The notes under the pieces: model-generated
Told to the model about the DNA's origin: nothing
Databases searched by the model: none
Seen by the model: only the letters and a program-made list of their open reading frames with translations
Assembly (NCBI GenBank): GCA_008330645.1
Contig: VLTN01000009.1
Location: 669,584-733,583, forward strand
Source: Cafeteria roenbergensis
Lineage: Eukaryota; Sar; Bigyra; Bicosoecida; Cafeteriaceae
DNA: 64,000 nt
Reading direction: 5' to 3'
Part shown: positions 1 through 64,000 of the stretch, piece after piece
Layout: every line of letters starts with the position of its first letter
Position numbering within the stretch: position 1 is the stretch's first letter
Made by a program: the position numbers and the translations under genes

Positions 1-3000
1 CGCGATGGACGCCACGGACGCGCTGTCGCCGGAGGCAGCGGCGAGCCTGCCGCTCGCAGTCCTGGGCGCCCGCTGAAACAGCCGGCTCTTCAACGCCGAC
101 TCGGCCGCGGCAATGGCAGCGGCGGGGCCGCTGTCGATGGCGTCTCGCGCCACCCACTTGCGGGTGGCGGCGACGCCGTGCACGGGCACCACGGATGCCG
201 CGGCAAACACGTCCGGCCGGCTCACGCGAGGGCTCACGCCCGATGCCTCGCGCAGCCGCGCCACGATGAGCCGCTGCACGGCCGCTGGCCCAACCGCCGC
301 AGCATCGCTGGCGCCCACACCGAGCAGGCCCAGCAGCTCAGCGTCCCACGCAAAGCCGCCGCCGGCCGCCCCGCCTCCGCCCGCGGCGCTGGGGGGCGGC
401 ATGTCCGGCGCGCGAGCTGCGGCGTCGGCCTCCGCCCTGGAGGCGCCGCCGGGCGCAAGTCCCGGCGCAGACGCCGCCCCGGCAGTGACCCCTGCGGCGG
501 TCTGCCCCAGCGGGGCTGCCACGCCCGCGGCGGCCATGCCTCGCATCAGCAGCGTGCGGCCGGCAGGAGGCGCGGCAGGGTCTGCGCAGGCAAACGCGGC
601 CAGCGCCCCCTCCCCCGCCTCGGCCTCCGCTGCGGCCTCCGCTGCGGCCTCCTCTCGCGCCGCCAGCATCTCGACGGAAAAGTCGGCAGACGCGGCCTTG
701 GAGCCGACGGACGGCTCGCCCCTCGCCGCGGCGCGGCCGGCCACCTTGGCCGCCGCCACCTCGATCACCTCTGCCGCGCCGCGGCCACGGGCAAGGTCCG
801 CGGCGCCCGTGGCGCTGGTTGCCGCGGCAAGGGCTGCCTTGGCCACCCGCACGTCGTCGGCGTCGGACAGCACGGCGCCGTGCGCCGCCAGCGCTGCCCG
901 GCGAGAGTGGCAGGAGTCACCCGAGTCGCGCCACTCCCCGGTGCGCTCGTGGCTGGTCACTCCGCCAGCCGTGGGCGCGCCTCCCGGCCCGGTCTGCTGG
1001 TCGAAGCCCTGCGATCGCACTGTCTCCACCGACGCGGCACTGCTCCTGCGCCGGCGCCGCCGCGCCGTCCTGCCTGGGAGCCGCGGCGGCGGGCTGGGCC
1101 TGCCCGGGCCGTCGTTGCCGGCGGCGCCTCGCCTGGGGGAGCTGCCCCCGCCGCCGTCGGTGCCCGCAGCGGCCGACGCACCAGTGCGGCCGCCGCCGCC
1201 CTTGCGCTTGTCGCCAGCGAGGGACATGCCCGCTGCCGCTGCGACGGAAGAGGCTGCCGACACTGCGAGCAGCCTGGCCTCCCCTGCCCACTCCGCCATG
1301 CTCGCGATCAGCGCACTCTCGAACACCGCAGCCGCGTTCGCGTCCTCCTCCGCGGCCAGCAGTGCCAGCGCCTCCCGGCGCGACACTCCAGGGGTGAGGC
1401 GTCGGGCGACCACGTGCAGCGCGTCCACGGCTGCGGCAAGGCTCCCCACCGATGCCGGCGCCGACGAGCCGGCGGTCGCCGGCCCTTCGTCTTGCAGCGA
1501 GCGCCTCACTGCCGACGCGGCCCAGCCCGGCGCGGCGCCCGCAGAAGACACCAGCAGCGGCGGCGGGGGCGCGAGTGCTGCCAGCGCCGCCGTGAAGTGG
1601 GTTCCTGGGAACAGCACCGAACGGCTCTCCGGAGCCTCCGGCGGCTTGGTGTGCAGCGGCAGCCAGGCGGCGCAGTCTGCCAGTGCAACGTCCAGCGCAG
1701 CGTCGGCCGACGCGCTTGCGTCGGTTCCTCCTCTGCCTCGCCGGCCAGACGCGCCCGCCGCGCCCGCAGTGACGATGACTGCCTCAGCCAGCGCCTCCGC
1801 CTCGGCCTCGGGGCCCTCTCTGGCCGACGCCTGCTTGGCCGCGCTCAGCATCTGCCGCGCCGCCCCGGGCCGCGCATCGGCCGTCCACATGCCCAATACC
1901 GCCGCCGGAACGCCCTCCGCCGCCGCGCCGAGCGAAGACGATGTGCTTTGCTGCGTCGTCTGCACAGACTCCGCCGCGGCCAGGCGCACACCGCCCCTGA
2001 AGGAGGCGCTCCTGCCCCCCGCGCCGAGCTTGGACGAGCCGTGTGCTCCGCCGCTGAAGGGCACCCGTGCCCCCGCCATCACGGCGACGCCGTTGCCCGC
2101 CGCCGGCGCGGTGCCAGCAGAGGCGGCGGAAGCAGCAGCGGTCGTGAACGACCGGCCGCGTCCAAAGCCAGCCTCGCCGAGCGAGGACGACGCAGACGGA
2201 GATGGGGACGGCGGTGCCCCGGGCGGGCGGCTGGGCTTGCCGCCAGCTGCGCCCGCCGCGCCAGACTCCGCCTGGCCTGAGTCGCCGCGCCCAGCAGAGG
2301 CAGGCTGGGTCCGCCCGCCGGCAGGAGGCACGGCCTCGTGGCCAACCGCGCCCGCCCCTCGCTGCGCTGCCGCTGGCAGAGCCTGGCAGAGCTGTCCCAT
2401 GGCCGGCTGCCCGTCGAGGGCGAGCGCCCACGCGAGCGTGGCGCCGCTGCCGCCGCCGCCTTCCAGCCCCGTCCTGCCGCCCGCGCCTGCCGGCCAGACC
2501 GCGGAGTAGGCGCCAGAGGCCAGCATGTCTGCCAGCACGGCCACGCGCTCCAGCGACGGCAGCTGCGATGGGGACACGGCGTCGGCCGCGGCCAGCGCCA
2601 TGTCTCCAAGGCGCTGCGCCCAGGCGCCACTGGCGATGGTGGCGAGCTTGCGACGGCGCTGTTGCGCCGTGTACGCCGCCACGAGCGAGGACGGGGCCAG
2701 CGACCCTCCGCCCCGCAGCGTAGCCCAGGCGAGCCAGCCGATGGAGGCCCCGCCCCCGCCTGGCCCGCCCGCGCCGGCGCCCGCCCCCGAAAGGTCACCG
2801 TTGTCGTCTCCGCCCAAGCCAGGCGAGGAGGAGGAGGAGGAGGAGGAAGAGGAAGCGGTGGACGATCGCTGTGCGGCGGAGTTGATTGCGTCGTCGAGCG
2901 CCCGGACAGACACGGCTCCCGACCACGCGGCCGTCGCCTCTCGAAGGCGAGGCCCGACCGTCGAGCGGTCAGCGCCTCCCCTCCACGCTCGCGCGCCGTC

Positions 3001-6000
3001 CAGCACAGCCGCCGGAACTGTGGCAACGGCTGCTGCAAGCTGCCTGGCCACGAGCTGGCCGGCCGCTTCGGCGATAGTGACGGTGTCCCGATGGCGCTTG
3101 TGTGCCCGCAGCCCACCCGGACCGCCGACCCCGCCCCACGCCGCCCCGGCCCACGCCGGGACCCCGGCGGGCACCGCCCACGCCGGAATGCTGGCCACCA
3201 GGGCGGCCGCGGGCACTGGAGCCGCCGCGTCGACGCCGCCTCGCTTCCCGGCCGTGGAGACGCCTGCCTCGTCCGGAACCTGGCCCCACACGGCGTCCGG
3301 GTCGGCGGCAACGCTACGGTCGCCGTCGTCACCCAGGATCGCGCCTCGGTGGGCGTGGGCCACCCAGGCGCTTGGACCGCCCCAGCCCCCGGTCCCAACG
3401 CGCCCCCCGCCCCCCGGTGCGTTCGCGCTCGTCGCTCCGCCGAGCGGCACCGCGGACAGCAGGCTGCGCTGCATCGTGAGCACGCCCGCGGCCCTCACGC
3501 CCCCGCGGACGGCCCGGCGCACGCGCAGCGGCCCCAGCGCCCTCAGCGCCACCGTTCGCCAAAGCAGCCCGTTGACGCGCCGCTCCAGGCCGGCCACACG
3601 CTCCTGGGCCGCCTTGAGCCCAAGGCGCGCCTCCCGGCCGCGCAGCACGACCCGCTGCAGGTCAGCCAGCAGCGCGCCGTCGTCCTGCTCCGTCACGGCC
3701 TTGGCATCAGGGGGAGGGCGCCGCGAGCTGGCGCCCGGGCTGCGGCTGCGGCTGCGGCTGCCACTGCCGCTGCCCGGTCGCGTGTCGTAGCTCGCACCGC
3801 GCTCGCCGGCGCCGTCGTCAGGCGCCGACGACGTGCGTTCGCGCAGCTTGGTTGCGGCCTGCCGAAGGGCGCGCCCTCGCGCCGTCCTCGCGTCAGTGGC
3901 CAGCACTTGCGTGTCAACGCGGTCCACTGCGGCGGCGGCCCGGCCTTTGGCGTCGTCGGCTCGGCCACCCCCGCCGAAGCCGCCGCGCGCTCCCATCGAC
4001 CCCGGCAGCCGCGGGCCACCCGGAGCTGCGGAGGGAAGGCGGGGCCGAAACTGTCCCGCGGCGAAGGGACCCGTGGCAAGCGCGGCTGCGTCCTCGTCGT
4101 CCGCCTGCATGCGCCGCTCCTCCGCCCTGGCCTCGGCCTCGGCCGTGTCGTCCGCCGCGACGATGGCCTGCAGCGAGCGCCGAAGCACGTCCTCGCCGCA
4201 CACCACGCGCGCTGCCGACAGAAGCGGCCTCGCCTCCCCCAGAAGCATCCGCCCTCGGAGCACGAACGGAAGGGCAGCCTGCTTGCCGCTGCCGGCCGGT
4301 CCGTCCCGGCGAAGCCCCGCCCCGCCAGTCCCTGCCTCGGCGCCGGACCCCGGCGCTCCCACGGCGCCCTGCAGCGCAGCCGCCGACGCGCTCGAGTCGT
4401 ACACGGCGAGGGAGCGAACTCCGCCGGCGCCCGCCTTGGACCCGGCACCGGAGGGCTCGCCGGCCCCAGCCTTGGCGCTCTTCTGCGGGCCGCCGGGGTT
4501 GACCGTCCGCTGCGCCACGTCGGAGAGCCCGAGGTCGCCGGACCGGCGAGATCCCTCGACCGCAGGGACAATGGACGTGGTCAGCATTCGCCCCACCGCC
4601 GCCACAATCACGCCCTCGGACAGGTTGCTGCCGCCCCGGTCGCTTGCCTGCAAACCCAGCGTGCTGCCGTCCGGCTGGGAGGCCGCGAGCTCTGCGAGCC
4701 ACTCCAGGTTCAGCAGGGCGTCCTCGTCCTCGAGCAGCAGGGCGCGCCACTCTGACTCCCACATGGCTTCGTTCGCGGCGGGTGCCGGTGCCTGGCCCGC
4801 GTCCGTGGGCGGCTTCTCGTCGCCGCGGGGGAGGGCCCCCGTGGTTGGGGCGGCCGCACCGGGCCCTGGCCTGGTGCCCCCGATGCGGAGATGCGAGGAT
4901 GCGCCCATCCGCTCAAGGGACGCCAATTTCTCCCTCTCGGCTTGGATTCGGCGCGCCTGCTCCTCCATGACGCTCTGAACCAGCGGCGAGTCAGCGGAGC
5001 GGCGCTTGGCAAGCTGCCGTGCGCGGAAGGCTGCTTGCAGAGCCGCCTTGACGGCCCCGTCACCCACTCGAAGCCAGGCGGCCAGGCCCGCAAAGAGCGC
5101 AAGCCGCTGCGCGGGAGACAGCTCCAGCGCCAGACGCAGCACCGTCACGGCTGGCACCCCTCCGCGAACTGCGCAGCCCAGGGTCACGACCATGTCCCGC
5201 TGCTGGGCGGGCGGCAAGGCCTCGAAGCGGGACGCAAGATGCTTCCGCGGGTTCAGCAGGGCCAGCTGTTGCTGGTTCCGGCGCCGCCGGTGGAGCAAGG
5301 CCAGCCTCGCCGCCAGCCGCAGCGAGCGTCTGTGACCCTGGCCCAGCCGGGCGCGCAGGCGACGGACTTCCTGAATCGCCCAGCGGCCGTCGCCCGCGGC
5401 GAGGTGCTCCGACGCGGCTCCAGCTGCAACCGCAGCTGCCCACGACTCGGCAAACGTCAGCCTGCCAGAGTCCCCCGCGGGCCCCACCAGGTCCTCCAGA
5501 CGCCCGACCTCGCGAGCTGCTGCGCTGGTTTCGCGCCGCAGCAGTGCCTGAACGCGCGCGCGGCCACCCGGGCCGGCAATTGCTGTGGCGGCTGTTCGCC
5601 CCGCCCCAACCGGGAGCGCAGCGCCATCTGTAAACGACCCGCCCGGGGCCGCTGCAGAAGCAGACTTGGCTGCGACTCTCCCCACGTCCCCGCCGCTGGA
5701 AGGAACAGGCGCGCTGTCGCTTTCTCCGATGCTGAACGTCACCGAAGCGGCTCTGCCCTTGGATGCGGGGCGTCGAGCGGCGGAAGCCGGTTTCTCTGCG
5801 CTGCCGGGCACGCCATGTGAGCGCGTGGCACTCAGTGCCTGCCCCCCGTGCCGCAGCGCATGCTCTGCTGAGCCGGATTCCGGTCTCGGGTGCCCATGCC
5901 CGGAGCCTGGCTCGGACAGCGCAGCGACGGCGGACGCAGCAAGCCGGTCAGCCGCCAAGTTGCCCTCCGACTGTTTCGTCCAGGGAAGACCCGCCTGCTG

Positions 6001-7554
6001 TCCGGGGCTTCCCCCCCCCCTCGCTGGAAGTCCCAGGCCCCTCGGCACGAGGATGCAACGCGCCAATACCGACAGCAGCCGCATGGCAAGTACGGCCGCG
6101 GCCGCCTCAGCTGCGGCCTGGGCACCGCGGTCCGTTTTTGGAGCTGCAGACGCGCTCGTCGGGGCCTGGTCTGCAGGCCGGGAGTCTGTCCCCCCGCCCA
6201 TGCCCTGCGAAGGAGGCTCGCGCTCGTCGGCTGGCTCATGTTGCCCCGCCGTCACGTCCCCGTCTTCCGCCGAGCGCTGGTCGCCCAACGCCCCACCACA
6301 GCCAGCGCTGCCTGCCGTAAAGGCAGCTTCCTGAGACGCAGCCGGTGACAAGGATGGCAGCGGCTGCTGCTTCGTTTGCTCGAGCGCAGAGCGGGCCCCG
6401 GTCGACGCTGCCCCTCCCCCGGCGAGCAGAATGAACATGCCATGCAGCGCGGCAGCCGCGACGAGCCGGTTGGGCACGAACACTGCCTTCTCCCCCGCGA
6501 CACCATCCCCGCCGCCGCTGCTGCTGCTGCCACGGGCGGAGCAGGCCTCCTCCCACTTGGAAATGGCTTTCAAAATCGTCCCTGCCACGAGCACCGGTGA
6601 GGAGGATGAGGCTCGCCCTACATCTGCCAGCAGCTCGCGCGCAGCTTGCGCAGGCGGTGCGCCCCTAGCAGTGCTCAGGGCGCGCCGTAAGGCCGTTGCC
6701 GGCCCATCCGCCGGCGCACGACGACTGCCTCGCGCGGCCGACGCTGCCCGCCGGCCCTCGAACCCGAGGCCCCACTCAAGAGTCGCGGCTGCCTGCTCCC
6801 AAGCAGCCGCCGCCCGTTTCAGGGGGCGCGGCAGCCCTGGCGTGTCTGTGCGCCCGGAGGCTGCCAGGGCGTCCGTTCGGCCAGTGGAGTGGCCCGACCC
6901 GATGGGCAAGCGCACGTCACTGCTTCGGCCGCCCCACAGCGGATCGGGCTGCCCAGTGCCCTCCACTGCTCGCCTCGGCACTGTGCTTCCGGGGCTCCTT
7001 GCTGCGAGCTGGGTCGCTGCGGCGGCCGCAGACGGCCTGAGGATCGTTCCGGACGCAGCACCCCAACGCGCGGCTCTGGTGTCGGACCGTGGCTGCGAGC
7101 GGGGAGGCAGTGCGGTGGGTGCCAGGTCGTTAAGTCTCCAATCGGCGTCACCTTCGCGACGAATGCTTGCCTGCGGGCGAGCAGGCTTGCGTGAGGCGCC
7201 GCTCAAACTCTGGGACTGCCCGGAAACGGGCAGGCCTGTTCCCGTGCTATCCTCGCTCTCCGGGACTGCTGGACCAACCATGGCAACCTTGGGCGGGCTT
7301 GGTGCGGCGGGAACCAGCAAGCGGCGCCGGCGGGCAGCTTCTGACTGAGGTGCACCTGCACGTCTCGACTCGCGGCTTGCCATCAGCCGGTCAAGCTCCT
7401 TCTCCGCGGAGCGCCCCGCCCACTGCCCACTTGCACCGAAAGCCGCCATGGCCACGGCTTTCCTCGTCCTCTCTGCGTGGCTCATGGTCGCGTTCCGTTG
7501 CTGCTCGCCCGAGCGCCGCAGCGTTTCAAGCTCTCCGGCGCTTAGAGGCTCCAT
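1..7554 (-). CDS. Very large Ala-rich protein, function unknown (3' end beyond window)
   Basis: One uninterrupted reading frame runs on the minus strand from the ATG at 7554 (MEPLSAGELETLRR) to the left edge, giving at least 2518 codons without a stop. I do not recognise a family. The sequence is rich in Ala, Gly, Pro and Ser. More structured stretches are visible: a helical, basic section near 5340-5000 (RSLRLAARLALLHRRRRNQQ, later VKAALQAAFRARQLAKRR), a charged helix at about 4975-4910 (MEEQARRIQAEREKLASLER), an acidic patch near 4700 (LLLEDEDALLNLEWLAELAA), and a poly-Ser tract encoded near 2825-2860. No signal peptide or clear membrane segment was seen. An in-frame TGA lies about 90 nt upstream of the chosen ATG. 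An alternative start is possible: a plausible coding stretch at 7751-7605 could be an upstream exon joined through a 104-nt intron (7604-7501, in phase). Coding is supported by continuity through a 10-base poly-C run and ordinary-looking protein. Confidence is high that it is a gene, nil for function. Confidence 0.8.
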   Translation of the reverse strand, partial: MEPLSAGELETLRRSGEQQRNATMSHAERTRKAVAMAAFGASGQWAGRSAEKELDRLMASRESRRAGAPQSEAARRRRLLVPAAPSPPKVAMVGPAVPESEDSTGTGLPVSGQSQSLSGASRKPARPQASIRREGDADWRLNDLAPTALPPRSQPRSDTRAARWGAASGTILRPSAAAAATQLAARSPGSTVPRRAVEGTGQPDPLWGGRSSDVRLPIGSGHSTGRTDALAASGRTDTPGLPRPLKRAAAAWEQAAATLEWGLGFEGRRAASAARGSRRAPADGPATALRRALSTARGAPPAQAARELLADVGRASSSSPVLVAGTILKAISKWEEACSARGSSSSGGGDGVAGEKAVFVPNRLVAAAALHGMFILLAGGGAASTGARSALEQTKQQPLPSLSPAASQEAAFTAGSAGCGGALGDQRSAEDGDVTAGQHEPADEREPPSQGMGGGTDSRPADQAPTSASAAPKTDRGAQAAAEAAAAVLAMRLLSVLARCILVPRGLGLPARGGGSPGQQAGLPWTKQSEGNLAADRLAASAVAALSEPGSGHGHPRPESGSAEHALRHGGQALSATRSHGVPGSAEKPASAARRPASKGRAASVTFSIGESDSAPVPSSGGDVGRVAAKSASAAAPGGSFTDGAALPVGAGRTAATAIAGPGGRARVQALLRRETSAAAREVGRLEDLVGPAGDSGRLTFAESWAAAVAAGAASEHLAAGDGRWAIQEVRRLRARLGQGHRRSLRLAARLALLHRRRRNQQQLALLNPRKHLASRFEALPPAQQRDMVVTLGCAVRGGVPAVTVLRLALELSPAQRLALFAGLAAWLRVGDGAVKAALQAAFRARQLAKRRSADSPLVQSVMEEQARRIQAEREKLASLERMGASSHLRIGGTRPGPGAAAPTTGALPRGDEKPPTDAGQAPAPAANEAMWESEWRALLLEDEDALLNLEWLAELAASQPDGSTLGLQASDRGGSNLSEGVIVAAVGRMLTTSIVPAVEGSRRSGDLGLSDVAQRTVNPGGPQKSAKAGAGEPSGAGSKAGAGGVRSLAVYDSSASAAALQGAVGAPGSGAEAGTGGAGLRRDGPAGSGKQAALPFVLRGRMLLGEARPLLSAARVVCGEDVLRRSLQAIVAADDTAEAEARAEERRMQADDEDAAALATGPFAAGQFRPRLPSAAPGGPRLPGSMGARGGFGGGGRADDAKGRAAAAVDRVDTQVLATDARTARGRALRQAATKLRERTSSAPDDGAGERGASYDTRPGSGSGSRSRSRSPGASSRRPPPDAKAVTEQDDGALLADLQRVVLRGREARLGLKAAQERVAGLERRVNGLLWRTVALRALGPLRVRRAVRGGVRAAGVLTMQRSLLSAVPLGGATSANAPGGGGRVGTGGWGGPSAWVAHAHRGAILGDDGDRSVAADPDAVWGQVPDEAGVSTAGKRGGVDAAAPVPAAALVASIPAWAVPAGVPAWAGAAWGGVGGPGGLRAHKRHRDTVTIAEAAGQLVARQLAAAVATVPAAVLDGARAWRGGADRSTVGPRLREATAAWSGAVSVRALDDAINSAAQRSSTASSSSSSSSSSPGLGGDDNGDLSGAGAGAGGPGGGGASIGWLAWATLRGGGSLAPSSLVAAYTAQQRRRKLATIASGAWAQRLGDMALAAADAVSPSQLPSLERVAVLADMLASGAYSAVWPAGAGGRTGLEGGGGSGATLAWALALDGQPAMGQLCQALPAAAQRGAGAVGHEAVPPAGGRTQPASAGRGDSGQAESGAAGAAGGKPSRPPGAPPSPSPSASSSLGEAGFGRGRSFTTAAASAASAGTAPAAGNGVAVMAGARVPFSGGAHGSSKLGAGGRSASFRGGVRLAAAESVQTTQQSTSSSLGAAAEGVPAAVLGMWTADARPGAARQMLSAAKQASAREGPEAEAEALAEAVIVTAGAAGASGRRGRGGTDASASADAALDVALADCAAWLPLHTKPPEAPESRSVLFPGTHFTAALAALAPPPPLLVSSAGAAPGWAASAVRRSLQDEGPATAGSSAPASVGSLAAAVDALHVVARRLTPGVSRREALALLAAEEDANAAAVFESALIASMAEWAGEARLLAVSAASSVAAAAGMSLAGDKRKGGGGRTGASAAAGTDGGGGSSPRRGAAGNDGPGRPSPPPRLPGRTARRRRRRSSAASVETVRSQGFDQQTGPGGAPTAGGVTSHERTGEWRDSGDSCHSRRAALAAHGAVLSDADDVRVAKAALAAATSATGAADLARGRGAAEVIEVAAAKVAGRAAARGEPSVGSKAASADFSVEMLAAREEAAAEAAAEAEAGEGALAAFACADPAAPPAGRTLLMRGMAAAGVAAPLGQTAAGVTAGAASAPGLAPGGASRAEADAAARAPDMPPPSAAGGGGAAGGGFAWDAELLGLLGVGASDAAAVGPAAVQRLIVARLREASGVSPRVSRPDVFAAASVVPVHGVAATRKWVARDAIDSGPAAAIAAAESALKSRLFQRAPRTASGRLAAASGDSASVASIA
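6011..6020 (+). repeat. Ten-base poly-C run inside coding sequence
   Basis: A run of ten C (G on the coding strand) lies within the giant Ala-rich gene, encoding part of an Arg-Gly-Gly-Gly stretch. The reading frame is preserved across it here. Confidence 0.95.
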
Positions 7555-8559
7555 CCCGCCGCCGAGGCGAGAGATCCGCCGTCCGAGCAGACGCAGCCCC
7601 GCACAGGCTTGCCTTGCCACGTGCTTCGGGGCGGCGGCATCTCAAGGCGCAGCTGCAAGAATTGCGTGCAGAGCTCCGGCTGCAACGGCGAGGCCTGCCA
7701 CACCAGCACAACGAGGCCTGGCTCCTCTCGCTCAGTGAGGCCATCAGGCATTGTTTTGTTGTCTCCTCGCGGCCCAAGCATCCGCGGATTTCGACGCCAT
7801 TGCACTCGTGTTGCGTGTAGGGGCAGAGGGAGGATGGGGTCAGCGTCCCGCGGGCCCGTTGCTGCGCAGGACCAGCTGACCTGCGTCGGACGGTCTCGCA
7901 CCGGCAGCAGCGCCTTTCAATCTGCTCCCCGGTCATCCACGAGTCTGTTCGCGTGCCACGAAGCGGGCCCGAACGGCCAACGTGTTTTGGCTCGAGCGTT
8001 CGGTCGGCCTCCGCACGGTTGCTGGTGACTGCTGCCGAGCTCAGGGTGGCAGGGGGTCGTGCCCGCCACGTTTTGGACAGCGCGAAGGATTCTGACCACG
8101 CGGCAGCGTCTTGCGGAAGCATCTTGCATGTGCAAGCGGGTTGGCCGCGTCGAGGGGCAGTTTGCTCTCCTGAACGCCCAAGCATTGATGGCCGCGCCCG
8201 AGCGTTTCGAAGGCAGACCCCCACGGAGCGCGGCCTTCCCCTGATTCCAGTGACACGCCGAAACGCTAGAGAGCCTTCGGGCCAGACACAGGCCGCCAAT
8301 TCCAAGCCCCGAAAAGGCCTCAGACCAGCAGCACCAGACCCCTCGCCTGCTGTTTGGCGCTGGCTTGCGCAGAACGGCGACTTCGTCCCAATTCCGCATG
8401 GCCTGCATGACCCGCGCCGGCGATGCAGCTGGCAGAGTCGTTCGCAGCATCGGAAAACCTCGCGATTGACCGCGGCCACGGCACACGCTCCGGGCAAGCG
8501 CGTGCCCCACTCAGTCGCGAAGAACGAGAGGTCCAGGTTTCCCTTCGCGAACAAGGAGC
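7555..8559. other. Divergent intergenic region, genes 1 and 2
   Basis: About 1 kb separates the two divergent starts and must hold both promoters and 5' leaders. Open frames here (for example minus 8554-7526) are not protein-like. The exception is a minus-strand stretch around 7751-7605 (PDGLTEREEPGLVVLVWQAS) that could be an extra upstream exon of the Ala-rich gene. No recognisable promoter element seen. Confidence 0.5.
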
Positions 8560-11500
8560 ATGGCAGCTGCCATGGAGGAGCAGTCGCCGCTGCTGGAGCG
8601 CATCGGTAACGTGCTCCTCAACGGGCTGTTCGGCCTCGGCCTCATCGCGCGCGACCAGAAAAGCAAGGCTTCCGGCCTTCGGCAAGGCTCCACGTCCTTT
8701 GGCGGACTGGGCTTCATCCTTGCCACAGTCATCGAGGCGGGGCAGATGCTGGCATTCCCATTTTCAGCTGTGCAGACGGTGTGGCAAGGCACGATCATCC
8801 GGTCGGCCGCGTTGCCCGTGCTCACAGTTGTCATGCCTGCGTCCTTGGACCTGTGGTTTGGTCCCGCTGCTTACCAAGTGAGTCTGCCGGCGGGCACCGC
8901 CCAGCTGCCCCCAAGGCTCGGTCAAGGAGAACACGCGGCAGAACGACTGACTGCGAGGTTTGCAGGATTGGTTCGAGACACAGTCGAGGCAGCTGACTCT
9001 CAAGCCGGTGCGTCTTGCGGTGCCGCCTCGCCCCGCAGGTGATGTTCTTCCTCGGGATCGCGTGGGTTCTCATCTTCATCAGCCTCTCCGTCTCCATCGC
9101 GGTGGCGTTCATCAGGGAGAAGAAGCAGTCCGAGTTCGCCCTCAGGCTCTTCCGCGGCGTTGCCGTCCTCTCAACCACGGTGCTTTTCCTGCCCGTGTCG
9201 TCCCTGCTCTTCCGCTCGTACTCGTGCAGCGCCGGGTCCGACATCAGCGGGTCGACCGATGACTGGCTCGGCGCGGGAATCCCCTGCGACAACGTGTGGC
9301 GCATGGTTGTTCTTGGCGTGGTGGCGGTTATGCTGCTGCTCTTCTTCATCCTTGCCATGTTCGTGGCCGCCACCTTTGTCAACAGGCACCCGGGCAGCCT
9401 CCGATGGGCCGCCAAGAGCCACGGTCGCGTGGCCATCGCCCTGCTTGTCGCCAAGGTGCTCCTCACGGCCATTTTCAACGTCAGCCCGGCAGCGGCGCGC
9501 AGCCTGGGCACGTGCATTGCACTGATCGTCGTTGCGCTGGGGTGGCTTGTGGCGCTGTACCGCGAGCTGCCAATGCTCCGGCCCGTGGCCAACGCGCTGC
9601 GCGCGGGGAGCGCGACGGCGTTCTTGTGGGCGAGCGTGGCGCTGCTCGTCTCAAATTTGATGCCGGGCCACGACGTTTCGGTCATGACATTGCTGGGCAT
9701 CCCCGTCGCGGCGCTCGCTGGGGGCATGCTGGTCCTCACGGAGGCGCGCCGGGTCGTGAGCGGCAAGCTGTCCGACTGCGTCAGCGTGTCGCACATCGTG
9801 CTGTGGGCCAGCGCACGGGTGCAGGAGGCGGAGCAGATCCAGCACAAGGCCGAGGGCACTCCCGTCGCCATCGCCATCGACCGGCTCGCGTCGGCCTTCA
9901 GCCTCAAGTACATCGAGCAGACGGAAAACTACACTGACGACTCCCTCGAAGCGGACGAGGCTCGCGTGCTCGGCAGCGCTCGCCATCGAGGCGGGCCCGG
10001 GCCGTGGCAAGCCGCAGCGGCGTCGGTGGGGGGTGCCCCGCCGCTGGGCGCGCGCTCTGACTCGGAGGGCCCGCCTCGTCCTCCTGGCCCGCGACCGCTG
10101 GCGCGCACTGAGAGCGAGAGCTCGATGGTCCCTCACGGCGAGGTGGCCGCGAGCTCGAAGCCCCCTGCGCCGCGACATGGGATGCGCAGGCGGTCCGTGG
10201 TGGTCAAGGGCAAGCACGGGTTGCACGTTGTCGACCAAGCAGCTGGTGTGTCAGGAGCCGGGGGACATGGACCGGTCAGCGGCCTGGATGCCGGCATGCC
10301 CATCGACAGCGACGCCGAGGCCACCGCCCGCCGCAGGCTGAGCCTCCTCGCCGCCGCAGAGGAGGCCTACCGCACTGCCATGAAGAGCGAGGCCTCCGGA
10401 CTCGCCCTCGTCGCCGCGGCCAAGTTCTACGAGGCCTTCTCCCCTCACAAACAGCAGGAGGTCGACTGCATCGGCAAGCTCAAGGCCATGCAGCCCGCGC
10501 CCGACCTGGCCTTCGTCGTCTTCGTCCGCGGCATCGAGCTCAGCGATTCGTCTGCTGGTGATGGGAGGCTCGCCGCCATCGACCGCGTGATGTTCGAGCA
10601 GATGGCCGACGAGACGCGGCGCGCTGCGTGCCACCGCGCTGCGCTCCATGGTGGAGCTGTGGGCGCACCTGGAGCAGAAGCGGCCCGACCTCTGGCAGGT
10701 GCTGCAGACGGGCGCGCGCCTGGACGCGGACATCGTGCGGTGCGACTTCCTCTTCAGCCGCATGCTCCGCCTCAACCCCGAGTCCACGACGATCCTCCGC
10801 GCGTACAGCGGCTTCCTGTCCGGCCTGGGCTTCGACCCCGTGCGCGGCATGGAGCTCCGCAACCGCGCCGACCGCATCGACGAGGTGGCCTCCAGAAGCC
10901 GCGTGGGCAAGGTCGCGAGCGTGAGCCTCTTCTCGTACGGCGCCTCCCTCAAGGGCAACCGCCAGCTCCAGCTCGCCCTCACGGACGCCAGCTCGCCCGT
11001 GGTCACCATCTCCACCAGCTCCAGCAACCGCGGCGAGATCGTGGCCGTCACGCCGGCGGCCGCCAAGCTGCTCCTCGCCACCCGTGCAGATTCGCTCATA
11101 GGGCAGAACATCTCCACCATCGTGCCGCCGCCCTTCCAGGACTTCCACCAGCACATGCTCGACGGCTTCGGTCGCTCCGTCACGTCGGAGTCGTCCATCG
11201 TGGGCCACGAAGTCATGCTGCCCGTTGCCAGGCGCGACGGCACCATCATCGCGTGCAATCTGACGTTTGACGAGTCGCCGCCGGACGCTGCCACCATGCA
11301 GCCGCGCCTGGCCGCGGTGCTGCACCCGGTGCCGAGCGCGCACGACCTGGTGCTCTTCGTGGGGGAGGCAGACGGCTTCCGCATCGCCTCGGCCTCGCGC
11401 GGCGCCCTGACGCTCTTGGGCATCGACGCAGAAGTGCTCAAGGACAGGCACACTCCCTTGACGTCCTTCCTGCCGTCGTTGTCGCCGTCGTTCGTGCCGT

Positions 11501-14500
11501 TCATGACTCGCTCCTCCGGACGGGAGGAGCTGCGAACTCTCCGCGACGCCGCCAGCCTTGCCGAGTCGGGCTCGAGCTCCACAGCCGCCACTCCCGGGCC
11601 AAGCGTGCGGCGCCCCGCCCGAGGAGCTGGCATCGGATCCGGGAGCTCGCTGATGGCGCAGGTGAAGCCCGACAAGCGGGGCATCGCCAGGGTGCGAGTG
11701 GCGCCGATGCTATCGCTCAAGGAGACGGGCCTGGTGCCGCTGGAGTTCCAGGGGGCGCCGTTCGCGACGGTTCTCGCCGGGTCGGTGCAGTGCATGCGGA
11801 TGATGGGCAGCGAGGTGTTCCTGCTTCGGTTCGTGCCGACGCGGCTGGTGATCCCTGCGGGGGTGCCGCTGGACGGGAGCGAGGCGGAGCTCGTGATGGA
11901 GGACTCGCCCGAGGCGGGCTCGCGACCGTCGATGGCAATCTTCGGGGGCGTTGCAGGCCCAGAAAGCCGCAAGCCCTCTGCTGTGGCGTTCGGCGCCACG
12001 AGGACCCAAGTCAAGGAGTCGGACAACGACGATGACGATGATGGCGAGAGCGTCAGTTCTGCAGGAGTTGTGCTTAGCCAAGCCGACTCAGCTGGCCACG
12101 AGAAGCGCAGCACACCCAGGGCAGACGTTCTCCTTCCCTCTTCTCAAGCTGGGAATCTCGAGCGAGGACAGGAGAGCTCAGAGAGTGCCACTTTAATCCG
12201 CTCCGCGACTGGAGATAATCCTGGTCACTCCGAGAGTGTGGCCGAAGACGCGAAACTGCTGCATCGGTCAGACTCAGCTGATGCCGAAGCAACATGCGTC
12301 AGCATGACTGATCTGCTCAACCCCAAAGCCAGCGGCGTGCGCGATCGGCGCCCGTCGCCGTCTGACACGGACTCTTCACGGCCCGAGCAGCGTCGCACGC
12401 TCGACCCGGAGAATTTGACAGTCAGCGCCGGAGCCAGCAAGTCTGGACTGTCGCTCAAGGTTCTGGAACCGAGAACGCTACCTGCTGCCAAGGAGAGGGC
12501 ATCTCGCCCGCTCAAGGGTGCACTGAAGCAACCCGGGTCGGCTGTTGGCATGGGTGGGGCACGCATGTCAGTGGGCGCCAGCGACTTCGCGTCGTCAAGC
12601 CTGGGCGAGGGCAAAATCGTGTCGGGACCTTCCGGGACGATGTTTGGGGACGGGGCGTCGTCAACGGGCGACTCGACTGTCGGGGGCGCTGCCCAGGTGG
12701 GCGGGCTGCTCCGAGCCGTGCTCAATCGCAACGAAGGCCGCGAAGGGGAGACGAACAGCATCCGGCTGGTGCTGCTGCTCTCGGCGACCTGCGTGCTCCT
12801 GGCATCAGCCGGGACAGCCATCTGGATCGACCGGTCGCGGGTAACGATGGAGGGGCGGTCTGAGGGCTTCAGACTGTCGACCGTGCGGATGCACGCGTTC
12901 CACGAGGCTTGGACCACGGCAGTATCCATCTTCACAAACGTGTCCCGTGCCTCGGACATCGTGCTCGCACCTGTGGATGTCCTGCACGACAGGTTCGTTG
13001 CCGCGGCCGACCGCTCGCACGATGCCGCCAAGCTGCTGCACGACGCAGGCGAAGCAGCCGGCCCGCACGGCGCTCACTTTGACCTAGAGTACCACTTCCC
13101 CATGCTAGAGCCCAGCCCAGACGGCAAGACACCGCCCGTGGTCTCCCAGATGTCCGTTGGCGACGCGGAGACGTTCATCTACGGGATATTCGGCGTTCTC
13201 AAGGCTCTGCCCCCACACGAGTGGACGTCCACAGCAGGGGTGCGGGCGTTCTCGACCATGGTAGTGAACGAAATTGGCTACCGGAACGCGTTGGAGAAGG
13301 GCATCGGGCAGCGGGAGTACGACTTCGCCCTGCTCCTCCCTGCCATGGCCGAGCAGATCATCTACGCTGGGACGGCCTTTCTCGTCGGCGTCATCCTCAC
13401 CAGCCTTGTCGCCATCACTGTTGCCGTAACATCGCTCTGGCGGCGGTCCATCAACACAATGCAGCTCTTCCTCACCTTCCCTGCGGAGGTGTCCGGGTCG
13501 CTCCGGCAGCTCGCCTCCATCGAGCTCGAGGCCGCAGACGCTGACGAGTCGAGCGAATTTGGCGACGACGACGATGACGACGACGAAGGAGGAGCCCCCC
13601 GCTTCAGTGCAAATGGCGGCGACCAAGTCGTCGGGTTTGCGCAGGATGACGACGACGACGCGAGCTCCGAGGCGAGGTCTCGATTGCTCACGGACGGACC
13701 GGGTCGGACCAGCACAAAAGGCAGCATGGCCACTCCTCGCGCTCAGTCTGCCGCAGACGGCAAAGTGGACGAGCCAGGCGAGACCGACGAGGCGATGCGC
13801 AACCAGGTCATCAACGAGGCAGACGCAACCGCCAGGTGGGAGGCATCACTTCAAGCGCTCAGGGCCCTGAGGCGCAATCGCCGAAGGCGTGGGGGACCAT
13901 CCCCGCTGTTCCGGGATCGGGAGTTCAAGGTGTCGAACGGGTTCGTCGTCTCTTCGCTGCTGTGGCTGTTGCTGCCGGTGGTGATGATCGGCATCTGGCT
14001 GGGCACGGTGGTGCTGGTCAGCGTGGCGTCGTACGACCGGTCCAACGGCCAGGCAAAGCGCATTCTCCAGGCGTCCCATGTTCGTCACCACATTGACGAG
14101 ATCGAGTCGTATTCCATGCTGGCGGTTTCGAACCAAACCATCCTGCAGAATTTGCTTCGCATTCCTGGGCTGCAGCAGACGGCTGTTGACTACGATGCCA
14201 CTTCCACGTGGAAGCTTGCCTACGAGATGCACACCCTCATCTTCGGAGGCCTGGCCTGCTCCGCCATCAAGAGGTGCGAACTGATTGGCCCGGCTCGTGA
14301 GGGCGCAACCGCCGTTGCGCCTTTCTCCGCAGCCATGTACCTGGCTGACGGATGCCTTGGCGCGCCGCCTGAGCAAGAGGCGGAGTGCAGGACCGTTGGC
14401 GGCGGCGTTATGAACAGCGGCCTGAACGCTGCCATTGCCCGGATCGGAAGCGTGTCACGGCAGTTCCTTGTTTCGTTCGTTGGCTCCAACCGGACCGTGG

Positions 14501-14943
14501 CAAACGCTCTGGAGCACTCTCTGGTTCGTCAGCTTACCGAAATGACCCATCCCCACGCTCGCGCAGCATTCGGGCGCGCCTCCTCTGACCTACTCGACAG
14601 CACGCTGGCCGTGCTCATTGACGGCCAGAACATTGCCCTCACCGCGACGTGGGTCTTCGCTCTCGTCTACATGGGCGTCACGGCCATCTGGCTGAGCTCG
14701 CAGGTCACGCAGCTGGCGTGGCCGCTTCGCACTGCCCGCCGGCTGGTGCGGTTCCTTCCGGCAGACCTGATTCTGGCCGTGCCGAACCTGCGGCACGGGC
14801 TCCGCGAAGTAGCGTCCGGAGTACGGACGAAGAAGCGGAAGCGCGAGTGGTGCAAGTGCCAGTGCTGCTCCAAGTCAGCCCGCCGCGTTGCAATTGTGGA
14901 CGCTCCTGTGTCCTCCAAGGTGTCGCGCTCATCGGCCGCGTGA
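8560..14943 (+). CDS. TmcB-like multi-pass membrane protein with TPR-like region and PAS domain
   Basis: Two exons: 8560-8877 and 9039-14943. The intron 8878-9038 (161 bp, GTGAGT...CCGCAG) is in phase 0 and joins ..AAYQ to VMFFLGIAW.. inside a membrane segment. The protein of about 2070 residues starts MAAAMEEQSPLLERIGNVLL. The first ~400 residues hold eight or so hydrophobic segments. A helical TPR-like region follows (DFLFSRMLRLNPESTTILRA), then a PAS domain at about residues 760-870 (GEIVAVTPAAAKLLL...IGQNISTIVPPPFQDFHQHM). Four further membrane segments lie near 12755, 13350, 13920 and 14640, separated by Asp/Ser-rich cytoplasmic stretches (13560-13660). This order matches the Tiny macrocysts B (TmcB) family of protist membrane proteins; a sensory role is inferred. 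The reading frame changes at about 10612-10630: upstream reads ..MADETRRA, downstream reads LRATALRSMVELWAHL. An absent GC dinucleotide in the CGCGCGC tract would explain it. The frame is uninterrupted elsewhere. Confidence 0.85.
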
Positions 14944-15316
14944 CGCTTTGGACGTGCGCCCGGTATCTGCGAGCCAGGGAGCCCAAGTTCTTGTGAGCGT
15001 GAGGTGCGTTTTCGCCATGCATCGCACGGCCAAGGTGTGCTTTTCTCGACGTGGCGCTGTGTCCGCTCGTCGGGCTCGTGGTCAGGCAGCCAGGGGAAGG
15101 GCATCGGCGCTCCTTGGTGATTGAGATTGGCGGGGAATTGCCTCGAACACTTTTTTCTTCTTCTTTCATGCGTGAACCTCTCTGCGAGCAATGTGTGGAC
15201 GAGCAGTGGGCTGTGGTTCAAGCTGCCAAGCAGTGCGTGCGAGCCATGCATCGCACAGCCAACCCCTATTGCGAAGACACATGTACATCGGGCCAGCGGG
15301 TCGAAGGCGAAGAGAA
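14944..15316. other. Convergent 3' region, genes 2 and 3
   Basis: It holds the 3' ends of two convergent genes and a short direct repeat. I see no additional gene and no clear polyadenylation hexamer. Confidence 0.6.
15014..15262. repeat. Short direct repeat in the 3' intergenic region
   Basis: A 20-base sequence starting gccatgcatcgcac occurs at 15014-15033 and again at 15243-15262 with one mismatch. It lies between the stop of the TmcB-like gene and the stop of the TspO-like gene (convergent). No function assigned. Confidence 0.5.
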
Positions 15317-16507
15317 CTAGGCCCAGTCGCGGGGTCCGGCTGTTGCGCCGTCGCGGGGGCCGCTGGCGTGGTCCTTTGGCGACAGCGGTGCAGCGTCGTC
15401 GCCCTTGGAGTCCGGCACGCTGCCGAAGAAGACAGACCCAGCAGGGCGGACGAGCGCCGGCCATGCAGGCTGCCAGGCTCGCCCCTTGAGCAGAATTGCG
15501 TACGCTCCTCCGGCCAGGGCCAGCACTACTGCTGCGATGGACACGCCAAATGCAACCTTGGCCGTCGTGACGGTGGCTTCCGTCCCCGGCCACCCCGGCT
15601 CGGCCTGCTGCTGCGAAACCCACCAAGTCGCCCAAGCGATGACCGCGGGGTAGCCAGCGTCAAAGTAAAGAGCGGCCACAACCACGCCCAGGGTCATTGC
15701 CACCCCCAGCATGATGCATGCCCAAACGGCAGCGCCCAGGCCCCAGTCGGGGGTTGCCCCGTCGATCGGGGTGGACGCCCCTGCGACGTTGGCCACGCTG
15801 GCGACGGTGATCCAGCCGAAGTACACCCCAAGGAAGGCGCGGATGGACACGGATTCCAACCACGAGTCGGCGGCCCGACCAGATGCCGGCCCCGCCCAGC
15901 GGTAAAGAACCATGAGAGTGCCAAGGATCCCGGCCATGAAAACAACCGATGTCCACAAGATCGCAGGGCCGGCGGAGGCGCCGGTCCAAAGGAAGATCCA
16001 CACGCCATTGAGGATGAAATTTGCGGCCAGTGTGACGTAGGTGGCCTTCCCGAGCCTCGGCGCCAGGTGCTCCCACCAGATGGTCATGTATCCGACCGAG
16101 AGAACTGCGAGGGCGTAAATAACCCCCCAGATGCTGAATGCGGACCCGGCTGGCGTGAAGGCCGTCTTGAGGCGGTCGCTGACGGCGCCCACCGGCTGGC
16201 CCACAACGCCCTGCGCGAACAAATGGCAACAAGTCCGCGCGGCGGACGGCAGCTGCGGCCCATCGCCCTGAGAGCACGTTCTTGCGCCCAGCAAACGCGT
16301 AGCCCATTTCTTCCTCCGCTACACGGCGCCATACGGGCGGACAACGCAGACACAAGGCGAGCGCGCGAGGCGGCGAGGAGCCGGCCGAACAGCGTGTGAC
16401 GTGTGCAAGCTCACAGTCGAACCGAGGCCGTTGGCGACCAGGCAGAGGAGCAAGGTCACCGCCGGGGCGAAGCGAATGGCAACGTCGGGGATCGAGCTTA
16501 GGGCCAT
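15317..16507 (-). CDS. TspO/MBR-like (tryptophan-rich sensory) membrane protein
   Basis: Two exons on the minus strand: 16507-16415 and 16210-15317. The intron 16414-16211 (204 bp, GTGAGC...GCGCAG) is in phase 0. The product is about 328 residues. Exon 1 supplies the first membrane segment (AIRFAPAVTLLLCLVANGLG). After the splice the hallmark region follows: VSDRLKTAFTPAGSAFSIWG, then TLAANFILNGVWIFLWT and RAFLGVYFGWITVASVANV. The FTPAG-x-AFSIWGxIY and N-x-x-W-I-F-L-W signatures and the many membrane-embedded Trp residues are those of the TspO/MBR-related superfamily, whose members bind tetrapyrroles or sterols in membranes. It is longer than the classic ~160-residue, five-helix TspO: I count about seven hydrophobic segments and a polar tail. 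The start at 16507 (MALSSIPDV) gives a short cytosolic lead before the first helix. Ligand and compartment cannot be read from sequence. Confidence 0.82.
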
Positions 16508-17025
16508 CGGGCACGCGGTTCGTGCCTTCCAGGGCTGCGGAGTGCGGTCCCAAGTCTCGCGCGGAGAAGCGACAATGTTAAGGCGGCATGCAAATATTCG
16601 AGCCATCCCGAAACACGTTGAACTTGTACTCTCGCCGCCGCCGCAGGAGGGGCCAAAGAGAAGGCGTCGAGCGCTCTCTGCTTTCCCATTGTTCTTGCAT
16701 GCATGCAAGGGTGGCCGCACCGCGCGCAGGTGTCGGGTGTTCGCATGGCAACAGGTGGCTTTGCGCACACGGCTTGTCAGCTTGCTGCCGACCGGGAGAA
16801 TACCACACACACATGGGATCCGCGCCGCGGGCATGCCCATACCGCGCCCCAGCGCCAAAAACACGGCGACGGGCGGGCTTGAGGGGTTGCGAAAGCACGC
16901 AGAATGCACTCGCTGGCAAACGAGGATAAGCAAACGCGCGCTCGAAACGGCAGCGCGTTCTCAGTCGCAGCTCGGGGCGCTGTCCGCGCTCCTGGCGCTC
17001 GGCGACCTCACCGACGCGGGCCTGG
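16508..17025. other. Spacer between histidine kinase and TspO-like genes
   Basis: Contains the presumed promoter of the TspO-like gene and the palindrome at 16694-16709. It is less GC-rich than flanking coding DNA. No gene supported. Confidence 0.6.
16694..16709. promoter_or_regulatory. Perfect 16-bp palindrome containing TGCATGCA
   Basis: The sequence cttgcatgcatgcaag is its own reverse complement. It lies 187 bp upstream of the TspO-like gene's start codon (16507, minus strand), between that gene and the end of the histidine kinase gene. TGCATGCA-type elements are bound by several eukaryotic transcription factor families, but which factor would apply here is unknown. Confidence 0.35.
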
Positions 17026-20000
17026 CTAGGGCTGAGCACTGCCGGGCTCTGGGTGGTCGGCGTGGGCCGGGGAGGCCTCTGGTGTGGGGCAGTGGGACAT
17101 TGCCATGGAGTCGGCGGCTGCCTCGCTCACCTCCAGCGGCGCGCTGCCCGAGTCGGAGGCCGGGCGCTCCGCTGCTGGGGAGCGCGCCTGGCCGCTCGGT
17201 ACCAGCGGCGGCGAAAGGGGCTCTTGCGTGGAGGGCGGCCGCTGCGGCGCCCGCTCGTCCCACTGCTTCGCGTCCGCAGGAGGCAGGCGTGCGTGGCTGC
17301 TGGCAGCCTCCACGCCAGTAGCAGCAGCAGCAGCAGCAGCATCAAGGGCACGGGTGGTGCGCCGTGGAGACTCCTCGGAGTTGGATCCGTCAGACCTTGC
17401 GTACGACGGGCATATGGTGCGCCCGCGGCTGCCAAGCACAGCGCTGCTGTCGGCCACCGACGCCGCCTCCCGCATGGAGCGATACGCCACAGCCACCGGC
17501 CGCCGCCGCGCCCACACAGGCACGCGGGCGAACACCAGAGCCCCCTCATGCTCGCCCGACGCCATTCCGACCTCCCCTCGCATCGACGTCAGCGCTATCC
17601 CGAGGACGGTTGAGAGGCTCAGGCCGGTGGTCCCAGCGCCGCGCCCGGGCTGGGTTGACCCGCCAAAGGGCCGAAAGAGTCTTCCGGAGACCAGGTCCTC
17701 CTCGGGAACGGGCGGGCCCTGGTCGCGCACCTCGAATTGCAGAATGGCTGGTATCGTCGGCTGCGCGGCCAAATCCACTGAGTCGCCCAGTCGGGCAGAG
17801 CTCCGGAGCGACGCGGCAGCCTGCGGGGCCGACGACGGCTCCGGCGCCAGCGGGCTGGTGGCTCCGGTCGCGGTCGCCTGCTCCTCCCCGCGCCGTGTTT
17901 GGGGCGCCAGGCGACGGCCGGCCGGCGGCGGGCCTCGGGGGCCGCCTTGAGCGGGAAGGCGCCGGTTCGGCGACGTCGGCGGCGGCAGCGCCCCCCCCAT
18001 CTCGTCGTCTGATGCGTCGTGAGGGAAGGGCACGCGCGGCATGCCGATGCGCCTGACGGCAGCAGCGTCCGTGAAGACGCTGCAGTGAAGCTCCACCATT
18101 GCGCCGTCGGTGCGGTTGGCCACCCTGTCCACCGCGTGCGCCACCGCGCTCACAGACACCGCGAACAGGCTCTCGTGGTCCGCGAAGAACTCGAACTCGT
18201 CCGCAGGCAGCGCGGAGGAGCGCTCGTTGGCGGGGAAGAACTCCACGCTGCGGGCGCGAGGCCCGCTGTGGTGGCTGTCCGAGCCCGCAGGGACGCGGGG
18301 CTGCCCTGAGGCCGATCGGCCGTCCCTCGACGTTCGCGCGCCGAGTACGCCGCTGTCGGCACTGGAGGGGGAGGGGTCCATGCGAGCGCGGCTCCCGCTG
18401 CTCACGCCAGACGCGGCACCCGCCGCGCGTGACGTTCGCGCTGGCGAGTGGGTGGTCCAGCCGAGGGACGTGCCCGCACGCCCCTCCGCCGCCTCCTCAG
18501 TCGCGGGAAGCACCGCATCTCCGCGCACAGTCGACCCCGCTGCGCTCCCGGTGAACGTGCGGCCCTTGAGCGGGCCCGTGGACACGACCAGGTGCGCGTC
18601 GCTCAGGCGGGCGGAGCGGAACTTTGCCAGGAGCTTGCTGCGCCACGCGTCCCCGAGCGAGTCCCACCCGCAGGCCACAGGCAGCTGGTTCGACCCTTCC
18701 TGCGACTGGTCCCACATCACCAGCAGGTCAAGGTGCAGCGCGCTCGCCCTGATGGAAGCCTGCAGGCTGCTGATGAAGTCTGCCTGGCTGGCGTGCGGCA
18801 GGGCGTCGCTGGCAGCTTGGTCCTGCGGGTCCTTGGCACGGACCAGCGTTGTCTCGGCCGGCGCGCCCTCGACGCCGTCCCCGATCAAGGCCGTCCCGCC
18901 TGCCCCAGGCTCGGGCTCCGACTCTGACCGGCCAGTGTCAACCTCGTGGACGGGCGAGCCGCCAGCGTCCCCGCCGCCGGGCTGCTGCATGAGTCCGAGG
19001 CTCAGCATGGCTGCGTTCAGGGGTCCGCGCGTGCCGTGGGACACGAAGCCGATTGCCTGGCGCAGCGTGGCAGCGGCGAGCAGACTCTCCTGCTCCCGCA
19101 GCAGCGCGTCGGAGTCGAGCGCCTGCAGGATGGTGGAAAGCGCGACCGAAAAAGCCGCGGTGGCGCCAGCAATGCTCATTACGGCGCCCACGGCCATGGC
19201 GTCCACGATTCGGTCGCGGGTGTCTTCGTTTTGAACGTCTGCCCCCTCCGGCCAGTGCACCCCCGACGGGGGCGGGGGCGTGGCGTCCCCCAGCCCGGGG
19301 AGGGACCACGCAGGGCATCCCGCGGTCGAGGTGGGCAGGGTCAGGAAGATCCAAGCCGCGTAGATGACGAGGGGCATGACAGCATCCTGGAGAAGCTTCA
19401 CGACAGGGCTCTGGCTCAGGGCTTGGCGCCCCGCCGGCGCGCGCCGTCCGCCGACCTCGCCGCAAGAGTCCCGCCCGTGAAGAACCAAGTGGTGGTCCTG
19501 CTCGCTGGCGAGTCGCCGGAGGTAGCGGCGGCAAAGGCGGTAGGTCTGGCGAGCGACTGCCACGAAGCTCACGGACGAAAGAATCACCACTATGACGAAC
19601 GCAGTGACGCCAGCTGCCGTGGCGATCGCCGTGGTCCGGAGGAACGTCACCCCAAACGCCCACGCTAGCGTGAGCGCAACGCGAAAGGAGAGCGCGGCGG
19701 TGAGCCTGATGGAGGCGGAGTCATCCGCGAAGAGCTGGAGGCCGCAGCAGCCGAGCGAGCAGATGGACTTGCGCCCCCGAGGAAGCGGTCGCTGGTGCTG
19801 GTGCTTCTCGGACACGTGCACCGAGGCAATGAAGAGCGCCGCGAAGAAGAGCTCCGCCTCGCCCATCACAAAGCGGCACCCGTTGACGTTGAGCCGCATT
19901 CGGTAGCCGTCGGACAGCGCCGTGACCAAAACGGGCAGCGCCGTCATTGCCACGAACACGATCATCTTTTCCCTGAGCCACGGCACCAGGGCCCGCCAGG

Positions 20001-20391
20001 AGACCACGATGTGCGTGGCGAGGGACAGCCACGCGGTCACGCCCATGGCCTGCGCGACGGTGAGGCTTCTCCCCCAGGTCGCCGCCCAGAACCACTCGCT
20101 GCCCGCGGCGCCCTTGGAGAGCCCGATCCACCGCTGGATGCGCTGCGAGGCGCCACCAGTGACGACAAAGTAGTCTTCGTCCGCCCACAGGAGCGGGGTC
20201 AGCACCACCAGGGCGCTCCAGGCGGCAAGGAGCAGCGCAACGAGCGCCTCGCAAACAGTCATGCCGACGGGCTGCGCCTTTCCGCCGCGGTCGCTGAGCG
20301 GCCCCCAGGTCCTCTTGCCGGCCGCCCAGGCGAAGCTGTGGACCTTCCACCCCGCGGGCATGAGTTGGAGGCCAGCGGCCCCCTCCGCCAT
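17026..20391 (-). CDS. Multi-pass membrane sensor histidine kinase, divergent
   Basis: Single exon, about 1121 residues from the ATG at 20391 (MAEGAAGLQLMPAGW). The frame is open upstream to 20748, but that extension is Arg-rich low complexity and overlaps the end of the preceding gene, so the later start is preferred. Seven or eight hydrophobic segments lie between residues 44 and 421. A phosphoacceptor-type helix follows with SHGTRGPLNAAMLSLGLM and His452. The ATPase half is split by long disordered inserts: N-box near residue 759 (AVDRVANRTDG), G1 box near 890 (FEVRDQGPPVPEEDL), F box (LFRPF) and G2 box near 920 (GAGTTGLSLSTVLGIALTSM). This order is that of a HisKA-HATPase_c kinase, autophosphorylating on His to signal from the membrane. 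The residue after the His is Gly rather than the usual Glu/Asp, and no receiver domain is attached, so a separate response regulator or phosphorelay would be required. Activity is therefore uncertain; family membership is well supported. Confidence 0.82.
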   Translation of the reverse strand: MAEGAAGLQLMPAGWKVHSFAWAAGKRTWGPLSDRGGKAQPVGMTVCEALVALLLAAWSALVVLTPLLWADEDYFVVTGGASQRIQRWIGLSKGAAGSEWFWAATWGRSLTVAQAMGVTAWLSLATHIVVSWRALVPWLREKMIVFVAMTALPVLVTALSDGYRMRLNVNGCRFVMGEAELFFAALFIASVHVSEKHQHQRPLPRGRKSICSLGCCGLQLFADDSASIRLTAALSFRVALTLAWAFGVTFLRTTAIATAAGVTAFVIVVILSSVSFVAVARQTYRLCRRYLRRLASEQDHHLVLHGRDSCGEVGGRRAPAGRQALSQSPVVKLLQDAVMPLVIYAAWIFLTLPTSTAGCPAWSLPGLGDATPPPPSGVHWPEGADVQNEDTRDRIVDAMAVGAVMSIAGATAAFSVALSTILQALDSDALLREQESLLAAATLRQAIGFVSHGTRGPLNAAMLSLGLMQQPGGGDAGGSPVHEVDTGRSESEPEPGAGGTALIGDGVEGAPAETTLVRAKDPQDQAASDALPHASQADFISSLQASIRASALHLDLLVMWDQSQEGSNQLPVACGWDSLGDAWRSKLLAKFRSARLSDAHLVVSTGPLKGRTFTGSAAGSTVRGDAVLPATEEAAEGRAGTSLGWTTHSPARTSRAAGAASGVSSGSRARMDPSPSSADSGVLGARTSRDGRSASGQPRVPAGSDSHHSGPRARSVEFFPANERSSALPADEFEFFADHESLFAVSVSAVAHAVDRVANRTDGAMVELHCSVFTDAAAVRRIGMPRVPFPHDASDDEMGGALPPPTSPNRRLPAQGGPRGPPPAGRRLAPQTRRGEEQATATGATSPLAPEPSSAPQAAASLRSSARLGDSVDLAAQPTIPAILQFEVRDQGPPVPEEDLVSGRLFRPFGGSTQPGRGAGTTGLSLSTVLGIALTSMRGEVGMASGEHEGALVFARVPVWARRRPVAVAYRSMREAASVADSSAVLGSRGRTICPSYARSDGSNSEESPRRTTRALDAAAAAAATGVEAASSHARLPPADAKQWDERAPQRPPSTQEPLSPPLVPSGQARSPAAERPASDSGSAPLEVSEAAADSMAMSHCPTPEASPAHADHPEPGSAQP

Positions 20392-20687
20392 GGCGCTCGG
20401 CCACCGCAGCAGTGTGTCGCCGGCCACGGCCCACGCGGCAAACAGAGCGTGAACTGCAGTCGCTCTCGAGAAAAACCGACGCCCGCGCCTGCCCCGCGGC
20501 GCGCTCCCCGCTCCCCGCCGCCGCCTCTTGCCCGGAGCGGCCACGCCAGGGCGCGTGCGGCTCCTTCCGGAGCGGCCGCGGCCGCGGCGGGGGCGGCGGC
20601 GGCGGCGGCGGCGCGCATGCGTGAGGCAGGGAGCGAGGACAGGTTGTGGCTGGGCTGCCACTGAGCGACGCTTTTTGTTCCAATCAG
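20392..20687. other. GC-extreme leader of the histidine kinase gene
   Basis: This stretch contains a run of GGC/GGG triplets (about 20577-20613) that would encode poly-Arg if the kinase started at 20748. Its composition suits an untranslated leader or CpG-type promoter better than protein. Confidence 0.45.
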
Positions 20688-22679
20688 CTACTTCAAACTC
20701 GCGGCAAGGCAAAACAACAGGCGGCTGCCGCAGGCCGAGCGCGCCCATGCGCTCGGCCCCGCGGCGGCCAGCGCACTCGCATCCTCGGCAGCGAGCGGCA
20801 GCTCGCCCAAGAAGCGCCAGCCGAGCACGCGCGGCGGGTCCAACGGCACGGCGTCAACGGGCGCCCACTCCTCTCCGCCCCAGTCGGCCTCTCGCACCCA
20901 CACGCAGGCGGTGGCCCGCCCGTCCCCCCCGGGCCGCGCGCTGTGCTCGAAAGCCGCGGCACCGGCGCCCCCGGCCCCTTCCGTGGCGTGGGGGGGCGCG
21001 CGCGGGGCGGAGGCGGACCGAGCTGACACGGATGGTGCGGCCGGCGCTGCAAATCTCGGGCCCTCGTGCGGCGCGGCTGCCGGCGCCGCCAGCGGCACCT
21101 CCAGGGTGTGCGAGCCGCGAACGGCCGCGCTGTGGCCCGGCACCCTGTGCGGCGTTCCGCGCGCCCTGCTCCGCAGGCCGGCGGCGCCGTGGCGGCCCGG
21201 AGCAGGCGCGCCAGGCTGCATGGCTGCGTTCCGTTGTGTTTCCGCTGCCGGGGCGCGGAGGCCGGATCCACCCCTCCCGCCCGCAGGCGCGCCTGGGACC
21301 GCTGCACCCGCCTCCCCAGGCCCATCCTCCTCGCTGGCTGCGGCGTGGCCGCCAGCCGCGCCGTCGCCGCCGTCGCCGCCGCTGCCACGGCGACCGCCGG
21401 CAGCCACGAATCGGGCGAGCCATCGGGGCAGCCAGCCGCGGCCGCCGCGGCGCGGCGCCGGCGCCGAGGCCGCCCTTCCCGAGCGCGGCCGTTGCGGCGC
21501 GGGGAGCGCCCCTGCCTGGCCTGCCGCAGCGCCCTCCCGCGTGTCGGCGGCTGCTCGCGCCTCCTCGCCTCCTTTGGCGCCGACCGCTCCGGCAGCATGA
21601 CGCCATGGCGCCTCTTGCGTTGTCGGCTCGTCGGCGGCGCCGTCCCTCGCAGAAGCGGGGACGTCCAGTTCCGCAAAAGGCAAATCCGTTGCGCGAGGGG
21701 GGCGCGCCGCCTGCTCCCGCGGGGCCGCACAGAGCCGCCCGAGGGCTCGGACGAGGCGGGCGGCGGCATCGGAACCAGCATCCAAGCAGGCCTCCGCCGC
21801 AGCACCACGGGCTCGGGCACCGAGGTCCACGGCAATCCACCCCGGCAGCGCCTCTCCCGAGCCCAGCTCCACGACAGGGCGGCCCACGCCCGCCACGACG
21901 GCCGAACCGGCGCCGTCGCTGCCGGAGGCGCGCGCGCACATGGCCCACTGCAGCAGGCCGGCGGCCGCGCCTGGCTGCCTCGTCCGGAAGCGCCACGCCC
22001 ACCCCTGCAGGTGAGGCAGGAACTTGGCCGAAAGCCTGCCCGGGTCGGCCCCTCCGCGGCTGAGCCGCGTCCAGTTGCGCCTCGCGAACTGCGCCCCAAC
22101 CTCAGCGGCGACGGCTTCGCCGAGCGCGAACCGCCCACAGCGCTCGTCGTCGGGGTCACCCTCCGTCTCGATGGGCCTGGGCCGAACCCCTGAGGCGCCC
22201 CTCCCTGCACTCTCATCCTCAGGCAGGTCACCCGCCCCGCGGGCATGGTCCGACGCGGCGACTGCGGCGCCACTCGCGCCCGGCGCTGCGCTTGCCAGCC
22301 CGACCAGAAGCCGCACACCCTGCCGCCCGCGCGTGCACGCGACGTCCACAACCGTCAGAGTGGTATCGTCCCCCATTTTCACCCACCGCACCGCCGAGGG
22401 CGTCACACGCACGCCATCCGCCGCGCCCGCCGCGCCCGCAGCTGGCCACCGCGCCTCCCACTCCCCCGCGCCGATGCCAACGCCGCCATCCTCCAGCTGG
22501 GTGGCCATGGCAAACAGCAGCGTGGCAATCCTGCCCAGGCGGTCGGCATCGGCCGAGCTTGCCGGCTGGGAGGCGCCAGAGCGACTCCGCCACCCGAGCA
22601 GGCCGGGCGGCAGGCCGGGAATGGCCAGGCACGGCATGCCCGTGCTGGCGTCCACGGCGAGGAGGGCGCTCGAGGACAT
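20688..22679 (-). CDS. Protein of unknown function, possible longin-like N-terminus
   Basis: Single-exon frame of about 663 residues from the ATG at 22679 (MSSSALLAVDASTGMPCLAI). The frame is open further upstream to 23150, but that stretch is low in protein-like character and would overlap the divergent gene starting at 22969, so the later start is chosen. The first ~150 residues look folded: a short strand-rich start, RLGRIATLLFAMATQLEDGG, then VRWVKMGDDTTLTVVDVACT and QGVRLLVGLASA. The alternation resembles the longin fold of MON1/CCZ1/Fuzzy-type trafficking proteins, but I cannot place it in one of those families. A second ordered stretch is near 22100-21850 (RFALGEAVAAEVGAQFARRN; PVVELGSGEALPGWIAVDLG). 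From about 21700 to 20950 the protein is Ala/Gly/Arg/Pro-rich and probably disordered, with a short ordered end (RVLGWRFLGELPL). It lies upstream of the histidine kinase gene on the same strand, and shares a 289-bp divergent region with the secreted-protein gene. Confidence 0.6.
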   Translation of the reverse strand: MSSSALLAVDASTGMPCLAIPGLPPGLLGWRSRSGASQPASSADADRLGRIATLLFAMATQLEDGGVGIGAGEWEARWPAAGAAGAADGVRVTPSAVRWVKMGDDTTLTVVDVACTRGRQGVRLLVGLASAAPGASGAAVAASDHARGAGDLPEDESAGRGASGVRPRPIETEGDPDDERCGRFALGEAVAAEVGAQFARRNWTRLSRGGADPGRLSAKFLPHLQGWAWRFRTRQPGAAAGLLQWAMCARASGSDGAGSAVVAGVGRPVVELGSGEALPGWIAVDLGARARGAAAEACLDAGSDAAARLVRALGRLCAAPREQAARPPRATDLPFAELDVPASARDGAADEPTTQEAPWRHAAGAVGAKGGEEARAAADTREGAAAGQAGALPAPQRPRSGRAASAPAPRRGGRGWLPRWLARFVAAGGRRGSGGDGGDGAAGGHAAASEEDGPGEAGAAVPGAPAGGRGGSGLRAPAAETQRNAAMQPGAPAPGRHGAAGLRSRARGTPHRVPGHSAAVRGSHTLEVPLAAPAAAPHEGPRFAAPAAPSVSARSASAPRAPPHATEGAGGAGAAAFEHSARPGGDGRATACVWVREADWGGEEWAPVDAVPLDPPRVLGWRFLGELPLAAEDASALAAAGPSAWARSACGSRLLFCLAASLK

Positions 22680-22968
22680 GGCGGCGGGCGCCCACCCCTT
22701 CGCCCTCCCGTCCCAGCGCGAGCGCGAAGGGGCCCTGTCCGCCCTGAGGGGGGGGTGCAGCTCGCGCATGCGATTTCTCGCTCGCGCGTTGCTGCAGGCG
22801 GCGCGGCTCTGCCGGCCTGCCGCAGGAGCGCACATCGCGCTGGCGCCCCCCGAGGAGGCCACGCAGGCCAGCAGCTCGCTGCAGTTGCGCTTGCGCACTG
22901 CAGGCCGGGCCTTCTGCGCCGGCTCCTGCAAGGCGCGCCCGCGGGGCCCTGCCGCGAAGCGCAGAGCG
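22680..22968. promoter_or_regulatory. 289-bp divergent promoter region, genes 5 and 6
   Basis: The start codons at 22679 (minus) and 22969 (plus) face away from each other across 289 bp, so this region must serve both genes unless a start is misplaced. No named element could be identified. Confidence 0.45.
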
Positions 22969-24723
22969 ATGATCGCCGCGCTCACGCTCCTTGCCGCCTG
23001 CGCTGCGGCGGCCTCGGGCCGCGCGACCTCTCGGTGGAGCCGCGACGTGCTCCTGCACCAGTTCCATGACGTGGACTCCGCGGACGCGGCGACGCGTGAC
23101 GCGAGCCCCACGTCCTTTCTGCAGCAGCTGCTGCCGGCGTGCTCCCACACTTGCCAGTCAGGCTCCGTGATGGCGCTCTCCGACCCGCGCGTCGGCTTCT
23201 CGGCCAGGGTCTCGCGCGACGAGCTTGCAGGCCGTGCCGAGGTGAGCTGCGACGCGCCTGCCGGTGGCCATGGCTCCCTGGCCCCGGCGCGAGCTGCTTC
23301 TCCATGCCAGAGCCCCGACCCGCCCGCCCCCGCGGGTCAGCGCGCCCTTGCCCGGATGCGATCGCTGCGTGCTGCCCGCCATGCCCCGCGGGACAGCTTT
23401 TGTCCCCATCCGCCCCGCGGACCCACTGCTGCTGCTGCTGCTGTGCGGCGCAACCGACCTCGCCCTGCCTCCCGCCTCCCCGCCTCCTCACTTGCAGACG
23501 CCCCTGCTGTCCGACGACCAGCCGCGGCAGATGAGTGCGGCGGAGGCCGTCGAGGTGTGTGCCATCCCGTACGCGTGCGTGGAGGGCGACGGGTCCACCG
23601 TTGTGGACACCGAGCGGAACCGCTGGGCGACGTTCGGGACGCACTCGCAGGGGCCGCGCGTGCACCCGGGGGGCGTCAGCTTCACGTCGCGCACCGCATC
23701 CTTGCTGCTGCTGTCGCGGTCGAGCGGGACGGAGGAGGGCTGGCGCTGCCAGACCCGCCCCGGGGACGAGCTAGTGGCCGACATCAGGCTGGACGACCCC
23801 GCCGAGGGCAAGCTCCGCGTCGCCGGCAGCTCGGGCGACGGGGACGGGAGCTCGGAGGGCGCGGCCATGCGCGGTGCCGCGGGGCTGACCCCGGAGGCGC
23901 AGGGCACTCTCGTGTTCGTGACGAGCGGATCGGCCCGGGTCGGCCTTGGCGCCAGTGTCGCGGCCGCATACTCCCTCCGCGGGGGCAGCGGCGAGCGCAG
24001 CCCGCGCCGCGTCGTGTCCCTGGCCCTATACTCCCACGACGCTGCCGAGCGGCTGGTCGGCGTGGCGGCAGGGGCGGGCGGCACCAGCGCAGCCGAGGCC
24101 TACCGGAAGCCAGCTCTGCACTGCTCTGCACAGACCGTGTGGTGGCCGTTCGAGCCGCCCAAGCACTCGGGGGGCGACTGGGCTGGCGCCGGGCCCGGCC
24201 TGCTGAGCGGAGCGTCGCCTCTGATGGTGCTTCACGGCCAGGGGACCGCCATCACGGGCGCGTCGCGCGGCGGTCGCATTTGCCACGGCAACTGCCAGCC
24301 GCCCAACCAGCCCGGCCGGGTGAAGCACTCGCTCGAGCACGACAGCGTCGTGCCGGCGGGAGGGCAGGAGGTGGCGACGGACCCCTCCGTCGTGGTGCCT
24401 GTGGCGGCGGTGGCCGAGAGCAGGGCGAGGGCGGAGGCTGAGGCGCGCGACGAGGAGGAGGAGGCCGATTCGGAGGAGGAGGAGGAGGAGGAGGAGGAGG
24501 AGAGGACGCGGAGGAGGCGGCGGAGGAGGAGGCACACGCCGAGGTGGCGGCGGAGGAGGAGGCTGCCGCCGCTCAGGCAGAGGAGGCAGCCGTGGATGCG
24601 GGTGCCCCTGAGGAGGCTGTGGAGGAGCAAGAGGAGGATGCTGCGGAGGAGGAGGCGGACAGCCAGGGCATGCCCGAGGCCGAGCAGGCGGGGGAGGACG
24701 AGCTGGCCCGTGAAGGCGCGTAG
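22969..24723 (+). CDS. Secreted protein with acidic Glu/Ala-rich tail, unknown function
   Basis: Exon 1 is 22969-23241 and exon 2 starts at 23498. The intron 23242-23497 (256 bp, GTGAGC...TTGCAG) is in phase 0. The N-terminus MIAALTLLAACAAAASGRA is a typical signal peptide, so the product should enter the secretory pathway. The mature part has scattered Cys and an ordered region (EVCAIPYACVEGDGSTVVDT, NRWATFGTHSQG, GGVSFTSRTASLLLLSRS, PGDELVADIRLDDPAEGKLR) ending near 24360. No family was recognised. The tail is an acidic GAG-encoded run. As given, the frame passes from Glu to an Arg-rich stretch ending at 24841. In the frame one base away the same DNA reads EDAEEAAEEEAHAEVAAEEE and continues as Glu/Ala-rich sequence to a TAG at 24721-24723, which matches the sequence before the tract. 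I therefore infer a one-base loss within the GAG tract at about 24471-24504 and give the end as 24723. Confidence 0.65.
24471..24504 (+). repeat. GAG trinucleotide tract in coding sequence
   Basis: An imperfect (GAG)n tract encodes poly-Glu in the secreted-protein gene. The reading frame that is protein-like before the tract differs from the one that is protein-like after it by one base, which makes this a slippage or sequencing hot spot. Confidence 0.85.
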
Positions 24724-25073
24724 GGAGCGAGAAGCTCGCCACCCGAGGGGCGAAGATGCCCCGGGCGGGCGCTCTGCAGGCTGCGTTGCGTCGCGGCGGA
24801 CCTTGACATGCGTGTGTGTGCTGCAAGCCCTCAGCTGGTAAAGCCTCGCTGGCTCGCTCCGCGTGAGGCACACGCCGATCAGGCGCACGCGCACACACAA
24901 ACACCCCGCTCTCACCCTGCAGCATTTGCGCCTCTGAGAGCCTGTTCGCGCGCCTTCCGGGGCAGAAACCAAGCTGCTGCCACGTCATCCGCTCGTTTAA
25001 GTGCGGCTCTGCTCCGGCAGCCCCAACGGCGAGCTGCCGGCTCGCATGCGCACCCCCGCGCCGGGCCTCGGGC
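24724..25073. other. Intergenic region, genes 6 and 7
   Basis: About 350 bp between two co-directional genes, with GT/CA-rich stretches (cgtgtgtgtgc near 24810; cgcacacacaaacac near 24890). If the frameshift in gene 6 is not real, its coding sequence would extend to 24841. No other gene seen. Confidence 0.55.
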
Positions 25074-25887
25074 ATGAGCGATTCAGAGGAGCGCGATTCA
25101 GACATGGGGTCAAGCGACGCGGAGGAGGATTCCGGCGAGGATTCCGGCGAGGAGTCTGGCGAGGAGGGCAGCCAGTCCGCCGCCGCCTCTGGACCAAAAC
25201 CGCGATCTCTCGTGCTCGATGCTGGGGCGCGGATGGAGATGCTGTTGCATCGCTTGCGTTCGGCGCACCTGGACGCCCTGACCAGGGTCGCATACGGTGA
25301 GGTGGCACCCAGGGTTAGCGGAGTCGAAACATCGCACGGCGGGCGGCGCGCACAGTTTGCCTTGCGCCCTGACAAAGCCAATCTGCGAGCGCGTCGCCCA
25401 GCTTCCTAGCGCAGGGATGTCTCTTCCCGCGACTCGCGGCTCTGGCGGGGCGGCTGCTGCGCCCCTGCTCCCTCTGCCCGCGCTGCCGGGCTCCAGCGGA
25501 CCGCGATCTGCTGGGCACGCCGAGGCAGGGTTCAGGACGAGCCTGCCGAAGCACAGTCCTGCCGGCTGGGCACGAACTGGCCAACGGGCGTCGACCCTGT
25601 CAGCCAGCGGGCCTGAGAGGGGCGAGGCGGATCCCGCCGGGCGCGACGCTGGTCGAGCCGCAGGCGATGGCTTTGCGCCCGGCCAGCAGCGTGACGACGT
25701 CAGCCCAAGGCGGCACGGGCGCAAGCCCTCGCGGAGGCGCGAGCATGGGAGGCGCGGCGCAGACCGCGGATCGGCGGCAGACATGGACAAGCGCCTTGCA
25801 GAAGCTGCCCGCGGCGCCGCCCTGTCGCCCCGGACACGGGAGGCAGTGGTGGCCGCCGCCATCGACCGGCTGCTCAGCGACGACTGA
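25074..25887 (+). CDS. Small protein with acidic Ser/Asp/Glu N-terminus, unknown function
   Basis: Two exons: 25074-25296 and 25415-25887. The intron 25297-25414 (118 bp, GTGAGG...GCGCAG) splits a Gly codon. The product is about 231 residues. The first 45 residues are strongly acidic with repeated EDSGE/EESGEE units. A helical segment follows (LVLDAGARMEMLLHRLRSAH), continuing LDALTRVAYG across the splice. The middle is Pro/Ala/Arg-rich and basic (RRHGRKPSRRREHGRRGADR), and the end is helical (KRLAEAARGAALSPRTREAV then IDRLLSDD). No signal peptide or membrane segment is seen. The acidic-then-basic layout suggests a soluble, possibly nuclear protein, but no family is recognised. It lies tail-to-tail with the ARMT1 gene. 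Confidence 0.6.
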
Positions 25888-26205
25888 GCGGCTGGATTTC
25901 GGGCGAGGGGCAGCGAAAACGGTGCATCTGCGCGCGTGTGTGAGGTGCGTACGTCCTTGTGTCTGTGTGTGCGTGACTGCGTGTTCAGGCGCGGGCTGCA
26001 ACAGGGCCGCGGTGGAGCGCCGCCCCCTCCGTGGGCGACCGCCCAGCGCGGGTTCGACGCGGCGCCAACGCAACACCTGCTTGGGTCGACGCCCGTTCGC
26101 ACCCCAGCTCCAGGAAGGGCCGGGGTGACCACACGGCCGTGGCTGCCACACTTGCAGGCGGCATTCGTGTGGCGCCCGGGCAAGCGTCATCCTCAGGGCA
26201 GGAGG
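25888..26205. other. Convergent 3' region, genes 7 and 8
   Basis: Contains a TG-rich run (tgtgtctgtgtgtgcgtgac near 25960). Nothing gene-like. Confidence 0.55.
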
Positions 26206-27857
26206 TCATTCCGAGCGAGGCGCTGCGACCAGCTGGATGACGCCGCACTTGCCGGACACCCGCCAGTCGGGCCCGAGCGCCTCCCCGGCGGAGAGCTCCG
26301 CCTCTGTGAGCCCAGCAAGCGTGCCGCTCTTGAGCGTGCGCAGCAGGAGGAGCGGCGCGGGCGCCCAGGGGGCGACCTGCCCGGCCATCGACGCCAGCGC
26401 GCTCCAGTGCCTGTCGCCAGTGACCCTTCGGTAGTTCGCGTCACCCTTCACCACCACCATGTCCGACGCGGCGTAGAGAGCGCGCACGTCGGAGGGCATG
26501 TCGATGCCCTCGGCAGGGGACACGTAGTAGTCGTGGGCCAAGACGGAGAGCTGTGCGGCTCCTGGGCCCGCGGCCATCGCAGACTCGAGGGTGGCAGCCG
26601 CCGCGGCGCCCTCCTTGCAGCAACCGCGCAGGGCTTCGATTGCCAGCGGGATGTCCTTGGGCATCACGTCGCTCACGAACACCGGGTCCGGCTGCGAGGG
26701 AGAGCAGTGCGGCCCATCGCGCGAGGCTCGCACGGTGAGCAGGCCAGCTTGAGTTCACTGGCACGGCGGCTGACCAGTGCGAGCGGGCCAGGGAAGCGCT
26801 CGCCGGAGGCAGCACAACAACAACCAAGCGGAAAGCAGCAAAACAGCGGCCCGCGCCTATGAATGCAAAGTGACCAGCCTTTGCGAGGCTTGCGGCCGTT
26901 GGTCGCCTCACCTTGCAGTGAAGCGCGACGCTCGTACCCCTTGCCAGCAGTCGCGCGACGACGGCGAGATCCACGAGGAGCTCAAGGCCGCAGTTGTCCA
27001 GAACCCACACCACGCTCCTTGCAGACGCGAGGAGGGGCGCGGCTGCGGCGCAGTCGTCGTGAAGCAGCACGGCGTCTGTAGCGGAGTGGTGCTCCGCAGT
27101 CACGACGCCGGCCGTGAGGGACAGGTCGGCCCGGTTTCCCCACAGGCTGCGCACGATGAGCGGGGCCAGGCTGCGCGGGGAGAGGACAAGGGCAAGGGGG
27201 TGGGGCGGCACAGCACTGGCCACCATGTTGCGTCCCGTCGGCGGGCTGCCTCGGCAAGCGCGCTTTGCTCGGCCTGCAACTCCAAGGGCGGCCTCACTCT
27301 TTGCCGCTGGCTGCGATCGTCGGGAGGTCCGCTCGCAACGCGCCCAGCGCGTGGTCGGTTGCCTCCTTCTTGTGCCACTGAAACGGGTCAAAGTCGTCGC
27401 CGCAGCGAGGCCTGACAATCTCGAGGATGCACCTGTACGCCCAGTGCTCCGTCAGCCACCAGGGCAGGGACAGCCATGAGCCTCGGGCAAGGGCGCTCCC
27501 GTGCTCGCCCTTGGTGCCCCCAAGGACAGCAGCCGCCGTCGCTTCCTCCGTTGCCGCCGCGGCGGCGTCCGCCGCGACGGCGGAGCGGAGGTGCTGGTTG
27601 TAGTCGCTGTTGAACGGCGCCTTGAGCTCGGCAAGGGGCTCGTCTGCAGCAATGCGGTCTGCCAGGCGTCGCAGCTCATCAATAACGCCGCTCGGCACGC
27701 CCGGTGCATTCAGCCGGAGGCGCTCGGCCAGCTCCTTCACGATGCTGGGGAGCCGCACTGCGAGGCTGGTGTGCGTAAATGTGCCCTTGCCGTCAATTCC
27801 TCGGAGTTGCGGCGGTCGCAACGGCTGCGCCCCCTCGCCACTTCCCGCCGCGGCCAT
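26206..27857 (-). CDS. ARMT1: DUF89 damage-control phosphatase, ARMT1 type
   Basis: Three exons on the minus strand: 27857-27298, 27170-26912 and 26691-26206. Introns are 27297-27171 (127 bp, phase 2) and 26911-26692 (220 bp, phase 0). The product is 434 residues, close to the ~440 of animal ARMT1. The N-terminal part has FTHTSLAVRLPSIVKELAER, FNSDYNQHLR and LPWWLTEHWAYRCILEIVRP. The conserved core is LWGNRADLSL, VVWVLDNCGLELLVDL (Asp245, Asn246), then VSDVMPKDI (Asp281) and VVVKGDANYRRVTGDR (Lys355), ending GKCGVIQLV. Aligned animal enzymes use the equivalent Asp, Asn, Asp and Lys to bind metal and phosphate. Members are metal-dependent phosphatases acting on small phospho-metabolites such as sugar phosphates; a protein carboxyl-methyltransferase activity has also been reported for the human one. 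The start at 27857 leaves 164 bp to the divergent PARN start; the frame is open to 28007, where an upstream ATG would leave only 14 bp. Confidence 0.93.
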
Positions 27858-28021
27858 TTGTCCCCTCGGGAGTGCCTGTATCACTGGCTGGGAGGAGCTG
27901 GTCGCGCGCGATTCCCACCGACGGGTCGACGCTCGCTCCAGCATTGGCTCTGCAGGCTGGCTTGGGACGACGGCCCAAAGCGCCGGGCCCAGCGGCTTGG
28001 CACTCATTGCGGGCCGACAAA
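27858..28021. promoter_or_regulatory. 164-bp divergent promoter region of ARMT1 and PARN genes
   Basis: Two well-identified genes start head-to-head with only 164 bp between the chosen ATGs (27857 minus, 28022 plus). Both promoters and leaders must fit here or overlap the first exons. No consensus element recognised. Confidence 0.5.
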
Positions 28022-31000
28022 ATGGCAGCCTCCGACGATGACTTGTTCGAGAGCCGCGAAGTTGGCGCGTGCCCGCGCATCAGCGTGGATGCCAAGTCGT
28101 TCGCCGAGGACGGCCACCGCGAGCTGATGCTCAAGGCAATTGCCCTAGCGGACGTCGTGGCCATTGACACGGAGTTTACGGGTCTTGCCGCGGACGAATC
28201 CCTCTCAGGGGCCTTTAACGACACCCTTGCCAGGTCAGGAGCAGGCCAGCGCGCGCATGAGCGGCTTTGCTCGGGCTTGAATCGGGCTGGCAGACGGGTT
28301 GCTTGCATCCGAAGGTGCCAGAAAATTTGCTTTGTTGGGTGCCGCCTGCGTCTCCTCTCGCGAGGAGCGCCTGCACCCCGCGCCTCGAGCCGCCCTCGCT
28401 GCTTTCGTCCCGTCCCGGAGTTCCGCAGTCGGTTCTGCCGAGTCCGCCACGCGGCAGGGAAAATTGCGCTGACTCAGTTTGGGCTGTGCACTCTCCGCTA
28501 CGACGCGGACTCGTGAGTCCACTGCATTGCGCGAATTGGCGAGCCTCTGTTGTTCCCGCCAAGGGTGGCTTGGGTCGCGCCACGAGTGCGTCTTGGTCTC
28601 TGAAATCGCCGGCGATGGCAAATCGGGAAAGCTCTTGATCTGGTGCTCGCTTCGCTGCGCAGCGGGTCGTGGAAGTCTGTTGCGTTCGGCGCTTACGTGT
28701 TCCCTGGCAGCCGGAGCCGAGTCATCACCGCCGAAGCTAGCGCTCTTGCGTTTCTGCGGGACAACGGCTTCAGCTTTGACGCCTTCGTGAGGGGGGTGCC
28801 CTACCGCTCGCTCGCTGAAGTGGAGCGTCGCTCTCACTGCATCCGGCAGGCGGAGCGGGCGCGAGCCTTGATGCCCCAGAAGCCCATGGTACTGGACGAG
28901 CCCATGCTGGTCGAGCAAGTCGCATCCATCGCCCGCACGCTGCGAGACTGGCTGCGCCGCTTGGCAGGCGGCTGCAGCGCGGCCGACGCCGGCCCGCCTG
29001 CCGCGCCCGCCGCTGCAAACGACGAGGAGGACGCCCCAGCCCCTGAGCCTGGGCCCGCGTCCGCGCCGGGCCCCGACGCCACGAGCGGCGCGTCCACAGC
29101 GGCGGAGGCGCCGGCGCCCCCCCGCCGCAGCCCCCGCCGCCGCCACAATTTCCAGCCTCGCTTTCTCGACGCGGAGGGCGTTCCTGCGATCGTGCTTCCC
29201 CCCTCTGGCGGCAGGCACCGCAAGCTCACCCACGACTTGCTCGCAATGGCCTTCCCCGGCCTCTGGTCCACGCGCACGGACACGGACGACTCCGAGCACT
29301 TTGAGGCGGAGGCTGCCGCCGCGGGCGTGCCCGCCCCCGCCCACTACGCCAAGCCGATGCGGATCGTGTGCCTCTCCCCGCCGGCCGACGCAGCCGCGCC
29401 GGGCGACACGCTGGACAGGCTCTGCGACGAGGACGGCTCCGCCTGGACCGAGGAGATTCCGCCCTCCCACCCTGCTGTGCTCGAGCGACGCATGGCAGAG
29501 CTGGACGCGTCGCTCGGCGAGCTGGCGGCGGGGGAGGAGAGCGTCAGCGGCTTTTCGGCCGTGTTCGCCGCCATTGGGGCGCGCGGGTGTCCCGTCGTGG
29601 TCCACAACGGCCTGCTCGACACCGTTCACTGCATGGCATCGTTCATCGGCGACCTGCCGCCCTCTCCCGACGACTTCTGCCGCTCCGTGCGGCGGGACAT
29701 GCCCCGCATGTTCGACACCAAGTCCCTTCTCGGGGCTGAGCCGCTGCTCAGCGGGGACTTCCGCGCCACGGGCCTTGAAGAGGCCTTCGCTGCGGCGACG
29801 GAGCCGGGGTTCGGCGACGCCATCATCGGACCTGAGAGCATGGCGCAGCTGGGGGCGGCAGCGGGGCTTGACCCCGAGGCGGTGGAGCGGCTTCGGCAGG
29901 CCGTGGCCGAGGACGACGGCAGCTTCAGCGTCGCTCACGACGCCGGCCACGATGCCTGGATGACCGGCGCGGTTTTCATCCGAGCGCTCTGCAAGGCAGG
30001 CATGCCCGCTGATCAGATTGCGGCTCTGCGCACGACCCCGCTGCCTGACGAGCATGCGGTGGCCGAGGCGGAGGCCGAGATGACTGAGGCCAGGGAGGCC
30101 GGGTGGAGGCGCCGCCAGTGGCTGCGCAAGCGCCGTCGGGAGAGCGAGGACGGCGAATCCGGCGGAAAGGCGGAGCCCCCTTCCCCCGAGCCGGCAGAGA
30201 GCAACCGGTCGCTGTCCACGGCCGCGCGCGCTCTGGCCGCCCACGGCGAGACTATCAACCTCATCCGGACATCCAAGGGCGGCCCACGGCGCTGGAGGCT
30301 GGCTCTTCCCACGCGGCACGCCGTCCACGAGCCCGGCCTCGCAGAGGCGGCAGCGGCAGCGGCGGCGGCGGCGGCGTCGTCAGCGCCCCCCGCCCCAACC
30401 TCCTCGTCGTCGTCGTCATCATCATCGTCGTCCTCTTCGTCCTCCTGCTCTCCAGCGGCTGTCGCTTCAGGCCTTGCGGCGGCAGCGGCCTCGGCGGCCA
30501 CAGGGGGCGCCGTGCCCGTCCTGTCCGCGGCTGTGAGCAGTCTGGCCGCCCCGCAAGCGGCTGCCGCCGCGGCCGGGCCCAAGGCCCTTGTGGTTCGGGT
30601 TTACGGCCTGAACAGCAGCCTCCGCGTTGGCGCCGTTGCGAGCATGGCCGCCGAGGCTGCAGGGCTGGCCGAGGGGGAGGTTCCCCGGAGCGCCGTCCTG
30701 TCCGGCGGTCGCGGGGAGATGTTTGTGTCGCTGCAATCGTTCGACCAGGTTCGCGCTGTGCTTGCCGGCGCAGCGGCCCAGCGGAAGGACCTCCTCGCTG
30801 GAGCCCAGGCCCTGGCTGCAGCAGAGCGTGCTGTCGGCAAGGTGCCGGCCGTCCTTGCGTCGCTGCCGCCCCGTGCGGCCACGGCGCTCGCTTCCAGGGT
30901 TGCGGCTGGAGACGATGCTGCTGCCATCGCGCTTCTTGCGCAGGACGACGCCATGTCGCCGTTCGCGTGGCCCGCCGGCTCGCTGCCCAAGCTGGGTGCA

Positions 31001-31144
31001 TTCAACGTGGAGACCTACGCCCACTTCGTCCGCTCGCGGCCAGAGGTCTTTGCGCCCGGAGTGCTTGACTTTGAGTTTGAGGGCTTGCCGGCCGACCTCC
31101 TGGACGGCTGTGCCACGGCGCAGCGCGCCAGCCATTCGGCATGA
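28022..31144 (+). CDS. PARN: Poly(A)-specific ribonuclease PARN
   Basis: Three exons: 28022-28233, 28429-28512 and 28663-31144. Introns are 28234-28428 (195 bp, GTCAGG donor) and 28513-28662 (150 bp). The product is about 925 residues. The DEDD nuclease core is complete: Asp49 and Glu51 in VVAIDTEFTGL, Asp418 in HNGLLDTVH, and His524/Asp529 in HDAGHDAWMTG. The splice joints restore PARN-like sequence (ALTQFGLCTLRYDADS then GSWKSVAFGAYVFP). Other family landmarks are FLRDNGFSFDAFVRGVPY, DLLAMAFPGLW and RRDMPRMFDTKSLLG. An RRM-like domain is near residues 740-810 (VVRVYGLNSSL, GEMFVSLQSFDQVRAVL). PARN removes poly(A) tails from mRNAs and trims small-RNA 3' ends. Insertions relative to animal PARN are an Ala/Pro-rich loop at 28970-29140 and a poly-Ala/poly-Ser linker at 30345-30460 between nuclease and RRM. 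Confidence in family is high. Confidence 0.95.
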
Positions 31145-31550
31145 GTGTGCTGCGCGCGTGCTCTGGGCTGGCTTCCTTCGCGGCAGCCGCCGACGAGACA
31201 CGCAGGCCCTTCGCACGCTCACTCTCGCTCAGTCAGTCTCAGGCAAGCCACGGCCACGTTCGCAAAGACCATAGGGCGAGGAAAACACAAGCTTGCGCTG
31301 CACACATACCGCTGCAAAATGCACTCAATGCCCCGTCACCAGGCAGGCAAGCCAAAGTCGTGGCCATCAGACCAGCGACGTGAAACGTCTCGGCACGTCC
31401 CCCGCACCCACCCCCCGTCCATCCCCAGCGCTGCCCAACGCAGCCCAAGCACCAGAGGCGGCAATCCCTGGCAGCGCTGGCCTCGCCCCCAGCGCCTTGC
31501 CGCAAGCCCTGGCAGTGGGGAGAGCTCGGTCGGGCCGGCTTGGGGGAGCT
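31145..31550. other. Convergent 3' region, PARN and giant membrane protein
   Basis: Holds the 3' ends of both genes. No further gene or RNA gene seen. Confidence 0.55.
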
Positions 31551-34500
31551 CTAGGACTGCTTGACAATCTTTCGCCCCTTGGCGACGCCTCCGTACATCC
31601 ACGAGTCGTCCTCCTCCGCCGGCTTGGGGGGCGGGGAGGAGCTAGCCACGGGGCGAGCGTGCGGACTTGGGGTCGGCTGGCCGGCGCGCCAAGTCCCGCT
31701 CTCGGGCCGAAGCGGCTTCTCGGCCGCGGCCTTTGAGTCTGGCGTGGGGCCTTCACGAGCCGCCGTGGCGCTGCCACCGTGCTTGCCGGAGGCGCGCCGC
31801 GTGGTGCGCTGGCTGCGGCTGCGGCTGTGGCCGCGGCTGCGGCTGCGGCTGCGACTCCTCGAGCGCGGCATGAGCCTGCGCCGCAGCCTGGTCCCGATGA
31901 CCCGGGTGGCAGCCTCGAAGAAGAGAACCAGCCAGTCGACCTCGTTCTGCGTGCCGGCCAGCTCGGGCACCAGCTGATCCGCGGTGATGGTGCCGCCCTT
32001 GCCCTTGAGCGCGTCGGTAGCAAGGGCATCCATCCCACCGGGCGTGGATTCCACGCGGGCGGCCACAAGCTCCCCGCGCGCCGACCCATCGCCCGCGTCG
32101 GACGAGGGCGGGCCGAGGGTCGCGGGGGTCCGCAGCGTGCCCCCGCGCATCACGTCCCCGTGGCCCGTCGGCGCCACCGCAGCAGCGTCGCGGTCCGAGT
32201 AGCTGGGACCCAGCAGCACCACTGGCTGGCCGTCCTCGTGAACCACGCGGGAGCTGTAGATGCCGTCGGGCTGGGAGTGGTCGGTCGTGTCGTCGCCCAC
32301 CGTGCTCTGCCGGGTCGAGTGCGACGACAGCCCTCGCTGCCCGGACAGCAGCTGCCCAGCCTGCAGTCGCATGGGCGCCCCCGCCACCTCAAACACGTCG
32401 CAGTCTTGGAACTGGGCCGATCGTTCCATCAGCTCGTCGCGCGCCGCGCTGCCCTGGCCTGCGCCCCTCCGCCTGTACCACGCGTCCGGTCGCCGGGACG
32501 ACGGCGCCCGGCTCCCTGCGTGGTGGAACAGCCCCAGCACGGATCCCGAGGCGCGCACCGTGCTGAGGTCGGCAAACGCCCGGCCAAGGCCGTCCTCGGC
32601 GGGCACGCGCGGGGAGTGCACTGACACGGCCCTGCTCGAGCGGTAGCGGGGCTGGGCGGCGGCGGACGCCGCCTCCGCCGCGGTCATTGCCCCGGAGCCG
32701 CCCTCCAGAACTCGAGGCGCCGCGAGCGAGCCGTTGGTGGGCGACGGCCTCCCCGACGCAGAGGGCACCGAGACCGCCCGGCCGCGGTTGGTTTGCAGCG
32801 GGCTGGAGCTGGCCCCGCCCCCGCTGCCTGGGCCAGCGCCGATGGCCGTGCGAGAGCGGGACCTGGGCACAGCGCCCCCGGCGACGGCGTCGGCGTCAGC
32901 GTCGGCAGGTGGCGACGCGACGCGTGGACCGGCAGGCCACGCATCAGTGTGCCCTGCGCCCCCGCCGCTGCGTGAGCCGCTCAGGTCGACGGAGCCGTCA
33001 GCGGGCTGCGACCCCGCGGTGCTGCCGCCGGAGCCGCCCCGCCGGTGCTTGCGCGGGGCTCCCTGCGGGCTGTGCCTTTCATGAGCGACGCGGAGCGCCT
33101 TGACGCGCTGGATGCGGTCCATATCGGCCTTGGCTAGCGACCCGGCCCCGATGTGAGCGCGCAGCGCATCGACGGTGGCCAGCGCAGTCTTGGCGAAGGT
33201 GGCCAACCGCTCCGCCCGCCGCACAGCAGAGGCCAGCGGGCCCTGAACCCGGCCGCCCAGCAGGAAGGCGGCCCGAAACTCGATGATGGCGACGATGACC
33301 ACCGCCAGCGCGAGGTTCTCCAGCACGAAGGCCACGATGCCGCGCGCTCGGCGCAGGTGCGTCGCCCACACCACGACGCCGGTGGATTCGCGAGCCGGCA
33401 CCACGGCGCCGCCCACCCCCGCCTCGATGGCCTCGGCACCCTCCTGCGGGGGCGGGCGGGGGGTGGATGCCCCCTCGTCGCTGATGCGGTTGGGCGGCCA
33501 CCAGAAAGGTGCGCTCCGCCCCCCAATCGACGCCGCGGCGAGCGACCGCGCAGTGAACGCCACCGGCTCCCCGCGAAGCATCGCCGTGCGCCAGTGGCCT
33601 TCCGTCTGCTCCGCCCCCGCGCCGTCGAGCGTCGCTTGGACCGCCGACGCTGCGCCGCTGTCCGCCCCGGTGTCGTTGGGCTCCTCGCCCGTGACGACGA
33701 GCCCAGACGCGAACGCCCACACGGCCGACGCAAGACGCGCCTCGCCTGGGGTCAGCCGCCGCCTGCCCTCCTCGCCCGGAACAGACTCGCCCGCCTCGTC
33801 CGCGGCGAGGCTGGCCCCCGGCACCGGCGGCACCACACGGGCCCAGCCCGCGGCAGCTGCGTCCGAGCCTGCCGCTGGGGCAGCCGCCGCCGCCCTGGCC
33901 TCCGCCTCCAGCAGCCCGTGGTCAAGGCCGGACACGAACAGGTCCCCGCGGGAGGCGCCCCCGGCGCGACCCTTCCGCCGCACCAGCTTGTAGAGCAGGG
34001 TGCTTCGCTCGCGCAGGGGCGCCACCATGTCCTCCAGCAGCGTGGTCTTGCCGTCGAGCACGTCGCACGCGAGAACCACGCCCGCAGTCCACGCGCGCGG
34101 CAGAGAGTGCTCGTCGCCGGCGCCGCTGGGCGCCACAGCGGCGGGGGACTCCTGCCAGGCAGTGCCCGCCGCTGCCGAGTCCTCGTCGACGTCGAGCACC
34201 GACGTGTAGGCACCACCCGGCGGCACGCCACGGGGCAACTGGCCCCACTCGGGCGGGTCCGGGTAGAACCTCCCGTCGGTGGCGCCGGGCTGGGCCGCGG
34301 CGGTGGCCGCCCTGGAGCCCCCCTCGTCGAGGCGGCGCCCCTCCTGCTTGGGCCTTCCCCTCGCGTCCTGCGTGGAGTTCACGCCCGACTCCGGCCCGTC
34401 GGTGCCCAGCACCCAGAAGCCTCTGGGGAGCCCCTCCACCGGAACAGCGGCGCAAAGCGCCAGCGTGGTGGCCTCCGCTTCCGGACAGCCCCTGTATCCA

Positions 34501-37500
34501 GACATCTCGGGGGGGGTGCTGTTGGAGAAGGAGGCGATCGGGTGGTGCTCCGCCTTGGGCTGCGGCGTGCGAAGGTGCCTGCGGCCAAAGCGGGGCCGGA
34601 CGCCGCGGGCAGCGAGCCACTTGCCGTCGAGCAGCATGGGCGCGGACACGGCGCGGCCGTACAGCACAGCCGCGTGGATGAGGCCGCGGGCCGGCGCTGG
34701 CACGGCCAAGCCGCCGCCGCCAAGCTCTGCCGGGTCCAGCCCGCCGCACACGGTCAGCGGCGGCGGGGCGGCGCCCGCCTTGATGGCCACTCCGGCGGCC
34801 AGGCGCCACGCGGGGTCGGGCGGGCACGCCAGCAGGCGGCTGTCGGCCCCGGCAAGGGCCACCACGTCGAAGGAGAGGACGTCTGTGAGCGTGGCGAGGA
34901 GCGACGCCGCTGCGGGCGTGGCCTTGGTGGACCAGTCCGACGCGTCGCGGCGCGCGTCCGGGTCGCTCGAGTTGCACACCGCCAGGGCCCCGAATGGGCC
35001 GGGAGTGGTCAGCCCCCCCGACGCGCACAGCGCTGCTGAGGCGGTGGTCCTGATGGCGGGGATGGCCGCGGCGGCCGCAGCCGAGTGCCGCAGCGCGTCG
35101 AGCCGGCTGGCGACCACCGCGTCGGCCACGGCGGCCTCCTGCCCCAGCGCCGACCGGAACACGCCTAGCAGCACCACCGTCGTGGCAAATGCGTTGATTC
35201 CCACCACGACGGCTGCGAGCCCCAGGAACAAGAACGTGCGAAACCGCTCCTTGCGCGCCACGGACCAGTTCTGGGTCGAGCGCACGCAGAAGCGGCAGAG
35301 CAGCAGGTCCCGCCAGATGCATGTGAAGAGGGAGAACGGCTTGACAGGCACAAAGTGGCCCTCCACGTCGCTGACAGAGCCGTCTCCGCCGCCGACCTCG
35401 CTGGGCGACGTGGCGGGCGGGGGGCAGCAGCCCCAGAAGCAGCAGCACAGCCTGCGGCAGCCGTAGCTCTCGCGAGAGGAGCTCACGCTGGCGCCCCCGC
35501 TGGAGTGGCGCCGGAGGGACGCGCCCGACGAATGGACCCGGCTGCTGGACCAGCCGGGGCCGAAGCCGGAGCTCTTCTGGCGGTGAGGCGGGGTGAGCTG
35601 GAGGAGGGCGCTCCCGCCGCCGCCGCCGCCTCCGCCGCCGCCGCCGCCCGGCTTCGCCGCCGGGTCGGTGCTGCTGCCCAGCTGCGTGCGCAGCGGGGAC
35701 TTTGCCGCCCGCCCCGCCGAGTCCGCCGGGGCGCCCCGTTGTCCCGCCCTGCCCCGGGAGGCCGCAGTCGAGCCCGGTGCCCCCCTCGCGGCGGGCTGCC
35801 CCGCGGAAGCGTCGGGCGGCCCGAACGGGACGATATCCGTCCGCCCCCTGGCGCGGTTGGCAGTCGGGTCGTGCGACGAGACGGATGCCCGCTCCATCAT
35901 CACCCCGGGGGTGCCCCCAGCGCTGGCGTCCGACCCCACTGCCGTGCGGTCGACGAGGCTGGGCCGGTTCGCGCCGCGGCCGGACGGAGAGGACTTGTCA
36001 GGCATGGGGCCGACGACGCGGGGCCCCATGGCGACGCCGCCCATCAGCAGAGCTTCGCCGGCAGCTGCCCCCGCGGCGCTGGCGGCCAGCGCGTCCGGTC
36101 GGCGCCTCGCCTTGCGCGCCTGCACGCTCTCAATCCGCTCCTGCAGCGAGGGCGCAGGCGCGACCGTGCGCGCTGAAACCACGCGCTGCCCGGGGTTTCG
36201 CACGCGCCTGGCCGACACAGAGTGCTTCCGGAGGATGCCAGGCCCCGCGGCCGCGCGCAGCTGGGGCTCGTGGTTCCCGGCAGACCCGTTCTTGGTCAGC
36301 GGGCGCGGGTCCGTCGCAGGGGGCGGCGCGCCAGCGTCCGCTCCGCCGAGTGGGAGGGATCTGGACGTCGTCCCCGAGGGCTGGGCCTCGCTCTGCTCAA
36401 GTTCCTCGGCCAGGAGCTGGCTCTGCATGCCGCTGGAAGGGTCGCCCGTGGCCGCCTTGGCGTCGCTGTTCCCGACGTCGACCGTGAGCGCTGCAGAGGG
36501 GGAGCCCGCGATGGCGCGAGGCGGCGGAAGCGGGTCCGAGGGGGGCACCGGCCGCACTGCAAGTTGGGGAATCGAAACCCTAGGTTCGGCGCCTGGATGC
36601 TGCGACGGGCTGCCGGCCGGGGCGGAGGCGACTGCCGGAGGCGCTTGCCCGCCCGCGCGCTGCGCCTCGTGGTCGACCCATCCGTCGCTTGCACTGGCCC
36701 CTGCCTTGGAATCGCCGGGCGGGGCCTGCCGCGACTCCGGCTGCTGGGCGGAGGCCTCGCCGGCAGGCTCTGTACGGTGGACGGGGGAGCGGCTCCACAG
36801 GGCTGGCCGTTCCCGGGCGCCCTCAGCCGCGCCAGCCTGGTGCGGCCCGGCCCCGCGATCCGAGGCCGCACGCTCGGCGGGCGACAGGCGGCCTGCTGCT
36901 GTTGCTGTTGCTGTTGTTGCTGTTGCTGCTGCTGGCGGCGCCACCGCCCCAGAGCCGGCTGGGCGGCGCGGGGCGGATGTCGACTGAAAGAAGGACGCGT
37001 CGCCTGCGCTGCTCGCCTCGGCGTTGTCGGCAGGCGACGCCGGGCTTCCGGCCGGTTGAGGGCACGCGCTGCTGCTGCTGGCTGGGGGTCGGGACGGAGA
37101 CGGGCCGGCGCCGCTGGCCGTGCCCCCGGCCCCGCCGCCGAGGGCGGCGCCTCCATGCAGCGCCCCGGGCGTCGTTGCGCTCTCGTAGCTGCCTCCGTGG
37201 CCACCGGGAAAGCGGGCCGCCGCCCCCCCGCTGGACTCATGGTGGTGGCGCCCCCCGCCAAGCAGCCTCCACTCCTCGTCCGAGTCGTATCCTGCCAGCG
37301 TCCACGCCAGGTCCAGCCCGGTCCACTGCCCCCCCACAGCGGGCGGCAGCCCTCGGCGCTCCCACCACCGGCTGCAGCAGCTCCAAACTGCGAAGCAGCA
37401 TCCGCACGCGTCGTCCATGGCATCGCCCAGCGCGCCTCCGCAGCCGGCCTCCGCGCCGGCCGGCTGCCCGCCGTGCCGGCTGTTGTGCGAGCCCCCCACC

Positions 37501-40500
37501 CGGAACAGCACCCGTGGCGCCTGCCGCACCAGCTGCTGCACGGTCAGGAAGTCCGCCACCTCGTGAGCGCGCAAGGGCTGGGCCACCCACTCGGGAATCG
37601 CTTCCGCGTCGCCGTTCCCAGTGGCGTCGCTGCGGCGGGAACCGCCCGTCTCCGACTGGGCCTCCCGTGGGCGGCCCACGCTGGGGTCCACCTTTGCTCC
37701 GCTGCCGTAGCCCCCGCCGTCGCCAGGGGCAGACGAGGCCGCGCCTTCTCGTGCGGCGCGGTGGTCTGACTCGCTCGCCGACTTGGCCCCGGCCGACTTG
37801 CTCGTGCCGCCCCCGCCTGGCACGCGGGACGCGCCGCGACTCCTTGGCAAGCCGGCCCGCGCAGCGGCGGCGTGGGGCGCGGACACGCCCCCGCTGTCGC
37901 TGCTGCTCGCCCCCCGCCTGTGAGCCGGCCCGGAAACGTTGTCCATGGCGGCAAGCTGGGCCGACAGGCCTCGGGGGTCCTTGCGCTTGCTGGCTCCGCG
38001 GATGCCTCCCGCAGGCGGGGCGGGACTCGTCGAACTCGCGCCCCCGCCGTGGCCAGGGGGCGTCCGCTGCGACCTGTCTCCCGGCATGGACATGGGGGTT
38101 CCAAGGTTCTCTGCCGAGTCGAACCGCCCAGACGTCATCCGCCCGACGAGCCTCCCGTTGGGCATGCTGCTTTGGTAGTGGTGTTGCTGGGGCTGCTGCC
38201 TTTGGCTGCGGAGCTGGGCATGAGGGGCCGGGCCGCTGGCCCCCTGCAGAAGCATGGCGTAGTCGCCCCCCCCCTTGGCAATGTGCGCTCCCGCGGTCGA
38301 GCGGCGGTGCGTCTCTCGCCGCGCCTCCCTCGCCCCCTGCAGCATCACCTGCGCCCACAGCCTCACCCTTGCAGGCACGAGCCCGGGAGCTCCGAGCCGG
38401 TCGCCCAGGGCCCGCAGCTCCAGCATCACGTCGTACGCGCGCGCTGCCTCGTCGTCCTTGAACCGCTCCCCGTCGGCCCCGGCCTCGCTCACCACCTGCT
38501 GCACCGACCCGACAACGGCGGCTGCGGGAACGAGCCTCGCGCGAACCGGCCGGGAGCCGCCGAGCTGCCGCGCCTTCCGGGCGGTCTTGCTCTGGGTGGC
38601 CTCCGCCGCGGCCTGGGCGCCCAGCAAGCCCAGGGAGCGCGTGGTCGCGGTGCGGATGCGCCAGAGGGGCACAATGCTGGGCCGCCCCGCGGCCGCGAGG
38701 AGGGTGGCTTTGGCCACAAACTCGATGGGCGTGACGAGGATGACGGCGGTGCAGCGCTGGAACGCGACGAAGAGGAGAAGCACCGCGACGGACGTCAGCA
38801 CCGTCATCAGCAGGCGGGAGTAGAAGAGGTCAGCGATGAGCGCACGCGGCATGGCCCGCACGGCCATGGCAGGCACCTGCCTGCCGGTCGCAATGTTATC
38901 GAGCGTGGTGGCCCCAAACAGCGGCGTGGCGCTCGAAAGCCAGTCAGTCTGGTCGACCGCAAAGGCCGTGATGGCGCGCGAGCTCGAGTCCTCGTGGTAG
39001 TGGCGCACCGGGGCCTCTGGAAGGCGCGCAGCGGCAGCAAGCGCCCCTGCCCAGCGCGTGAGGCCCGACGGCTCCACCTCGAGGATCTTCAGCTGCGCTG
39101 CAACAGGGTCCGACCGGACCAGGGCCTGGACCGTGTCCGCCGTGAGCGTGGCAACCAGCGCGTCGGGGCGCTTCTGCAGCCGGAAAAAGCGCTGCCTCGC
39201 GTCGTGCTCCCTCACCGCCTCCACGCCGCCAAGCGCGATACCGTTGTCCACGATGAAGGGCCGGCGAAGCGACATGTCGTCCTCAGCCACCGTGGAGCTG
39301 GAGGTGACTGGCGCCGCGTCGTTGTCGCTCACCAGCACGGACGAGCTCACGGCCTCGGCGATCTGCCAGTTGGCAAGGCGCGTGAGCGCCTGCGAGTGGA
39401 GCAACGCGTCAACGTACCCCACGATGCCGAGAGGCAAGCCGTCCACAAGCGGGGAGGAGCACAGCACGTGAAGGCGCCGCTGCGCCGCATCGTCCACAGG
39501 GCCAGCAGCTGCCGAGCACTGCTTGAAGGCCTTCAGCCCCTGAACCAGGTCCACGGCGCTGGTGTTCACCATGATCTCGGCGTTCACTCGCGAGAGCTCA
39601 ACTGCCGAGAGCCCGTACTCGCGCGCGGACTCGGTTGCGTAGAGCCTCGTGAGAGCACGGAGGGACATTGAGATGTTTCCCAGGGAAAAGCGGATTCCCG
39701 GAACCGGCTGGAGCCCTTGCGCCAGGATCAGCTGGTTGATGGCGACCACGCGGAGCGGGCCCGAGAGGGTGGGCGCCAACATGGCTGCTGGGGCCAGGAC
39801 GTCGCGGAGGAAGGGGGGAACGGTGGACGCGTTGAGCTGGTCGATGTTCGACAGCTCTGCCGGCTGCCAGGATCCTGCCGGTGCGTCCAGGAGCGGCATG
39901 AGGGGGTACAGGGTGGAGCGATCCAGTGGCGAGCCGTGGGCTGCGAGGCCGGGGCTCCACGCTGGAGTGTTTTGGCCCGGCGCGCCCGAGGGGTTGTACC
40001 GCAGCACCGAGGTCGAGTAAGCCCCGGCGAGGAACCACGGAAAGGCTGCGGTGCGGTCCTCGGCCAGGGCATCGGCGTGGCCGGAGTCGTGAGCGTAGGC
40101 AGTCCAGCCGAGGCTGAAAGCATTGCTCACGCGCGCAAGCGTGTCGAGCCGGCCCGAGTGGGTCCGCGACACGCTGAGAACGCCTGCGGCGGCTGGGCCT
40201 GCGCCCAAGAAGCCCCGCGGGAGCGACACCAGGCAGGGCGTCGGCGCGCTCCCGCCGGCACGCGGAGGCGGGCGGGGCTGGGGCACGCCCCGCGCGCAGA
40301 CTGCGTTGTTGGCCGTCACCATGGCAGCTCCGCTCAGCACCGCGGGCAGCGTCGGATCAAAGGGCGACTGGTGAATGGCGTCCTCGATCGACGCTACCTG
40401 CGCCACCGCCATGCTGGCAAAGGGCTCGAAAAAGCCGCCTGGCCCCGTCGCGGCGTACGCAGCCCGCAGCGTCGCGCGGTCGACTTCAGGCAATAGGTCC

Positions 40501-41715
40501 AGCGGGTCCAGGGTCCCTGCGGCCCGGATGCCGGGGCTCCACACGGGCGCCATTGCGATCGACGCGAGCGCGTTCGTCTGCGTGGCCTGTGGCGACAGCC
40601 GCGAAGTCTGGCCCCGCAGGCCAGCCGAGTCGAGCAGCGGGCGCGACACCCGGGACGCCTCCAGGTGCTTGGCGTGGTGCAGGATGGCCGTCATGGACGC
40701 CCCCGCCGCGGGCGCACGCGCGTGCCAGCCCGATGCGGCCTCCACAACGGCGCCTTGGCGCAGCTTGGTGTCCTGGCCAAGCTCAAGCGAGCGGGGAGCC
40801 TCCCCGCCGCCTGGCGCGATGGCCTCGGCGCCTCCCGCAGCCCCAAAGCTGACGGCCCCCGACGGGTCGTATTCGCCGAACCGAAAGTGCAGCGCGCCCG
40901 TCTCGGCGCGCGCGTACAGGTCGTGCGCCGCGTCCAGGAGAGGGGTCTCGTGCTCCAGCGACACGCCCATTTCGTCCAGTGCCGCACGGTGCGTCGCCGC
41001 ACGCTGCGCACCGGCCGCGTCGTGCAAGAACCCGATCTCTGCGCCGTGGCGCCTGCCAAACGCAACCAGGGCTTGGCTGGCGGCAGCCTGCGAGCTCGTC
41101 CACTCGGCAACAGTCCAGTTGACCGAGAGCTTCCATGGGTCGGTGCTGTCTTTGGCCCCGGCATGCGCCGCCATCGTGAGGCCAGGGTCGCTGGCCGCAA
41201 CAATGGCGGCGTGCAGCAGGGTGACCCGATCAAGTTTGCGGAGCATCGCCACGACCGCCACCTGTGGGGGCAAGGCAAGACGTGTCGGAGACCAAAGGGA
41301 AGCGGCCAAGCCGGCGATCGGGCTGTAGCCACCCCGAAGCGCTCGCTTGTTCCACAGCCGCCCAGAAGCAATCGAATGAGCGCACGCAGCGGCGCGAGCG
41401 GGGCTGGAAAGGCTGATGGCGGGGCGGAGGAGTCAAGCGCGGGCAGCCGCGCTGCACCGTTTCCGGAGGCCAGAGACGGGCCGCCGCTCCGCCCCGCGCA
41501 GCGGCCCTGGCGAAGCGCTGGCTCACCTGGTCGCGGAGCACTGTTTCCAGGGAATTCTTGACTCCGTTGATCAGCGCGAGTTGCTGCACTACGATGATTG
41601 CCACAAGGACAAAGAAGCCGACCGCAGTCACCGCAGAGTAGGTGTTGCGGGTGCGGCCGCCCTTGGGGCAGCAGCAGTACCAGAGCGACGACAGGCGACC
41701 AGCACCGCACGGCAT
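31551..41715 (-). CDS. Giant membrane protein with two membrane-flanked ectodomains
   Basis: Exon 1 is 41715-41527 and exon 2 is 41261-31551. The intron 41526-41262 (265 bp, GTGAGC...CCACAG) is in phase 0. The product is about 3299 residues. Exon 1 encodes a short Cys/Arg-rich cytosolic lead and a membrane anchor (YSAVTAVGFFVLVAIIVVQQ). A folded ectodomain of about 800 residues follows, closed by a second anchor near residue 880 (LLMTVLTSVAVLLLFVAF). Next is about 1150 residues of Ser/Gly/Pro-rich cytosolic sequence. A third anchor near 2075 (FRTFLFLGLAAVVVGINAFA), a second ectodomain of about 600 residues and a fourth anchor near 2710 (NLALAVVIVAIIEFRAAFLL) repeat the plan. The tail is disordered and ends with an RS-dipeptide run and a basic end. 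Each ectodomain sits between two helices, as in receptors with dCache-like sensors, but I cannot prove that fold and see no kinase or cyclase domain. A sensory or adhesion role is inference. Confidence 0.75.
36893..36938 (+). repeat. GCT/GTT triplet repeat in coding sequence
   Basis: A (GCT/GTT)-type triplet run on the plus strand corresponds to CAG/CAA-like triplets on the coding strand of the giant membrane protein. In the coding frame it is read as an Ala/Thr run (ATATTATATAAG), not as poly-Gln. Confidence 0.8.
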
Positions 41716-43120
41716 CGTCGCCCTGTCCCTGCCGCGCAAGCCGCGCCCCTTGGACCAGGGTGGCGCTCAGCCGCAACCGGAGGAACGCACGACAGCGGCG
41801 CCCAAGCTGCCGCCGCCGTTTCCCGCAGCAGCCGCCCTCGGCAGAGCCGCCGAACGCCCGCAACACTGCCGAGACTGACTAATCACGGCTGAGCGAGCAG
41901 CGCTTCCATCGTCCGGGCCCTCCCCCCTCGCATCCACGAATCTCTAGCCGCTGCGCACTTCTGCATGGCTGCCGGGTCGCTGGCTGGCACCGCCCGTTCG
42001 GGAACCATTGGCGCCATCGGACAGGATGTCGGGTCCGCATCGCGCGGCGCGCTCGTCCCAGCCGCGACCGAAGGGTGCCAGCCCCGGAAACTAGAGCGCC
42101 GAGGGAAATCGTTGCTCGGGTCGGTGTGGCACAGGCGGCTTGGGCGGACCGCTCGTGGAGTGGCTCCGACGTTGGTCAGAGCCCATGCTTCTCAGCGCGA
42201 CTCGGCGCCGGGCCTCTCCGCCCCACGAGGCTCACGAGCACCTCCAAACGGTTCACCACCCGTGAAGAAGCACCCCTGGCAGCTTGATGTGCGTCGGCTC
42301 AGCGGCAGCCAACGCAAGTTGCACCACCCGAGAAGCAGCTGATCCACAAGCAATGCAGACCACAGTTTTGCGCGAATGCCGGCCAGCTCAGCACGAATAA
42401 CAGCCAAGTGCTAACGGCGACAGTTGTACCAGCTTGGTGCCACGCTGACCCCGCGGGGCTGCCCGAAGGCCAGTTGCGCGGAGCCCAGCGGAGGGGACGC
42501 AAAGCTTGCAGCTGGTACGGCAGCCAGCCGGCGGGAGGTGGCTTGTAGCCTCCGCGTCTGGAGTTTCAAGCTACCTGCGGGCGTGCCTGCGAGAATGGAG
42601 TCTTTGAGAGAGCCGAACGCAATGGTCCGGCCCTTGGGCGTGCGCAGCAGGCGGTGAAGAACGAATGGGGAAGTGGAGGGCTCCGCAGACCCCCTAGAGG
42701 GCACGGAGGCTCGACTTGAGGCGCGGGGCAGCGGCCTTCTGCGGGCTGTGATGCGCTGTGGCGCTCCGGACTGGCTGTGCCGCACGCCGGCAGGCGCGGG
42801 CATTCCGTTTGAGCGCCGTGAGACAAGTCAGCCAGGCCTGTCTGCGAATTTCTGGGTGAAGATCAGCCAACCGCTGTGGTGGCGACGTGTTCCAGCGCTG
42901 ATGCTTGTTTTGCCCGTCTGGCTGACAGCCGGGTCCCTTCACCATGGCTTGCAACAGGGCAGACGCCGGCCAGACGCAGTGCAGCGGCGGCCTCAGCCCC
43001 GTGCGCCGACAGCAGATGGCATTCCTTCGAGGCAGCTGCCTTGGCTTTGCAAACATCAATCGCTCCACAGGCCTGTTTCACCGGCCTGCACTTCTCAGCC
43101 CGGAGCAAAGCCGAGGCAGC
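41716..43120. other. Long divergent intergenic region, genes 10 and 11
   Basis: About 1.4 kb, less GC-rich than the coding regions, between the divergent starts of the two largest genes. Frames on both strands are short and lack protein-like composition. It should contain two promoters. No tRNA or other RNA gene could be recognised. Confidence 0.5.
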
Positions 43121-46100
43121 ATGGGTGCACCCGACCACAGAAAAGCGTCACGGGGGCTTGCCGCGGGCGCTGCAGCCGTGTTGCTGGCCGTCACGGCGCC
43201 GGTGGCCCGTGGCGTGACGTGTCCTGCGATTGGAAGCTCTGGCGCGCACGTGATTGCAAGCTCTTGCACGTTCGCCAGCGGCAGCTACGCCGCAAGCAGC
43301 CTTCGCATCGGACCAGGCGTGACAGTGGACGCAACGCTCCCATTTAGCCTCGACGTCGCAAATGACCTGGACGTGCTCGGCCAGCTCAGAGGCCTTGCCT
43401 CGGACAACGACGACAAGGCCATGCAAATTCGAGCTGGCCGTCTCATCCGCGTCACAGGAAGCATCACGGTTGACGGTGCTGGGTACTCACGCGGAAATCG
43501 GCACTCAAGCTGCTTCTGGGGGGGGTACGGCAACGGCGGCCTTCATGCCGGAGGGCCCGAGGGCAAGACTTGCGGCGACTACGAATGGCCAACCTTGGCC
43601 GGCAGTTCGGGTTCCAACGGCGAGGAGTATTGGCTTGGAGGCAACGGAGGCGGCTCGCTCTCCCTTGCCTGTGCCGAAGCAAAGACAAGCTCCATCGAGC
43701 TCATTGGCTGGGTGGGTGCCAGTGGCTTGCGCGGGCAGGGAAGCAGTTACCGAGGCCGCGCAGGAGGCGGAGGAGCAGGAGGCTCCATTCTGATTGTCAC
43801 GTCCAATCTTGCCGGCAGCGGGTCTCTCTGGGCAGTGGGCGGTGATGGCAATGATGGTGAAAGCAGCTGGGGCAACAGCAATGGGGGGTCCGGGGGCCGC
43901 ATTGCTATTCACGCTGCACAGTCGAGCTTCACAGGCTACGCTCGGACCTTCGCAGGCAGCACCTTCGGTACGCCCTGGGGTCCTCAAAATGCGGGCGGAA
44001 CCACGTTTTGGTGTCTGGGAAAGGTTGCTGCGGAGGAGACCGACCCGGAGACCAACCCAAGGCTCTGCGAGTTTCGCAAGCTCGAAACTGCAAACACTGA
44101 TCGGGCCGAGACGACGTACCATGTCCATCTGCCACTGGTGGGCGGACGCCGCTTCATTGTACTTGATGAACTTTTCCTTGGGACGGGCACGCAGCTGTCC
44201 ATTGCCGCGCCTGCAACGTTTCACCCAGTTGCATCACCAAACGATCGGACCTCGGTCTCGATTGGGGAGATCACGGGGCCTGGAGCGCTTTCATCACAGC
44301 TCTGGGTGTATGCTGGCACGACATGGACAATTTCGGGCCGGTCTCCGACCGAGCAAGTCGTCGGGCGGCACTCGGTTTCTGGGTGGGTGGAGACTACGTC
44401 CAACAGCCCAACATGGGCCCGTGAAGTCACGGCCCGAGAGACGGTGCTCAGTCCCCTCTTTTTGAAGGTCGGCCACTTGCACACCGCCCCAAACAGCCAA
44501 CTCGTGCTCCCTCCCGCATTCGTTTTGAGTTCAGGGACCGTCCTTTCGCTGAACTCAGTTCTTGTGGGGGTGAAGTCCATAACCGTCGACTCTGAATCCA
44601 CATTGCGCCTCGGAGGCCAAGGCAGAACGTGGGTGAACGACACAGGCAAGGAGCAGACCGACTGGAGTCGCTGGGCCTGCGAGCAAGGCGCGGCTGCATG
44701 CTCCTCCAGAGGAGTCGTGCCGACCGACGGAAGCAGCAACGCCAAATTCGCATTCTCTTCGCTTCGGCTGCTGGGAAATGCTCGGCTCGAAATCGAAGGG
44801 CAGGTGCTCGTTGTTGCCGCAGCTGAGCTAATCCTAGGTCATTCGTCGCAGCTGGAGGTGCAGGGACCTCAGACGGGCCAGCTCCGCATCGAGGCCCGCG
44901 ACGCGCTCAGGCTCGGCCCGGGCGCCGCCATCCGCGCCGACGGCGCCGGCTACGGGCCCGACGCGCGCCATCCCAGCTGCTCCGACGGCGGGGCGCGCAA
45001 CGGCGGCCTGCACGGCGGCGGGCCGGCGGGGCAGTCCTGCGGCGACTACGAGTGGCCCGTGCTCGCGGGTCCGGGCGGGTCGTCGGGCCAGCACGCCGGC
45101 GGGGCGGGCGGCGGATCGGTGACGCTGGTGTGCAACGCCACGGAGTCGAGCGTGATGGAGCTGAACGGCACCGTGTCCGTGGACGGCCAGAGCGGTCGGG
45201 CCCACACCTCCTCGTATTCACCGGCGAGCGGCGGCGGCGCGGGCGGGTCGCTGCTGGTGGTGGCCTCGCGGCTGTCGGGGACCGGCACGCTGTCCGCGGA
45301 CGGCGGCGCCGGGGCGGACGGCCACGGATCCGACGACAGCAACGGCGGGTCCGGCGGCCGCATCGCCATCCACGCCTACGAGACCTCGCGCGGCGTCTCC
45401 TTCACGGGCGCGGTGCGGGCTCGCGCCGGGGCGGCGTACGGGTCGTGGGGTGCACAGGCGGCGGCGGGCACCGTGTACTGGTGCGACGGTCGGGCGAGCG
45501 AGTCCGAGGCGGCGCTGGAGGGCGAGGCGAACGTGCACCGCTGCGGGGTGCGCCGTCTGGAGCTGGACAACTCGGATCGGGTCCGGACGCCGTACTTCAC
45601 GCAGCTGCAGCTCCCAGCATGGCGCCGCCTCGTGGAGGTGGACGAGCTGCACCTGGGCTCCGGCGTACAGCTCGCGGTGCCCGGGCCGCCGGTGTTCGAC
45701 CCCGTCGCGATGCCGCTGAACCGCACGGCGGTGGTGCTGGGCAACGTGACGGGTGTGGGGTCGGGCACGTCTGCCTTGCACGCCCTGGCGGGGACGACAG
45801 TGTCGCTGGCGGGCCTGCGTCCGGGGGTGCGACGAGTCAGCGAGAACGGGGAGTGGGTTCGCCAGAGCCAGGAGCAGCGGGTCGTGTCCATGACTGTCGA
45901 AGAGCACGCACGCCTTGTTCTTCCGCAGTCGCTCATCCTGCGATCCGTCGCGTTGACAGTGCGAGGAGACGTGTTCGGGGCCCGGTCCCTGTGGATGCAC
46001 GAAGGGTCGAGCTCTGAGTTGGGAAGCTCGGGAGCGATGCGCATTCTGGCTCGGGCGACGCGCGACGCCGACCCCAGCAGTTCGCTGGAAACGGACGACG

Positions 46101-49100
46101 CCGCTTTGGGGCCCCCATTCAAGGCTCCGATCGTGACATGGCAGACGTGGGCGTGCGCGGCCGAGCTGCCAGCGTGCCCCCAACCTGGCCAACGCCTCGC
46201 CGGCTCGTCTGCCGATGACCGTGGCCGGTTCGCCTTCGGGTCGCTGCGAGTGCTGGATGACGCCACGCTCACAGTCGCCGGAGGGGTGCGGTCTGTGGTT
46301 GCGTCCGAGCTGGACGTGCTGCACAGCGCCGCAGTGACAGTGCAGGGACCGGAGACGGGCCAGCTCCGCATCGAGGCCCGCGACGCGCTCAGGCTCGGCC
46401 CGGGCGCCGCCATCCGCGCCGACGGCGCCGGCTACGGGCCCGACGCGCGCCATCCCAGCTGCTCCGACGGCGGGGCGCGCAACGGCGGCCTGCACGGTGG
46501 CGGGCCGGCGGGGCAGTCCTGCGGCGACTATGAGTGGCCCGTGCTCGCGGGTCCGGGCGGGTCGTCGGGCCAGCACGCCGGCGGGGCGGGCGGCGGATCG
46601 GTGACGCTGGTGTGCAACGCCACGGAGTCGAGCGTGATGGAGCTGAACGGCACCGTGTCCGTGGACGGCCAGAGCGGTCGGGCCCACACCTCCTCGTATT
46701 CACCGGCGAGCGGCGGCGGCGCGGGCGGGTCGCTGCTGGTGGTGGCCTCGCGGCTGTCGGGGACCGGCACGCTGTCCGCGGACGGCGGCGCCGGGGCAGA
46801 CGGCCACGGATCCGACGACAGCAACGGCGGGTCCGGCGGCCGCATCGCCATCCACGCCTACGAGACCTCGCGCGGCGTCTCCTTCACGGGCGCGGTGCGG
46901 GCTCGCGCCGGGGCGGCGTACGGGTCGTGGGGTGCACAGGCGGCGGCGGGCACCGTGTACTGGTGCGACGGTCGGGCGAGCGAGTCCGAGGCGGCGCTGG
47001 AGGGCGAGGCGAACGTGCACCGCTGCGGGGTGCGCCGTCTGGAGCTGGACAACTCGGATCGGGTCCGGACGCCGTACTTCACGCAGCTGCAGCTCCCAGC
47101 ATGGCGCCGCCTCGTGGAGGTGGACGAGCTGCACCTGGGCTCCGGCGTACAGCTCGCGGTGCCCGGGCCGCCGGTGTTCGACCCCGTCGCGATGCCGCTG
47201 AACCGCACGGCGGTGGTGCTGGGCAACGTGACGGGTGTGGGGTCGGGCACGTCTGCCTTGCACGCCCTGGCGGGGACGACAGTGTCGCTGGCGGGCCTGC
47301 GTCCGGGGGTGCGACGAGTCAGCGAGAACGGGGAGTGGGTTCGCCAGAGCCAGGAGCAGCGGGTCGTGTCCATGACTGTCGAAGAGCACGCACGCCTTGT
47401 TCTTCCGCAGTCGCTCATCCTGCGATCCGTCGCGTTGACAGTGCGAGGAGACGTGTTCGGGGCCCGGTCCCTGTGGATGCACGAAGGGTCGAGCTCTGAG
47501 TTGGGAAGCTCGGGAGCGATGCGCATTCTGGCTCGGGCGACGCGCGACGCCGACCCCAGCAGTTCGCTGGAAACGGACGACGCCGCTTTGGGGCCCCCAT
47601 TCAAGGCTCCGATCGTGACATGGCAGACGTGGGCGTGCGCGGCCGAGCTGCCAGCGTGCCCCCAACCTGGCCAACGCCTCGCCGGCTCGTCTGCCGATGA
47701 CCGTGGCCGGTTCGCCTTCGGGTCGCTGCGAGTGCTGGATGACGCCACGCTCACAGTCGCCGGAGGGGTGCGGTCTGTGGTTGCGTCCGAGCTGGACGTG
47801 CTGCACAGCGCCGCAGTGACAGTGCAGGGACCGGAGACGGGCCAGCTCCGCATCGAGGCCCGCGACGCGCTCAGGCTCGGCCCGGGCGCCGCCATCCGCG
47901 CCGACGGCGCCGGCTACGGGCCCGACGCGCGCCACCCCAGCTGCTCCGACGGCGGGGCGCGCAACGGCGGCCTGCACGGCGGCGGGCCGGCGGGGCAGTC
48001 CTGCGGCGACTATGAGTGGCCCGTGCTCGCGGGTCCGGGCGGGTCGTCGGGCCAGCACGCCGGCGGGGCGGGCGGCGGATCGGTGACGCTGGTGTGCAAC
48101 GCCACGGAGTCGAGCGTGATGGAGCTGAATGGCACCGTGTCCGTGGACGGCCAGAGCGGTCGGGCCTACACCTCCGGCTCGGGGTCGGCGAGCGGCGGCG
48201 GCGCGGGCGGGTCGCTGCTGGTGGTGGCCTCGCGGCTGTCGGGGACCGGCACGCTGTCCGCGGACGGCGGCGCCGGGGCGGACGGCCACGGATCCGACGA
48301 CAGCAACGGCGGGTCCGGCGGCCGCATCGCCATCCACGCCCACGAGACCTCGCGCGGCGTCTCCTTCACGGGCGCGGTGCGGGCTCGCGCCGGGGCGGCG
48401 TACGGGTCGTGGGGTGCACAGGCGGCGGCGGGCACCGTGTACTGGTGCGACGGTCGGGCGAGCGAGTCCGAGGCGGCGCTGGAGGGCGAGGCGAACGTGC
48501 ACCGCTGCGGGGTGCGCCGTCTGGAGCTGGACAACTCGGATCGGGTCCGGACGCCGTACTTCACGCAGCTGCAGCTCCCAGCATGGCGCCGCCTCGTGGA
48601 GGTGGACGAGCTGCACCTGGGCTCCGGCGTACAGCTCGCGGTGCCCGGGCCGCCGGTGTTCGACCCCGTCGCGATGCCGCTGAACCGCACGGCGGTGGTG
48701 CTGGGCAACGTGACGGGTGTGGGGTCGGGCACGTCTGCCTTGCACGCCCTGGCGGGGACGACAGTGTCGCTGGCGGGCCTGCGTCCGGGGGTGCGACGAG
48801 TCAGCGAGAACGGGGAGTGGGTTCGCCAGAGCCAGGAGCAGCGGGTCGTGTCCATGACTGTCGAAGAGCACGCACGCCTTGTTCTTCCGCAGTCGCTCAT
48901 CCTGCGATCCGTCGCGTTGACAGTGCGAGGAGACGTGTTCGGGGCCCGGTCCCTGTGGATGCACGAAGGGTCGAGCTCTGAGTTGGGAAGCTCGGGAGCG
49001 ATGCGCATTCTGGCTCGGGCGACGCGCGACGCCGACCCCAGCAGTTCGCTGGAAACGGACGACGCCGCTTTGGGGCCCCCATTCAAGGCTCCGATCGTGA

Positions 49101-52100
49101 CATGGCAGACGTGGGCGTGCGCGGCCGAGCTGCCAGCGTGCCCCCAACCTGGCCAACGCCTCGCCGGCTCGTCTGCCGATGACCGTGGCCGGTTCGCCTT
49201 CGGGTCGCTGCGAGTGCTGGATGACGCCACGCTCACAGTCGCCGGAGGGGTGCGGTCTGTGGTTGCGTCCGAGCTGGACGTGCTGCACAGCGCCGCAGTG
49301 ACAGTGCAGGGACCGGAGACGGGCCAGCTCCGCATCGAGGCCCGCGACGCGCTCAGGCTCGGCCCGGGCGCCGCCATCCGCGCCGACGGCGCCGGCTACG
49401 GGCCCGACGCGCGCCACCCCAGCTGCTCCGACGGCGGGGCGCGCAACGGCGGCCTGCACGGCGGCGGGCCGGCGGGGCAGTCCTGCGGCGACTACGAGTG
49501 GCCCGTGCTCGCGGGTCCGGGCGGGTCGTCGGGCCAGCACGCCGGCGGGGCGGGCGGCGGATCGGTGACGCTGGTGTGCAACGCCACGGAGTCGAGCGTG
49601 ATGGAGCTGAACGGCACCGTGTCCGTGGACGGCCAGAGCGGTCGGGCCCACACCTCCGGCTCGGGGTCGGCGAGCGGCGGCGGCGCGGGCGGGTCGCTGC
49701 TGGTGGTGGCCTCGCGGCTGTCGGGGACCGGCACGCTGTCCGCCGACGGCGGCGCCGGGGCGGACGGCTACGGATCCGACGACAGCAACGGCGGGTCCGG
49801 CGGCCGCATCGCCATCCACGCCTACGAGACCTCGCGCGGCGTCTCCTTCACGGGCGCGGTGCGGGCTCGCGCCGGGGCGGCGTACGGGTCGTGGGGTGCA
49901 CAGGCGGCGGCGGGCACCGTGTACTGGTGCGACGGTCGGGCGAGCGAGTCCGAGGCGGCGCTGGAGGGCGAGGCGAACGTGCACCGCTGCGGGGTGCGCC
50001 GTCTGGAGCTGGACAACTCGGATCGGGTCCGGACGCCGTACTTCACGCAGCTGCAGCTCCCAGCATGGCGCCGCCTCGTGGAGGTGGACGAGCTGCACCT
50101 GGGCTCCGGCGTACAGCTCGCGGTGCCCGGGCCGCCGGTGTTCGACCCCGTCGCGATGCCGCTGAACCGCACGGCGGTGGTGCTGGGCAACGTGACGGGT
50201 GTGGGGTCGGGCACGTCTGCCTTGCACGCCCTGGCGGGGACGACAGTGTCGCTGGCGGGCCTGCGTCCGGGGGTGCGACGAGTCAGCGAGAACGGGGAGT
50301 GGGTTCGCCAGAGCCAGGAGCAGCGGGTCGTGTCCATGACTGTCGAAGAGCACGCACGCCTTGTTCTTCCGCAGTCGCTCATCCTGCGATCCGTCGCGTT
50401 GACAGTGCGAGGAGACGTGTTCGGGGCCCGGTCCCTGTGGATGCACGAAGGGTCGAGCTCTGAGTTGGGAAGCTCGGGAGCGATGCGCATTCTGGCTCGG
50501 GCGACGCGCGACGCCGACCCCAGCAGTTCGCTGGAAACGGACGACGCCGCTTTGGGGCCCCCATTCAAGGCTCCGATCGTGACATGGCAGACGTGGGCGT
50601 GCGCGGCCGAGCTGCCAGCGTGCCCCCAACCTGGCCAACGCCTCGCCGGCTCGTCTGCCGATGACCGTGGCCGGTTCGCCTTCGGGTCGCTGCGAGTGCT
50701 GGATGACGCCACGCTCACAGTCGCCGGAGGGGTGCGGTCTGTGGTTGCGTCCGAGCTGGACGTGCTGCACAGCGCCGCAGTGACAGTGCAGGGACCGGAG
50801 ACGGGCCAGCTCCGCATCGAGGCCCGCGACGCGCTCAGGCTCGGCCCGGGCGCCGCCATCCGCGCCGACGGCGCCGGCTACGGGCCCGACGCGCGCCATC
50901 CCAGCTGCTCCGACGGCGGGGCGCGCAACGGCGGCCTGCACGGCGGCGGGCCGGCGGGGCAGTCCTGCGGCGACTACGAGTGGCCCGTGCTCGCGGGTCC
51001 GGGCGGGTCGTCGGGCCAGCACGCCGGCGGGGCGGGCGGCGGATCGGTGACGCTGGTGTGCAACGCCACGGAGTCGAGCGTGATGGAGCTGAACGGCACC
51101 GTGTCCGTGGACGGCCAGAGCGGTCGGGCCTACACCTCCGGCTCGGGGTCGGCGAGCGGCGGCGGCGCGGGCGGGTCGCTGCTGGTGGTGGCCTCGCGGC
51201 TGTCGGGGACCGGCACGCTGTCCGCGGACGGCGGCGCCGGGGCGGACGGCTACGGTACCTTGGACAGCAACGGCGGGTCCGGCGGCCGCATCGCCATCCA
51301 CGCCTACGAGACCTCGCGCGGCGTCTCCTTCACGGGCGCGGTGCGGGCTCGCGCCGGGGCGGCGTACGGGTCGTGGGGTGCACAGGCGGCGGCGGGCACC
51401 GTGTACTGGTGCGACGGTCGGGCGAGCGAGTCCGAGGCGGCGCTGGAGGGCGAGGCGAACGTGCACCGCTGCGGGGTGCGCCGCCTTGATGTTTTCGCGC
51501 ATGGTGTTTCTTCGGCTTTACACGTGACACAGGTTCTGTTTCCGCTGCCATGGAGGCCGCTTCACATTGACGTTCTCGAGTTTGGCACCGGGTCGCGGCT
51601 TTCATTTTTTCCACCGTCCTCGTCGAATGTTTCGGCGGACCATTGCTCGCCAAGTCTGACGGTCGGACGCTTGCTTTCTGACTCGGCTTCGCGGTCTTCC
51701 TTTGAGGTCCAGCCACACACCCGTGTCGGCATTGGACATGCCCAGTGCCTGAGGCACAGCTCCGGCAACACATCGCAGTTCTGTGTGGCGGTCGAAGTCA
51801 GGCGAGCTGGCCAGCTTATTCTTCCGAGCGAGTTCGAGCTGCTGCCCTCGGCGTCAATGATTGCTGAAGGCACTCTTTCGGGAGCGCAGCATGTGAGGCT
51901 TCATGCCTCGTCTTCGCTGTGGTTGGGAAGCACCGGAGGAACGGCAGACAATCGCGCTGATACAGCAGACAGTACGTACAAGTTTGAGTCTCTTCGCCTC
52001 ATCGGGAACGCCGCTCTCACTCTCGGGGCCGGCGTGCGCGCGATCGCCGCCGCCGAGCTCGACGTCTCCGGATCCGCTATCGTGGCGGTGCAGGGACCTC

Positions 52101-55100
52101 AGACGGGCCAGCTCCGCATCGAGGCCCGTGACGCGCTCAGGCTCGGCCCGGGCGCCGCCATCCGCGCCGACGGCGCCGGCTACGGGCCCGACGCGCGCCA
52201 TCCCAGCTGCTCCGACGGCGGGGCGCGCAACGGCGGCCTGCACGGCGGCGGGCCGGCGGGGCAGTCCTGCGGCGACTACGAGTGGCCCGTGCTCGCGGGT
52301 CCGGGCGGGTCGTCGGGCCAGCACGCCGGCGGGGCGGGCGGCGGATCGGTGACGCTGGTGTGCAACGCCACGGAGTCGAGCGTGATGGAGCTGAACGGCA
52401 CCGTGTCCGTGGACGGCCAGAGCGGTCGGGCCCACACCTCCGGCTCGGGGTCGGCGAGCGGCGGCGGCGCGGGCGGGTCGCTGCTGGTGGTGGCCTCGCG
52501 GCTGTCGGGGACCGGCACGCTGTCCGCGGACGGCGGCGCCGGGGCGGACGGCTACGGTACCTTGGACAGCAACGGCGGGTCCGGCGGCCGCATCGCCATC
52601 CACGCCTACGAGACCTCGCGCGGCGTCTCCTTCACGGGCGCGGTGCGGGCTCGCGCCGGGGCGGCGTACGGGTCGTGGGGTGCACAGGCGGCGGCGGGCA
52701 CCGTGTACTGGTGCGACGGTCGGGCGAGCGAGTCCGAGGCGGCGCTGGAGGGCGAGGCGAACGTGCACCGCTGCGGGGTGCGCCGTCTGGAGCTGGACAA
52801 CGGCGACCTGCCGGAGACGCCGTTCTACCCGCAGCTGTCGGTGGCCGAAGGCCGCCGCCGCTTCGTGATCGACGAGCTGCACCTCGGGTCCGCCACGAAC
52901 CTCTCAGTGCAGGCGCCATCGGACTTCGACCCCGTCTCTGCGCCTGACTCCCGATCATCCGTGGTGATTGGCGATGTTTCCGGCTTGGCCGTGTCCCGCT
53001 CAGTGCTGTCAGTTGCGGATGGCACCACCTGGATGTGGGCAGGCATTGCTCCAACATCTCACCGTGTCGGCTTGGTGGCCGTTTCGGTGGACGCAAGGTC
53101 TGCAGGCTATAACCAGTCCCTTTCAGTTGAGACTGTGTCGAGAACAATCCATCTTGACTCAGGGTGCATCTCGGTGGGAGATGTGAGGGTGGAGCAGTGG
53201 GGCCATCTTGTACTGTCTCGACATGTCCTCGTTTCTCAAGGTGCATCGCTCACTGTTCAGGGAGCGTTGTCAGGGGCAGAAACCTTGACAATCGACGCCG
53301 GAGCGCGCGTCACACTGCAGAGGACCGGGACGACGCGTGCACAGAGCTCAAACGCCAGCTGGGAAGCCTGGGCTTGCAGCAGAGTGTCGGCACGTTGCGA
53401 ACAAGCTGATGACTTGCGGCCAACAACGGCAGCGGTGTATGCGGGTCGATATGCGTTTGCGTCTCTTCGCCTCATCGGGAACGCCGCTCTCACTCTCGGG
53501 GCCGGCGTGCGCGCGATCGCCGCCGCCGAGCTCGATGTCTCCGGATCCGCTATCGTGGCGGTGCAGGGACCTCAGACAGGCCAGCTCCGCATCGAGGCCC
53601 GTGACGCGCTCAGGCTCGGCCCGGGCGCCGCCATCCGCGCCGACGGCGCCGGCTACGGGCCCGACGCGCGCCATCCCAGCTGCTCCGACGGCGGGGCGCG
53701 CAACGGCGGCCTGCACGGTGGCGGGCCGGCGGGGCAGTCCTGCGGCGACTACGAGTGGCCCGTGCTCGCGGGTCCGGGCGGGTCGTCGGGCCAGCACGCC
53801 GGCGGGGCGGGCGGCGGATCGGTGACGCTGGTGTGCAACGCCACGGAGTCGAGCGTGATGGAGCTGAACGGCACCGTGTCCGTGGACGGCCAGAGCGGTC
53901 GGGCCTACACCTCCGGCTCGGGGTCGGCGAGCGGCGGCGGCGCGGGCGGGTCGCTGCTGGTGGTGGCCTCGCGGCTGTCGGGGACCGGCACGCTGTCCGC
54001 CGACGGCGGCGCCGGGGCGGACGGCTACGGTACCTTGGACAGCAACGGCGGGTCCGGCGGCCGCATCGCCATCCACGCCCACGAGACCTCGCGCGGCGTC
54101 TCCTTCACGGGCGCGGTGCGGGCTCGCGCCGGGGCGGCGTACGGGTCGTGGGGTGCACAGGCGGCGGCGGGCACCGTGTACTGGTGCGACGGTCGGGCGA
54201 GCGAGTCCGAGGCGGCGCTGGAGGGCGAGGCGAACGTGCACCGCTGCGGGGTGCGCCGTCTGGAGCTGGACAACGGCGACCTGCCGGAGACGCCGTTCTA
54301 CCCGCAGCTGTCGGTGGCCGAAGGCCGCCGCCGCTTCGTGATCGACGAGCTGCACCTCGGGTCCGCCACGAACCTCTCAGTGCAGGCGCCATCGGACTTC
54401 GACCCCGTCTCTGCGCCTGACTCCCGATCATCCGTGGTGATTGGCGATGTTTCCGGCTTGGCCGTGTCCCGCTCAGTGCTGTCAGTTGCGGATGGCACCA
54501 CCTGGATGTGGGCAGGCATTGCTCCAACATCTCACCGTGTCGGCTTGGTGGCCGTTTCGGTGGACGCAAGGTCTGCAGGCTATAACCAGTCCCTTTCAGT
54601 TGAGACTGTGTCGAGAACAATCCATCTTGACTCAGGGTGCATCTCGGTGGGAGATGTGAGGGTGGAGCAGTGGGGCCATCTTGTACTGTCTCGACATGTC
54701 CTCGTTTCTCAAGGTGCATCGCTCACTGTTCAGGGAGCGTTGTCAGGGGCAGAAACCTTGACAATCGACGCCGGAGCGCGCGTCACACTGCAGAGGACCG
54801 GGACGACGCGTGCACAGAGCTCAAACGCCAGCTGGGAAGCCTGGGCTTGCAGCAGAGTGTCGGCACGTTGCGAACAAGCTGATGACTTGCGGCCAACAAC
54901 GGCAGCGGTGAATGCGGGTCGATATGCGTTTGCGTCTCTTCGCCTCATCGGGAACGCCGCTCTCACTCTCGGGGCCGGCGTGCGCGCGATCGCCGCCGCC
55001 GAGCTCGACGTCTCCGGATCCGCTATCGTGGCGGTGCAGGGACCTCAGACAGGCCAGCTCCGCATCGAGGCCCGTGACGCGCTCAGGCTCAGCCCGGGCG

Positions 55101-58100
55101 CCGCCATCCGCGCCGACGGCGCCGGCTACGGGCCCGACGCGCGCCATCCCAGCTGCTCCGACGGCGGGGCGCGCAACGGCGGCCTGCACGGTGGCGGGCC
55201 GGCGGGGCAGACCTGCGGCGACTACGAGTGGCCCGTGCTGGCCGGCGCGGGCGGGTCGGGCGGGGCGTCGGGCGGGTCCGGCGGGGGGTCGTTGCTGATC
55301 CAGTGCAACTTCACCGCGTCCAGCTCCGTCGACCTCGCCGGCCTCGTGACCGTGGACGGCCACGCCGGGTCCGGGTCGAGCGGCGCGGGCGGCGCGGGCG
55401 GGTCGCTGGTGGTGGTGGCCGGGCGGCTGGCCGTGACGGGCACCCTGTCCGCCAACGGAGGCGCCGCGTCGGCGAGCAGCAACGCCAACGGCGGGTCCGG
55501 CGGCCGGATCGCCCTGCACGCGTACCAGCCCGCCTGGGCCGCCGCCACGGGCTCCGTGCGCGCGCGGGCCGGCGCGGCGCAGGGATCGTGGTCCGCCCAG
55601 GCCGCGGCCGGCACGACGCTGTGGTGCGACGGCCGGGCGGCGCCGGGGTCGGAGTCGGAGTCGAACCCGCACGGGTGCGGCACGCGTCGTCTGGAGATCG
55701 ACAACGGCGACCTCCCCGCCACGCCCTACTTCGCACAGCTCAACGCCGTACGGCCCCGGGCGCGGTTCGTGATCGACCACCTGTACCTGGGGTCGCCGAC
55801 CAGCTTCTCCGTCCGCGCCCCCTCGGCCTTCCACCCCGAGACCATGCCCGACGACCGGTCCAGCATCGTGCTGGGCAACGTCTCCGGACCCGGCGTGTCC
55901 GCCTCGAGCGTCACCGTGGCGGCCGGCACCGACTGGACCGTGGGCCCGGCGCAGTCCTCGGCCGCGGACCCCTTCGCGCTGGGCCTGCGGTCGCTGACCG
56001 TGGCGGAGCACGGACGGCTGATGCTGGCGTGGGCGGTGTGGCTGCGCGCCACCACGGTGACCGTGCGCGGCGAGCTGTCGGGCGTGCGGCACCTCACGCT
56101 GGATGCGGGCGCCGCCGTGTCGCTGGGCGGGTCGGGCGGCGTGTGGATCGACAACGCCACCGGCACCGGCGCGGACGGCGAGTGGGCCGCGTGGGCGTGC
56201 GCCGCCGGCGTGGCGTCGTGCTCGTCGGCGGGCGGGGCGAGGCGGCTCCAGGGCCGGTACGGCTTCGAGTCGCTGCGCCTCCTCGGCGACGCGTCCCTCA
56301 CGCTCGACGCGGGCGTGCGGTCGGTGGGCGCGGCGCAGGTGGACGTGCTGGCCACGTCGCGAGTGACGGCGCTGGGTCCGCGTTCGACGCAGCTGCGGCT
56401 GGTCGCGCGCGACGGACTGCGCCTGGCGCCCGGCGCCGCCATCCGCGCCGACGGCATCGGGTTCGCCGGCGGGGAGCGGGACGCGAGCTGCTCCGCGGGC
56501 GACGACGCCGGCGAGGGCGGGATGCACGGCGGCGGGCCAGCGGGACAGACCTGCGGCGACTACGAGTGGCCCGTGCTGGCCGGCGCGGGCGGGTCGGGCG
56601 GGGCGTCGGGCGGGTCCGGCGGGGGGTCGTTGCTGATCCAGTGCAACTTCACCGCGTCCAGCTCCGTCGACCTCGCCGGCCTCGTGACCGTGGACGGCCA
56701 CGCCGGGTCCGGGTCGAGCGGCGCGGGCGGCGCGGGCGGGTCGCTGGTGGTGGTGGCCGGGCGGCTGGCCGTGACGGGCACCCTGTCCGCCAACGGAGGC
56801 GCCGCGTCGGCGAGCAGCAACGCCAACGGCGGGTCCGGCGGCCGGATCGCCCTGCACGCGTACCAGCCCGCCTGGGCCGCCGCCACGGGCTCCGTGCGCA
56901 CGCGGGCCGGCGCGGCGCAGGGATCGTGGTCCGCCCAGGCCGCGGCCGGCACGACGCTGTGGTGCGACGGCCGGGCGGCGCCGGGGTCGGAGTCGGAGTC
57001 GAACCCGCACGGGTGCGGCACGCGTCGTCTGGAGATCGACAACGGCGACCTCCCCGCCACGCCCTACTTCGCACAGCTCAACGCCGTACGGCCCCGGGCG
57101 CGGTTCGTGATCGACCACCTGTACCTGGGGTCGCCGACCAGCTTCTCCGTCCGCGCCCCCTCGGCCTTCCACCCCGAGACCATGCCCGACGACCGGTCCA
57201 GCATCGTGCTGGGCAACGTCTCCGGACCCGGCGTGTCCGCCTCGAGCGTCACCGTGGCGGCCGGCACCGACTGGACCGTGGGCCCGGCGCAGTCCTCGGC
57301 CGCGGACCCCTTCGCGCTGGGCCTGCGGTCGCTGACCGTGGCGGAGCACGGACGGCTGATGCTGGCGTGGGCGGTGTGGCTGCGCGCCACCACGGTGACC
57401 GTGCGCGGCGAGCTGTCGGGCGTGCGGCACCTCACGCTGGATGCGGGCGCCGCCGTGTCGCTGGGCGGGTCGGGCGGCGTGTGGATCGACAACGCCACCG
57501 GCACCGGCGCGGACGGCGAGTGGGCCGCGTGGGCGTGCGCCGCCGGCGTGGCGTCGTGCTCGTCGGCGGGCGGGGCGAGGCGGCTCCAGGGCCGGTACGG
57601 CTTCGAGTCGCTGCGCCTCCTCGGCGACGCGTCCCTCACGCTCGACGCGGGCGTGCGGTCGGTGGGCGCGGCGCAGGTGGACGTGCTGGCCACGTCGCGA
57701 GTGACGGCGCTGGGTCCGCGTTCGACGCAGCTGCGGCTGGTCGCGCGCGACGGACTGCGCCTGGCGCCCGGCGCCGCCATCCGCGCCGACGGCATCGGGT
57801 TCGCCGGCGGGGAGCGGGACGCGAGCTGCTTCGCGGGCGACGACGCCGGCGAGGGCGGGATGCACGGCGGCGGGCCAGCGGGACAGACCTGCGGCGACTA
57901 CGAGTGGCCCGTGCTGGCCGGCGCGGGCGGGTCGGGCGGGGCGTCGGGCGGGTCCGGCGGGGGGTCGTTGCTGATCCAGTGCAACTTCACCGCGTCCAGC
58001 TCCGTCGACCTCGCCGGCCTCGTGACCGTGGACGGCCACGCCGGGTCCGGGTCGAGCGGCGCGGGCGGCGCGGGCGGGTCGCTGGTGGTGGTGGCCGGGC

Positions 58101-61015
58101 GGCTGGCCGTGACGGGCACCCTGTCCGCCAACGGAGGCGCCGCGTCGGCGAGCAGCAACGCCAACGGCGGGTCCGGCGGCCGGATCGCCCTGCACGCGTA
58201 CCAGCCCGCCTGGGCCGCCGCCACGGGCTCCGTGCGCGCGCGGGCCGGCGCGGCGCAGGGATCGTGGTCCGCCCAGGCCGCGGCCGGCACGACGCTGTGG
58301 TGCGACGGCCGGGCGGCGCCGGGGTCGGAGTCGGAGTCGGAGTCGAACCCGCACGGGTGCGGCACGCGTCGTCTGGAGATCGACAACGGCGACCTCCCCG
58401 CCACGCCCTACTTCGCACAGCTCAACGCCGTACGGCCCCGGGCGCGGTTCGTGATCGACCACCTGTACCTGGGGTCGCCGACCAGCTTCTCCGTCCGCGC
58501 CCCCTCGGCCTTCCACCCCGAGACCATGCCCGACGACCGGTCCAGCATCGTGCTGGGCAACGTCTCCGGACCCGGGGTATCGCGTTCGAGGCTTGCTGTG
58601 GAGGCTGGCACGACCTGGGTGTTCGCTGGTCAGCCGCTTGCGGAGGCCCCGCTTGGCACGGCCAGATGGACCTCGGATGTCGCCCTTGCATCATCGGGCG
58701 CTCAAACCGCTGTCAGCTGCCTCGAACAGCCATTCCTCAGCCTAGCGCTGACAGTGAACTTCAACCTTGTCATCGTTGCAGAGCATTCGCAGCTGCTGCT
58801 GCCTCCGAAAGTTATCTTGTCCGGCGGGGCGACCATGGACGTGCGCGGCGAGCTGTCGGGCGTGCGGCACCTCACGCTGGATGCGGGCGCCGCCGTGTCG
58901 CTGGGCGGGTCGGGCGGCGTGTGGATCGACAACGTCGCTGGCACCGGCGCGGACGGCGAGTGGGCCGCGTGGGCGTGCGCCGCCGGCGTGGCGTCGTGCT
59001 CGTCGGCGGGCGGGGCGAGGCGGCTCCAGGGCCGGTACGGCTTCGAGTCGCTGCGCCTCCTCGGCGACGCGTCCCTCACGCTCGACGCGGGCGTGCGGTC
59101 GGTGGGCGCGGCGCAGGTGGACGTGCTGGCCACGTCGCGAGTGACGGCGCTGGGTCCGCGTTCGACGCAGCTGCGGCTGGTCGCGCGCGACGGACTGCGC
59201 CTGGCGCCCGGCGCCGCCATCCGCGCCGACGGCATCGGGTTCGCCGGCGGGGAGCGGGACGCGAGCTGCTCCGCGGGCGACGACGCCGGCGAGGGCGGGA
59301 TGCACGGCGGCGGGCCGGCGGGACAGACCTGCGGCGACTACGAGTGGCCCGTGCTGGCCGGCGCGGGCGGGTCGGGCGGGGCGTCGGGCGGGTCCGGCGG
59401 GGGGTCGTTGCTGATCCAGTGCAACTTCACCGCGTCCAGCTCCGTCGACCTCGCCGGCCTCGTGACCGTGGACGGCGCTCCCGGTCGTGCAGCCGCGGTT
59501 GCGGGTGAAATCTCCGGCGGAGGCGGAGCTGCTGGCTCGCTGCTCGTGGTCGCGTCACGCCTGTCGGGGACTGGTGTCATTTCTGCTTCAGGTGGGGATG
59601 CGGTGCCTGCTGGCTCCGGCTGGGCCAGCAACGGCGGTTCCGGTGGGCGGATCTCGTTGTTGGGTGGCACCTCGACGTTTGAAGGAACCTTTGTGTCTGT
59701 AGCCGGGTCTGGGCCACCGGATCAACTTGCGGCAGCTGGAACGGCCTTCACCTGCACGGGGCCGTCGTGCGCATCCCCAAGCGCTGTAGCAGCCGTCCCT
59801 CCCACCCGCACTGTCCTGGTGGATGCTCGAGGCAAGCTGTCTTCAGGCGTCACAGAGATCGGCGGGCGGGGACTGAGCATTGAGCTGCTCACGCGCCTCG
59901 AGATTTTTGGTCACGCCACCATCAGCATCAAGCCTGGGGGGCACTCCCCCGATTCGGAATCATCTCTGCTCCAAGTTGAGCAGGTTTCCGGGGACGGCAG
60001 CGGCAGCCTTCGTCTGCAGGCTGGCACTTCGGTCGTCGTGACCGGGGGCGCCGCGTCGTGGAGCTCCTCCAACACGGAGACGCATGCGATTGTGCGGGAC
60101 TCTGCAGAGGTCGCTACGTATTCCGTGCAGCGCGTGGTGACAACCCAAGCCGAGCTCAAGGGGTTGCGCATTGCTGTGGACGTCGGCGCCCAGGTCGTCC
60201 TGCCTCCGAGCATCGCCGTTTGCAACGCCACCGTGGAGGCGGCCGGGAGCGTGATTGGGCCGCGAACCATCAAGTACTGCGACGCTGACGGGGACGACGT
60301 GGGTCCACTGCCCGTGACGGGGTGTACCAACAGCTCCGCTGAGAACTTCAACCCTGCCGCCACGGTGTCCAACAGCTCGCTGTGCGCGTTCGACCGCATC
60401 CCAGGCTGCACAAACCAGCTCGCACTGAACTTCAGCCCCTTGGCAGAAGTGAATGACGGCTCGTGTACATTCAGTGACTCGTTCGCTAGCGGCTGCGCGT
60501 ACGACGCGGCGCTGAACTTCCTGCCCGGCTCGCTCGACGACGGCTCCTGCAAGTTCCCAGACTACATCGGACTGGAGCAGCGGTTCAACCGCTCAACTCA
60601 TCCTGCGCAGACAGCGGACAACGCTGCTGCTGCAAAATCAGATGCTGCTCCAGCTGCTGGAGGGGGCAGGGAGCGGCAATGCGAGCTGCGGGTCCTGTGG
60701 CCACTGCTGACCTGCTCGCTCAGTTCAAGGCGCTTGACGACGCCCTGCAGGCGATGCGCGCTGACCGGGACGAGGCGCTGGATGCCTCCATGCTGCTCGA
60801 CTTCCAACTCAGAGACGCCAAGGCGCGACCTTGCCCTGCAATTCAGCTGGCTGCCACCCGCGCCACCCGCATCGTGGGCTTGGAGTCGAGGACGGCCGAG
60901 CTGGAGACGGCTTTGGACGACACTCGCTCTCAAGTCAGCTCACTGGCACAAAATCTTGTTGAAGTGGAAACGAAGCGCAATCGCTCAGAGCGGAACAGCG
61001 AGCCGCCCGACCTGA
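43121..61015 (+). CDS. Giant secreted/surface protein of twelve Gly-rich modules
   Basis: A single frame of about 5964 codons from the ATG at 43121, chosen because it gives a signal peptide (RGLAAGAAAVLLAVTAPVAR) just before TCPAIGSSGAHV; the frame is open from 42944. Twelve copies of a module follow. Each begins with a right-handed-helix-like stretch (LRIEARDALRLGPGAAIRAD), then GGLHGGGPAGQ-S/T-CGDYEWPVLAG, a Gly-rich run, GGAGGSLLVVASRL, NGGSGGRIAIHAY, YWCDGRA and CGVRRLELDN, and ends with a more variable strand-rich half. Copy 1 (from about 43430) is divergent; copies 2-12 form the tandem array. After the array come three repeats of the GCT-x-A-x-NF...DGSC type at 60320-60555. The frame stops being protein-like near 60590, where a coiled coil continues in other frames, so the true C-terminus probably lies downstream. 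Secretion and an adhesive or matrix role are inferred from the signal peptide, repeats and Cys content; no family was identified with certainty. Confidence 0.8.
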   Translation: MGAPDHRKASRGLAAGAAAVLLAVTAPVARGVTCPAIGSSGAHVIASSCTFASGSYAASSLRIGPGVTVDATLPFSLDVANDLDVLGQLRGLASDNDDKAMQIRAGRLIRVTGSITVDGAGYSRGNRHSSCFWGGYGNGGLHAGGPEGKTCGDYEWPTLAGSSGSNGEEYWLGGNGGGSLSLACAEAKTSSIELIGWVGASGLRGQGSSYRGRAGGGGAGGSILIVTSNLAGSGSLWAVGGDGNDGESSWGNSNGGSGGRIAIHAAQSSFTGYARTFAGSTFGTPWGPQNAGGTTFWCLGKVAAEETDPETNPRLCEFRKLETANTDRAETTYHVHLPLVGGRRFIVLDELFLGTGTQLSIAAPATFHPVASPNDRTSVSIGEITGPGALSSQLWVYAGTTWTISGRSPTEQVVGRHSVSGWVETTSNSPTWAREVTARETVLSPLFLKVGHLHTAPNSQLVLPPAFVLSSGTVLSLNSVLVGVKSITVDSESTLRLGGQGRTWVNDTGKEQTDWSRWACEQGAAACSSRGVVPTDGSSNAKFAFSSLRLLGNARLEIEGQVLVVAAAELILGHSSQLEVQGPQTGQLRIEARDALRLGPGAAIRADGAGYGPDARHPSCSDGGARNGGLHGGGPAGQSCGDYEWPVLAGPGGSSGQHAGGAGGGSVTLVCNATESSVMELNGTVSVDGQSGRAHTSSYSPASGGGAGGSLLVVASRLSGTGTLSADGGAGADGHGSDDSNGGSGGRIAIHAYETSRGVSFTGAVRARAGAAYGSWGAQAAAGTVYWCDGRASESEAALEGEANVHRCGVRRLELDNSDRVRTPYFTQLQLPAWRRLVEVDELHLGSGVQLAVPGPPVFDPVAMPLNRTAVVLGNVTGVGSGTSALHALAGTTVSLAGLRPGVRRVSENGEWVRQSQEQRVVSMTVEEHARLVLPQSLILRSVALTVRGDVFGARSLWMHEGSSSELGSSGAMRILARATRDADPSSSLETDDAALGPPFKAPIVTWQTWACAAELPACPQPGQRLAGSSADDRGRFAFGSLRVLDDATLTVAGGVRSVVASELDVLHSAAVTVQGPETGQLRIEARDALRLGPGAAIRADGAGYGPDARHPSCSDGGARNGGLHGGGPAGQSCGDYEWPVLAGPGGSSGQHAGGAGGGSVTLVCNATESSVMELNGTVSVDGQSGRAHTSSYSPASGGGAGGSLLVVASRLSGTGTLSADGGAGADGHGSDDSNGGSGGRIAIHAYETSRGVSFTGAVRARAGAAYGSWGAQAAAGTVYWCDGRASESEAALEGEANVHRCGVRRLELDNSDRVRTPYFTQLQLPAWRRLVEVDELHLGSGVQLAVPGPPVFDPVAMPLNRTAVVLGNVTGVGSGTSALHALAGTTVSLAGLRPGVRRVSENGEWVRQSQEQRVVSMTVEEHARLVLPQSLILRSVALTVRGDVFGARSLWMHEGSSSELGSSGAMRILARATRDADPSSSLETDDAALGPPFKAPIVTWQTWACAAELPACPQPGQRLAGSSADDRGRFAFGSLRVLDDATLTVAGGVRSVVASELDVLHSAAVTVQGPETGQLRIEARDALRLGPGAAIRADGAGYGPDARHPSCSDGGARNGGLHGGGPAGQSCGDYEWPVLAGPGGSSGQHAGGAGGGSVTLVCNATESSVMELNGTVSVDGQSGRAYTSGSGSASGGGAGGSLLVVASRLSGTGTLSADGGAGADGHGSDDSNGGSGGRIAIHAHETSRGVSFTGAVRARAGAAYGSWGAQAAAGTVYWCDGRASESEAALEGEANVHRCGVRRLELDNSDRVRTPYFTQLQLPAWRRLVEVDELHLGSGVQLAVPGPPVFDPVAMPLNRTAVVLGNVTGVGSGTSALHALAGTTVSLAGLRPGVRRVSENGEWVRQSQEQRVVSMTVEEHARLVLPQSLILRSVALTVRGDVFGARSLWMHEGSSSELGSSGAMRILARATRDADPSSSLETDDAALGPPFKAPIVTWQTWACAAELPACPQPGQRLAGSSADDRGRFAFGSLRVLDDATLTVAGGVRSVVASELDVLHSAAVTVQGPETGQLRIEARDALRLGPGAAIRADGAGYGPDARHPSCSDGGARNGGLHGGGPAGQSCGDYEWPVLAGPGGSSGQHAGGAGGGSVTLVCNATESSVMELNGTVSVDGQSGRAHTSGSGSASGGGAGGSLLVVASRLSGTGTLSADGGAGADGYGSDDSNGGSGGRIAIHAYETSRGVSFTGAVRARAGAAYGSWGAQAAAGTVYWCDGRASESEAALEGEANVHRCGVRRLELDNSDRVRTPYFTQLQLPAWRRLVEVDELHLGSGVQLAVPGPPVFDPVAMPLNRTAVVLGNVTGVGSGTSALHALAGTTVSLAGLRPGVRRVSENGEWVRQSQEQRVVSMTVEEHARLVLPQSLILRSVALTVRGDVFGARSLWMHEGSSSELGSSGAMRILARATRDADPSSSLETDDAALGPPFKAPIVTWQTWACAAELPACPQPGQRLAGSSADDRGRFAFGSLRVLDDATLTVAGGVRSVVASELDVLHSAAVTVQGPETGQLRIEARDALRLGPGAAIRADGAGYGPDARHPSCSDGGARNGGLHGGGPAGQSCGDYEWPVLAGPGGSSGQHAGGAGGGSVTLVCNATESSVMELNGTVSVDGQSGRAYTSGSGSASGGGAGGSLLVVASRLSGTGTLSADGGAGADGYGTLDSNGGSGGRIAIHAYETSRGVSFTGAVRARAGAAYGSWGAQAAAGTVYWCDGRASESEAALEGEANVHRCGVRRLDVFAHGVSSALHVTQVLFPLPWRPLHIDVLEFGTGSRLSFFPPSSSNVSADHCSPSLTVGRLLSDSASRSSFEVQPHTRVGIGHAQCLRHSSGNTSQFCVAVEVRRAGQLILPSEFELLPSASMIAEGTLSGAQHVRLHASSSLWLGSTGGTADNRADTADSTYKFESLRLIGNAALTLGAGVRAIAAAELDVSGSAIVAVQGPQTGQLRIEARDALRLGPGAAIRADGAGYGPDARHPSCSDGGARNGGLHGGGPAGQSCGDYEWPVLAGPGGSSGQHAGGAGGGSVTLVCNATESSVMELNGTVSVDGQSGRAHTSGSGSASGGGAGGSLLVVASRLSGTGTLSADGGAGADGYGTLDSNGGSGGRIAIHAYETSRGVSFTGAVRARAGAAYGSWGAQAAAGTVYWCDGRASESEAALEGEANVHRCGVRRLELDNGDLPETPFYPQLSVAEGRRRFVIDELHLGSATNLSVQAPSDFDPVSAPDSRSSVVIGDVSGLAVSRSVLSVADGTTWMWAGIAPTSHRVGLVAVSVDARSAGYNQSLSVETVSRTIHLDSGCISVGDVRVEQWGHLVLSRHVLVSQGASLTVQGALSGAETLTIDAGARVTLQRTGTTRAQSSNASWEAWACSRVSARCEQADDLRPTTAAVYAGRYAFASLRLIGNAALTLGAGVRAIAAAELDVSGSAIVAVQGPQTGQLRIEARDALRLGPGAAIRADGAGYGPDARHPSCSDGGARNGGLHGGGPAGQSCGDYEWPVLAGPGGSSGQHAGGAGGGSVTLVCNATESSVMELNGTVSVDGQSGRAYTSGSGSASGGGAGGSLLVVASRLSGTGTLSADGGAGADGYGTLDSNGGSGGRIAIHAHETSRGVSFTGAVRARAGAAYGSWGAQAAAGTVYWCDGRASESEAALEGEANVHRCGVRRLELDNGDLPETPFYPQLSVAEGRRRFVIDELHLGSATNLSVQAPSDFDPVSAPDSRSSVVIGDVSGLAVSRSVLSVADGTTWMWAGIAPTSHRVGLVAVSVDARSAGYNQSLSVETVSRTIHLDSGCISVGDVRVEQWGHLVLSRHVLVSQGASLTVQGALSGAETLTIDAGARVTLQRTGTTRAQSSNASWEAWACSRVSARCEQADDLRPTTAAVNAGRYAFASLRLIGNAALTLGAGVRAIAAAELDVSGSAIVAVQGPQTGQLRIEARDALRLSPGAAIRADGAGYGPDARHPSCSDGGARNGGLHGGGPAGQTCGDYEWPVLAGAGGSGGASGGSGGGSLLIQCNFTASSSVDLAGLVTVDGHAGSGSSGAGGAGGSLVVVAGRLAVTGTLSANGGAASASSNANGGSGGRIALHAYQPAWAAATGSVRARAGAAQGSWSAQAAAGTTLWCDGRAAPGSESESNPHGCGTRRLEIDNGDLPATPYFAQLNAVRPRARFVIDHLYLGSPTSFSVRAPSAFHPETMPDDRSSIVLGNVSGPGVSASSVTVAAGTDWTVGPAQSSAADPFALGLRSLTVAEHGRLMLAWAVWLRATTVTVRGELSGVRHLTLDAGAAVSLGGSGGVWIDNATGTGADGEWAAWACAAGVASCSSAGGARRLQGRYGFESLRLLGDASLTLDAGVRSVGAAQVDVLATSRVTALGPRSTQLRLVARDGLRLAPGAAIRADGIGFAGGERDASCSAGDDAGEGGMHGGGPAGQTCGDYEWPVLAGAGGSGGASGGSGGGSLLIQCNFTASSSVDLAGLVTVDGHAGSGSSGAGGAGGSLVVVAGRLAVTGTLSANGGAASASSNANGGSGGRIALHAYQPAWAAATGSVRTRAGAAQGSWSAQAAAGTTLWCDGRAAPGSESESNPHGCGTRRLEIDNGDLPATPYFAQLNAVRPRARFVIDHLYLGSPTSFSVRAPSAFHPETMPDDRSSIVLGNVSGPGVSASSVTVAAGTDWTVGPAQSSAADPFALGLRSLTVAEHGRLMLAWAVWLRATTVTVRGELSGVRHLTLDAGAAVSLGGSGGVWIDNATGTGADGEWAAWACAAGVASCSSAGGARRLQGRYGFESLRLLGDASLTLDAGVRSVGAAQVDVLATSRVTALGPRSTQLRLVARDGLRLAPGAAIRADGIGFAGGERDASCFAGDDAGEGGMHGGGPAGQTCGDYEWPVLAGAGGSGGASGGSGGGSLLIQCNFTASSSVDLAGLVTVDGHAGSGSSGAGGAGGSLVVVAGRLAVTGTLSANGGAASASSNANGGSGGRIALHAYQPAWAAATGSVRARAGAAQGSWSAQAAAGTTLWCDGRAAPGSESESESNPHGCGTRRLEIDNGDLPATPYFAQLNAVRPRARFVIDHLYLGSPTSFSVRAPSAFHPETMPDDRSSIVLGNVSGPGVSRSRLAVEAGTTWVFAGQPLAEAPLGTARWTSDVALASSGAQTAVSCLEQPFLSLALTVNFNLVIVAEHSQLLLPPKVILSGGATMDVRGELSGVRHLTLDAGAAVSLGGSGGVWIDNVAGTGADGEWAAWACAAGVASCSSAGGARRLQGRYGFESLRLLGDASLTLDAGVRSVGAAQVDVLATSRVTALGPRSTQLRLVARDGLRLAPGAAIRADGIGFAGGERDASCSAGDDAGEGGMHGGGPAGQTCGDYEWPVLAGAGGSGGASGGSGGGSLLIQCNFTASSSVDLAGLVTVDGAPGRAAAVAGEISGGGGAAGSLLVVASRLSGTGVISASGGDAVPAGSGWASNGGSGGRISLLGGTSTFEGTFVSVAGSGPPDQLAAAGTAFTCTGPSCASPSAVAAVPPTRTVLVDARGKLSSGVTEIGGRGLSIELLTRLEIFGHATISIKPGGHSPDSESSLLQVEQVSGDGSGSLRLQAGTSVVVTGGAASWSSSNTETHAIVRDSAEVATYSVQRVVTTQAELKGLRIAVDVGAQVVLPPSIAVCNATVEAAGSVIGPRTIKYCDADGDDVGPLPVTGCTNSSAENFNPAATVSNSSLCAFDRIPGCTNQLALNFSPLAEVNDGSCTFSDSFASGCAYDAALNFLPGSLDDGSCKFPDYIGLEQRFNRSTHPAQTADNAAAAKSDAAPAAGGGRERQCELRVLWPLLTCSLSSRRLTTPCRRCALTGTRRWMPPCCSTSNSETPRRDLALQFSWLPPAPPASWAWSRGRPSWRRLWTTLALKSAHWHKILLKWKRSAIAQSGTASRPT
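44861..51480 (+). repeat. Subfamily A units (five copies, 1482 bp)
   Basis: A1-A4 are complete and A5 keeps only its first half, up to about 51480, where it switches abruptly to unrelated, less GC-rich sequence. Marker variants show unit relationships: SSYSP in A1-A2 against GSGS in A3-A5; HGSDD in A1-A3, YGSDD in A4, YGTLD in A5; and His or Tyr before TSG. The variable half of A units contains a conserved central stretch (HARLVLPQSLILRSVALTVR) and a WQTWACAAELPACPQPGQ segment with two Cys. Confidence 0.95.
52091..55036 (+). repeat. Subfamily B units (two copies, 1473 bp)
   Basis: B1 (52091-53563) and B2 (53564-55036) have a first half almost identical in DNA to subfamily A. Their second half, from about 52790, is distinct (LPETPFYPQLSVAEGRRRF and VSRTIHLDSGCISVGDVRVE) and clearly less GC-rich. 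B1 and B2 are nearly identical to each other even there; a visible difference is TAT at about 53439 against AAT at about 54912 (Tyr/Asn). This indicates a very recent duplication of the whole unit. Confidence 0.93.
55037..59790 (+). repeat. Hybrid unit and subfamily C units
   Basis: The unit at 55037 begins like B (SCSDGGARNGGLHGGG) and switches near 55210 to subfamily C sequence (QTCGDYEWPVLAGAGGSGGA). C1 and C2 then repeat every 1338 bp. C2 carries a private patch at about 58575-58840, replacing the equivalent C1 segment and adding 102 bp. C3 keeps C sequence to about 59475 and then diverges. A Glu-Ser dipeptide run is ESES in the hybrid and C1 units and ESESES in C2, a 6-bp slippage change. 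Confidence 0.9.
60320..60555 (+). repeat. Three GCT-x-x-A-x-NF...DGSC repeats
   Basis: Three consecutive Cys-containing units are read in the frame of the giant protein: GCTNSSAENFNPAATV, GCTNQLALNFSPLAEV and GCAYDAALNFLPGSLD. The second and third end in DGSC; the first ends in SSLC. Similar short repeats occur at the C-terminal side of many secreted bacterial and protist proteins. They follow the last Gly-rich module directly. Confidence 0.85.
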
Positions 61016-63850
61016 CCTTGAAACGGAAAGCTCACAGCTGCGACAACTTTTGTCGGCAATGAACTCATCGTTAATCGCAGCTCAAGATGGCGAGGCGCTG
61101 GCGCTTTCCAAAGTCGAGGCGGTCGCAAAGACCAACGCGCGGCTGCATGCAGATCTTAGTCAAACTCGGGTGCAACTGGTTGCGGCACAGCAGCAGCTCA
61201 GGGCGACTGCCAAAGAGTGCGACTTGCTGGACTGGACAGATTCGGTCGACCCTTGCCCTGTGAACGGGCCGGTGGCTTGCTCTTCGCTCAGCTCGGCTGG
61301 CTCGGTGTGCAGGTCGGGGTCGTCTTGCGCGAGCGGCGTCTGCAAGCGCGGAAACTGCACCCAAGCCAGCTGCGCTGATGGAATCCGGCAGGGGTCGCCC
61401 GGGGAAGATCACTTTGAGACCGACACACGACTGCGGCGGGACCTGTGGGCCGTGCGACGCGGCTCGCGCTGTCAGAAGTGCCTCCGACTGCCAGCGATGG
61501 CCTGGCTTGCCTCTTGGGCACTGCCAGGCCCAGCTCGCTGGATCCCAGGCTCGGGCGGTGGGCGCCTCGGCAGCGGTGGACGTCACAATGCCACTGGCCC
61601 TCGACGACTTCAGCCACTGTGCTTCCTCCCAGCAGTGCACCTCGGGTGTGTGCCGTCGGTGGGCGCATTCCCTATCAGCACTCCGAGCGTCGACGCGCCT
61701 AGGAACTCTGCGCGCCTCCCCAGCCTCTCTGACGGCGTGACCAACGGGGACGAGCCTTGCTCTGACCGGCTGGCGGGCGCCGGCATGTGCCCCAGCTTGG
61801 CGAGACTTGCCGCGTTGAGACGGATTGCGCCACGGGAGGGGCTTTGCAGCGGCGGCGTGTGCCCGGCCGCCCAGCTGCGACGGACGGCAGTGTTCAACCC
61901 CGCCGCCGAGAGCGACGATCGACTGCGGATATCCGCCCCGGGGGGCGGAAACGCCCATCTGTCGGCTGCCCTGGCTGCCCCGTGGGGCGCGGTGCAGCGC
62001 GGATGCCGACCTGCCTGTCCGGCTCGTGCTTGGGAGGCGCGTGCGCGCGTCGCTGCCGTCGTGCATTCAACCAGGTCACGGGCCGGCAAAGAGACGTGCA
62101 CCGACGGGGCGGCCCCGACTGCCCGCCATGCGCAGACTTGCTCGGCTGCGACAGCGACAGGGACTGCGGCTCCGGGGTGTGCAACCCGCTGGCTCGCGTG
62201 TGCGAGCGTCCGTCGTGCAGCGACGGCAGGCGCAACGGCAAGGCGACGGGAGTCGACTGCGGGGGCGACTCGGGGTGCGCGCGCTGCCCAGCTGGTGAGC
62301 CGGTGCTCTGCTTGGCACCGACCTGCGCGTCGCGGTCGTGCTCGGGCGGCTTCTGCGCCCAGCCCACCTGCTCGGACGGCATCGCGCAGGATGGACGAGG
62401 CGCCGGCGCGGCGACTGCGGCGGGCCTCGGTGCGCGCTTTGCCAGCCGGGGGTGTCCTGCTCTGACTCGGCCGCAGTGCACCGGGCTGTGCGTCAGCGGC
62501 CTTCGCGAGGCCGCCAAGGTGCGACAACGGGGTGCGGACGGACTGGGAGCACGGCGTGGACTGCGGCCCGCCCTGAGTCCGGCTGCCCTCTGTGCTCGCC
62601 CGGGGCGGCCTGCCGCAGCGACTCAGCGTGTGTCGGAGCCTGCAGCGCTGGAAAGTGCGCGCCTGCTGTCGCAGTCTGACCTCCTAAACCTCACCACTGC
62701 ATCGGGAGACTGGGGACCGGCGTGGGGGGCAAGCGAGGGCAGGGTCTCCTTGGTGTGCCCGGCGGGCAACGGGACGTTGCGGCGCGGCCTGTGCGGGCCC
62801 TGCGGGAGGGCTCGGCTGCGCTGCGCCACTCCCAACTGCGGCGACGGCTGCTGTGGTTCGTCAGGGGTGTGCCGGCCCACGTGCCGGCCGGGCGGTGGCG
62901 GATCGGGGGGTGCGGGCTGTGCGAGGCGGGCAGGTACGTCGCCCGCTGCCCAGCGCGTGTGTGTCTGGGCTGCGGCGACAGCGCCAGCGGCCGGTGCATC
63001 CTCCCTGGCCACTGCGCCAACGGCGTGCTCGACGCCGACGCGGGCGGAGACTGCGACAGACTTGGGAGGGCCATGCGGGTCGCTTCGCGGCTCTGGCGCC
63101 AAGTGCCGACTTGCTCGGAGTGCCTGAGCCGCTTCTGCCACCCGCAGCAGGGCGTCTGCAGCGTGGAGCACTGCGCCGATGCGGTGCTCTCGGCGACGAG
63201 ACCTGCGTGGACGGTGGGCGGGTCGTGCGCTGCTGGCTGCGGCCCGCTCGCCGCGTGCCAAGTGCACGAAGACTGCTCCGCCGCGGACTCGAAGATGCGT
63301 GGACGGTGCCTGCTCACTGCCGCGCAACTGCAGCAACGGCCGGCAGGACGCCGGCCGAGTGGCTGTGGACGTCGGCCCGCCTGCGGCTGACAGCCACGGG
63401 GGGCGCCTGCCAGGTGGACTCGCAGTGCTCGTCGGGGAGTTGCCGCCTGCCGTTCTCGGGCGCCGCGCTGGGAACGTGCGGAACGGGCAGCTGCTACGAC
63501 GCGTGTGGCAGCGCGACCGCGAGGCCGACTTGGACTGCGGCAGCGCATGCGGCAGGCAGCGGAGCTGTGCCCGCGTATGCCGATGCGACGGAGGCCGCGG
63601 ACTCGCGGCCTCTGGAAGGTGTGCGGTGGGGTTTGGCCAGCCTTAGCCCGCGAGTGCGCCCCTGGAGACCTGCGGCGGCGGGCAAGTGCGCGCCCTGCCC
63701 CCTGGAGCGGGCTTGCGCTGTGGCCAGCGACTGTCCTGAGCGGACGCTGTGCGTTCGGCGGTGGGTGCGCGCGCACAGGACCATCGCTCAGGGGAACCGC
63801 CAGGATCAGTGCCTCGGGGCCTCGGCACTGAGTCGCCAGACAACGGCGTG
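60590..63850 (+). pseudogene. Frame-broken continuation: coiled coil then Cys-rich repeats
   Basis: Protein-like sequence continues from gene 43121-61015 but in changing frames. Coiled-coil pieces are LLLQNQMLLQLLEGAG (about 60620-60670), LLAQFKALDDALQAMRADRD (about 60712-60770) and LRQLLSAMNSSLIAAQDGEA, continuing to QLVAAQQQLRATAKEC (about 61045-61220). Then Cys-rich units of the form C-x-DG-x-x-NG...DCGG-x-C-x-x-C appear: ASCADGIRQ (near 61370), DCGGTCGPC (61429-61455, another frame), CSDGRRNGKATGVDCGGDSG (from 62216), DCGGPRCALC (near 62415) and CLSRFCHPQQGVCSVEHC (near 63120-63180). Frame changes occur roughly every 100-200 bases, with stops in all frames taken singly. Either the 3' part of the giant gene has decayed, or this part of the sequence carries many small insertion/deletion errors. 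I cannot tell which from sequence alone, so no single product is given. Confidence 0.6.
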
Positions 63851-64000
63851 ATAGCAACTTACTGTTCGGGGCTCCTATCTAACCGCCGCGGCGCCGCAGT
63901 TCAGTTCTTGGTGAGCCGTGTGCGTGAGGTTAGCTGCCAGGCCGGGGCGCCGTTCGTAAGTCGAGCGTGTCGCCGCCTTCGGGAGGCGTCGGTGAGTCGT
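63851..64000. other. Right edge of window, unassigned
   Basis: No continuous coding signal. A GTGAGC...CTGCCAG pair (about 63911-63940) could be chance. The Cys-rich coding sequence may continue beyond the edge. Confidence 0.3.

Follow-up and report, generated by a model that had tools for sequence, protein, structure and literature searches.

The window, a stretch of 64,000 nucleotides at the 3' end of contig C9 of Cafeteria roenbergensis (G+C content, 71.3%), carries an open reading frame with eleven tandem, in-frame units (Table 1). A preliminary description had placed eleven in-frame units of 1.3 to 1.5 kb in about 15 kb of one open reading frame, and the layout agrees with it: the unit-to-unit spacings (494, 494, 494, 494, 434, 491, 491, 445, 446, and 480 codons) are all whole codons, and the frame is open across the whole array. 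Each unit joins a glycine-rich block A of about 715 bp to a block B and bears two to six N-glycosylation motifs. The signal-peptide-like start is directly followed by a conserved, cysteine-containing N terminus that, as judged by eye, is common to a paralogue on C8 (C8, C16, C26, C61, and the like being other contigs of the same genome). Beyond the N-terminal stretch, the hydropathy of the frame rises only once, and weakly, within a B block. An Rfam search of the window gave no match, and when the second half of the frame and the C8 tail were searched against PDB sequences, no E value was lower than 0.39. Pfam searches of both halves of the frame returned only Ig_4 and DUF6255, which were over cut-offs with no single stretch passing, and a sub-threshold ALTTAQ repeat; we take all three to be composition effects. 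For viral contigs, 18 pattern matches were obtained and none was confirmed. Elsewhere in the window lie a 1431-codon frame that opens with a TmcB-type TPR match (10648-14943, plus strand; PF25474, E 1.1e-12) and a 1240-codon frame with a histidine-kinase-like ATPase match (17026-20748, minus strand; PF02518, E 5.6e-6). Adjoining the array, a 3252-codon frame on the minus strand (31551-41309) had no Pfam match at an E value of 0.001 and could be either a gene or a G+C-rich chance frame.

Table 1. Features of the array-bearing gene, in positions of the window
Feature	Position	Strand	Details
Array-bearing open reading frame (18-kb frame)	42944-61015	+	6023 codons; likelier start is codon 60 (43121)
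Signal-peptide-like start	43121-43213	+	From hydropathy; basic stretch, then hydrophobic segment (residues 73-91)
Unit 0	43454-44086	+	Diverged N-terminal A block upstream of the array, the twelfth A block; profile score 177.8
Block A, first copy	44857-45571	+	Glycine-rich, 715 bp; copies about 97-99% alike open u2-u7
Units u1-u4	44876-50803	+	1482 bp each; starts 44876, 46358, 47840, 49322; 795-bp B part the same in all four
Unit u5	50804-52105	+	1302 bp; block A plus unique block B; tail of B like that of u6 and u7
Units u6-u7	52106-55051	+	1473 bp each; starts 52106, 53579; 99.6% identical
Unit u8	55052-56386	+	1335 bp; chimera, first ~206 bp (55034-55239) u1-u7-like, remainder u9-like
Units u9 and u10	56387-59164	+	1338 and 1440 bp; starts 56387, 57725; differ mainly in one B stretch
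Unit u11	59165-60319	+	A start common to u9 and u10, then terminal beta-rich region
Three short cysteine repeats	60320-60550	+	GCxx...NDGSC type; motif positions computed, repeat judged by eye
Error-rich contig end	61217-63997	+	Homologous sequence of paralogues codes for coiled-coil and cysteine-rich parts; frames broken

Nucleotide identity is 98.99 to 99.8% among u1-u4 (six pairs), 99.59% between u6 and u7, 96.2% between u8 and u9, 93.2% between u9 and u10, and 89.5% between u8 and u10; the remaining pairs, of 55 in all, are 48 to 77% identical. At fourfold sites, u1-u4 differ at 0 to 3 of 346 to 350 positions, and u6 differs from u7 at 2 of 343. The claim that units of one subfamily are near-identical, silent sites included, stands for u1-u4 and u6-u7. 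It needs correcting for u11, which matches u10 only in the first ~100 codons, and for the chimeric u8. Mean dS within u1-u7 was 0.030 (21 pairs) and mean dN 0.014, whereas the means to the nearest outside group, C75R-b, were 0.333 (28 pairs) and 0.089 (C75L and C75R are the array stretches at the two ends of contig C75). A tree was built from 61 A blocks of six stretches, 22 partial or frame-broken rows, including the N-terminal block of C9, having been dropped from 83 profile rows. In that tree, one clade holds u1-u7, another the five C61 blocks, and a third the two C8 blocks. The picture is complicated by u8-u10, which fall with 3' units of C116 and not with u1-u7, and by the blocks of C75L, C75R, and C116, which are intermixed; one row (C75R_11669) sits on a very long branch. 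We conclude that the array evolves in concert, silent divergence being lower within it than between related arrays, in keeping with the recent amplification or homogenization first proposed for it.

The units are also mosaic. One type of block A, about 97 to 99% alike between subfamilies, adjoins three B blocks, those of u1-u4, of u5 (unique), and of u6-u7, and these B parts are 23 to 68% alike per 25-codon window, save for a tail shared by u5 and u6. Over about 206 bp from 55034, u8 is u1-u7-like, after which it is 97 to 100% like u9, and u10 resembles u9 outside one B stretch. Within u1-u4, 18 of 687 sites vary in A versus none of 795 in B (Fisher test, 9e-7); with neighboring sites collapsed, there are eight events in A versus none in B (p = 0.002). 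Moreover, u6 and u7 differ at four A sites, each of them variable in u1-u4 as well, and at two B sites. At A sites 337 to 346, u1 and u2 differ from u3-u7 at nine of ten bases, and the u3-u7 version of codons 113 to 116 is base for base the same in eleven blocks of C75 and C116. Exchange between units would explain this most simply, block A being the part that is shared and recombines. Four-gamete conflicts are present among the seven A blocks of u1-u7, but as proof of gene conversion they were downgraded to suggestive, because short-read polishing of near-identical copies could also give single-site conflicts. Candidate loop hot spots, block A positions that were defined on u1-u7 of C9 and checked in five other clusters, had more replacements than expected in two (3 of 10, expected 1.1; 4 of 20, expected 2.3). 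They had none in the other three (0 of 7, 0 of 16, and 0 of 13) and were therefore rejected as a general rule.

Related arrays lie on other contigs. A protein search of the genome (167 contigs; 36,303,456 bases) gave 109 A-block matches on twelve contigs (C8, C9, C16, C26, C61, C64, C66, C75, C80, C89, C109, and C116), those on C64 and C66 being weak. The C64 match (174892-175353; E 3.8e-6) falls within an 11,219-codon open frame, possibly another giant gene. Window positions 59477-61000 recur on C89 (98%), C16 (96%), C116 (96%), and C109 (95 to 97%, in two pieces), and positions 61217-64000 recur on C16, C89, C109, and C116 at 94%. C16, C89, and C109 are candidates for the continuation of C9: units u8-u10 are slightly nearest C16, and the C-terminal part is nearest C89 (C109 being outside the alignment). 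By hand count, the genes contain 2 A blocks on C8, 6 on C61, 12 on C9, and 14 in C75R, where the contig end cuts the array. C116 overlaps C75 over 11.6 kb at 98.5% and is therefore the probable continuation of the gene with which C75 begins; the 21 A blocks of C75L and the 8 of C116 outside the overlap make about 29 if this probable joining holds. Paralogues thus carry 2 to probably about 29 units. Variation in unit number was seen between paralogous genes, and similar variation between individuals is plausible. Some paralogous units are frame-broken. We note that alternate 3'-type units of C116 (9412, 12110, and 14793, within 9412-15441) share one frame change within block A, as if a two-unit block carrying the change had been copied or a sequencing error had recurred.

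Contig ends fall inside the array genes of C16, C75 (both ends), C89, C109, and C116. A telomeric location was suspected from the number of members that face a contig end, but the window, C116, and two stretches of C75 contained none of the four repeat motifs looked for, and that contigs break inside arrays is the simpler reading. The data are probably the published C. roenbergensis BVI assembly or a filtered version of it. Its published description states that it was made with Canu from raw PacBio reads at 45-fold PacBio coverage, that contigs were broken at coverage drops and allelic contigs removed, that polishing used PacBio and Illumina reads, and that G+C content is 70.1% (PMC6972860, including its Table 3). 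Assembly collapse or expansion and short-read polishing might therefore account for part of the unit number and of the sub-percent similarity, and both the procedure and the contig ends within arrays, among them that of C9 with its insertion-rich sequence, fit such an artifact. We nevertheless consider it unlikely, as different subfamilies remain clearly distinct, A variants persist in u1-u4, every spacing is whole codons in an open frame, and true divergence near 0.33 would be expected to survive polishing. Since sub-percent differences between repeats may be shuffled or leveled by polishing, we place weight on identity at the module level and on the tenfold contrast with other arrays, not on single sites. 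That the array is coding, homogenized, and genuine at the module level is nearly certain, whereas the exact unit number and the sub-percent identity are unproven.

How such a protein might be held at the cell is suggested by its paralogues. The frame in the window has no membrane tail, the gene being cut off before the region in question. On C8 a signal-like start precedes the A/B units; after these come three short cysteine repeats, a stretch resembling a coiled coil, and repeats rich in cysteine, and the protein closes with six strong hydrophobic segments followed by a tail (hydropathy computed, the other elements judged by eye). Six strong hydrophobic segments and a match to the TRP family (PF06011) close the proteins of both C8 and C61. 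Against a cut-off of 28.5, the match scored 31.0 on C61, 30.9 on C116, and 27.7 on C8, covering mainly positions 288 to 402 of 426. In the genome search, PF06011 matched at 16 places, 11 of them over the cut-off, and at none in 14 control genomes. Seven of the 16 are on A-block contigs, where C8, C16, C61, C89, C109, and C116 were over the cut-off and C26 was under it. An A block and the TRP match share one frame on C8 (3364 codons), C61 (3301 codons), and C26 (3602 codons, by equal frame length), and the open frame that contains the C89 match (9142-9489) is the homologue of the window's end. PF06011 also matched C1, C4, C7, C20, C27, C48, C49, and C125, which are without a listed A block, most in frames of 868 to 4203 codons; these are perhaps other ectodomains on the same type of tail.

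The original label of surface protein gains support, by inference from hydropathy, from the signal-peptide-like start and from the hydrophobic tail of the paralogues, the tail itself being absent from the window. A giant surface stalk on a TRP-like tail is likely for the family as judged from sequence, and by extension the gene in the window would encode one. A predicted structure of one unit was beta-rich with middling confidence, and the model to which four units of a Candidatus Dojkabacteria protein had been added had lower confidence. Foldseek with the unit model gave no match at an E value of 0.001 or better, an absence that is uninformative, and realignment of the Foldseek candidates with VIA-align put bacterial beta-helix proteins first. 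The unit is likely a beta-solenoid, as far as modeling can tell. Alternatively, the product might be secreted as a structural protein of a matrix, coat, or flagellar hair, with the repeats as mechanical filler. Long beta-solenoid-like repeats with N-glycosylation motifs, in a frame that lacks a membrane segment beyond the N-terminal stretch and the weak B-block peak, would suit that role, but the hydrophobic segments and TRP match that end C8 and C61, and the TRP match of C89, which matches the window at 98% over 59477-61000 and carries the TRP match in the homologous frame, make it improbable in our judgment.

The preliminary description had given the protein about 6000 residues, a length that the analysis does not support. 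The last ~3.4 kb of contig C9 appears to have an uncorrected long-read pattern. Over the 2.8 kb from 61217 to 63997, alignment to C116 shows 79 insertions, 21 deletions, and 37 mismatches, versus no insertions and four deletions at 55.5-58.5 kb and neither at 59.0-60.5 kb; the odd stretch of u10 (58.5-59.0 kb) has 14 insertions and three deletions. Frames are broken from 60.6 to 64.0 kb after 17.6 kb of open frame, and the homologous region of C89 is open from 3715 to the end of the stretch examined. The stop at 61015 is thus probably an artifact of the error-rich contig end and not the end of the protein. The broken frames, together with the frame-broken units of paralogues, could instead mark a decaying pseudogene, but we regard decay as very unlikely given the long open frame that precedes the breaks, their nature as mainly short insertions at a contig end, the open homologous frame of C89, and dN below dS.

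Differences between u1 and one C75R block number 28, 17, and 51 at codon positions 1, 2, and 3 (dN, 0.099; dS, 0.329), and the other two frames of the same strand give dN greater than dS in this one pair compared. These values support the array as coding in the frame of Table 1. Third positions of the frame are strongly G+C biased; long antisense and frame-shifted open reading frames overlap the region, as G+C-rich third positions would lead one to expect. Protein selection plus that codon bias as the sole keeper of similarity among old repeats can be dismissed, as random same-amino-acid codon pairs (A, G, P, T, and V) in the frame agree at only 38.6%, fourfold sites of u1-u4 agree at a level of at least 0.99, and arrays with the same bias have reached a dS of 0.33; silent identity does exceed what selection on the protein alone would give, as had been argued.

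Our preferred reading is that the array is quite probably the repeated ectodomain of a giant cell-surface gene family, a beta-solenoid stalk on a TRP-like tail whose units are exchanged between copies. The reading draws on genomic DNA and on TRP scores near the cut-off. Misaligned units would exchange by unequal crossing-over and gene conversion, a mechanism that we infer from the copies themselves. Such exchange would duplicate, delete, and overwrite units, hold copies near-identical even at silent sites, place block A beside differing B blocks, and let unit number vary from gene to gene. Units in series would form a long beta-solenoid stalk, which in the intact protein, to go by the paralogues, would be borne by a coiled coil and repeats rich in cysteine, with a multi-pass TRP-like tail in the membrane below them. 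Surface location and stalk shape, if correct, would suggest a role in adhesion or contact sensing at the cell surface. We speculate, with little confidence, that the recombining array of these giant receptors (2 to about 29 units per gene) serves a TRP-like channel as a tether of adjustable length. That length would be set by unequal exchange, exposed loops of block A (residues 110 to 116 and 150 to 153) would be swapped by short conversion tracts, and cell lines would come to differ in their reach and in the surface with which they bind prey, particles, or kin.

Recombination among coding repeats is an established route to surface-protein variation, best studied in yeasts and pathogens. In the present case each repeat exceeds 430 residues, the organism probably lives free and grazes on bacteria, and the family varies more than tenfold in unit number and has paralogues that end in a TRP-like membrane domain. 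Should this be confirmed, the length of the ectodomain could be tied directly to adhesion, feeding, or sensing. Assemblies, moreover, break and blur at precisely such genes. Titles and abstract openings yielded no published description of the repeat family, whether in Cafeteria or as giant stramenopile TRP proteins, which leaves its absence in print unproven. Gene expression in stationary phase has been studied in a marine heterotrophic flagellate, which we take to be Cafeteria. Adhesion-type domains were enriched among the genes raised in that phase, and the array gene is not named in the available part of the report (PMC7852580).

Several known systems bear comparison. A Candidatus Dojkabacteria protein (L032; CP129477.1, L032:2862-11777) has at least 2972 residues in regular 362-residue A+B units and carries a laminin-G-like domain. 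Its A and B blocks stand in tandem in the same order as those of C. roenbergensis, with a best-segment identity of 35%, and by sequence we take it as a bacterial counterpart of the A+B repeat. A Microbulbifer protein (L033) also has A and B blocks in that order, with a best-segment identity of 31%. Both bacterial proteins differ in their shorter period, with no long identical copies noted and no eukaryote-type tail seen. TibA and antigen 43, bacterial beta-helix surface proteins, resemble the unit model in fold only, which does not make it a member of their group (sequence identity, 9 to 11%; Foldseek not significant), and no autotransporter parts were seen in the Cafeteria protein. The tail of the paralogues resembles fungal TRP/Flc proteins in its PF06011 match. 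Cryptococcus Flc1 has 766 residues and an ML-like domain (PMC9600462), whereas the Cafeteria ectodomain runs to thousands of residues and no ML domain was among its domain matches.

Finally, a parallel may be drawn with yeast cell-surface proteins of the FLO, ALS, and HPF1 type, whose repeats are short and Ser/Thr-rich and which are GPI anchored. Their genes contain intragenic tandem repeats, the subject of several reports (PMC3537727, PMC6277891, and PMC7263189). The Cafeteria units differ in having 434 to 494 residues and in being glycine-rich and beta-solenoid-like, in a family with a TRP-like tail. What the two share is long in-frame tandem repeats in surface proteins, in which recombination is expected to alter repeat number.
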